Source of the DNA: Clostridia bacterium
GTDB taxonomy: Bacteria; Bacillota; Clostridia; Oscillospirales; Acutalibacteraceae
Length of the DNA: 37,877 nucleotides
Assembly: GCA_024404755.1 (NCBI GenBank)
Contig: JAKSPN010000004.1
Span: 1 to 37,877, forward strand
Reading direction: 5' to 3'
The notes under the pieces were generated by a model, which saw only the letters and a program-made list of their open reading frames with translations, was not told where the DNA came from and made no database searches. The position numbers and the translations under genes were made by a program. Below, piece after piece: positions 1 to 37,877 of the stretch (positions within the stretch are counted from its first letter, which is position 1; every line of letters begins with the position of its first letter).

Positions 1-542
1 GCCGTCCAGTTGCCGGTCAGTTCGGAACCGCCCTGCTGGCTCGGCTGAGTCGCGGGCTGGGACGGAGTGGACTCGCTCGAAGACGGCGTGGTCGGCTGTG
101 CACCGTCACCGGTCAAGGTGAGGTTGGTCAAAGTTCCGATGCCGCCGCGATACTCGCTGACGATAAGGGTCACTTCACCGGCAGCCGCCAACGTGAAGTC
201 CACGTGACCGGCTTCTTCGTACTTGCCTTCCGGCACGTCACCGGCAGCAGTACGCACCATCAGGTCAGGCGCGGGCTCGCCGGATTTGGTCGCGCTGAAG
301 CGATAGGAACCGGCAGACAAACTCAACGTCTGGGACGCTTTCACGTCGATACCGCCGGAGGCATCCAAGGTCAGCGTACCACTCGAATACGTAACAAGCG
401 ATGCCTGAGAAGCATCAAGCGCCTCCCAACTGTCCGTCAGCAGGTTTTCCGCCGAAGTGGACAGGCTGAAACACAACGTCGCGGTGCAGAGCATAGCCAC
501 AACCGCGCAAACCGTAATCAGCCGAAGAACGGATTTTTTCAT
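1..542 (-). CDS. Secreted protein with beta-sandwich-like domain and Ser/Thr/Pro linker, 3' end cut by window edge
   Basis: The frame is open from an ATG at 542 to the window edge (180 codons), so the C-terminus is missing. The start is supported by a GAAGGAG site about 10 nt upstream. The product opens with a Sec signal peptide (MKKS, then a hydrophobic core, cleavage near STSA-EN). A region of about 110 residues follows that is rich in alternating beta-type residues and Gly, resembling a carbohydrate-binding or adhesion beta-sandwich. After residue 150 comes a Pro/Ser/Thr/Gln linker. It has the same design as the dockerin proteins downstream in the window, and a dockerin may lie beyond the edge, but none is visible. 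The gene is 60 nt from the end of the next gene on the same strand and is probably co-transcribed with it. The function of the folded domain is not recognised. Confidence 0.7.
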   Translation of the reverse strand, partial: MKKSVLRLITVCAVVAMLCTATLCFSLSTSAENLLTDSWEALDASQASLVTYSSGTLTLDASGGIDVKASQTLSLSAGSYRFSATKSGEPAPDLMVRTAAGDVPEGKYEEAGHVDFTLAAAGEVTLIVSEYRGGIGTLTNLTLTGDGAQPTTPSSSESTPSQPATQPSQQGGSELTGNWT

Positions 543-602
543 AGGTTTTCTTCTCCTTCAATAAAATTTTTATAAAAAGTCCGCCGCGTTTGCGGCCTCA
601 TT

Positions 603-1625
603 TTATAACCCTGCCAGTTTCTTGCGCAGTGCAAGAACGTCTTTCATATTGACGGCGCCGTCCGCGTTCATATCCGCGGCATTCGCATTCATCTCTACTT
701 CGATGCCCGCGAGATGTTTGCGCAAAATCAGCACGTCTTTCATATTCACCGCGCCGTCGTTGTTCACGTCGCCCGCCGTCACCGTCGGGTTGGTTTTCGG
801 GGCAGTCGTCGGCTCTTTTATTGTGGTTTTCGGGGCAGTCGTCGGCATGGTACGGGTGTTCGGGTCCGCCGCGGTGTCCATCTCGAGCAAGATGTTGTCG
901 AGATAGATGTTCTTGTTCAGCACCTGCGAGCCGAAGTACAGATAAAACGCGCCGGCATCGGTATAGAAGCTGATGTTGCGGCCTTTATCGGAAGCACCGT
1001 CTTTTACGGTGAATTCGTACTCAACCGTCGTCCACGTGCGGGGCTGAATGATGTTCGAGCCGGTCAGGTTTTTCGCTTGGCCGTTTTTCTCGGAGGGATA
1101 CCACTCGTCGTAGTTATATTCCTTCTCCTCCGGCGAACGAGCACCACCGCCGATGCAAAGAAGCACAAACGGATAGAAATCCTGCGGGTTGTCCACGTCG
1201 AGATACACGTCCATCTTGAAATGGAAAGTGTCACCATCTTTGAACTCGCCGTAAGGATACAGGATATCGCCGATGCCTTTCGGTTGGATACCGATCATCA
1301 CGCGGTCGTAAATCATCTGCACCTGCACACCGCTGCCTTCACGGTCGGGCAATTCGGCAACCACTTTGCTCTTGCCGACTTCGGAACGCACCGGGCTTTT
1401 GATTTTCGTATCGTCCACCGGCTCGAAGTTTTGGTCGTACAACACCACGTGCTGACGCTCGGAAACACCGGTTTCGGTGGCGTTAAGCATTACGTTTTGA
1501 TCTTCCGCCGCAAGCATCACGTTGTGGTCCTCCGCCGCGAACGCCGAGAACAACGGTGTCGCCGCCAAAAGCACCACTAACAGCACGGAAGTAAACGCAA
1601 ATACCGCCGAAAACACCTTTTTCAT
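603..1625 (-). CDS. Secreted dockerin protein with carbohydrate-binding-like beta-sandwich
   Basis: A 340-residue exported protein with an ATG start and a GAAGGAG site upstream. Residues 1-30 form a signal peptide. A short duplicated motif follows (AAEDHNVML, then AAEDQNVML). Residues of about 60-250 look like a jelly-roll module, ending in the strand motif IYLDNILLEM typical of CBM4/9/22-like folds. A Pro/Thr linker with the repeated unit TTAPKT leads to a type I dockerin at residues 285-340. The dockerin has two calcium-loop repeats, DVNNDGAVNMKDV and DMNADGAVNMKDV. By family knowledge a dockerin plugs the protein into a cohesin; the next upstream gene (1844-2575) encodes one. No glycosidase motif is visible, so this is probably a binding or structural subunit. 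The sugar specificity is unknown. Confidence 0.8.
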   Translation of the reverse strand: MKKVFSAVFAFTSVLLVVLLAATPLFSAFAAEDHNVMLAAEDQNVMLNATETGVSERQHVVLYDQNFEPVDDTKIKSPVRSEVGKSKVVAELPDREGSGVQVQMIYDRVMIGIQPKGIGDILYPYGEFKDGDTFHFKMDVYLDVDNPQDFYPFVLLCIGGGARSPEEKEYNYDEWYPSEKNGQAKNLTGSNIIQPRTWTTVEYEFTVKDGASDKGRNISFYTDAGAFYLYFGSQVLNKNIYLDNILLEMDTAADPNTRTMPTTAPKTTIKEPTTAPKTNPTVTAGDVNNDGAVNMKDVLILRKHLAGIEVEMNANAADMNADGAVNMKDVLALRKKLAGL

Positions 1626-1659
1626 AGCAGAACAACTCCTTCTTCATATTGGTCTTTAT

Positions 1660-1688
1660 ATTATAACAAAACTATACGATTTTCGCAA
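1660..1688 (-). promoter_or_regulatory. Sigma-A promoter for the 603-1625 dockerin gene
   Basis: On the minus strand there is TTGCGA (1688-1683), a 17-nt spacer, then TATAAT (1665-1660). The predicted transcript starts near 1653, about 28 nt before the ATG at 1625. It lies just downstream of the terminator that ends the cohesin gene, so this gene, and probably the truncated gene after it, forms its own transcription unit. Confidence 0.7.
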
Positions 1689-1747
1689 TAGATTTTTGAA
1701 AAAAACACGAATTTTTGTAGCATTTGACCAAATTCCGTAAAAAAGGA

Positions 1748-1782
1748 AAAACGGGTAAGTTCAAAACGAACTTACCCGTTTT
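1748..1782 (-). terminator. Rho-independent terminator of the cohesin gene
   Basis: A perfect 15-bp stem (1748-1762 with 1768-1782, core CGGGTAAGTTC) with a 5-nt loop, followed on the minus strand by a T-rich run (TTTTTCC then TTTTTT). It sits about 60 nt after the cohesin gene stop codon. Confidence 0.85.
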
Positions 1783-1843
1783 CTTATTTGGATTTAGTCC
1801 CGTGCCACCGGATTAAACCCAAGGTTTACTCAACTCTCAAAAA

Positions 1844-2575
1844 TTACTTTTTGCGAGCGAAGCAAAGCACAGCAGCGGACGCAGACGCGAGAACCACGGC
1901 GGCAGCCGGAATCATAGAACCGGTAGACGGCACAGCGGCGTTGGTCGTCGGAGCAGCGGTCGGAGCAGTGGTCGGAGCAGCGGTCGGCTGGGTAGCCGGG
2001 GCTTCGGACGGCTCGGTCGGCTCTTCGGACGGCTCGGTCGGCTCAGTCGGCTGAGCAGACGGCTGGGTCGGCTCTTCGGACGGCTCGGTCACCGGCGCGG
2101 CAGCCGCGACGATGGAAACGGAACCGGCAGCAACAGTGGTGTCCACGTTGTCGCCATCAGCGTTGATGTTGGACTCGGCATCCGGAATGGAAGCAGAGAT
2201 CGCAGCCACGGCACCGGCAGCACCGGCAACGTCGAAGGTCAGGACCGCCACAGCGTCGGTGGAGGTCACGTCGGACATGTCTTTCGCATCGAACACGAGT
2301 TTCACGGTGTCGGCAGCTTTTTCGTTCGGGAGAACGTTGAAGGAAGCGCCGGCAGCGGCGTTTTTGTAGGTGAGGATGCTGTTGTCATAGGTCACTTCAA
2401 TGATGAAGCCCCAGATACCGTCGTTGGCGGTAACATTCACCGGCACATCAACAGTGGTGGTGCCTTCTTCGACAGTCACGTCGGCAATTTTCATAGCGAA
2501 AGAACCGGCAGACGCGGTCATGCAGATGGTGGCCAACATCATAACGGCCACGAGAATAGCAAGTGCTTTTTTCAT
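1844..2575 (-). CDS. Single-cohesin surface anchor protein
   Basis: A 243-residue protein. Residues 1-23 form a signal peptide ending in TASA. Residues of about 25-155 match the cohesin pattern: an opening strand, a VDVPVNV strand, GIWGFIIEVTYDNSIL (the conserved GxxGxxxxxxYD segment), a strand around AVAVLTFDV, and a closing AAGSVSI strand. A long PTEPSEEP-type linker follows. The C-terminus is VPSTGS, about 20 hydrophobic residues and ARKK, which is the layout of a sorting signal with a PSTG box instead of LPxTG, or else a plain membrane anchor. The predicted role is to display one dockerin protein on the cell surface. Dockerin genes lie on both sides of it. The ATG is preceded by AAAGGAGA. 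The cohesin call is by pattern recognition and has not been profile-checked. Confidence 0.75.
   Translation of the reverse strand: MKKALAILVAVMMLATICMTASAGSFAMKIADVTVEEGTTTVDVPVNVTANDGIWGFIIEVTYDNSILTYKNAAAGASFNVLPNEKAADTVKLVFDAKDMSDVTSTDAVAVLTFDVAGAAGAVAAISASIPDAESNINADGDNVDTTVAAGSVSIVAAAAPVTEPSEEPTQPSAQPTEPTEPSEEPTEPSEAPATQPTAAPTTAPTAAPTTNAAVPSTGSMIPAAAVVLASASAAVLCFARKK
1981..2092 (-). repeat. Low-complexity linker repeats in the cohesin gene
   Basis: Repeated units built on GGCTCGGTCGGCTC and GACGGCTCGG encode the PSEEP/PTEP linker. This is a coding tandem repeat, likely variable in length between strains, and not a CRISPR or regulatory array. Confidence 0.6.
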
Positions 2576-2654
2576 GATTTTTAATCTCCTTTTTCTGAAT
2601 ACATTTTTTCTGAATATTCCAGAACTCTCTGACAGAGTTTCAGGACAAATACGG

Positions 2655-2675
2655 TCCCTTTCCGATTGAAAGGGA
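2655..2675 (-). terminator. Hairpin after the duplicated-domain dockerin gene, weak terminator or processing site
   Basis: An 8-bp perfect stem TCCCTTTC/GAAAGGGA with a 5-nt loop, 15 nt past the stop codon at 2691. The sequence after it on the minus strand (CCGTATTTGTCC) is only moderately T-rich, so read-through into the cohesin gene is likely. No clear sigma-A promoter was found in 2576-2654. Confidence 0.4.
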
Positions 2676-2690
2676 TTGGCTTGCTTTTAA

Positions 2691-3947
2691 TTATTTCGCA
2701 AGCTCTTTGCGCAGGGCAAGAACGTCTTTCATGTTGATGGAACCATCGCCGTTGACGTCAGCATTCGCCTCGATGATGTCACCCGCCGGCATATCGGCAA
2801 GCAGTTTGCGAAGCGCGAGAACGTCTTTCATGTTGATGGAACCGTCGCCGTTCGCATCGCCCGGAACAACGTCAACAACCGGAGTGCTCTCGGAAGCGGA
2901 CGGCTCGGTCACAACCGGAGTGCTCTCGGAAGCAGACGGCTCGGTCACGGACGGAGTGGTCTCGGAAGCAGACGGAGTGGTCTGGGACTGGGACGGAACG
3001 GTGAAGCTGCCGCTGCGGACGACGTAGATGGTGAGGGTGTTCAGGTGAATCACGTCACCGTCGGTGTCGCAGCAGAGAGCGAGCTGCACTTTGTTGCCCA
3101 TCAACGCGAGTTGAGTGGCATCGGTCCAAGCCGCTTCGGTCACGCCGGAACCCTTGTCAGCCCAGGCTTCGAGGTAGTCCGGAGTCTCCTGATAGAAGCA
3201 GTAGGAAGCGTAGCCGGAATCACCGGACACGTAGGTCGCATCCGCTTGCACGAGGTAGCCGGCGGCCGGGCCGTTGGCGGCGATATCGTTGCGGATCGCG
3301 TCGTTCATCTCGTCGACTTTCAGCATCGCCATGGTGTTGCTGGTGGTGTAGTCCATGTCGAAGGTGCCGGTCCACAGTTGCACTTTGTTGTCAAAGAAGC
3401 CCTGCGGGACAGTCGGCTTCGGCGCCTGGGTGGTCACCGGCACGGCGTTACCGCTGTGCACAGCAACCAGTTTGATGGAACCGACGTGGGCCTGGTCACC
3501 GGTGCCATCCGAGTACAGGCAGAGGTTGACTTTGAGGCCCATCAGGGCGAGGTCAGCCGCATCCGTCCAGGTAGCTCTGTTCATGTCGCTGCCTTTGTCG
3601 GACCACCACTCGTGGTAGTTGTCCGGAGTAGCAGCAGTCAGCTCATCATAGAAGCCCCAGGTCGTGTAACCGGAACCACCACCGATAAAGCTGGAATCGG
3701 GGGAAGTCAGGGTGTACGACACGGCGGCACCGTTCAGAGCCAGGTCATCACGGATGGCCTGAGTCAGGGTATCGTCAGTGTTGATGATTGCCACGGTGTT
3801 TTTGGTTTCGAAGTCCATATCGATGGTACCTTCCCAAACGGTGACTTCCGTATCCGCAGAAGTGGAAATGACGCCGGTCACGAGGGTCGCGCCAACGATC
3901 ATCGCGAGAGTCAGAACCAACGCGAGAACTTTGGACATTTTTTTCAT
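2691..3947 (-). CDS. Secreted dockerin protein with an internally duplicated domain
   Basis: A 418-residue exported protein; its ATG lies 5 nt after GGAGGAGATACCC. Residues 1-32 form a signal peptide. Two homologous modules of about 130 residues follow. The first begins VWEGTIDMDFETKNT and the second LWTGTFDMDYTTSNT; both contain a block of the type TWTDAADLALMG / AWTDATQLALMG and end in a strand before HSG or RSG. A linker carries two copies of the 12-residue unit TEPSASESTPVV. Residues 363-418 are a type I dockerin with two repeats, DANGDGSINMKDV and DVNGDGSINMKDV. I do not recognise the duplicated module; its all-beta look suggests a binding or adhesion domain. It lies just upstream of the cohesin gene and is probably co-transcribed with it. 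Confidence 0.8.
   Translation of the reverse strand: MKKMSKVLALVLTLAMIVGATLVTGVISTSADTEVTVWEGTIDMDFETKNTVAIINTDDTLTQAIRDDLALNGAAVSYTLTSPDSSFIGGGSGYTTWGFYDELTAATPDNYHEWWSDKGSDMNRATWTDAADLALMGLKVNLCLYSDGTGDQAHVGSIKLVAVHSGNAVPVTTQAPKPTVPQGFFDNKVQLWTGTFDMDYTTSNTMAMLKVDEMNDAIRNDIAANGPAAGYLVQADATYVSGDSGYASYCFYQETPDYLEAWADKGSGVTEAAWTDATQLALMGNKVQLALCCDTDGDVIHLNTLTIYVVRSGSFTVPSQSQTTPSASETTPSVTEPSASESTPVVTEPSASESTPVVDVVPGDANGDGSINMKDVLALRKLLADMPAGDIIEANADVNGDGSINMKDVLALRKELAK
2875..2946 (-). repeat. 36-nt tandem repeat, two copies, in a dockerin-protein linker
   Basis: Two near-identical direct copies (2875-2910 and 2911-2946, one visible difference) encode the 12-residue unit TEPSASESTPVV twice. This is a recent in-frame duplication in a flexible linker. 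Confidence 0.8.
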
Positions 3948-4086
3948 GGGTATCTCCTCCTATTTATTTATTTATTTTGCTATCATCTGTTCGTCGCAAG
4001 CGGCAGAGGTGTGGCACTACCCTGCCGCCTACGAACAATCGAACACAATTTTGGGGGCGGAACGTCTCCGCCGGGGTCAGCGGAAC

Positions 4087-5583
4087 TTATTCCGCGTCGT
4101 CAGAGGGGGTCTCCTCCGCCGGGGCTTCTTCCGCCGCTTCTTCGGCAGGAGCGCCTTTTTTCTTGGAGAGCGCAATGCCCGCACCGGTGCCGCCGCCGAC
4201 AACGACAACGCCGAGGAGAATCCACAGCCACAGCAGGCTGCCTTTCTCTTCCGGCTCGGTCGGCTCACCGTTCGCGTTGGTCGCGGTCGTCTCCGCCGCG
4301 GTGTTCACCACGGTTTCGGTCGCGGTCGCGGTCACGGTCGCTTCGGTGCCTGTACCCGTACCGGTCGCGGTGCCGGTTTCGGTACCCGTACCGGTCGCGG
4401 TCGCCGCCGCTTCGGTCACAACCACTTTCTTGGTGCCGATGACCTGACCCGCTTTGTTGGTCTCTTTCACGACCTTGACGGACGTGGTCGGGGCTTTGGT
4501 CGCCACCGGTTTTTTGGTCGGAGTCACGGCCTTTTTGGTGGTCGGCTTCGGAACGTTAAAGGCATTCACCACTTTTTTGGAAGCGATGTTGTCTTTGTTG
4601 TCGATTTGCACCAAACCGTCAAGGCCGGTAAACACCTTCTTGTCGAGCATGGTGTATTGCATATCATAGAGTTTCGCTTTGTCGGAAACTTTCCAAATGG
4701 TGACATCGTCGATGATGTAGTCGCCGTTGGTGAACGTCACGTTACCGGACGCATCTTTCGATTTGGTCGCCATGCAGAATTTGGACTCGGTGGTCGCCGG
4801 CATACTGCCGTACGCACCATAGGCCTCAGAGCCGCCCTCACCGACGAGGGAGCAATAGTACGTTTTGCCGTTATCGACAATCGCACCGACTTGGGTCCAT
4901 TTTTTCGCCGGGACCTCCCAGTAGTCGTCCGCCGGGATCCACAGCTCGTTGGTGCCCATATACTGAATCTTCGGCAGGAAGGTTTGCGCAGTATCGGTAT
5001 ACACCCACATCGAGAAGAACAGGGACACTTCCTGTTTGTCTTTCACGTTGCTGACGTATTTGTTGATGATAGCGCCGATATCTTTACCGCCGCCGGTGTT
5101 GGCAACCTGCTCGTTCGCGGTAATGAAATTCTGGGCTTTATCCACGTAAGAGGATTCCGCCGCAGCGCCTTTCTTCGGGTAGTTGTTGGTCACCACGAAA
5201 GAGAACTCACCGCCAGCATGATCCAACGGGGAAATTTTGCCGGATTTGCTCTTTTTGCCGTAGATTTGGTCACGGTCAGAAATTTTCAGACCTTTGCCGG
5301 AGTGACCGCCAACCAACGACAGTTTGCAAGCCGGCATAAAATACGCCGGTTGATCGCCGTAATCCAAGTAGCCGGGGAAATAACCAACCGACTCGGGCGA
5401 CGAAGCACCATCAAACGTTTCTCTGTACACAATCTGGGCGCCGCTATCGTTCGGGCCGACGGACGTGTACTGTGCGGGACGGACGACGTTCTTGTTGCTG
5501 TTCGTCGCGGCGGACGCCGGAAGAACGAACAAGACGGACACCATCAGCGCCACACAGAGGATAATGCTGACTGATTTTTTCAT
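4087..5583 (-). CDS. Membrane-anchored surface protein with CBM-like domain and Thr-rich stalk
   Basis: A 498-residue protein; the ATG is preceded by AAGGAAGGCGG. Residues 1-25 form a signal peptide ending in ASA. Residues of about 45-315 form one large beta-rich domain, starting with the segment IVYRETFDG and closing with YIIDDVTIWKV, the strand seen at the end of CBM4/9/22-like jelly rolls. A Lys/Pro/Thr segment and then a Thr/Gly/Glu low-complexity stalk (TGTETGTATG units) lead to a transmembrane helix near residues 445-468, the stop-transfer sequence SKKK, and an acidic Ala/Glu tail that would be cytoplasmic. There is no dockerin. It is likely a cell-surface polysaccharide-binding protein of the same set as its neighbours, but the ligand is unknown. 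Confidence 0.7.
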   Translation of the reverse strand: MKKSVSIILCVALMVSVLFVLPASAATNSNKNVVRPAQYTSVGPNDSGAQIVYRETFDGASSPESVGYFPGYLDYGDQPAYFMPACKLSLVGGHSGKGLKISDRDQIYGKKSKSGKISPLDHAGGEFSFVVTNNYPKKGAAAESSYVDKAQNFITANEQVANTGGGKDIGAIINKYVSNVKDKQEVSLFFSMWVYTDTAQTFLPKIQYMGTNELWIPADDYWEVPAKKWTQVGAIVDNGKTYYCSLVGEGGSEAYGAYGSMPATTESKFCMATKSKDASGNVTFTNGDYIIDDVTIWKVSDKAKLYDMQYTMLDKKVFTGLDGLVQIDNKDNIASKKVVNAFNVPKPTTKKAVTPTKKPVATKAPTTSVKVVKETNKAGQVIGTKKVVVTEAAATATGTGTETGTATGTGTGTEATVTATATETVVNTAAETTATNANGEPTEPEEKGSLLWLWILLGVVVVGGGTGAGIALSKKKGAPAEEAAEEAPAEETPSDDAE

Positions 5584-5704
5584 GGAAAAACCGCCTTCCT
5601 TGAAGAAAAATTATCGGTTAAGCGGGTCACTTAATACACCTCTTTCGGAGTGTTTTTTCCGAAAAAGGGGCAAAAGTACCCGCAAAATCGCTATTTATAA
5701 CTTA

Positions 5705-5733
5705 TATATACTCTAAAATTAAACAGTTGTCAA
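5705..5733 (-). promoter_or_regulatory. Strong sigma-A promoter for the 4087-5583 gene
   Basis: On the minus strand there is a consensus TTGACA (5733-5728), a 17-nt spacer and TATATA (5710-5705). The predicted start near 5698 gives a 5' leader of about 115 nt. The leader contains a small hairpin-forming TTTCGGA/TCCGAAA pair at about 5643-5666. The remainder of the gap 5584-5811 holds no gene that I can see. Confidence 0.75.
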
Positions 5734-5811
5734 GGGAAAATGTTGAAAATTTTGTCGTATTTTATAAATTTTTTATCCAAATTCCCCAAAATCTTCCCGT
5801 TTTGCCCGAAA

Positions 5812-6795
5812 TCACTCGATTCCGGATGCCGCTTTCTCGAAAAGTTGGTACCAACTGTACACGTGATGCACCGCGATGCCGTATTTTTCGAGTCCGGTCT
5901 CCATAATCATATGCTGGAGTTTGTCCATCTCTTCGAGCATCACGTCGCGCCCTACCGACGAATAGGTGATTTGCGGCGGGATATCGTCAATCGCGAGGTC
6001 GAGGCACGGCAGCATCGTTTCGCAGCCGACCACCAAGCGTTTGTTGTACTTTTTCGCGTACGGGATGTAGCGGTCGGTGCCGAACACCATTTGACGAGCC
6101 GCCTCACGGCGATACGCCATCACGGTGACAGTGTCGCAGGTTTGGAACACCACGTCGATGATGTTCATCTCTTTGCGGCCGATTTTCACCACATCCGTTT
6201 CGCGCAGGTCACCGCACACGTCGGTTTCGAGTTCGAGACCGTTGTGGTGCAGGCGCTGGGAAATATAGCGCATCAAGAGCGCGTACTGTTGGAAATACAA
6301 CTGACGGCGCTCGTTGAAGTCGGAGATAGAGTGCGGCTCCACGTCGATGTGGGCGGAGGTGAAGCGCTCCTCCGGCTCGGAGAACGCGTTGTAGAACGCG
6401 ATGGAGTCGATGAAGCTGTCGATTTCGGGATAGTGACGGTCCGGGTCAATCCAGCGACGGCAACGGTCGCGGGACACGCCGGTCATCGCGGACACGCGAA
6501 TGCCGAGGTCGCGGCAACGCGCCACAAACCGCTGAACGTCGGAGTAGCTCGCGCCGAGGGGGTCGCCCACCTCGCCGTCGGCATACATACCGGTTACGTC
6601 CAGATAAATCTCGGAGACGTGGTTGTTTTTGAGGTGGCGCATAATCTGCTCGTGACCGACACCGCAGGCAAAGCCCTTAATGCCGGACAGGTGCCACCAC
6701 CACGTGCCGATGTCGAATTTTTTTCCGTCCACTTCCCCCGCGATACCCGGTCGGGATTGGAGCGCTCTTTCTTGTAAGTCGTACTGGTCTTTCAT
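5812..6795 (-). CDS. TIM-barrel protein, possible cytosolic glycosidase, coupled to the GH94 gene
   Basis: I chose the ATG at 6795 (327 residues), 11 nt after the GH94 stop; an upstream in-frame ATG at 6876 would add 27 residues lying wholly inside the GH94 gene. The ribosome binding site is weak, so translation is probably coupled. There is no signal peptide. Eight strand-like segments fit a beta/alpha barrel: GTWWWHLSG (b1), EIYLDVTG (b2), IRVSAMTG (b3), SAHIDVEPH (b4), LETDVCGD (b5), DTVTVMAYR (b6), RLVVGCETM (b7) and GIAVHHVYSW (b8). Acidic residues at the ends of b4 (Glu153) and b7 (Glu259) and the VMAYR segment recall GH18 and clan GH-A enzymes. The exact family is not recognised. Its position suggests it acts on the same sugar as the phosphorylase. 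Confidence 0.6.
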   Translation of the reverse strand: MKDQYDLQERALQSRPGIAGEVDGKKFDIGTWWWHLSGIKGFACGVGHEQIMRHLKNNHVSEIYLDVTGMYADGEVGDPLGASYSDVQRFVARCRDLGIRVSAMTGVSRDRCRRWIDPDRHYPEIDSFIDSIAFYNAFSEPEERFTSAHIDVEPHSISDFNERRQLYFQQYALLMRYISQRLHHNGLELETDVCGDLRETDVVKIGRKEMNIIDVVFQTCDTVTVMAYRREAARQMVFGTDRYIPYAKKYNKRLVVGCETMLPCLDLAIDDIPPQITYSSVGRDVMLEEMDKLQHMIMETGLEKYGIAVHHVYSWYQLFEKAASGIE

Positions 6796-6806
6796 AGGTC
6801 GGTGGG

Positions 6807-9437
6807 TCAGCGCGGGAGTTCCACGATGACGCTCGCTCCTTTCTCGATTTTGTCGTTTTCGATAAACAGACTCCACGTTTGCAGCGTTTCGTCAAATTCG
6901 CAGGGTTGCTCAACGCCGTTCAAGAAGAAGCGGGCTTTGTCCCCCGCCGTGCGGCGCATTTTAACTGTAAAGGGGTTGCCCCTTACAAGCACTTTTCCCT
7001 CTACCCCGTCGAACGGGCCTTTGGCGGCGGGCTGGATACGCACGCCGTCGTACTCGGGGCAAACGCCCAGCACGTCGCGCACAAACAGCTTCATCGTAAC
7101 GTTAGAGCTGCCCGTCTGCCAATCGTTCATGGAATCGCCGTCGATATTGAGCGCCGCATTATAGCCGTAAGAGTTGGGCATTACGAACGGCGACAGCGAA
7201 GTAAATTCGTGTGTAATGGGCAGCGCCTTTACAAGCTCTTTCCAACCGTCTTCCGCGAAGCCCATACGGAACAGCGCCATAATCGCGAACATCGAGGCGT
7301 GAACGTACACCGCACCGTTCTCGGCGGTGCCCGCCGGGAGTTTGTTGATGCGTCCGAAGCCCACCGCATCCTCCGCAAACGGATGGGAGAAGGTGAGAAT
7401 GCCGTATTTGGTGTCGAGCGACATCAAATCGTCGCGCAACTGCCACCGCAGCGACGGGTCGCGTTTCAGCAGACCGGTCATCACCCAGAAAGCGAGCGAC
7501 GTACTGCTCACGCGGTCTTTCCCGTCGGGGTCACAGAAACTGCCGACGAGGTAACCGCGGTGGTCGCCCCAACCGTGAATCACGCGCTTCGTACCTTTGT
7601 CGTTTTCAATCACGCCGTAGGTGCGCAAGCCCTTTTCCATACGGTCGGCCACGGTTTTATAGCGTTCGATGCGCTCGGCGTAACGGGATTTGTCCAAACG
7701 ACCGAGCAACTCAATCATTTCGTTGAGGTTTTGCCACACCTGCGCGCACGCCATCACCGAAACGCCGGTGCCGTACTCCACGTTCGGGTCTTTGGAAACG
7801 CCGAGACCGTCGAGCGCGTCGTTCCAGTCGCCGAACAGCACGCGGACACAGCCGGTTTCTTCGTCGATTTGGCGCAGGAGGTATTCGAGAATGCGCAGCA
7901 TATGTTCGAGCACCGTGTCGTGCTCCTCGCTCTTGCGAACGAGCCCTTCGCCGGTCAGCCGCGCGCCGGGATTTTTGTTTAAGATGTCGTAGTACCCGCA
8001 ATCCTCGTCCAAAATGGAGAAGTCGCCGGTAAATTTGAGGTAGGTCACAATCGTCGAGATGACCCACACACCTTGGTCGATAAACGGGCGCACGTCCATA
8101 CGCGGCACGTCTCCCTCATATGCGGGAAGCGAGTACTGCCGCGGGCAACGGCCGGACGGATCGGTGAAACTAATCGCCTCGATAATCTTTTTGCGGCTGT
8201 CTTCCGGTCGCCAGATGAGATACGCTTCCAGCGCCTGCATCACGTCGCGGATACCGATAAGCGAGCCCGCACCGGTTTGGGCATACCCTTTGAGCATGGC
8301 GCAGAACTCGATTTGTTTCTTCAAATGCTCGAAAAAGTGGTTAAGTTTGCCGTCGGTCAAATTGCCGGACTGCAAATTCGAGAAATTCATCTCGAAATCA
8401 TCGTGTTTCGAGGACTCCAACTCGTCAATCGCGGCGAGATAGGCATCCGTCTCGTCGGCGGACACTTTGTGGCTCAGCAACTCGTCCAGCGGTTTCGTAT
8501 CGGTACAGCGGATGGTGTAGGTCAGTTGCGCATCCCACCGCGCACGGCCGCCGGCATCCAGCTCCATCGAGAGCGAATCGGCGAACACGCCCACGTCGTT
8601 GAACACGGTCACGTTTTTGGCGTTGTCCCAATGGCCGTTAAAGTTCTTGAACGCGCTGTGCAAGCTTCCGTGAACACCGCCGACAACCGAGAAGCGCGAG
8701 GTGTTTTCCTCGGCGGAGAGAAGCGTGCCGTTTTCGATTTGGAACGCGCGAGACCACGCGCCGAAGTTGCTCACCTGCTCGGTGCGGCTGATCATCACGC
8801 GGATTTGCGCGGTAAACGGAGCCAATCCCCCGTCGGCCGGCTTATCACCCACGCGGATTTCTTTGAACCAGCGGGTCTCGCCGCATTCACCCTGCGTATA
8901 TTCGAGGTGCGGGCAGAAATACGAGGCAAGCCAGCACTCTTTTTTCTCGTTGCCCAAGTTTTCCGCCGTGGCGGTAAACAGCATTTTGCGGTCTTTGGTG
9001 GTAAACACGCGAACGGAGAAGCGCATCTCTTCCGCTTCCGCCACGTAGGTCACACAAGACGAGTTAAACACGGTATAGCGGCGCACGTCGTCGTCCTGAA
9101 GCGGCGCGGCGAACACCGGGAAGGTCTTGTAGCCGTCCCCCGTTTTGATTCCCGCAAACCACGCGGCTTTGGGCTCTAATCCCTCGGCGCTGTACAGAAG
9201 CGGGCTGAACGCACCGTCGTTGCAATGCATATAACCCGACGTGTACGCCCAAAAGTTGAAGCCGTCGTTGCCGTAGACGTAACGGTTTTCGCCGTCGTTA
9301 CGCGGAAGCGACAAAATATCGCGTTTGGAGATGTAATAACATCCCGACGGAATTTTTTGGTCGTCATATTCTCCACGCATCGCGCCCGCATAGGCGGCGG
9401 ACAACGTGTCCAATCGTTTGAAAAGTTCCGACTGCAT
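6807..9437 (-). CDS. GH94-type glycoside phosphorylase (cellobiose phosphorylase-like)
   Basis: An 876-residue protein without a signal peptide; the ATG follows AAGGAGG. The N-terminal part (to about residue 300) looks like the beta-sandwich of GH94 enzymes, with the motifs YVYGNDGFNFWAYTSG and FSVRVFTTKDRKMLF. The catalytic (alpha/alpha)6 barrel carries FIDQGVWVISTI...YLKFTGD and the GDWND motif near residue 536, whose Asp is the general acid in GH94. The family phosphorolyses beta-glucosidic disaccharides or oligosaccharides to a sugar 1-phosphate inside the cell. The exact linkage cannot be told from sequence alone; it is less similar to classical cellobiose phosphorylases than a true orthologue would be. 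It leads a two-gene unit with the TIM-barrel gene and follows the sugar-transport operon. Confidence 0.75.
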   Translation of the reverse strand: MQSELFKRLDTLSAAYAGAMRGEYDDQKIPSGCYYISKRDILSLPRNDGENRYVYGNDGFNFWAYTSGYMHCNDGAFSPLLYSAEGLEPKAAWFAGIKTGDGYKTFPVFAAPLQDDDVRRYTVFNSSCVTYVAEAEEMRFSVRVFTTKDRKMLFTATAENLGNEKKECWLASYFCPHLEYTQGECGETRWFKEIRVGDKPADGGLAPFTAQIRVMISRTEQVSNFGAWSRAFQIENGTLLSAEENTSRFSVVGGVHGSLHSAFKNFNGHWDNAKNVTVFNDVGVFADSLSMELDAGGRARWDAQLTYTIRCTDTKPLDELLSHKVSADETDAYLAAIDELESSKHDDFEMNFSNLQSGNLTDGKLNHFFEHLKKQIEFCAMLKGYAQTGAGSLIGIRDVMQALEAYLIWRPEDSRKKIIEAISFTDPSGRCPRQYSLPAYEGDVPRMDVRPFIDQGVWVISTIVTYLKFTGDFSILDEDCGYYDILNKNPGARLTGEGLVRKSEEHDTVLEHMLRILEYLLRQIDEETGCVRVLFGDWNDALDGLGVSKDPNVEYGTGVSVMACAQVWQNLNEMIELLGRLDKSRYAERIERYKTVADRMEKGLRTYGVIENDKGTKRVIHGWGDHRGYLVGSFCDPDGKDRVSSTSLAFWVMTGLLKRDPSLRWQLRDDLMSLDTKYGILTFSHPFAEDAVGFGRINKLPAGTAENGAVYVHASMFAIMALFRMGFAEDGWKELVKALPITHEFTSLSPFVMPNSYGYNAALNIDGDSMNDWQTGSSNVTMKLFVRDVLGVCPEYDGVRIQPAAKGPFDGVEGKVLVRGNPFTVKMRRTAGDKARFFLNGVEQPCEFDETLQTWSLFIENDKIEKGASVIVELPR

Positions 9438-9522
9438 TTCGTGTTTCCTCCTTAACAGCGCCCGTAGATTTCGGTGAAGCGGCGCGGTTATAAATCATCT
9501 TGTGCAGATGGTTTTGTAATTT

Positions 9523-9547
9523 GGTATAGTATATATAAAACTATACC
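9523..9547 (-). promoter_or_regulatory. 25-bp palindrome upstream of the GH94 gene, candidate operator/promoter
   Basis: The perfect inverted repeat GGTATAGT - 9 nt - ACTATACC lies 86 nt upstream of the GH94 start, just after the terminator of the transport operon. Read on the minus strand it contains TATACT, a good -10 element, but only a poor -35 (TTCTAA). The symmetry suggests a dimeric regulator site overlapping the promoter. No regulator gene is adjacent. Confidence 0.5.
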
Positions 9548-9586
9548 GAATTAGAAAGCCATCCGGCGGCGAAGTTTCGCACAAAC

Positions 9587-9613
9587 GACCGCACCCCGCC
9601 TCGGGGTGCGGTC
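9587..9613 (-). terminator. Terminator of the sugar-transport operon
   Basis: A perfect 12-bp GC-rich stem GACCGCACCCCG / CGGGGTGCGGTC with a 3-nt loop, 27 nt past the stop of the last permease gene. On the minus strand it is followed by GTTTGTG, and on the plus strand by TTATTTG. It separates the transport operon from the GH94 unit. Confidence 0.75.
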
Positions 9614-9639
9614 TTATTTGTACGTAACGTCCTACGGGT

Positions 9640-10596
9640 TTAACCGACGATACCCGTGCGCTCGATGGACTGGATAAAGAATTTCTGCGAGAACAGATAG
9701 AGAACGAGCAGCGGCACGATGCACATCAGCGTCGTGGTCGCGGTCACGATGTCTTTGTACGCTTCTTTATCCTGCGCGGCGATAACGCTGACCGTACCGG
9801 CGGTTTGTTTTTGGTCAAACGCATACGCGATACTGTTGAGCATTTTCGCCAGCGTGTTCGGGCTGTAGAACAGGTTCGTATAGGTGTTGTCGCCCCATTG
9901 CCACACGAAGGAGAACAGGAAAACCGTCACCATAATCGGCACCGCCGATTGCAGCATAATGAGGAAGAACGTTTTGAACGGGCCGGCGCCGTCGATAGCG
10001 GCGGCTTCGTCTACCTCTTTCGGGATACCGCGGAAGAACTGACGGACAAGGTAAATATACAGTCCGCAGCGGGCGGCACACGCCGTGAGGCCGAGGCAGA
10101 TGAACGGCCAAAGGCCACCGTTCATATTGAGCATTTTGAAGTTAAGGAACTGCGGAATCAGCACGACCTGGGTCGGAACCACCATGCAGATAACGACCAG
10201 CACGAAGAGCAGGTCGCGTCCTTTGAAGTGGAAGCGAGCGAAGCCGTAGCCGACAACCGTGCAAGAGAAGGTCTGGGTCAGACCCGCAACGAGGCAAAGC
10301 AGGAACGAACGTCCGAGGTTGCCCCAGAAACGGGCGATGACGATAGCATCCGAGTAGTTGGAAATCGTGAAGACTTTCGGGATAACCTTAACGGTCTGGT
10401 CGTAAACGTCTTTCACGCTCATAAACGAAACGGAGACTTTCATAAGCAACGGTTGCAGAATGAGGAAGCATGCGCCGATGACAAACGCCAAGCGGAAGAT
10501 GAAACCCGCCACTTTGGTAATCATTTGTCTGCGTTTATAGGAACTACCCAGAAAAGCGCGCTTCTGGGCGACCTGTACCGTTTCGTTATTACTCAT
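9640..10596 (-). CDS. Carbohydrate ABC transporter permease, MalG type (pair 2)
   Basis: A 318-residue inner-membrane protein with six predicted helices. The cytoplasmic EAA loop reads EVDEAAAIDGAGPFKTFF, the signature that contacts the ATPase in CUT1 sugar importers. An N-terminal tail of about 30 residues is hydrophilic. The ATG at 10596 overlaps the end of the previous permease gene by 8 nt (ATGAGTAA) and has GAGGGTG 7 nt upstream. It forms a heterodimer partner with the 10589-11530 product by family rule. The substrate is likely an oligosaccharide; no ATPase gene is present in the operon. Confidence 0.9.
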   Translation of the reverse strand: MSNNETVQVAQKRAFLGSSYKRRQMITKVAGFIFRLAFVIGACFLILQPLLMKVSVSFMSVKDVYDQTVKVIPKVFTISNYSDAIVIARFWGNLGRSFLLCLVAGLTQTFSCTVVGYGFARFHFKGRDLLFVLVVICMVVPTQVVLIPQFLNFKMLNMNGGLWPFICLGLTACAARCGLYIYLVRQFFRGIPKEVDEAAAIDGAGPFKTFFLIMLQSAVPIMVTVFLFSFVWQWGDNTYTNLFYSPNTLAKMLNSIAYAFDQKQTAGTVSVIAAQDKEAYKDIVTATTTLMCIVPLLVLYLFSQKFFIQSIERTGIVG

Positions 10597-11530
10597 GATA
10601 AAACACCCTCTTTGCCATCAACGCGAACGCAGCGCCAAGCACGATGCCGATGATGATGAAATACACCCACACCGAGGCGATTGCCGTTCCGAAGTCTTTA
10701 AGACCGGCCATCTGGTTTTTCACGTGGTTGATAACCGGGTTGGAAATGTTCGTAAACGAGTCGATAATCGTGTAGATTACGTTCAGCAGCAGATACGGGC
10801 CGCACATGGGGAACGTGATTTTCCAGAAGTTCTCCCACGCGGTGGCGCCCTCGATGCTGGAGGACTCGTAGATGGACGGGGAAATCGTGTTCAGACCACT
10901 CATAAAGATGATAATCTGCAAACCGGATTTGATGATAACGTCATACAGTTTGCCACTCAAGTCGGTCATGAACTTGATGATGCTTTCCGGCATACTGCCT
11001 TCGAGCAGTTTGTTGACCACTTCCGACGAGGAGAAGCCCGCGCCCATGGCGTTGGCCGCATCCGTCGCGCTACGCGCCATCAACTGGTCCATAAGACTGT
11101 TGGAGTCCATCGACGCGAGAACGCCGGTAGAAAGCACAACAGGCAGGAAGAAGATGGCACGCGCCGCCGCACGCCCTTTGAATTCGCGGCTCAAAATCAG
11201 AGCCGAGAAGAAGCTGAACGGGACGACGATGATGGTATCCAGCGCCATATTTTCGATAGCGGTCATCAAACGTTTGATGAAGCTCGGGTCAACGAACAAA
11301 ATGTGGTTGTAGTTCGCCCACCCTTTCGGTTCCAGCGTGTAGCCGGTCGCACCGACGATTTTGATGTCGTTGAAACTGAAAACCAGCGACTGCACCAGCG
11401 GAATGGCGTAGAACACCAAGAAGCCGATGAGGAACGGCGCAATAAACACCCAACCGGTGTTATTGCGGCGGGTCATCAAGCGGCCGCCGCTGCGGCGCGG
11501 GGATTTCACAACATTTTCTTTTTTGCTCAT
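10589..11530 (-). CDS. Carbohydrate ABC transporter permease, MalF type (pair 2)
   Basis: A 313-residue membrane protein with about six helices and a poly-basic N-terminus. The EAA loop is present as SSIEGATAWENFWKITFP near residue 225. Relative to typical UgpA/MalF permeases it has an extended extracytoplasmic segment of about 60 residues (around residues 140-200, including MDSNSLMDQLMARSA) between helices. The ATG at 11530 overlaps the DUF5696 stop by 4 nt and has AGGAGGGG upstream, inside the previous gene. It is likely to pair with the MalG-type product that follows. Confidence 0.9.
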   Translation of the reverse strand: MSKKENVVKSPRRSGGRLMTRRNNTGWVFIAPFLIGFLVFYAIPLVQSLVFSFNDIKIVGATGYTLEPKGWANYNHILFVDPSFIKRLMTAIENMALDTIIVVPFSFFSALILSREFKGRAAARAIFFLPVVLSTGVLASMDSNSLMDQLMARSATDAANAMGAGFSSSEVVNKLLEGSMPESIIKFMTDLSGKLYDVIIKSGLQIIIFMSGLNTISPSIYESSSIEGATAWENFWKITFPMCGPYLLLNVIYTIIDSFTNISNPVINHVKNQMAGLKDFGTAIASVWVYFIIIGIVLGAAFALMAKRVFYHE

Positions 11531-14151
11531 TGTGCATCCCCTCCTTTCGCCGTGAATTTCAGATAACTGCCGGCTTCGACGTTACCGTACGGGCTGGCAA
11601 ACGCCTTGTCGCCGTAGTTGACGACCACGCCGTTGCCGTTCTCGTAGGTGACCGCCACCGCGTTGTCCGAAAGACGGTCATAACCGACCATTTTCTCACC
11701 ATACACGTCGGACAGCGCCTCGGTCACCGTGTCGGTCACCGTTTGGATGCTGTCTTTGATGGTGTCGAAGGTCACCGCGTAATACTGGTCGTATTTCGTG
11801 TATTTCACGTCGCTGTTGTCCGCGGCGATGGCGGTGAAGTCCGGCACGCTGCCGGTTTCGATGCATTGCAGCGTGTAGTAAGCGGTGTCCGCCTCGTTGT
11901 TCCACACGTCCGCGGTGTAGGTCACCGCGCCGGAGAGGATCATTTGGGTGAACGGCACGCTGTACGCGATAATCGGATGCGCGTTGCTGGTCATCGGGAT
12001 TTGGGACGCCACGTCGAGGGACGCCAGCGCGTATTCGTTGGCGCCGCGGGACAAGAGTCCGTACTCACCCGCCGCTTCGGCGAGGTTTTTCGTCATCTCG
12101 GCTTTGGCGGCGTTGCGGGTCACGAAGTTGTCGCGGGAATAGTCGCCGGACAAATCGGAAGCCGCATAGGTAAGACCGACCGTCACCGCCCCCACCTGGG
12201 CTTTGTAACTGTCAAGGAAGGCATCCAGCGTCTTTTTGTTCTTCGACGGCGAGAGGAGGTAGCCGTAGAAGCCGTCCTCGTCCGCCATGAAGTTCGAGAC
12301 GTTGAAGTCCGCCTTGAACGCCGCTTCGCGGAGAATGCCGCGCGCTGCGCCAGAGGTGGTGGTGAAACCGTCAAACATTCTGTTGCGGTAGATATACTGG
12401 GTATCCGCCAGCGGATAGAACACGCCGCCCGCCGCTTTCACGGCTTCGGCGAGGTCTTTCATCTCCGCCACGGAGCCGACCTTTTTCTCGGTCTTGACTT
12501 TGCTTTGGATAACGGCTTTCACGCCGCCCTTCACCCACGCATCGTACTGGACGATGAGTTGGTTGTTCGGGAACATCGTCGCGAGTTCTTCGGTCAGGTC
12601 TTTCGCCTCGGCGAAGGTGGTCAGCGGTTTGATGTATTCGGTCGGCACACCGACGACGGTTTTGATATCGTCAATCGCGCCGAGGAATTCCACCGACACC
12701 GGCATTTTGTCCGCCGCTTCGGATTCCGTCAATTTGCCTTCCGCTTCCAAACGGGCTTTGTAACTCGTCGCGATGTCCACCCACGAAGTGGCGGTCTTCG
12801 GCAAGAAGGTAAAGTCCATTTGAATCGGGTCAAGCACCGCTTCGTTGGCATAGGTCGTGACGGTGTTGGTGTCTTCCGCGCTCATACGCACCTGCTCGGT
12901 GTCCACAAGCTGGAAGTAGAACCCGCCGTAACCCGGCGCCGTCGCGCTGGTGCAGGGGTTAACCGTCATATACGCGGTAGCGTCCGCACCGGTCGCGGTC
13001 GCATACATCGAGCCGTCTTTGTTCGACAGACCGTACATCGGGAAATAGAGGTTCTTTTTCTCGGAAGTATTGGTCTTTTGGCTCTGAGCATAATCGCGAC
13101 CGTAGAATTTCTCTTGGTACACGGAGGTGCCGGAAGCGGCGGTCTCGCCGAGTTTCACGATAGCACCGGAGCCGTCCGGCAGGAGCATTTCGCTCGTTTT
13201 CATACCGTCAAGCGTGTTCCAGTGCGGCAGCACCGTGATACCTTGGATAATCACGCCGCCGGTGGTTTTGATATCCTCCGTCGGAACGTCCACCACAAGG
13301 CGGCCGTCTTTCAGCGTGTACACCATCGACACGGTGTAATAGTTGGTCACGCCCTCTTGGTCCACGTAACCAACGGCTTCGAGTTGCGCCTCGCGGTCTT
13401 CCATCGTAAAGCCGGCACCCTCCAAGTATTTGAGGATGTTTTTCTTTTCGATGGTGGACGGCGAAGTTTTCAGCACCCGCAACTGACCGAGTTCTTCGGC
13501 TTTCAGGTATTTCTCCGTAATCGCCGCCTTGGTCTGCGGGTCGTCGACGGTTTTCAAGTCCACGAGAGAGTAGTATTTTTTGAATTTGTACTGGTCAGAG
13601 GTACTTTTCAGCGTTCCGAGGATTTCCTCGAACTTCTCCACCGTCATCGCCTGCGGGTAAAGCGGCACGTTCTGCTTTTTACCGAACAGGTATTGGATTT
13701 TGAAGCCCTTATCCTGCTTCTCCACCTGGAACTGACCGTACTGCACGCTCTCTTCGAAGTTGTTTTCCTCGGTCACCGTTTCGGTGGTCGTACCGATGGT
13801 GGTAACGAGCAACTGGGAAGAGTAGTTGCCGAGGCGGTTTTGGTTAAACGAGGTACGGTCTTGCGGGTTGGAGTACCACACCGAGCCGTCTTCCGTTTTG
13901 ACCGCCACTTCGGTGGTCTTTTCGTTGAAATACAACGTCAGCCCACCGTCTTTTGCCATTTCGGTCATATTTTTGATGCCGAAATCTTTTTGGTCCTGTA
14001 CGTATTTTTGATCGTTGGTCGGCCACTTGTTCACGTCGTTCAAAGACATGGACGCAAACAGCGAAGCCGTCGAGGTGCATCCGGTCAAGCCGAGGGCAAG
14101 ACACAAGACCGCAACCAACGCCAAAACGCGTTTCATAGTTTGTCTTTTCAT
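11527..14151 (-). CDS. DUF5696-like surface lipoprotein
   Basis: I favour the ATG at 14151 (874 residues), 10 nt after AAGGG; a GTG at 14160 overlapping the YIP1 stop is the alternative. The N-terminus is a lipoprotein signal with box LTGC (Cys25). The first half is beta-rich (segments such as TLYFNEKTTEVAVKTEDGSVWYS). The second half has barrel-like strand blocks, for example NNQLIVQYDAWVKGG, VFYPLADTQYIYRN and VTVGLTYAASDLSG, recalling glycosidase folds, though I see no assured catalytic pair. From memory it fits the DUF5696 family, which is found beside YIP1 proteins and CUT1 permeases in Firmicutes. The role is unknown; it may be a surface component of the uptake system or a glycan-processing protein. 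Confidence 0.7.
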   Translation of the reverse strand: MKRQTMKRVLALVAVLCLALGLTGCTSTASLFASMSLNDVNKWPTNDQKYVQDQKDFGIKNMTEMAKDGGLTLYFNEKTTEVAVKTEDGSVWYSNPQDRTSFNQNRLGNYSSQLLVTTIGTTTETVTEENNFEESVQYGQFQVEKQDKGFKIQYLFGKKQNVPLYPQAMTVEKFEEILGTLKSTSDQYKFKKYYSLVDLKTVDDPQTKAAITEKYLKAEELGQLRVLKTSPSTIEKKNILKYLEGAGFTMEDREAQLEAVGYVDQEGVTNYYTVSMVYTLKDGRLVVDVPTEDIKTTGGVIIQGITVLPHWNTLDGMKTSEMLLPDGSGAIVKLGETAASGTSVYQEKFYGRDYAQSQKTNTSEKKNLYFPMYGLSNKDGSMYATATGADATAYMTVNPCTSATAPGYGGFYFQLVDTEQVRMSAEDTNTVTTYANEAVLDPIQMDFTFLPKTATSWVDIATSYKARLEAEGKLTESEAADKMPVSVEFLGAIDDIKTVVGVPTEYIKPLTTFAEAKDLTEELATMFPNNQLIVQYDAWVKGGVKAVIQSKVKTEKKVGSVAEMKDLAEAVKAAGGVFYPLADTQYIYRNRMFDGFTTTSGAARGILREAAFKADFNVSNFMADEDGFYGYLLSPSKNKKTLDAFLDSYKAQVGAVTVGLTYAASDLSGDYSRDNFVTRNAAKAEMTKNLAEAAGEYGLLSRGANEYALASLDVASQIPMTSNAHPIIAYSVPFTQMILSGAVTYTADVWNNEADTAYYTLQCIETGSVPDFTAIAADNSDVKYTKYDQYYAVTFDTIKDSIQTVTDTVTEALSDVYGEKMVGYDRLSDNAVAVTYENGNGVVVNYGDKAFASPYGNVEAGSYLKFTAKGGDAQ

Positions 14152-14156
14152 CTTGC

Positions 14157-14798
14157 TCACACCCTTAACTGAATTTCCGTAACGACACCGGCGATGTAAC
14201 TGTACAGCGAGTCAAACATACTCGCGAACAGCACCATCAGGAACATAATGAACACCATACCGAACAAGGTCAGTACCACGGTGAGTACCGCTTTGCTCAA
14301 AGTGAACTGGTGAACCGTCAGGTTGCCGACGAACGCATACATCAGGAAGAATACCGTTCCGACACCGCTGATGATGCCGAGGAAGCCGGCTTCTTCGGCG
14401 GTAAACCAGTAACTGGCCGGAATGTACAGGAAGTTGGTGACGATGCAGGGCACCGTCGCGTAACAGAGCGACATATAAATGTCGCGGAAGCGGCCTTCGC
14501 CATCCACCAGCGCGGTGACCGACCAGTTGGCGATACACCACAGGAAGAACGGGAACAGCACGTTGGCGATTTCGCGCACCACGCTGTACGTCCGTTCGTT
14601 CACCTCGTTGAAGATGAAGCCGGTGTACACCTGCTTGCAAATCACCGAAAGAACGAAGAGGCACATCAAAATGATGCAGGCCCCGAGGTCTCCCTGCCCT
14701 TCAAAGCGCATTTCGTACACGCCCTGAATCGGGTGGGAGATGATGTTGCCGGAATATTTAAGACCGTTCAGGGTCTTATTGTTTTTCCAGTTTTTCAT
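14157..14798 (-). CDS. YIP1-family integral membrane protein
   Basis: A 213-residue protein with five strongly hydrophobic segments (starting near residues 40, 72, 108, 135 and 165) and a short cytoplasmic N-terminus carrying the segment IISHPIQGVYEMRFEGQGD, the usual entry of YIP1-family proteins in Firmicutes sugar clusters. The ATG overlaps the previous stop by 1 nt (TGATG), with GGAGGCGGAGGG upstream. Its function is not established; its fixed place between the NHL/TPR protein and the DUF5696 lipoprotein suggests a membrane partner of one of them. Confidence 0.75.
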   Translation of the reverse strand: MKNWKNNKTLNGLKYSGNIISHPIQGVYEMRFEGQGDLGACIILMCLFVLSVICKQVYTGFIFNEVNERTYSVVREIANVLFPFFLWCIANWSVTALVDGEGRFRDIYMSLCYATVPCIVTNFLYIPASYWFTAEEAGFLGIISGVGTVFFLMYAFVGNLTVHQFTLSKAVLTVVLTLFGMVFIMFLMVLFASMFDSLYSYIAGVVTEIQLRV

Positions 14799-16429
14799 CA
14801 GCCCTCCGCCTCCTTTCGTTTTTTCGCGTTAGCGCGCTTCACGATTTTCAAAACGAACACCAGCACGACAATGCCGAGAATCGTCATAATAATCGGCATA
14901 AACCATCTGGCAAGAACGTCTTTACGGAGTTCCGACCACGCTTTGGAATACCACGTCTTGTTGTTGCAGAGTTTGAACAAGTCGCTGGCCTTTTCGTAAT
15001 CGCCTTTCCAATACGCGGTTTTGCCGAGGCCGAGATACGCGAGGTCATACGTCGCGTCGTAGTCGAGCACGTCACTCCACACCTCGGAAGCGGCGGAATA
15101 CTGACCGTCTTTTTCGAGTTGGATGGCTTTCATAACCGACCGGGCAAACGCCGTTTGTTTATACATAAAGATGGAACGGCTGTTGCTGTCCAGCGCGTAG
15201 ATGTACTCGCCGCTTTGCGCGAGCGCAATCGGGGTTTTCATACCGCCGGCGGAAATATCCGGGCCGCTGAACGCGTAAAGCAGATAGCCCTCGAAGTTGT
15301 ACACGAAGATGTGGTTGCGGTTGTTATCCAGCAGCGCGTAGGTGCCGTAAGTACCGCAGGACACGTCGGTAATCTGGGAAAGGCCCTGATAACTGGCGTC
15401 CTTGTTCATCATCGTATCCAAGATGTCCGCGTCACCGATCGGCGGCATATAGCCATCGCGTTTGAGGATGTCGGAGCCCATCATATTCAGACGGCGGACA
15501 AGTGCGCCCTGCTCCGTACCCTTTTTGGCTTTGATTTCCGCCTGCACCGTCGATTCGTTGCTCGCCGCCAACGTCGAATAGATGAAGCCGGAAGCATCGA
15601 GGTCGATGTTGTTGTAGTTAATCGGAACGAAAGTCTGGATACGTCTCTTTTGCTCGTCGGTATAGATGTATTTCTTCATGAACTTGGTAAACGGGTCGAT
15701 AGTGACCTTACCGGCGGCCAGGAAGCCGTCGAATTTACCTTCGTCGTTGAAGGTCACGATACCTTCGTTGACGTTGGTAGCGACCACGTAGATGCGGTCG
15801 GTACGGTCAACGACCAGTTTCGAGGGAATGTAGCGCTCCACGAACTCTTCGTCAATAATGGAACTGTCCTTAACGCTCGGAGCGCCGATGGTTTTTTCCA
15901 AATTGAGTTTCGCGGCGGCACCGTTGCCCTCGACCGAGAAGCAATAGATGCTGTACGTGCTGGTATCCGTCACGTAAATCTTGCCTTCGTCGGTGACGAA
16001 GATGCCGCAGGGTTTCGAGAACGGCACGAACTTGCCGCCGTCATAATACCCGCGCCAGTCGGATACCAAATTCAGTTGTTCGTCCATTTTGATGAGGGCG
16101 TTATCTTTCTCGGTGTCGCCGTTGGCGGTGAGATAGATAAACCCGTCTTTCGCATAGACGTCAATGACTTTTTTGAGGTCGCCCACACCGAGCGCCACGC
16201 CGTCCACCTTGCGAATCAAGGCGTACGGGTCCGGACACTCAATCGTGTTGCCCCAGCAGTCGTAAGTATACGAGGCAAACGCCGACGTCGGCATATCGAC
16301 CGATGCGGCTGCCCCTTCTTCCGTCGGTGCGGCGGCGGCTACCTGCGCGGCGGGCTCGGCGCAAACCGAAATTCCCGAGCACACAAGCAAGCACAGCGTC
16401 AGCACCAGACAGAGCAAGTGTTTTCTCAT
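14798..16429 (-). CDS. Membrane-anchored NHL-repeat and TPR protein
   Basis: A 543-residue protein; the ATG is preceded by AGAAGGGAG. Residues 1-24 form a signal peptide. Residues of about 85-425 carry NHL-type beta-propeller blades (segments such as PCGIFVTDEGKIYVTDTST, SKLVVDRTDRIYVVAT and IYALDSNSRSIFMYK). Residues of about 430-500 are TPR-like helices (DGQYSAASEVWSDVL, YLGLGKTAYWKGDYEKA). A transmembrane helix near 510-530 is followed by a basic tail. The propeller and TPR would therefore face outside. The predicted role is protein-protein contact or ligand sensing with the transporter; the propeller shows no enzyme motif I can identify. Confidence 0.75.
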   Translation of the reverse strand: MRKHLLCLVLTLCLLVCSGISVCAEPAAQVAAAAPTEEGAAASVDMPTSAFASYTYDCWGNTIECPDPYALIRKVDGVALGVGDLKKVIDVYAKDGFIYLTANGDTEKDNALIKMDEQLNLVSDWRGYYDGGKFVPFSKPCGIFVTDEGKIYVTDTSTYSIYCFSVEGNGAAAKLNLEKTIGAPSVKDSSIIDEEFVERYIPSKLVVDRTDRIYVVATNVNEGIVTFNDEGKFDGFLAAGKVTIDPFTKFMKKYIYTDEQKRRIQTFVPINYNNIDLDASGFIYSTLAASNESTVQAEIKAKKGTEQGALVRRLNMMGSDILKRDGYMPPIGDADILDTMMNKDASYQGLSQITDVSCGTYGTYALLDNNRNHIFVYNFEGYLLYAFSGPDISAGGMKTPIALAQSGEYIYALDSNSRSIFMYKQTAFARSVMKAIQLEKDGQYSAASEVWSDVLDYDATYDLAYLGLGKTAYWKGDYEKASDLFKLCNNKTWYSKAWSELRKDVLARWFMPIIMTILGIVVLVFVLKIVKRANAKKRKEAEG

Positions 16430-16466
16430 AGTTGTTTTCTCCCTTCTGCGGAATTTGACGACGTTC

Positions 16467-17435
16467 TTACTCTTTGATACCGGAGGATGCCATGGTGTCG
16501 AGAACCTGGCTTTGGGTCGCGATGAACAGGATAATCGGCACGCTCATCAGCAGAACGCTGATAGCGCCGGCCACGCCCGCGCGGGCAAGACCGCCTTGCG
16601 AAATCTGTTGCAATGCGAACGCGAGGGGTTTGATTTCCTCGGTACGGATGAGAACGCCGCCCGTGTTGTTCCACAGGTCGGTTGCCGAGAAGATAATCAG
16701 CGTCAACCAAGCGGGTTTAACGTTGGGCATAACGATGGTGAAGAAGATTTTCAGCTCGCCGGCACCGTCGATACGGGCGGCTTCGAGCATGGCGTTGTGG
16801 ATGCTGGACATGAACTGTTTCATAAGGAACAAGCCCATGGAAGCGCCGATGGCCGGGAAGACCAGCGCCCAGTAGGTATCCACGAGGTGCAAACGGGACA
16901 TGATGATGAAGTTCGGGATGGAGGTGACGTTCGGAGTGAACAACAACGCCACAACGACCAAGCTGAAGAACGCATTCTGTCCTTTGAAGTGGATTTTTTC
17001 CAGCGAGTACGCCGCCATCGAGGCGAAAATCACGTGAAGTCCCGTGCCGACGATCGTTATAAATAATGTATTAAAGAAATAACGGGAGAACGGCACGTAG
17101 GAGTTACTCATCGCAATAGACAAGTTTTGGAAGTTGTCGAACGTCGGGTTGTTCACGAAGAAACGCGGCGGATAGAGGAACAACTCGTCGTACGGCTTGA
17201 AGGCGTTACAGATAACGTAAATCATCGGCACCGCCATAATGCAGCAGAACAAAATCAGGAAAATAATAGCCAAGATGTCGCCCTGCAGGGAACGCATGGA
17301 TTTAACGGCAAAAACGTGCCGCAGGAACCGGCGAATCTTCAAACCCACCTTTTTGAGACCGCCGCCGACCGCTTTGAAGAAGCGGCCAATCGCGTTGAGG
17401 AACGGAATATTTACTTTTTTCTTATTCTTACTCAT
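16467..17435 (-). CDS. Carbohydrate ABC transporter permease, MalG type (pair 1)
   Basis: A 322-residue membrane protein with a long basic N-terminus (about 55 residues) and six helices. The EAA loop reads MLEAARIDGAGELKIFF, typical of CUT1 importers. The ATG at 17435 overlaps the previous permease stop by 4 nt and has GAGGACCGG upstream. It is distinct in sequence from the second MalG-type permease in this operon, so the two pairs are not a recent duplication. Confidence 0.9.
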   Translation of the reverse strand: MSKNKKKVNIPFLNAIGRFFKAVGGGLKKVGLKIRRFLRHVFAVKSMRSLQGDILAIIFLILFCCIMAVPMIYVICNAFKPYDELFLYPPRFFVNNPTFDNFQNLSIAMSNSYVPFSRYFFNTLFITIVGTGLHVIFASMAAYSLEKIHFKGQNAFFSLVVVALLFTPNVTSIPNFIIMSRLHLVDTYWALVFPAIGASMGLFLMKQFMSSIHNAMLEAARIDGAGELKIFFTIVMPNVKPAWLTLIIFSATDLWNNTGGVLIRTEEIKPLAFALQQISQGGLARAGVAGAISVLLMSVPIILFIATQSQVLDTMASSGIKE

Positions 17436-18367
17436 GTTCCGGTCCTCGCAATCAGTTTGTTAATGAGCCAACGCGACACGAGCATCATCAGGAACAGCAC
17501 GGTAGCCATTGCCGAAGCATAACCCAAGTCGAAACGTTGATAACCATAGTCAACCATCAAGTTGACGATGGTGGTGACCGCGTCCTCCGTAGACGGATAA
17601 CCCGCAAGGGCAATCGTCTGCTGGTGGATAGAGAACGCGCTCGTGATGCTCATCGTAGCACCGAACAACAACTGCGGTTTCATCATCGGCAGGGTGACGT
17701 ACCAAAGTTCCTGCCAGCGGTTTTTGAGGCCGTCGATAGCGGCGGCTTCATAGAACTGGGTATCGATGGTACGGAAACCGGCAACGAACGAAAGGAAGCC
17801 GGCGCCCATGGAACCCCACAGCACGCAGATGATGATAACGGTGGAAATGTAGTTCGGGTCGGTCAGCCACTCAATCGGCTTTTCGATAATGCCGAATTCC
17901 GTCAGCGCGCTGTTGATGTAGCCGTACGCGTCACCGGAGAACAGGACGCTGAACACCACGTAGATGGAGCCGGCAATCGTCGGCGAGTAGCAGATAAGGA
18001 CGAAGACCATTCGGATTTTCGAAGAGACTTCGTTGATCATCCAAGCAACCAAGTAAGAGAGGATGTATCCGCCCGGGCCGCAGATGATGGCGAATTTCAG
18101 GGTGTTCTGCAATGCAATCGGGAACACGCTGTCGCGGGTCATCAGCCGGACGTAGTTATCAAACCAAATCCATTTGGTCGGCTGGAAGATGTTGTAGTAG
18201 GTGAAACCGTAAATGATGGAGATGACGACAGGTAAGACGGTGAATACGAGGAAGAACGTCGCATACGGGATTAAAAAGCCGTACGCGACGCGATCCCGTT
18301 TCCAGGTCTGGCGCCAGTCACTCATCAACGGCGACTTTCCATTTTTCATAGCTTTTTCATCCCTCAT
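17432..18367 (-). CDS. Carbohydrate ABC transporter permease, MalF type (pair 1)
   Basis: A 311-residue membrane protein with six helices and the EAA loop FYEAAAIDGLKNRWQELW. The ATG at 18367 overlaps the fusion binding-protein stop (ATGA). An ATG six codons in, at 18349, has the better placed GAGGGATGA site and gives 305 residues. It is part of the first permease pair, directly after the fusion binding protein. Confidence 0.9.
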   Translation of the reverse strand: MRDEKAMKNGKSPLMSDWRQTWKRDRVAYGFLIPYATFFLVFTVLPVVISIIYGFTYYNIFQPTKWIWFDNYVRLMTRDSVFPIALQNTLKFAIICGPGGYILSYLVAWMINEVSSKIRMVFVLICYSPTIAGSIYVVFSVLFSGDAYGYINSALTEFGIIEKPIEWLTDPNYISTVIIICVLWGSMGAGFLSFVAGFRTIDTQFYEAAAIDGLKNRWQELWYVTLPMMKPQLLFGATMSITSAFSIHQQTIALAGYPSTEDAVTTIVNLMVDYGYQRFDLGYASAMATVLFLMMLVSRWLINKLIARTGT

Positions 18368-21300
18368 TCCGTCGGCAAACCGAATTCGGTTCGTTTATCG
18401 TAGATTTCATCCGTAATGATCTGCGCGTATTTGAGAATGGCCTCGCGGGCATCCTCTTTGTTCTCTTTAATGCAGACCGCACGGAAGGCGTTGTTGATGT
18501 GACGCGGCGTGTAGTAACTACCCGGGGTTTCCGGAATGGTCGCCGCATACTGAGATTCCTCGTTCAGCACTTCCAACTCGGTTTTGGACCACGCCAGCGA
18601 GTTGAACGCCTCTTTGTTGGCGGTGGCGTAACGCGCCGCCGTACCGAGCAAGGATTCGAGGTTCTGTGCGTAAGTGGACTGGGTCGGAGTGGAGGTCCAC
18701 CACTTCATGAAGTCCCAACCCGCCATTTTGTTTTCGGCGGCATCCATCAGGATAACGGCCGTGCCGCCGCCTTTGGTGGTTTTGTTCATCGTACCGTCGT
18801 CCTGCATCGTGCCGGGCACGAGAGTCATCTGCCACAAACCTTTCAGTTCGGGGGCGGAGACGGACAGGTTGTTATAGAACGGGAAGTCGGTGAGCAAAAT
18901 CGGGGACTCACCCGTACGGAAACGGGAGAGCATATCGAAGTTGGTCGGCAGACCGTAACTCGTGTAGAAGTTGGTCCAGTACTCGAACGCTTCCACCGCG
19001 TTTTCGCTGTTCATCGCGGAAGCGGTGCGGTCGTCGGTATAGAACGCGCCGCCATGCTGATACAGGAAGATGGCGTAGGTGTTGATACCGTACTGTTCCA
19101 CGTCGGCACCGGTCTTATCGCCGGTTTCCATCAGCACCGACATATTGTTGCTCTGCAAGGTCGGCAGAATGTCGATGAGATCATCCCACGTCCACGGATT
19201 TTCCATCGTGGGCGGTTCGATTTCCAGTTCTTTCAGCACGTCGGTGCGATAGAACATCATCGTGTACAGGAACTGGTCGGGCAAAGCGTACAAACCGTCG
19301 CCGTCACCGTCGTTAAACGTGAACGGGACAATCGCCTGCTCGTAGTCGGTGAAGCGTTCCAGCACTTCCTGCAACTCGTCGGCGGGAACGACCTCACGCA
19401 AGTTGGCGGAAGCGCCGCGCATCGCGTATTCCACCGGCAATTTTGCGGTGGCGTTGAGCAACACGTCCGGACCGTTGCCGGCGGCGACAGACGGCATCAG
19501 CGCGTCCACCGGGACCACCTGCAAATCGACACCGATTTGGCTGCCGGAGGTTTCCTTGGAGTTCGGGGTGTAGTTGGAACGAATCAGTTCGTTGATAATC
19601 GAGGCCTGGTCACGACCGAGCGTCGTCCAAACGGTCAAGGTAGTGGAGGACTCGCCGCCGGTACCGGCAAGACTGTTGTAATCCTCCACGAAAGAGGCAA
19701 CGAACAGCTGCGCTTGGTACCAGATTTTCTGGAAGAAGGTACCGTCCGCTTTCGGCGTATCGTCCGCGGGGCTCGCAATCGAGAGATAGTCGATGTCCAG
19801 CGGGCGGGCCTGGGCGGCGGTCATCACTTCACTCAAAGAAGCGATGTTATCTTTATAGTATTTAAGTTGAGAAGCAATGGTATTGGGTTCTTCGTAAAAT
19901 TCATTCAACTGAATGGAGGTTTTGGTGATGGCGGAAAGAGAACTACCGGAAGAACCGGAAATCGCTTTGATGGACTCGGCGATTTCGTCCAGTTCGCCCG
20001 CCTGCTCTTTCATGCCTTCCAGAACGTCCGGAATGAGCTTTTCAAGTTCGTAGTCACGGTCGGTATCCGGCGTGGAGCTCATAACCATGATGAGTTCGCG
20101 GTAGATATCGTTGAGTTTAGCCACGCTGTTTTCGAGGCGTTCCAACGTCGGGCCGAGGTCACCGAGCGTCACCGCCAGGGACAGTTCGTATTTTTTACCC
20201 GCTTCGAAGTAGAACTTGCAGGCCTCTTCCCCCGCCGACACGGTGTAGATAATCCAACCGTTGTTGTGGGTGAAGTGGATGTCCGCCGCTTCCGCAAACG
20301 GGATTTCACCGTTGATACGCAAAGTGCGGGCGGAGTACAAGTCGCTCGAATAAATCTGGCGGCAGCGCATCCGCAGTTCGTACAGACCGGTCTCTTCCGG
20401 CGTGAACGACCACACAACCTCTTGACCGGCGGTAGACCAGTTGTTACCGCCGATGTAGTTCAGGCGGATTTTACTGCCCTCACGCGGGGCGGTCATCGGC
20501 GAGCTGCGGTCTTCCTGCGGGGTGAGGGTCGCGTCGTTTTTGTAGTCGCAATCCTCGCCTTGAATGACCGGCAGCGTTTTCGCCGCGTTGTTGCCGTTGT
20601 CCGGATGCGCTTTCGCATACTCCGCATACGAAATCATCGGCTGCGGGCAAACGAGCGTAATCGCGTGGAGTTTCACGCTTTCACGCAAGCTGACGAAGGT
20701 CAGCTCTTTGGCACCGTCGAAGTTGAACAGCAGTCCCTCCGAATAGTAGCCGGCGGAATCTTTGAGCGTTTTGGTGAGATAACCGCGCTCTTCAAACGGA
20801 ACGGTCACCTGCGCCGGTTTGATGTCGTTGTTGTTGGCATCCTGCTCGATTTTGCCGTCGTTGCGCCACATACGACTAAGAGTCAAGTCGCGGGCTTCTT
20901 CGTAAGGCAATTTCCCGTCGAGCAACAGCGCGCACTCCACGTCGCGGGTGCGGGTGTCGTCCACGTCATATTCCAGTTTGATTTGATAAAGACCGGCGGG
21001 AATCGACGGAAGCGAAATCTTCGCATACCCCTCTTCCGCAATCGACACGTCGCCGTTCGCTTCTTTCGTGCATTTTCCCGTGGCGGAGTTAAGCGACAAC
21101 GTCACGTCTTTTTTGGCAGAGTTGCCGAGACTCATCGCCTCGTTCTCATTTTCGGCTCCCTCGGACACCAAAAAATCTTTGTAGGTCTGCGCCTGCATCA
21201 GCGCAATAGCGGACGGATCCACCTCTCCCGATTTTTCAGCCGAGACTGCTTCGTTCGGCGGGCTGTTCTGCCCCACCGTCTCCACAGCACTTGCACTCGG

Positions 21301-21414
21301 AGCCGCCGCTAACGTCAGCGTTTCCTCGTTGGCCGCAAGTGCCGGGCAAGCGACGGTCAAAAGCATTGACACCGCCAGCAGCACACAAGCCATTTTCTTA
21401 GTCAGGCTTCGCAA
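18364..21414 (-). CDS. Large extracellular solute-binding protein fused to two CBM-like domains
   Basis: The best start is TTG at 21414: GGGAGG lies 7 nt upstream, and the protein then opens MRSLTKKMACVLLAVSML, a clean signal peptide (cleavage near ALA-AN, or a weak lipobox TVAC). A GTG 13 codons earlier lacks a site. The 1016-residue product has a low-complexity spacer, then two beta-sandwich domains (about 80-250 and 275-415), each closing with YKI- or YEL-type strands and sharing the element DLYxxRxLRINGEIPFAEA or similar. A helical stretch follows (about 415-555), then a CUT1 solute-binding domain (about 570-1016, with TLTVWTTLGRD, GPDVLL and WTWDDLIDILPTLQ). It probably delivers oligosaccharide to permease pair 1; the extra domains may hold polymer. 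Confidence 0.8.
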   Translation of the reverse strand: MRSLTKKMACVLLAVSMLLTVACPALAANEETLTLAAAPSASAVETVGQNSPPNEAVSAEKSGEVDPSAIALMQAQTYKDFLVSEGAENENEAMSLGNSAKKDVTLSLNSATGKCTKEANGDVSIAEEGYAKISLPSIPAGLYQIKLEYDVDDTRTRDVECALLLDGKLPYEEARDLTLSRMWRNDGKIEQDANNNDIKPAQVTVPFEERGYLTKTLKDSAGYYSEGLLFNFDGAKELTFVSLRESVKLHAITLVCPQPMISYAEYAKAHPDNGNNAAKTLPVIQGEDCDYKNDATLTPQEDRSSPMTAPREGSKIRLNYIGGNNWSTAGQEVVWSFTPEETGLYELRMRCRQIYSSDLYSARTLRINGEIPFAEAADIHFTHNNGWIIYTVSAGEEACKFYFEAGKKYELSLAVTLGDLGPTLERLENSVAKLNDIYRELIMVMSSTPDTDRDYELEKLIPDVLEGMKEQAGELDEIAESIKAISGSSGSSLSAITKTSIQLNEFYEEPNTIASQLKYYKDNIASLSEVMTAAQARPLDIDYLSIASPADDTPKADGTFFQKIWYQAQLFVASFVEDYNSLAGTGGESSTTLTVWTTLGRDQASIINELIRSNYTPNSKETSGSQIGVDLQVVPVDALMPSVAAGNGPDVLLNATAKLPVEYAMRGASANLREVVPADELQEVLERFTDYEQAIVPFTFNDGDGDGLYALPDQFLYTMMFYRTDVLKELEIEPPTMENPWTWDDLIDILPTLQSNNMSVLMETGDKTGADVEQYGINTYAIFLYQHGGAFYTDDRTASAMNSENAVEAFEYWTNFYTSYGLPTNFDMLSRFRTGESPILLTDFPFYNNLSVSAPELKGLWQMTLVPGTMQDDGTMNKTTKGGGTAVILMDAAENKMAGWDFMKWWTSTPTQSTYAQNLESLLGTAARYATANKEAFNSLAWSKTELEVLNEESQYAATIPETPGSYYTPRHINNAFRAVCIKENKEDAREAILKYAQIITDEIYDKRTEFGLPTE

Positions 21415-21456
21415 ACTGATTTCCTCCCATCTGTGGTTTTGCAAAACAAACACCGA

Positions 21457-21486
21457 TTTCCACCGCGCAAAAATGCACGGTGGAAA
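21457..21486 (-). terminator. Hairpin between the two binding-protein genes, partial terminator or RNA stabiliser
   Basis: A stem TTTCCACCG / CGGTGGAAA (9 bp, loop about 12 nt) lies 18 nt after the first binding-protein stop, with TCGGTGTTTGTTTT after it on the minus strand. In sugar ABC operons such hairpins keep the binding protein more abundant than the permeases. Confidence 0.6.
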
Positions 21487-21504
21487 CGGATATTTTAGAT
21501 TAAA

Positions 21505-22932
21505 TTAGTCGCCGTTTTGCTCTTTGATTTGAATCCAGTAGGTGCTTTCCTCCATGTAGCTCTCGACTTCCGTCTTGATGGAGTTGATGATGGATTGCGG
21601 CGTACCGGCGTTGTTGCAGATGTTGGTAAACACGTCTTTGAAGTCTTGACGGACGTTCAAGCCGAGTTTATACATGTTGAGCGACTCGGATTTGTTATTG
21701 AGGATAATGTCTTCGTAGACTTCCACCGAGTTCTCGTCGGAGAACAAGCTCTCGGCAGTGGTCGCCACTTGCTCTTCCTGGCTCAACTCCTCATTCGGAG
21801 CATACAGGTCGCAGTACACGCGGAACGCGAGTTCTTCTTTCTCGGCATCGCCGCTGTTGTAGATGAAGTACTCGGTCATACCGCCGAAGGACGCGTCGAC
21901 GTAGTCTTTGCCGTTCGGGCCTTTCGGGAAGTAGGTCAGCGCATAGTCTTCGCCGTTGCCCGCCTCGTTCATCACGTCACGGATGTACTCGATAACCCAC
22001 TCTTCGCACACGAGCATACCGACTTCGCCGTTGCAGAACGCATCGGCGGCTTCCTGCCAGTTTTTGAGGCAGGACATGCACTCGATGGTGTGGTCGGTGT
22101 TGAGCATGGTGTTAAAGGTGTTCAGCGCTTCAAGGGATTTGGCGCTGTCCAGCGTCAGTTTCGGATAGCCCTTCTGGTCGTACTCAACGGCGGTCGCACC
22201 GTTGGCGAGGATGAAGCAGCCCATGAACAGTTCGCAAGTGGTGGTGGACAGACCGTATTGGGTGACGTTGCCGTCCGCATCGACGACAGTCAGTTTCTTC
22301 GCATACTCTTCGAGTTTGTCGAAGTTCCATTGGTCTTTCTTGACCCACACGCTCGGATCTTCGAGGTCGGCTTTTTTGAGGAGCTGGGTGTTGTAGATAA
22401 GGCCGGCGGTCAACGCAGTCTGCTCACGGCAGAACGAGTAAATCTTGTCGCCGAACGTACCGGTTTGCAACACTTGGGTGTCCCAACTGCCGTCGTTCCA
22501 GTCCACACCGACTTTCTCGGCGATGGGCGCGATATCGGCAACGATGTTACCGGCGACCCACTCATCGAGGAAGTAGGGGTAGATCAGCATGATGTCGCCG
22601 AACACGTCGCCCGCCATCGCTTTGGCAACCATGGCATCCCAATAGTCGCTTTGGTCGATTTCGGACTCGAAGGCGATTTTGATGTTGTATTTCTTCTCGA
22701 CCTCGCCGATGCGTTTGATCAGCAGGTCAGTCTCGTCGCTGACACCGGGGGTCAGATCGACGACACGGGGAGTGGCGATGGTGATCGTTTGGCCTTTGCC
22801 GTCAATCACAACGTCGTCGCCGCCCGCTTTGCTGGTACCTTCGCCGGAGCCGCCGTTGTCGCAAGCCGCGAACGAGCAGACCATAAGCGCCAATACCGCA
22901 ATGGTGCACAGAGTTCTCAACAGATGTTTCAT
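21505..22932 (-). CDS. Sugar ABC transporter substrate-binding lipoprotein
   Basis: I place the start at the ATG at 22932 (475 residues), preceded by AAAGGGGAAATTGTT; an open frame extends 41 codons further upstream without a site. The N-terminus MKHLLRTLCTIAVLALMVCSFAAC is a lipoprotein signal (FAAC box) followed by a Gly/Ser-rich tether. The mature part resembles CUT1 family 1 binding proteins: QTITIATPRV near the start, SDYWDAMVAKAMAGD, and a WQEAADAFCNGEVGMLV block where the family often has a substrate-contact segment. It is the first gene of the transport operon, behind a consensus promoter. Which permease pair it serves is unclear, because the operon also encodes a second binding protein. 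Confidence 0.85.
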   Translation of the reverse strand: MKHLLRTLCTIAVLALMVCSFAACDNGGSGEGTSKAGGDDVVIDGKGQTITIATPRVVDLTPGVSDETDLLIKRIGEVEKKYNIKIAFESEIDQSDYWDAMVAKAMAGDVFGDIMLIYPYFLDEWVAGNIVADIAPIAEKVGVDWNDGSWDTQVLQTGTFGDKIYSFCREQTALTAGLIYNTQLLKKADLEDPSVWVKKDQWNFDKLEEYAKKLTVVDADGNVTQYGLSTTTCELFMGCFILANGATAVEYDQKGYPKLTLDSAKSLEALNTFNTMLNTDHTIECMSCLKNWQEAADAFCNGEVGMLVCEEWVIEYIRDVMNEAGNGEDYALTYFPKGPNGKDYVDASFGGMTEYFIYNSGDAEKEELAFRVYCDLYAPNEELSQEEQVATTAESLFSDENSVEVYEDIILNNKSESLNMYKLGLNVRQDFKDVFTNICNNAGTPQSIINSIKTEVESYMEESTYWIQIKEQNGD

Positions 22933-23134
22933 AACAATTTCCCCTTTCAAGTGTGTTACACTCAAAAAATTACCTAAATATATAACTGCGGATGCGCAAA
23001 ATTCCCCTCTGCACAGCCGGACAGTCCGAACGGAAAAACAGGCGCCAATCGACACCTTTCGCGCCGAAATTCGCGTTCCGGCGCGGATTTTTGTACCTTT
23101 TCACAAGAAACTTACGCAAAAGGCACACTTATAT
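22933..23134 (-). promoter_or_regulatory. Long 5' leader of the sugar-transport operon
   Basis: About 200 nt separate the predicted transcription start from the ATG at 22932. The leader can form a CGCGCCG/CGGCGCG stem (about 23055-23085) and an AGTGT/ACACT stem just before the ribosome binding site. I recognise no known riboswitch class and no open reading frame with a good start. Confidence 0.4.
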
Positions 23135-23140
23135 AAACGA

Positions 23141-23169
23141 ATTATACAAAAAAATATCGGAAATGTCAA
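23141..23169 (-). promoter_or_regulatory. Consensus sigma-A promoter of the sugar-transport operon
   Basis: On the minus strand there is TTGACA (23169-23164), a 17-nt spacer and TATAAT (23146-23141), a perfect match to both boxes. Transcription should start near 23134. Confidence 0.9.
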
Positions 23170-23229
23170 CAGAATTCTTACTTTTTTTGTGCAATTTTCT
23201 ATATTTTTTCCGCGTTTCTATATAATAAA

Positions 23230-23254
23230 GGGGTTGTGCAGTTTGCACAACCCC
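23230..23254 (-). terminator. Bidirectional terminator after the dgt-dnaG-rpoD-rrf2 operon
   Basis: A perfect 11-bp stem GGGGTTGTGCA / TGCACAACCCC with a 3-nt loop. On the minus strand it is followed by TTTATTATA, 29 nt past the Rrf2 stop. The plus side has TTTTTC. It insulates the housekeeping operon from the transport-operon promoter. Confidence 0.85.
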
Positions 23255-23282
23255 TTTTTCGTTGTGGATTTTCACGAATTTT

Positions 23283-23678
23283 TCAAATCAAACGGTCGAA
23301 CGTCGTTTCATCCAATTTGTCGGTCACCATCTTGGTGATTTCGTCAAACACCGTCTGGAACGGGCACCGTTCTCCCTCGGCGCACCCGCATTCGTAGTCC
23401 CCGTCGAGGCAACGGCTGAACCGATATTGTCCCTCCACCGCCTCGATCACCTCGCGGAGCGTCACCTCGGTGGCGGGACGGCTCAAAACGTAGCCGCCGT
23501 GCGCGCCTTTATAGGAGTTCACCACGCCTGCCAGCACCAGTTTTTGCATAATTTTCAGCGTAAACCGCGGCGACACGTTGGCGCGTTCGGCAAGCGTTTT
23601 TCCGTCCAAACGGTCGGACGCTTGCGCCAACACCCGCACGAGGCGCACCGCATAGTCCGATTCCAAGTTGATATGCAT
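23283..23678 (-). CDS. Rrf2-family transcriptional regulator with Fe-S-type cysteines
   Basis: I chose the ATG at 23678 (131 residues) because AAGGAG lies 6 nt upstream; the frame extends upstream into rpoD without a site. The N-terminus DYAVRLVRVLAQ leads into a winged helix (LAERANVSPRFTLKIMQKL, then the wing KGAHGGYVLSRP), matching Rrf2. The C-terminal part has CLDGDYECGCAEGERC, a cysteine cluster like the one that binds [2Fe-2S] in IscR-type members. It would sense iron-sulphur status, redox state or nitric oxide. It starts 10 nt after the rpoD stop in the same operon, and no iron-sulphur assembly genes are nearby, so the targets are unknown. Confidence 0.85.
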   Translation of the reverse strand: MHINLESDYAVRLVRVLAQASDRLDGKTLAERANVSPRFTLKIMQKLVLAGVVNSYKGAHGGYVLSRPATEVTLREVIEAVEGQYRFSRCLDGDYECGCAEGERCPFQTVFDEITKMVTDKLDETTFDRLI

Positions 23679-23688
23679 ACCGTTCTCC

Positions 23689-24873
23689 TTAGTCGAGGAA
23701 GTCTTTGAGCCGTTTGCTGCGGCTGGGATGGCGCAGTTTGCGCAGGGCTTTCGCCTCGATTTGGCGAATGCGCTCACGGGTCACGTCAAACTCCTTGCCC
23801 ACCTCTTCGAGCGTGCGCGGGCGGCCGTCTTCCAGACCGAAGCGCAAGCGAAGCACTTTCGCCTCGCGGGGAGTCAGCGTTTCGAGCACGCCGGTCAGCG
23901 TTTCTTTCAGCAGCATATGCGATGCGGCATCCGCCGGGGCGGGCGCTTCGTCGTCCGGAATGAAGTCGCCGAGGTGGCTGTCCTCCTCCTCGCCGATCGG
24001 CGTTTCGAGGGACACCGGCTCCTGCGCCACGCGCATAATCTCGCGCACGCGGGACACTTCGAGACCGAGTTCTTCGGCAATTTCCTCCGCCGTCGGCTCG
24101 TGGCCGTTTTTGTGCAGCAAAATGCTGGACGTTTTCTTCACTTTGTTGATAGTCTCCACCATATGCACCGGAATGCGGATGGTGCGGGCTTGGTCGGCAA
24201 TCGCGCGGGTGATGGCTTGGCGAATCCACCACGTGGCGTAGGTCGAGAACTTGAAGCCCTTGGTGTAGTCGAATTTCTCCACCGCTTTGATAAGACCGAG
24301 GTTACCCTCTTGGATGAGGTCGAGGAAGGACATTCCGCGCCCCACGTAGCGTTTCGCAATACTGACCACAAGGCGCAGGTTGGCTTCGGACAGGCGCTGT
24401 TTCGCGGATTCGTCGCCGTCCATAATGCGGCGCGCGAGCTCCACTTCCTCGTCCGGAGAAAGCAGCGGCACACGGCCGATTTCTTTCAGATACACCTTGA
24501 CGGGGTCGTCCACCACCAGCGCTTCGCCGCCGGCTTTGTCGTCATCGTCTTTGGGCATTTTCACCATCGCCAAATCTTCAAGCGATTCGTCCTGCAAGTC
24601 GTCCACGATTTCCACGTTGGCGGCTTCGAGAGACTCATACAACTTGTCCATCTGGTCGGGGTCGATGTCCATGTCTTCCATGTTGTCCATGAGTTCCTGC
24701 ATGGTGAGTTTGCCCTTGGATTTGCCCATTTCGATAAGGTCTTTAATCTGACCTTTGTCCGCTTTCAGCACCGCGGGCTCCTCCGGTTCTTCTTCCGCCA
24801 CGGGTTCGGTAACGCCCATGGCTTCGCGGTCGAGTTCTTCGTCGAGAGACAGCACTTTTTTCTCTTTAGCCAT
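23689..24873 (-). CDS. rpoD: Primary RNA polymerase sigma factor (sigma-A/RpoD)
   Basis: The ATG at 24873 (394 residues) has GCAGGAGG 8 nt upstream, so longer starts are rejected. Residues of about 1-110 are the acidic region 1.1. Region 1.2 begins [12 protein letters not shown]. Region 2 has [37 protein letters not shown] and the -10 recognition helix [13 protein letters not shown]. Region 3 begins [11 protein letters not shown]. Region 4 has LRFGLEDG...[20 protein letters not shown], the -35 helix-turn-helix. All parts expected in a housekeeping sigma factor are present. Its start overlaps the end of dnaG by 8 nt, and its ribosome binding site lies inside dnaG, so the two are translated together. 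Confidence 0.97.
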
Positions 24874-26656
24874 TTGTTTTTCCTCCTGCATTTTCCACTC
24901 TATGTTTATTTTTAAGACTACCGATGTAATCGAGGATGTCGTCATTCGACGCTTCCCCTACGTTTTGCACCGCGCGGGCGCGTTCTTCCTCGCGAAGCAC
25001 GTCGCACAACGCCGCAAACTCCTCTTTTGAGCCGGTCTGTATCGCCGCATCCTGCTGCATTTTGGTGATATACGCCATTTCCTCCGGCGTATATTCCTCC
25101 GACAAAAACGGCAACTCCGTCAAAAGTCCCGCTTTGTGGCGGTCAAGCAGCGTTTTGTACAAGCGCTTGTTGAACGACGTGGCCAGCGTTTCGGGCGGAA
25201 GCGCTTTTTCCGCTTCCTTGAACAAATCGGGATGGCGCAACAGCGTACCGATGAGTTTTTCCTCCGCCGCCGCGGCACGCGGATGGTTTTTCGCCTCTTT
25301 GTTGACCGCCTCGGTCATTTGCGCGTTTTTCCGTAACACTTGGGACGTTTGGTTTTTGCGCCGAGAGCGCTCTTTTCCGGCGCGAATGCCCTTGATACGC
25401 TCGGTCATCACGCTTTTTTGCACGTCCATCTCTTTGGCGAGCCGCCCGGCGTACACGTCGCTTTCAATCGGGTCGTCGAGCGAAGCAAGCAACCGCGCCG
25501 CCTCGTTGAGATACTCGGTTTTGCCGATATCCGTCGTCAAATCGTGACGGGAGGCGATTTCAATCAACCGATATTCCACGTCGCCGGCGGATTTTTCCAA
25601 AAGCAGGCGAAACCGTTCGGCGCCGTTTTTCTTGATAAACTCGTCCGGGTCTTTGCCGTCCGGAATGTTGACCACGCGGATACCCACGCCGGTCGGCCGC
25701 AAGATGTCAATCGCGCGGCGAGTGGCTTTTTTGCCCGCTTCGTCGCTGTCGAAAATCATCGTGACGTTTTCGGTGTACCGCGCGAGCAAATTCGCGTGTT
25801 CCTCGGTAAACGACGTGCCGAGCGCCGCGACCGCGTTCTCAAACCCCGCTTGGTGCATGGCGATTACGTCCATATACCCCTCGCACAAAATCAGCTCTTT
25901 CGAGCCGGTGGCTTTGGCGAAGTTGAGGGCAAACAGATTGCGGCTTTTCTTAAACGCCGGCGTGTCGGACGTGTTGACGTACTTGGGTTTCGAGTCGTCC
26001 AGCACCCGCCCGCCGAAGGCAATCACGTTGCCGCGAATGTCGATAATCGGCACCATCACGCGGTTGCGGAACACGTCGTACAACCCGCCTTTTTGCCCGC
26101 GTTTACAGAGGAACGCGGCAATCAACTCGTCGTCGCGGAAGCCCTGCTTGCGCAGTTCGTTGGCGAGCGCAAAATAATCGTTCGGCGCATAACCGAGCCC
26201 GAAATGGCGGATGGTTTTGTCGGTGTAGCCGCGCTTGCGGTAATACGCGAGCGCCTGTGCCCCCGCGGGAGAATACAGTTGCTCGTGGAAAAACCGCGCC
26301 GCGGCACGGTTGGCTTCCAGCACCCGCACCCGCAGTTTCGATTCCGCATCGTTCACGCGGGCGGTTTCGGGAACGGTCATCCCCGCGCGGTCGGCCAAAA
26401 ACTTCACCGCATCTAAATAATCTAAATTTTCAATCCGTTTAATAAACGTAATCACGTCGCCGCCCGCGCCGCAACCGAAACAGTAAAACGAAGCGGTTTC
26501 GGGGTAAACGGTAAACGACGGGGTCTTTTCGCCGTGGAACGGGCAAAGCCCTTTGAGCAATCGACCCGCCCTTTTCAACGGAACGTAGGAGGAAATGGTC
26601 GATTCAATGTCACAACGCGAGGTCAATTCGGCTATAAAACTCTCGGGAATGGGCAA
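24866..26656 (-). CDS. dnaG: DNA primase DnaG
   Basis: A 596-residue protein that starts at TTG (26656), with AAAGGAGG 8 nt upstream. The N-terminal CHC2 zinc finger has Cys38, His41, Cys59 and Cys62 (CPFH...CFGC). The catalytic core has [13 protein letters not shown], and the TOPRIM part has [17 protein letters not shown] and [12 protein letters not shown], supplying the metal-binding Glu and Asp residues. The C-terminal part (about 440-596) is helical and contacts the replicative helicase in the family. It synthesises RNA primers for DNA replication. It lies between dgt and rpoD, an arrangement common in Clostridia. Confidence 0.96.
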
Positions 26657-26712
26657 ATTCGGTTCCTCCTTTCATCGTGTAAAGGTCAAATCCTTCGTAA
26701 AGCAGTCCCGCT

Positions 26713-27717
26713 TTACGCCTTAAAGGTCCAACTGCGGGGCACAAACAAGTTGTCGTAGATGCCGAGCGCGTAGTTATCGGTCATACTCGCCACGTAATCG
26801 GCGGCGGCGCGAAGCGCGCCTTCCGTTTCGGCCACGGCGGCAAATTCCGGCGGCAACGCGGCGGGGTTTTCGGCAAAATACGTGAACAGCGTTTGCAAAA
26901 GCGCCACGGCTTTTTTCTCCTCACCCTTGACGACGGGGTTGTAATACAGTTTGTCGAACATCGTTTGGTGTAACGTCTGAAATGCCTCGTACACCGCGGG
27001 CGCCATACGAATATCCTCGCCGTCGCTCGCTTTAATCACGTTGCCGATTAAGCAATCGAGCCGCTGTGCGCGCGTTTCGCCGAGCAGCATCCGCACGTCG
27101 GCGGGAATGTCGTTTTCGCTCATCACACCGGCGCGCATCGCATCGTCCAAGTCGTGGTTGATGTAGGCAATCTGGTCGGCAAAGCGCACAATCCGCCCTT
27201 CAAGCGTCTGCGCCGTTGCGCCTTTCGTGTGGCAGAGAATACCGTCGCGTACTTCGGCTGTCAAGTTTAACCCCTTGCCATCGTGTTCCAACTTTTCCAC
27301 CACGCGCACGCTGTGTTCATAGTGGCGAAACCCGCCGGGAAGCAGGTCGTTGAGCGCGCGTTCGCCCGCGTGACCGAACGGCGTGTGCCCGAGGTCGTGC
27401 GACAGGGCAATCGCCTCGGTCAAATCCTCGTTGAGATGTAACGCGCGGGCAATCGTCCGCGCAATTTGGGACACTTCGAGCGTGTGGGTCAGGCGGGTGC
27501 GGTAATGGTCGCCCTCCGGCGACAAAAACACCTGCGTTTTGTGCTTTAAGCGGCGAAACGACTTCGAGTGGATCACTCGATCGCGGTCCCGCTGATACAC
27601 CGTGCGGTACGGGCAGGGAATTTCCTCCCGTTCGCGGCCGCGGCTGTCCGCCGCAAACGCCGCATACGGCGCCAAAATCTGTTTTTCGAGCGCCTCGTAC
27701 TCTTCACGAACCGTCAA
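26713..27717 (-). CDS. dgt: Deoxyguanosinetriphosphate triphosphohydrolase-like HD protein
   Basis: The better start is TTG at 27717 (334 residues): AAGGAGG is 7 nt upstream, while the ATG two codons earlier (27723) leaves only 1 nt between the site and the codon. HD-domain metal ligands are visible in YRTRLTHTLEVSQIARTIAR and SHDLGHTPFGHAGE, and the N-terminal SFRRLKHKTQVF block is typical of dGTPases. It cleaves dNTPs, dGTP in the best-known case, to nucleoside and triphosphate. It is the first gene of the dgt-dnaG-rpoD-rrf2 unit. Confidence 0.9.
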   Translation of the reverse strand: MTVREEYEALEKQILAPYAAFAADSRGREREEIPCPYRTVYQRDRDRVIHSKSFRRLKHKTQVFLSPEGDHYRTRLTHTLEVSQIARTIARALHLNEDLTEAIALSHDLGHTPFGHAGERALNDLLPGGFRHYEHSVRVVEKLEHDGKGLNLTAEVRDGILCHTKGATAQTLEGRIVRFADQIAYINHDLDDAMRAGVMSENDIPADVRMLLGETRAQRLDCLIGNVIKASDGEDIRMAPAVYEAFQTLHQTMFDKLYYNPVVKGEEKKAVALLQTLFTYFAENPAALPPEFAAVAETEGALRAAADYVASMTDNYALGIYDNLFVPRSWTFKA

Positions 27718-27743
27718 CGCCATTCCTCCTTATCGGATATCCC

Positions 27744-27752
27744 AGTATATCA
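27744..27752 (-). promoter_or_regulatory. Extended -10 promoter of the dgt operon
   Basis: On the minus strand TGATATACT forms an extended -10 element 27 nt upstream of the start codon. The -35 region is poor and overlaps a GTCCCG/CGGGAC hairpin (27762-27777). The rest of the gap to yigZ (27778-27880) is AT-rich with no gene visible. Confidence 0.5.
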
Positions 27753-27880
27753 CGCGAAACGTCCCGCTTTCGGGACAGAATTCGACTCCGAAAACGGGGT
27801 AACGTCTATATATACGAAAAAAAATCCGCAAATCCCTCTGAAATTTCAAAAAAATTTACGAATTTTTTCATTTTTTCTCG

Positions 27881-28510
27881 TTATTCGCCTTTTTCGTCGA
27901 ACGGAAGCGCACATTCGCCGGTCACTTTGCCGCCGTAGCGTCCGGCGGTTTGTTCGGTTACGGCGGCAAGCACCGCTTCCACCCGTTCGGGAAGGAGCGC
28001 CGCCGAAAGCCGCACGTCCTGCTCGAACGTGCAGTCCAGCACCGTGCCGTTTTGTTCCACAAGCGGGCGCAAAACGCCGTACGCGCCGTAGTCGCAGACG
28101 ATTTCCACCATTTTGCACGGGCGCATCGTCACCGTATCCGCGGCCTCCACCGTAATGGCGCCCGTGTGGGTGTAGGCGCGCAAAAGCCCGCCCGCGCCGA
28201 GCAGAATGCCGCCGAAATAGCGCACCACCGCCAGCACGCAGTTTTGCAGTTCACCGCGTTCCAGCAGTTGCATCAGCGGTTGTCCCGCCGTGCCCGCCGG
28301 CTCGCCGTCGTCCGAGAATTTGACACCGTCCGCCGTGCGGTAAGCAAAGCAAACGTGCCGCGCATCGCGGTGTTCTTTTCGCAGTTGTTCCAAAAATGCC
28401 CGCGCTTCCTCGGCGGTTGCCACCGGCGCCAGCACCCCGATAAAACGGGAACGGCGTTCGGTAAACTCCGCCGTTGCAACGGTTTTTACGGTACGGTACG
28501 CGTTGTCCAC
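27881..28510 (-). CDS. yigZ: YigZ/IMPACT family protein (UPF0029)
   Basis: I chose GTG at 28510 (209 residues), 7 nt after AAGGAGG; the ATG at 28561 has no site. Signature segments are RSRFIGVLAPVATAEEARAFL, the block DDGEPAGTAGQPLMQLLE, and VVRYFGGILLGAGGLLRAY, all diagnostic of the UPF0029 N-terminal domain. A smaller C-terminal domain follows from about residue 140. The family is linked to translation control and ribosome-related functions, but its biochemical role is not settled. Confidence 0.93.
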   Translation of the reverse strand: MDNAYRTVKTVATAEFTERRSRFIGVLAPVATAEEARAFLEQLRKEHRDARHVCFAYRTADGVKFSDDGEPAGTAGQPLMQLLERGELQNCVLAVVRYFGGILLGAGGLLRAYTHTGAITVEAADTVTMRPCKMVEIVCDYGAYGVLRPLVEQNGTVLDCTFEQDVRLSAALLPERVEAVLAAVTEQTAGRYGGKVTGECALPFDEKGE

Positions 28511-28548
28511 GCCGCCCCCTCCTTTTCGGTAGAGTGTGAGAATGAAAA

Positions 28549-28619
28549 CGGGCTGCCACAAAAAACGAACACAACCGTCCCCGCACGCGGAGAGGGTATT
28601 CCTCTTTTGTCGCAGCCCG
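28549..28619 (-). repeat. 71-nt imperfect palindrome between rpmE and yigZ, terminator or small mobile repeat
   Basis: The outer arms CGGGCTGC / GCAGCCCG pair perfectly and continue, after one mismatch, with ACAAAA / TTTTGT. The interior contains a GC-rich segment (GTCCCCGCACGCGGAGAGGG). On the minus strand it is followed by TTTTCATTCT, so it can terminate rpmE transcription. Its size and long-arm symmetry also fit a non-autonomous repeat element. Confidence 0.55.
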
Positions 28620-28645
28620 TCTTGAAGCCGAACGTAACGTCGATA

Positions 28646-28843
28646 TTACATACCGAAACGTTTTTTGAAACGATCCACACGACCGCCGGTATCCACCAGT
28701 TTTTGTTTACCGGTGAAGAACGGGTGGCATTTGGAGCAAATCTCCACGCGGATGTTCTCTTTCGTGGAACCCGTTTCGATCACTTCGCCGCAGGCGCAGG
28801 TAATGGTGGTCTGCTTGTATTCGGGATGGATATTTTCTTTCAC
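28646..28843 (-). CDS. rpmE: 50S ribosomal protein L31, zinc-binding form
   Basis: I chose GTG at 28843 (65 residues, opening [10 protein letters not shown] like known L31 proteins), 5 nt after GAGGTGA; a GTG three codons upstream lies within that site. The cysteines CACG and CSKC form the zinc-binding set of the C+ type. L31 sits in the large subunit near the bridge to the small subunit. A single-gene unit with its own promoter. Confidence 0.96.
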
Positions 28844-28896
28844 GGAAATCACCTCGTTTCATTGCCGTTGACCCTCAAAACAGGGGCAACATTAGG

Positions 28897-28925
28897 AGTA
28901 TAGCACATTCGTTTTCAAAATGCAA
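28897..28925 (-). promoter_or_regulatory. Promoter of rpmE
   Basis: On the minus strand there is TTGCAT (28925-28920), a 17-nt spacer and TATACT (28902-28897). The short leader has a CCCTGTTTTGAGGG hairpin before the ribosome binding site. Confidence 0.8.
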
Positions 28926-29025
28926 CAAAAATTTTCGAACTTTTTTCAATTTTTTTCGATTTGTCGTTTTTTCGCACTTTTTCGGACTTTTTCTGCCGCA
29001 ATCACAGAAAATCCCGTTTTTGGTC

Positions 29026-29054
29026 TTGCACACCGACAATAAATAGTGTATAAT
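29026..29054 (+). promoter_or_regulatory. Promoter of the dnaD-dnaI operon
   Basis: TTGCAC (29026-29031), a 17-nt spacer, TATAAT (29049-29054). Transcription should start near 29061, about 40 nt before the dnaD ATG. With the rpmE promoter it forms the divergent centre of the window; 28926-29025 between them is AT-rich and shows no gene. Confidence 0.85.
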
Positions 29055-29102
29055 ACTATTCCCGCGCGTGAGAAGTAAGTGAAAACGAAAGGAGGCGGCT
29101 CT

Positions 29103-30101
29103 ATGTACGTCTGGAACGGAGCAGAACTGTGGAACGCGGCGGTACTCCCGAAAAAAGCGGGAGAATCGCTGAAAATCGCCACGTTCACCCAACTGAAAGT
29201 CCTTGTGTATATCGCAACCTGCGGACAAAACGGCGTGGATGCCGCCGCCGTTGCCGCCGCCCTCGGCGGCCGTATCACCGAAGCGGACTGCGCGGATGCG
29301 CTGGCGTTTTGGACAGCGGAAGGGGTGCTTGTGTCCACCGACGAAAAAGCCCCCGCACCGCAACCGAAAACGCTGCCCGTCTCCCCCGCGCCCGCGGTAA
29401 CCCCCGCCGTGCCGAAACCGTTGCCGACGGCGAAAACGCTGACCGAAGCGGACACGGCGGCGGCGAAAAAAGCCAAGAAAACCCCGAGCCACAAAGAATT
29501 CGCAGAACTGCTCCACACGGTGGAAGCCCGCTTCGGCAAAACGCTTTCCCGCTCGGACCAAGACCGCCTGCTCGACTTGTGTGAGGAGACGACACTCCCC
29601 ACCGAAGTGCTGTTGATGATTGTGGCGTACACCGTGAAAAACGACAAAAAGCGGGTCAGTTACGTACAAACCGTCGCCCATTCGTGGGAGGAAAAAGGCA
29701 TCAACACCATCGATGCGGCGGACAAATATCTCTGCCATATCGAACGGTGCGAAAAGGCGTGGAACAAACTCGCCGACTGGCTGACGTTGGATATCCAAAA
29801 GCCCACTGTCTCCCAAAAAGAACTCGCGGACAAGTGGATTTTCGAGTTTAAGCAAAAACAGCCGCTGATTACGCTCGCCTACGACAAGTGCCTTGACAAA
29901 ACCGGCAAATTCCAAGCGGCGTATATGGACCGGCTTCTGTGCGCATGGCACGAAGACGGGCTCTCCACGCCCGAAGCCGTCGCCGCGCCGAAGAAAGCCG
30001 CCGCGAAAAAGCCCGCGAAAAAGGGCGAGGGCGGTTTTGACGTGGAAAAATACGAAAAAATGGTCGCGGACAGAACGCCGCGCTTCCGAAAGAAAGGATA
30101 A
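29103..30101 (+). CDS. dnaD: DnaD-domain primosome protein
   Basis: The ATG at 29103 (332 residues) has AAAGGAGG 7 nt upstream. The N-terminal part (about 1-85) looks like a winged helix with the segment TFTQLKVLVYIATCGQ. A Pro/Ala-rich linker follows. The DnaD-like helical domain (about 135-215) has LLHTVEARFGKTLSRSDQDRL, LPTEVLLMIVAYTVKN and YVQTVAHSWEEKGINT, the last two being family hallmarks. A second related segment follows (about 225-290). DnaD helps load the replicative helicase in Firmicutes. The C-terminus is Lys-rich. It is followed directly by the helicase-loader gene. Confidence 0.88.
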   Translation: MYVWNGAELWNAAVLPKKAGESLKIATFTQLKVLVYIATCGQNGVDAAAVAAALGGRITEADCADALAFWTAEGVLVSTDEKAPAPQPKTLPVSPAPAVTPAVPKPLPTAKTLTEADTAAAKKAKKTPSHKEFAELLHTVEARFGKTLSRSDQDRLLDLCEETTLPTEVLLMIVAYTVKNDKKRVSYVQTVAHSWEEKGINTIDAADKYLCHIERCEKAWNKLADWLTLDIQKPTVSQKELADKWIFEFKQKQPLITLAYDKCLDKTGKFQAAYMDRLLCAWHEDGLSTPEAVAAPKKAAAKKPAKKGEGGFDVEKYEKMVADRTPRFRKKG

Positions 30102-30104
30102 ACT

Positions 30105-31076
30105 ATGGGATACAATCGTGACGTTTGCCTGCGCGCCGCCGAGGAGTTGTCGCGCCGGCGGCAAAAAGCCGCCGCCGAAGCTATCGCCCGCCGCAAACGC
30201 GTTTTGGAAAAACAACCCGCCGCCGCCGATTGCGAACGGCGTATGGCGGCTTCCGCCGCCAAAATTGCCCAGGTGGTGCTCTCTCACGGTGACGTAGAGG
30301 CCGCCCTTGCCGCGGCGCAAAAAGAAAATCAACAAGCCCAAGAGGAGTTGGCGGCGTACATTGCCGCCGCCGGCGAGCAAGGGCGCGATTTCAGCCCGCT
30401 GTACGTCTGCCCTCTGTGTGAGGATACCGGCTACAAGGGCACGAAAATCTGCCAATGCCAAACGGCACTTTTGGCGAAATACGCCGGCGAGGCACTGTCC
30501 AAATCCTCCGGAATGCAGCTCGCTTCGTTCGAGGATATCGACCTGTCGTATTACGACGACGATGCCCGCAACCGTATGGCGAACAATTTTGCGTTTTGCA
30601 AGGCCTACGGCGAGCAGTTTGACACCCGCGCCGACAGTTTGTTGCTGTTCGGTCCCACCGGCACCGGCAAAACCCACGCGGCGCTCGCAATTGCCCGCCT
30701 TGCGACCGAAAAGGGATTTTCGGTGATTTACGGGCCGGCACAAACGCTCTTTCGCAAGTTGGAGCGCGAACATTTCCGCGGCGAAGAGGGCGAAACCGAA
30801 GAAGCCCTGCTCACCTGCGACCTGCTCGTCCTCGACGACGTGGGCACCGAGATGACTACCGCGTTCACCAACGCCTGTCTGTACGACGTGCTGAACGGGC
30901 GAATGCTCGCGGGTCTTCCCACCATCATCAGCACCAACCTTACCCCGTCCGATTGGGGCGCGCGCTACGGCGAAGCGGTGGCTTCCCGCGTGCTCGGCAC
31001 GTTTGAGCCGCTTTCCTTCGCGGCGAACGACGTGCGCCAAGCCAAGTTGGAACGCCGTCTTTCCGGCGAGGGTTGA
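30105..31076 (+). CDS. dnaI: Helicase loader, DnaI/DnaC-type AAA+ ATPase
   Basis: A 323-residue protein, ATG start with AAAGGAT upstream, 3 nt after dnaD. The N-terminus is a long Ala/Lys/Arg-rich helix, followed by a small cysteine cluster, CPLCEDTGYKGTKICQCQ (about residues 102-119), likely a zinc site. The AAA+ core has Walker A GPTGTGKT near residue 183, Walker B LLVLDDVG near 241, and a sensor segment STNLTPSDW. The family delivers the replicative helicase to DNA. IstB is related, but there is no transposase here, and the dnaD neighbour favours the helicase loader. Confidence 0.92.
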   Translation: MGYNRDVCLRAAEELSRRRQKAAAEAIARRKRVLEKQPAAADCERRMAASAAKIAQVVLSHGDVEAALAAAQKENQQAQEELAAYIAAAGEQGRDFSPLYVCPLCEDTGYKGTKICQCQTALLAKYAGEALSKSSGMQLASFEDIDLSYYDDDARNRMANNFAFCKAYGEQFDTRADSLLLFGPTGTGKTHAALAIARLATEKGFSVIYGPAQTLFRKLEREHFRGEEGETEEALLTCDLLVLDDVGTEMTTAFTNACLYDVLNGRMLAGLPTIISTNLTPSDWGARYGEAVASRVLGTFEPLSFAANDVRQAKLERRLSGEG

Positions 31077-31114
31077 TTTTTGATTTTTTCGCTTCGTAAA
31101 AAGGAGGCCATCGT

Positions 31115-31573
31115 ATGCAATTTTCCGAACGCCGTTGTTTCGGCTGTATGAACGTGTATACCGCCGAGTCGGACGCGTGCCCCGTTTGCGGCTATCCCGC
31201 CGACGGCTCGAATCCGGCGGAGTATCTTCCGGCAGGCACGCTGCTTGCCGAGCGCTATACCGTCGGGCGGGTGTTGTCTTTTTCCGGCACCACCGCCTGC
31301 TATATCGCCTATGACCAAACCGGCGACTGCCCCGTGTATCTGCGGGAATTTATGCCGGAGCAATTCTGCCGCCGCACCGAGTCCGGCGCTCTGCAACCGA
31401 AAGAGTCGGCGGCGGAGGAGTTTGCCCGTCTGTGCGAGCAGTTCGACACCCAAGGGCGCACACTCGCGAAACTGCGGGATTTGTCCATTATGCTCCCCGT
31501 TTACGATTTGTTTAAGCAAAACGGCACGTCGTATACCGTGTCGGAATATTTAGAGCCGCATACATTGTCCTAA
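31115..31573 (+). CDS. N-terminal part of a PASTA pseudokinase, ends at an in-frame TAA
   Basis: A 152-residue frame; the ATG is preceded by AAAAAGGAGG. It starts with a zinc-ribbon-like CFGC...CPVC pair (about residues 10-30). Then comes the N-lobe of a Ser/Thr kinase fold: ERYTVGRVLSFSGTTACYIAYD replaces the glycine loop, and VYLREFMPE sits where active relatives have VAIKEYFP, so the ATP-binding Lys is Arg. It ends at SEYLEPHTLS followed by TAA (31571-31573). The C-lobe continues in the same frame immediately after. Possible explanations are a nonsense mutation (GAA to TAA would fit the family pattern), read-through, or a sequencing error. It is probably co-transcribed with dnaD and dnaI. 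Confidence 0.75.
   Translation: MQFSERRCFGCMNVYTAESDACPVCGYPADGSNPAEYLPAGTLLAERYTVGRVLSFSGTTACYIAYDQTGDCPVYLREFMPEQFCRRTESGALQPKESAAEEFARLCEQFDTQGRTLAKLRDLSIMLPVYDLFKQNGTSYTVSEYLEPHTLS
31571..31573 (+). other. In-frame TAA splitting the pseudokinase gene
   Basis: The TAA lies exactly in frame between two halves of one kinase fold. The next codon is TTG. No ribosome binding site precedes it. Selenocysteine and pyrrolysine decoding are ruled out because they use TGA and TAG. Confidence 0.85.
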
Positions 31574-32821
31574 TTGCTCGCGCAAAAGGGCGGGCGGCTT
31601 TCGTGGAACGACACCCGCAAACTGTTTTTGCCGTTTTTGTCGTCCCTGCTCTCCTGCCACACGGCGGGTCTGTACCACTTCGCCATTTGCCCGCAAAACC
31701 TGCTGCTCGACGAAAGCGGGCGGTTGCGCTTAAACGGGTTTGACCTGCCGGAAGTGCGGCGCGAAACCGACCTCATCGAGCCGCAACTCGCGGACGGCTA
31801 CGCCGCCCCCGAACAGTACACGCTCGGTAAATCCGTAGGGGCCGCGGCGGACGTGTATGCCGTGGCCGCCACGCTGTTCCGCGTACTTACCGGCAACCCG
31901 CCTCCGAGTGGCGCGCGCCGCGAAGCGGAAGGCAACGATTTGTTTATGCCCACCGAAGTGGCGAACGCGTTGCCCGAACACGTTGCGGAAACGCTCGCCG
32001 ATGCGCTGCAACCCGATGCAAAACTGCGCATCCCCACGCTGTCCGAACTGCGCGACCGTCTGTCCACCGGTATGGTGGTGTCGGCGCTGGCACAGGAAGC
32101 GGAAGCGATGAACGCCCCGCGCGAGGAGAAAATGCCCAAAAACTCTGCCGGCAAAAAATACGCGATTTTGCTTTCCTGCCTGCTCGCGGTCATCCTGATT
32201 GTCGCGGGCGGCATCCTCTACTTTAAGTTGAGCCACCCCGAAAAAGACCCGAACGGCACAAGCCAAACCGCCACGCTTCCCACCCTGACCGAAACCGAAA
32301 AGCCCACCTCGACCGAGGCGGCGGGTCTCGTGTCCTTTGCGCCGGATTTGTCCGACGGCAAGCAGGATTACTACGCTCTGCCGATTGAGGGCGGCGTACG
32401 GGTGAAAGACACCTACCCCGTCACCGTGGTCGGCTATCAGTACAGCGATTCCGTGCCGGCGGGCTACATCGTGGCGCAAAACCCGGTTGCGGGCGCGCCC
32501 GTGCCGGACAGCACGACCATTTCGGTCTATTTAAGCGCCGGCAAAGCGCGTACCGCCGTGCCGGACGTGACCGGCTGGAAAGCGGAACACGCGAAAATCT
32601 ATCTGGAAGCGCTCGGCTTCCGTGTGGAAACCGCCGAGGGCGCGGATACGTCGGTAGACGTAGGTTGTGTGTTCGGTACGTGGCCGGAAGCGGGCACCGA
32701 GCCCCTCAACGGCAACAAAGTGACGCTGCGCGTCAACAACACCCCGAAAACCACCGCCGCCGAAGCGGAAGAACTCTCCGAAGCGGACGAGCCGCTTGAC
32801 GATACGGGCGAGGAGGAGTAA
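31574..32821 (+). CDS. C-terminal part of the PASTA pseudokinase: C-lobe, membrane helix, PASTA-like repeats
   Basis: Continues the frame for 415 codons from a TTG directly after the TAA; an efficient independent start is not evident. The C-lobe keeps the fold markers GYAAPEQY and ADVYAVAATLFRVLTGNPPP. The catalytic loop reads HFAICPQNLLL instead of HRDxxPxN, and the DFG site reads NGFDL, so the catalytic and metal-binding Asp residues are missing. A transmembrane helix (about residues 195-217 of this part) is followed by a Thr-rich spacer and two PASTA-like extracellular repeats, the second being AVPDVTGWKAEHAKIYLEAL. PASTA domains bind peptidoglycan fragments or lipid II. The tail is acidic. 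With the upstream part this makes a 568-codon gene if read through. Confidence 0.75.
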   Translation: MLAQKGGRLSWNDTRKLFLPFLSSLLSCHTAGLYHFAICPQNLLLDESGRLRLNGFDLPEVRRETDLIEPQLADGYAAPEQYTLGKSVGAAADVYAVAATLFRVLTGNPPPSGARREAEGNDLFMPTEVANALPEHVAETLADALQPDAKLRIPTLSELRDRLSTGMVVSALAQEAEAMNAPREEKMPKNSAGKKYAILLSCLLAVILIVAGGILYFKLSHPEKDPNGTSQTATLPTLTETEKPTSTEAAGLVSFAPDLSDGKQDYYALPIEGGVRVKDTYPVTVVGYQYSDSVPAGYIVAQNPVAGAPVPDSTTISVYLSAGKARTAVPDVTGWKAEHAKIYLEALGFRVETAEGADTSVDVGCVFGTWPEAGTEPLNGNKVTLRVNNTPKTTAAEAEELSEADEPLDDTGEEE

Positions 32822-32823
32822 CT

Positions 32824-33591
32824 ATGCAAAAAACCACGTTGTCTGAGTTCGGCACGAAACTGTTTTTGCGTGCCCTCATCGCCGCGGCGCTGTGTATGAT
32901 CGTGTATCTGTCGTTCGGCTTTATTTTCACCGCCGTCGGCACGAAGCAAGCGGGCTACACCGTCTATCACCAGGAAGAAGACGGCACGCTCACCAATATG
33001 GGCGACTATTACTTTGACGAAATAAGCGCCCTCGAAGAAGAGGCCTCCGCCGCCGACGAAACCGGCACAACCGCCGCCGAATCGGTCTATTATCGGCAAG
33101 CCATCCGCACCGAAATGTCGCCGTTTTTGAAAGTGATTTCCTTTATCCTCTCGGAAATCTGTATGCTCGGGATGTATATCTCGATGTTGTACGTTTCCGC
33201 ATGGGAACAGGGCCGCAAAAACGCCCAAAACGACGAGGGTGACGGCTTCGACAAATGGTTTGGCCTGCGCGCCGGTGCGTTTGCAACGCTCCCGCTTTGC
33301 ATCGCGTGGGTCGCGCTTCTTATGAGCAAACTCGGCTGGTTTAACCCCGAATTTGCCGGCACGTTTAAGCTCTTGATGGCGCCGTGGTTCCCGATTGTCA
33401 CCGCGATGATGCCCGCCGCCGCGACCGCGTCGATGGCGTGGTGGGTGCCGTTTGCGATGTTGCCGCTGATAGCGCTGAAACCCGCCACCACCCACGTCGC
33501 CTACGTTCTCGGCGCGAACGATATCGTGTTGCGGGACAAAATCCTCTATAAGGGTAAGAAAAAGAAAAAGAAAAAATCCCGTCGGGCATAA
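32824..33591 (+). CDS. Multi-pass membrane protein of unknown function
   Basis: A 255-residue protein; the ATG lies 2 nt after the pseudokinase stop, so co-translation is likely. There is one helix near residues 15-38, then an acidic extracytoplasmic segment (about 40-95), then helices near 100-125, 150-170, 180-200 and 203-220. The C-terminus is strongly basic (KGKKKKKKKSRRA) and probably cytoplasmic. I do not recognise a family. Its tight coupling to the PASTA pseudokinase and its position before a cell-wall amidase suggest a role at the cell envelope. Confidence 0.65.
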   Translation: MQKTTLSEFGTKLFLRALIAAALCMIVYLSFGFIFTAVGTKQAGYTVYHQEEDGTLTNMGDYYFDEISALEEEASAADETGTTAAESVYYRQAIRTEMSPFLKVISFILSEICMLGMYISMLYVSAWEQGRKNAQNDEGDGFDKWFGLRAGAFATLPLCIAWVALLMSKLGWFNPEFAGTFKLLMAPWFPIVTAMMPAAATASMAWWVPFAMLPLIALKPATTHVAYVLGANDIVLRDKILYKGKKKKKKKSRRA

Positions 33592-33633
33592 TTTTTCCCC
33601 GCGCCCATACAGTTTTGTATGGGAGGGATGTTT

Positions 33634-34326
33634 GTGAAACAAAACGCCAAAACCGCCCTGTTTTGGGGCGTACTGATAGAATGTGCCGTGGTGCTTTGCG
33701 CCGTCACGATCGGACAGCGCCCGCAAACCGCCGTTACCGCGCCCACCGATACCCGTCCGCTTATTTTGCTGGATGCGGGTCACGGCGGCGAAGACGGCGG
33801 CGCGCTCGCCCCCGACGGCACGTGCGAAAAAGACCTCAATTTAGACCTGACCCTCACCCTGCGCGACACGCTGACCTTTTGCGGTTGCCGCGTAGCGACC
33901 ACCCGCGACACGGACACAGGACTCGGCGAGGGCGACACCGTGCGGGCGCGCAAAGTATCCGATATGAAAGCGCGGCTCGCGCTTTACGATGCCGCCGACG
34001 TGGTGCTTTCCGTCCACCAAAACAAGTTCGGCGACACCGCCTGCCGCGGCGCGCAGTTTTTCTATTCGCAAAACGCGCCCGAAAGCAAACTGCTCGCCGA
34101 AACGGTGCGTAATCGCTTCGTGGCGCTTGTGCAACCGGACAACACGCGCGAACTGAAAATCGGCGGCGACAACGTGTTTTTGCTCTACAAAACCCAAACG
34201 CCCGCGGTACTTGCGGAATGCGGATTTTTGAGCAATCCCGACGACCTCGCCACGTTAAAAGACCAAACAAGCCGCGACAAAATCGCCTTGGCGCTTGCCG
34301 GCGGCGTTCTCGATTATCTCGGCTGA
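33634..34326 (+). CDS. cwlD: N-acetylmuramoyl-L-alanine amidase, CwlD-like
   Basis: I chose GTG at 33634 (230 residues), 7 nt after GGGAGG; the ATG at 33619 overlaps that site. An N-terminal membrane helix (about 8-28) is followed by an Amidase_3 domain. Zinc and catalytic residues are in DAGHGGEDGG, CEKDLNLDL, VLSVHQNKFGD and VLAECGFLSNPDD, so all are kept. It cuts the bond between muramic acid and the stem peptide outside the membrane. In spore formers CwlD makes muramic lactam in the cortex; whether this organism sporulates cannot be told here. It stands in the same strand series as radA. Confidence 0.88.
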   Translation: MKQNAKTALFWGVLIECAVVLCAVTIGQRPQTAVTAPTDTRPLILLDAGHGGEDGGALAPDGTCEKDLNLDLTLTLRDTLTFCGCRVATTRDTDTGLGEGDTVRARKVSDMKARLALYDAADVVLSVHQNKFGDTACRGAQFFYSQNAPESKLLAETVRNRFVALVQPDNTRELKIGGDNVFLLYKTQTPAVLAECGFLSNPDDLATLKDQTSRDKIALALAGGVLDYLG

Positions 34327-34342
34327 AAGGATGTGAAAACCG

Positions 34343-35698
34343 ATGGCACAAAAGAACAAAACCGTCTACATCTGCTCGGAATGCGGCGCGGAAAGCTTGA
34401 AACCCGCAGGTCGGTGCTTTACCTGCGGCGCGTGGGGCACGGTGCAAGAAGAAATCCGTGTTGCCTCCACCGCCTCGTCCCGCACGGTAACGGCGGCGGC
34501 AAAACCCACTCGCCTGCGCGACGTTTCCACCGCCGAAGATCCCCGCATTTTAACGGGGCTTTCGGAGCTTGACCGCGTTTTGGGCGGCGGCATTGTCCGC
34601 GGCGGCGTGATGCTCATCGGCGGCAACCCCGGCATCGGTAAATCCACCCTGCTTTTACAAATTTGCGAAACGCTCGGCGCGGACAAGCGTATCCTCTACG
34701 TCTCCGGCGAGGAATCCGCCCGCCAAATCAAACTCCGCGCCGACCGGCTCGGGGTAAACAGCGAAAACGTCCTGCTCCTTTGCGAAACCGACGTGGATGC
34801 GATTTTGGCGGCGATTGACAGCGAATCCCCCGACCTTGTGATTATCGACTCAATTCAGACAATGAGTTTGCAAGCCGTCGCCTCGTCCCCCGGAAGTGTC
34901 ACGCAGGTGCGCGAATGCACGTCGGCGCTGATGCGCGCCGTGAAAGCGGCGGATATTCCGCTGTTTATCGTCGGCCACGTCAACAAAGACGGTGCGATTG
35001 CCGGCCCGAAAGTCATGGAACACATCGTCGATTGCGTGCTGTATTTCGAGGGCGACCGCCATTCGAGTTATCGCCTTTTGCGCTGTGTTAAAAACCGCTA
35101 CGGCGCCACCGACGAAATCGGGATGTTCGAGATGCGCGACAAAGGGCTTGTCGGCGTGGAAAACCCGTCGCTCGCCCTGCTCTCCGGCCGACCGGTCAAC
35201 GTCTCCGGCATCTGTGTGGCGTGCACGATGGAGGGCTCGCGCCCGATTTTAGCCGAAGTGCAGGGGCTTGTGTCCCCCACCGCGTTCGGCAACCCGCGCC
35301 GGATGTCCACCGGCTTCGACCAAAACCGCTTGGCGCTTCTTTTGGCGGTACTCGAAAAACGCGCCGGCTACTTCTTCTCGAATCTCGACGCGTATATGAA
35401 CGTCGTCGGCGGACTGTGGCTCAATGAGCCCGCCGCGGAACTGCCGGTGGCGTTGGCGCTTGTCACCGCGCTTAAAGACAAGCCCGTCTCCGAAGGCGTT
35501 GCCGCGTTCGGCGAAGTCGGACTGACCGGCGAAATTCGCTCGGTATCCCAAGCGGATGCGCGTGTCGCGGAAGCGGCGCGGCTCGGCTTCAAGAAAGTGC
35601 TTCTCCCCTACCACAACCTGCAAGGACTCGCCCCCCGCAACGACATCGAAATCATCGGGGTCAAAACGGTGCGCGATGCGTTTGAGGCGCTCGATTGA
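34343..35698 (+). CDS. radA: DNA repair protein RadA
   Basis: A 451-residue protein. The N-terminal zinc finger has CSEC...CFTC (about residues 11-31). The RecA-like core has Walker A GGNPGIGKST near residue 93, and the RadA-specific KNRYG motif (VKNRYGATDEIGMFEM) near 250. The C-terminal Lon-like domain has NVVGGLWLNEPAAELPVALALV. It acts in branch migration during recombination. The ATG is preceded by AAAGGATGTGA, 16 nt after the amidase stop. Family length is about 450 residues, so it is complete. Confidence 0.96.
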   Translation: MAQKNKTVYICSECGAESLKPAGRCFTCGAWGTVQEEIRVASTASSRTVTAAAKPTRLRDVSTAEDPRILTGLSELDRVLGGGIVRGGVMLIGGNPGIGKSTLLLQICETLGADKRILYVSGEESARQIKLRADRLGVNSENVLLLCETDVDAILAAIDSESPDLVIIDSIQTMSLQAVASSPGSVTQVRECTSALMRAVKAADIPLFIVGHVNKDGAIAGPKVMEHIVDCVLYFEGDRHSSYRLLRCVKNRYGATDEIGMFEMRDKGLVGVENPSLALLSGRPVNVSGICVACTMEGSRPILAEVQGLVSPTAFGNPRRMSTGFDQNRLALLLAVLEKRAGYFFSNLDAYMNVVGGLWLNEPAAELPVALALVTALKDKPVSEGVAAFGEVGLTGEIRSVSQADARVAEAARLGFKKVLLPYHNLQGLAPRNDIEIIGVKTVRDAFEALD

Positions 35699-35716
35699 CC
35701 AAATAATGAAAAAGAC

Positions 35717-35745
35717 TTGCTTTTTCCCGAAAAATCGTGTATACT
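35717..35745 (+). promoter_or_regulatory. Promoter of the TSCPD protein gene
   Basis: TTGCTT (35717-35722), a 17-nt spacer, TATACT (35740-35745). It lies 18 nt after radA without an evident terminator between them. The promoter overlaps an upstream ATG (35737), confirming the later start at 35776. Confidence 0.75.
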
Positions 35746-35775
35746 GGAAAGTCGAAAAAGAAACGAGGAATGGTT

Positions 35776-36027
35776 ATGACCTATACCCGCCGCAATCAAG
35801 GCACCTGCTCGCGCAGCGTGAGTTTTGATTTAGAAAACGGTATTCTCAAAAACGTCCGCTTTGAGGGCGGATGCAACGGCAACTTGCAAGGCATTGCCCG
35901 CCTTGTGGAGGGAATGGATGCCGAGGAAGCGATGAATCGCCTTTCCGGTATCCGTTGCGGCTTTAAGCCCACCTCCTGCCCCGATCAGTTGGCGCAGGCG
36001 ATTGCCGCCGCGTTGAAAGAAGGTTGA
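35776..36027 (+). CDS. Small TSCPD-domain protein with four cysteines
   Basis: An 83-residue protein; the ATG at 35776 has CGAGGA 6 nt upstream. Four conserved Cys residues lie in GTCSRSV, GGCNGN, GIRCG and TSCPDQLAQAI, the layout of the TIGR03905/TSCPD family. Related TSCPD domains occur at the C-terminus of some ribonucleotide reductases. The free-standing form is uncharacterised; the cysteines suggest a metal or Fe-S site. It begins a two-gene unit with 36032-36571. Confidence 0.85.
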   Translation: MTYTRRNQGTCSRSVSFDLENGILKNVRFEGGCNGNLQGIARLVEGMDAEEAMNRLSGIRCGFKPTSCPDQLAQAIAAALKEG

Positions 36028-36031
36028 TTGT

Positions 36032-36571
36032 ATGCGAATTCAAGACGACAGCGATATGAAAATCGTGGGCGAATACGTCGAGCCGGAAGATGCCGCCGAC
36101 GAACTCACCCGTCTCTTAAAAGAACAACAGGAAAACGGCAACTTGGACCGCGCCCGCGCCCTCGGCGAAGCGTTGGTGGAAGCCGCGCGCGAAGCGGCAA
36201 GCGAGCACCCGTCCGAAAACGAAACGCTGCTCTTACAGCGTTGGCTGCTTCTCCTTTTTACCACCGACATCGAGGTGCAGCGCCTGCTGCCGAACGGGCT
36301 TGTCGCCCGCACCGCGTTCGGTCGCTTCTATGACGTGTTACAGCAGACCGAGCCGGCGATTTACGAACAACTCCAACAAAACGGCAGTTTGTCGTTCTAC
36401 TACCTCTGCCAAGAGGACGGCGCGATTCTCAAAACCAAAGCCGCCGAGACGTTTGCCTCTCTCTGCGGCCGCGGCGACGATAAAACCACCATCGCCCTCG
36501 GCAAAACGCTCATCGAGCAATGCAAGGTGAAGGTCGATGCCCTCGCCGATGCGCAGGAGTTTGTGCAATAA
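36032..36571 (+). CDS. Hypothetical helical protein
   Basis: A 179-residue protein without a signal peptide or membrane helix; AAGAAGG lies 8 nt before the ATG, which is 4 nt after the TSCPD gene. It is mostly helical and acidic at the start (EPEDAADELTRLLKEQQENG). The middle carries LLLQRWLLLLFTTDIEVQRLLP, and the end DDKTTIALGKTLIEQCK. I do not recognise a family. A strong terminator follows. The codon use and ribosome binding site support a real gene. Confidence 0.7.
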   Translation: MRIQDDSDMKIVGEYVEPEDAADELTRLLKEQQENGNLDRARALGEALVEAAREAASEHPSENETLLLQRWLLLLFTTDIEVQRLLPNGLVARTAFGRFYDVLQQTEPAIYEQLQQNGSLSFYYLCQEDGAILKTKAAETFASLCGRGDDKTTIALGKTLIEQCKVKVDALADAQEFVQ

Positions 36572-36584
36572 CGAAAAAGCCAGT

Positions 36585-36608
36585 ATCCCCCGACTTTGGT
36601 CGGGGGAT
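36585..36608 (+). terminator. Rho-independent terminator after the TSCPD unit
   Basis: A perfect 10-bp stem ATCCCCCGAC / GTCGGGGGAT with a TTTG loop, then TTTTCTT, 13 nt past the stop codon at 36571. Confidence 0.93.
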
Positions 36609-36613
36609 TTTTC

Positions 36614-36642
36614 TTGCACATATCCACTCTTTGTGGTACAAT
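36614..36642 (+). promoter_or_regulatory. Promoter of the short-chain dehydrogenase gene
   Basis: TTGCAC (36614-36619), a 17-nt spacer, TACAAT (36637-36642), 30 nt before the ATG and directly after the preceding terminator. Confidence 0.8.
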
Positions 36643-36672
36643 AAGGAAAACGAAACGAAAGGCGGAAAACGT

Positions 36673-37431
36673 ATGTATGTGTTGATTACCGGCGCATCCA
36701 GCGGCATCGGGCGCGAGATGGCGCGGTGTTTTGCCGAATGCGGATGCGATTTGATTTTGGCGGCGCGGCGGCTCGAACGGTTGCAGGAACTCGGCGCCGA
36801 ACTCGCCGACACCTACGGCTGCCACGTGCTGACGAAACAAACCGATTTGACCGACGAGCATCAGGTGCGCGCGCTTCACGCCGCCTGCCTGCCGCTTGAC
36901 CCCGAAATCGTGGTCAACTGCGCGGGATTCGGCAAAATGGGCTATTTTTCCGACATCGCGCTCGAAGACGAACTCGATATGCTCAAAACCAACGTCACCG
37001 CGGTGCATATTTTAACAAAACTGTTCGCGCAGACGATGAGCGAGGGCACGATTCTCAACGTGTCGAGCATCGCGTCCTTTGCGCCCGTGCCCCTGCTCGC
37101 CGCCTACGGCGCAACCAAAGCGTACGTCCAAAGTCTGTCCCGCGCGGTCAACTACGAACTGAAAAAGCAGGGCAAACCCGTGCAGGTCGCGGTGCTGTGC
37201 CCCGGTCCGGTTTCCACCGAATTCAACGACGTGGCGGACGCGACCTTCCGCATTCCCGCGATGTCGGCAAAAACCTGCGCGTGGCTCGCGGTGGACGGGA
37301 TTTTGTCCCACCGCAAGGTGATTTTGCCGGGGCTTATCCCCCACGCGATGAACGTGCTCGCCAAGATTACGCCGGCTTCGGTCGTGATGCCGGTTGAATT
37401 CCTCGGCGAAAAGGCAAAAATGAAGAAATGA
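36673..37431 (+). CDS. Short-chain dehydrogenase/reductase
   Basis: The ATG at 36673 (252 residues) is preceded by AAAGGCGG and lies after the promoter; a longer frame from 36520 would run through the terminator. The Rossmann fold has TGASSGIG (residues 6-13) for the cofactor, NCAGFGKMG in place of NNAG, the catalytic Ser in the SSIASF strand, and YGATK near residue 146. The Arg residues after the second strand (ILAARRLERL) suggest NADPH. The substrate is unknown. The last helix near the C-terminus is hydrophobic. Its stop overlaps the next start (ATGA). Confidence 0.9.
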   Translation: MYVLITGASSGIGREMARCFAECGCDLILAARRLERLQELGAELADTYGCHVLTKQTDLTDEHQVRALHAACLPLDPEIVVNCAGFGKMGYFSDIALEDELDMLKTNVTAVHILTKLFAQTMSEGTILNVSSIASFAPVPLLAAYGATKAYVQSLSRAVNYELKKQGKPVQVAVLCPGPVSTEFNDVADATFRIPAMSAKTCAWLAVDGILSHRKVILPGLIPHAMNVLAKITPASVVMPVEFLGEKAKMKK

Positions 37432-37877
37432 GCGACTTTCCCGCCACGCTCCCCGCAGAATTCACGGCGCGTATGCGCCGCCTGCTCGGGGACGAATTTT
37501 CCGATTTTTACAGCGCGCCGCCCCGCCGCGGGCTGCGCGTGAATACCGCGGTTATCCCTGCCGAAACGGTCAAAAAACGGTTGCCGTTTGCGCTCGCTCC
37601 CGCGCCGTTTGCCGAAAACGGCTTTTTCGTCGACAGCGACCGAAAAGTGGGCGCGCACCCGCTTCACCACGCGGGCGGCTTTTATATGCAAGAGCCGTCG
37701 GCGCAGTCGGCGGTCACCGCGCTCGCCGTGAAAGCGGGCGAAACCGTGCTCGATACCTGCGCCGCCCCCGGCGGCAAATCCACCGCCATCGCCGAAATGC
37801 TCGGCGACACGGGGCTTTTGTGGTGTAACGAATACGTGCGCCCGCGGGCGAAGATTCTCTGCCAAAACCTCGAACGG
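37428..37877 (+). CDS. RsmB/RsmF-type rRNA cytosine-C5 methyltransferase, 3' end cut by window edge
   Basis: The ATG at 37428 overlaps the dehydrogenase stop by 4 nt, and 150 codons remain before the window ends. The N-terminal part has PRRGLRVNT, typical of NOL1/NOP2/Sun enzymes. The block HHAGGFYMQEPSAQSAV is followed by the SAM-binding motif I LDTCAAPGGKS (about residues 105-115) and then WCNEYVRPRAKIL. The catalytic cysteines would lie beyond the edge. RsmF-type members methylate cytosines of 16S rRNA; the exact position cannot be assigned from this fragment. Confidence 0.9.
   Translation, partial: MSDFPATLPAEFTARMRRLLGDEFSDFYSAPPRRGLRVNTAVIPAETVKKRLPFALAPAPFAENGFFVDSDRKVGAHPLHHAGGFYMQEPSAQSAVTALAVKAGETVLDTCAAPGGKSTAIAEMLGDTGLLWCNEYVRPRAKILCQNLER

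Follow-up and report, generated by a model that had tools for sequence, protein, structure and literature searches.

The window, i.e., the whole stretch of 37,877 nucleotides that was analysed, contains on its forward strand an open frame (31115-32821) that is broken once in the assembled contig. The break is a TAA (31571-31573) in the frame set by the ATG at 31115; past it, the frame is open again as far as a TAA at 32819-32821, giving a read-through translation of 568 codons. The source assembly comprises 1.30 Mb in 95 contigs and is thus fragmented, with a completeness of 98%. The interrupted frame, its two upstream neighbours and the features assigned to it are as follows (residues are numbered in the read-through translation):

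29079-30101, forward strand: neighbouring gene for a DnaD-domain helicase-loading protein (Pfam PF07261, NCBIfam TIGR01446)
30105-31076, forward strand: neighbouring gene for a DnaC/DnaI-like helicase loader ATPase (profile matches)
31101-31107, forward strand: Shine-Dalgarno sequence AAGGAGG, a 7-base match 8 nt 5' of the pseudokinase ATG
31115-31573, forward strand: 5' open part of 152 codons plus TAA, covering the zinc ribbon and the greater part of the N-lobe of the kinase
31115-31192, forward strand: zinc ribbon with Cys 8, 11, 22 and 25 (orthologue alignment, confident model)
31250-32065, forward strand: pseudokinase domain, residues 46-317, read through (Pfam Pkinase, 59.5 bits; AlphaFold2; Foldseek)
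31343-31345, forward strand: Arg77 at the position of the VAIK lysine
31571-31573, forward strand: in-frame TAA, codon 153, in helix alphaD just past the hinge (sequence, model, orthologue comparison)
31574-32821, forward strand: 3' open part of 415 codons, with the C-lobe, membrane helix and PASTA domains and no decay
31682-31684, forward strand: Ala190 at the position of the HRD aspartate
31736-31744, forward strand: GFD (208-210) at the position of DFG (sequence, alignment)
31805-31819, forward strand: APEQY motif (231-235), kept
32147-32233, forward strand: membrane helix, residues 345-373 (hydrophobic stretch in the translation, single helix in the AlphaFold2 model)
32330-32542, forward strand: PASTA domain 1, approximate bounds (Pfam, model)
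32555-32737, forward strand: PASTA domain 2, residues 481-541 (Pfam PASTA)

The Pfam kinase score climbs from 44.7 bits for the 3' part alone to 59.5 bits when both parts are joined, and the frame therefore encodes one kinase fold that is cut in two, as a sequence-only reading of this DNA had proposed. Chance can be excluded as the origin of the frame, because almost every relative possesses a full-length orthologue free of stops. In the AlphaFold2 model of the read-through protein (mean pLDDT 86.7, pTM 0.60), codon 153 lies within helix 151-157 (alphaD), just past the hinge strand. Mechanical ORF calling lists 31115-31573 and 31574-32821 as two ORFs, which would fit two separate genes, or else an old pseudogene in decay. 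However, the full-length orthologues consist of one frame and the junction falls inside the kinase fold, while neither a spacer nor a ribosome site, a second lesion or decay of codon usage is found, and this explanation is accordingly a very improbable one.

The read-through protein consists, in this order, of a Cys4 zinc ribbon, the protein kinase fold, a single membrane helix and a pair of PASTA domains (Pfam, AlphaFold2), in agreement with the N-terminus, helix and repeats suggested by the sequence-only reading. All four cysteines of the ribbon (8, 11, 22 and 25) are invariant among 29 aligned orthologues. A Pfam match of the N-terminus to Nop10p stayed below the cut-off, and the segment is taken as a generic zinc ribbon. 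The kinase fold scores above the cut-off for Pfam Pkinase, the pLDDT of the kinase region is mostly >90, and Foldseek matches this domain to PpkA, Stk1 and PknB (PpkA and PknB at probability 1.00). Pfam recognizes two PASTA stretches, with 72.2 bits for the whole protein. By analogy with PrkC, the PASTA domains would be located across the membrane from the zinc ribbon and the pseudokinase.

The active site is degenerate, as the sequence-only reading had described it: Arg77 replaces the ATP-binding lysine, Ala190 the HRD aspartate and GFD (208-210) the DFG motif, while APEQY (231-235) is kept, with Glu233 and Gln234 invariant in the aligned orthologues. By this loss of the VAIK lysine, HRD aspartate and DFG, the gene would, judged from its sequence, encode a pseudokinase. 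Among 66 aligned clade members, the window gene included, the HRD aspartate position is occupied by glycine (48/66) or alanine (18/66), but never by aspartate (0/66), and the aspartate is equally absent from 14 further members of the same family and of two other families of the order. The VAIK lysine position is arginine in 50 of the 66 and lysine in four. Orthologues with intact catalytic residues and a clear break at the site of the TAA would have spoken against the initial interpretation; instead, the aspartate is missing from all aligned clade members, and none of the listed orthologues has such a break. The simplest reading of these alignments is that catalysis was probably lost once, anciently, and long before the stop arose. 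Atypical catalysis, as in SelO or SidJ, may be conceivable.

The closest known systems include the PASTA Ser/Thr kinases PrkC, PknB and Stk1 (NF033483), which have the kinase fold, the single membrane helix and the PASTA domains in common with the window protein, the kinase and PASTA sequences being homologous. The window protein differs from them in lacking the catalytic residues that this family possesses and in carrying an N-terminal zinc ribbon. It scores 137.3 bits with the NF033483 profile, below the curated cut-off of 450, but it does have the single helix (residues 345-373) and the two PASTA stretches of the family, in a presumed orientation. A second group, zinc-ribbon kinases of Lachnospiraceae (L097-L099, L101, L102, L107, L110), has the same Cys4 ribbon ahead of a kinase domain of the same subfamily, including the shared motifs KEY/REF.P and EQY. 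Unlike the clade, these kinases keep VAIK, HRD and DFG, and the tree places them in a group of their own. The best solved match of the kinase domain, in sequence (E 2e-42) as well as in fold, is PpkA, a kinase associated with type VI secretion (PDB 5hnv); the solved part, its N-terminal kinase domain, has neither zinc ribbon nor PASTA and belongs to a different cellular context.

Degraded catalytic motifs are also shared with the bacterial pseudokinase families covered in a review, i.e., ActPs1-3, GLW, CP1, DYD, DLHK and EssB/YukC (PMC12599244), of which EssB/YukC is likewise a membrane pseudokinase of Firmicutes. In this review, the term PASTA occurs in the reference list only and zinc does not occur. 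DYD pseudokinases retain HRD and/or DFG and have the VAIK lysine changed to arginine (PMC12599244), whereas the window clade lacks the HRD aspartate; the window protein itself has the arginine, but neither the HRD aspartate nor DFG. In Clostridioides difficile, CD2148 is a second Hanks-type protein beside PrkC that lacks the catalytic aspartate, is possibly a pseudokinase and influences phosphorylation dependent on PrkC (PMC9674922). According to the same study, CD2148 has no PASTA domains, unlike the window protein. The pair of PrkC and CD2148 serves as a functional parallel only.

The pseudokinase clade is widespread in the host's family. At a threshold of E 1e-30, 287 of 299 sampled genomes have a match, as do 235 of the 246 that are of high quality (95%); these counts are slightly generous, since a few matches (E about 1e-31 to 1e-49) may represent PrkC only. 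Beyond this family, the clade occurs in at least two others of the same order, one of them large; Clostridium sporosphaeroides and Faecalispora jeddahensis are among its named carriers. In the tree, it is set apart from the Lachnospiraceae zinc-ribbon kinases and other active kinases with a support of 99/98. It appears to be a variant that combines two known kinds, the PASTA receptor and the bacterial pseudokinase. No description of a zinc-ribbon PASTA pseudokinase clade was found in the literature searched, whose scope did not extend to the primary kinome surveys cited in the pseudokinase review, so that its novelty is provisional. Two sequences, L106 and L108, represent a second zinc-ribbon pseudokinase lineage that looks independent (VFVREF, YGAISPE, no DFG) and forms a long branch placed among active kinases. 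Another sequence (L256, from genome G058), which belongs to another family of the order, shows more diverged motifs, with HRLISPE and with APEMF replacing APEQY.

Most of the genus shares the order dnaD-dnaC-pseudokinase-amidase-radA, and in two nearby genera the pseudokinase gene is likewise preceded by dnaD-dnaC; elsewhere the neighbours differ. The adjacency to helicase-loading genes that had been pointed out initially is thus real, but this linkage says little on function because it is confined to the genus and a few closely related ones. Since the neighbourhood is not conserved further out, we reject a functional tie to helicase loading. Directly 3' of the pseudokinase gene, 32824-33591 (forward strand) encodes a probable membrane protein of 255 residues without a Pfam family; a homologue with 49% identity occupies the same position in G004, and genes of similar size are found in G001 and G002. 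The genome encodes one other Hanks kinase, an intact PrkC, whose gene follows that of a PP2C-like phosphatase and precedes an rsgA-like gene (both neighbours identified by eye).

The stop is derived in the window genome, because the orthologue is present in 235/246 high-quality genomes and those listed all lack an internal stop: apart from the window gene, none was found among the ~150 matches listed. Recurrent interruption was considered for 13 rows flagged for stops, and all 13 proved to be natural C-terminal gene ends. At codon 153 the aligned orthologues vary in their residue (K, E, D, Y and others), with Lys and Glu commonest. After the stop, none of 27 strongly conserved kinase columns is changed, against a family mean of about 8%; the corresponding numbers are 2/23 before the stop and 2/11 in the PASTA region. 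GC3 holds at 0.76-0.78, with no decay of codon usage. The nearest orthologue is ~45% identical at the protein level, too distant for useful synonymous rates. In the absence of decay downstream of the TAA, the change is either recent or not real. Being derived against intact orthologues, the stop would mark the assembled gene as nonsense-inactivated.

A genome-wide scan, in which coding potential was compared across six frames over 1.20 Mb (92% of the genome), returned ten in-frame stops with coding sequence on either side and no ATG close behind. In nine cases a GTG or TTG start lies no more than 33 nt past the stop, mostly accompanied by a Shine-Dalgarno-like sequence, and these are read as ordinary gene boundaries. 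The tenth is the window stop itself, and no second stop of its kind was found in the 1.20 Mb; the scan recovered 47% of artificial stops, so that roughly one more could be hidden. None of the 29 ABC-transporter matches in the genome contains an internal stop, and TAA is the stop codon of 15 of the 25 window genes. Reassignment of TAA as a sense codon can be excluded, and programmed read-through is improbable. A recoded gene would be expected to share its stop with orthologues or to be accompanied by more in-frame stops in the genome; neither was observed among the listed orthologues or in the scan. The stop could also be bypassed by re-initiation at the TTG that directly follows it (31574), such that read-through or a restart yields a full-length or two-piece pseudokinase, as might be suggested by the undiminished constraint under which the sequence past the stop has been over its history. 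However, since TAA is an ordinary stop here and no ribosome site was found before the in-frame starts in the 180 nt past it, both routes are disfavoured, and a re-initiated product would be devoid of the zinc ribbon and N-lobe. Bypass in either form is therefore improbable. From the three explanations originally offered (recent nonsense change, read-through or assembly error), read-through is thus the weak one and the other two stand.

There is, in our view, about an even chance that a conserved PASTA pseudokinase gene has recently acquired a real nonsense codon in this lineage, producing a null allele and placing the gene at the beginning of its loss from a reduced genome. This would be consistent with a single derived stop in an otherwise intact frame without decay, with TAA as a normal stop and with an intact PrkC. 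It would also be in line with the small genome (1.3 Mb): among high-quality genomes of the family, absence of the gene is commoner at ≤1.4 Mb (6/34 versus 5/212, p about 0.001), in a tally made by hand from rounded values that ignores shared ancestry. However, a tolerated null is less expected where nearly all relatives keep the gene, and a consensus error accounts for these observations nearly as well. An error in the assembly or its consensus, or a consensus that picked up a minority variant, is a serious candidate in which we place somewhat less than even confidence; the real gene would then have a sense codon and be a normal member of the clade. In its favour, a single codon is the sole lesion, the sequence on either side of it is as conserved as in intact orthologues, the assembly is in 95 contigs, and the gene is intact in nearly all relatives; moreover, Lys and Glu have codons one substitution away from TAA. 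On the other hand, no other such stop was recovered in 92% of the genome (at a recall of about 47%), i.e., the assembly is not visibly error-rich, and the gene is among those lost by small genomes of the host's family.

If the nonsense codon is real, translation in the window genome would end after 152 residues, inside helix alphaD. The truncated product would be a soluble fragment of zinc ribbon and N-lobe without C-lobe, membrane anchor or PASTA domains, unable to complete the kinase domain or to reach the cell wall. The intact protein of the relatives would be a membrane-anchored pseudo-receptor, in which the membrane helix separates the two PASTA domains from the zinc ribbon and the pseudokinase. 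The PASTA domains might bind peptidoglycan or lipid II, and the dead kinase domain might act by protein contact, the simplest of which would be to modulate or scaffold PrkC, the only other Hanks kinase of the genome.

The stop codon itself is ordinary. What may give the locus its interest is a kinase whose catalytic aspartate was apparently lost a single time, at the root of a large gut lineage, although the protein itself has been retained with its zinc ribbon and PASTA domains. Its retention in nearly every genome of the family implies a non-catalytic job in cell-wall signalling. We tentatively suggest, while regarding it as rather less than probable, that these proteins form a so far undescribed clade of pseudo-receptors with zinc ribbon and PASTA domains, carried by nearly all members of one gut Clostridia family and found in at least two more families of the order. 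They would sense the wall non-catalytically and tune PrkC, and the window would show the loss of one of them. The clade offers a testable case of a bacterial pseudo-receptor alongside PrkC, and, should the stop prove genuine, the window genome would be a natural knockout.

Several other genes of the window, all away from this locus, are also worth recording. A protein of 340 residues with a C-terminal type I dockerin is encoded at 606-1625 (reverse strand), on the same contig as a GH94-like gene (6810-9437). The 1029-residue frame at 18367-21453 (reverse strand) has a solute-binding-protein domain that begins only at about residue 640; its N-terminal 600 residues have no Pfam match at E 1e-6. 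An 877-residue DUF5696 protein (11530-14160, reverse strand) lies among two permease genes (9643-10596 and 16470-17435), and this region is probably a sugar-uptake locus with an uncharacterised large protein.
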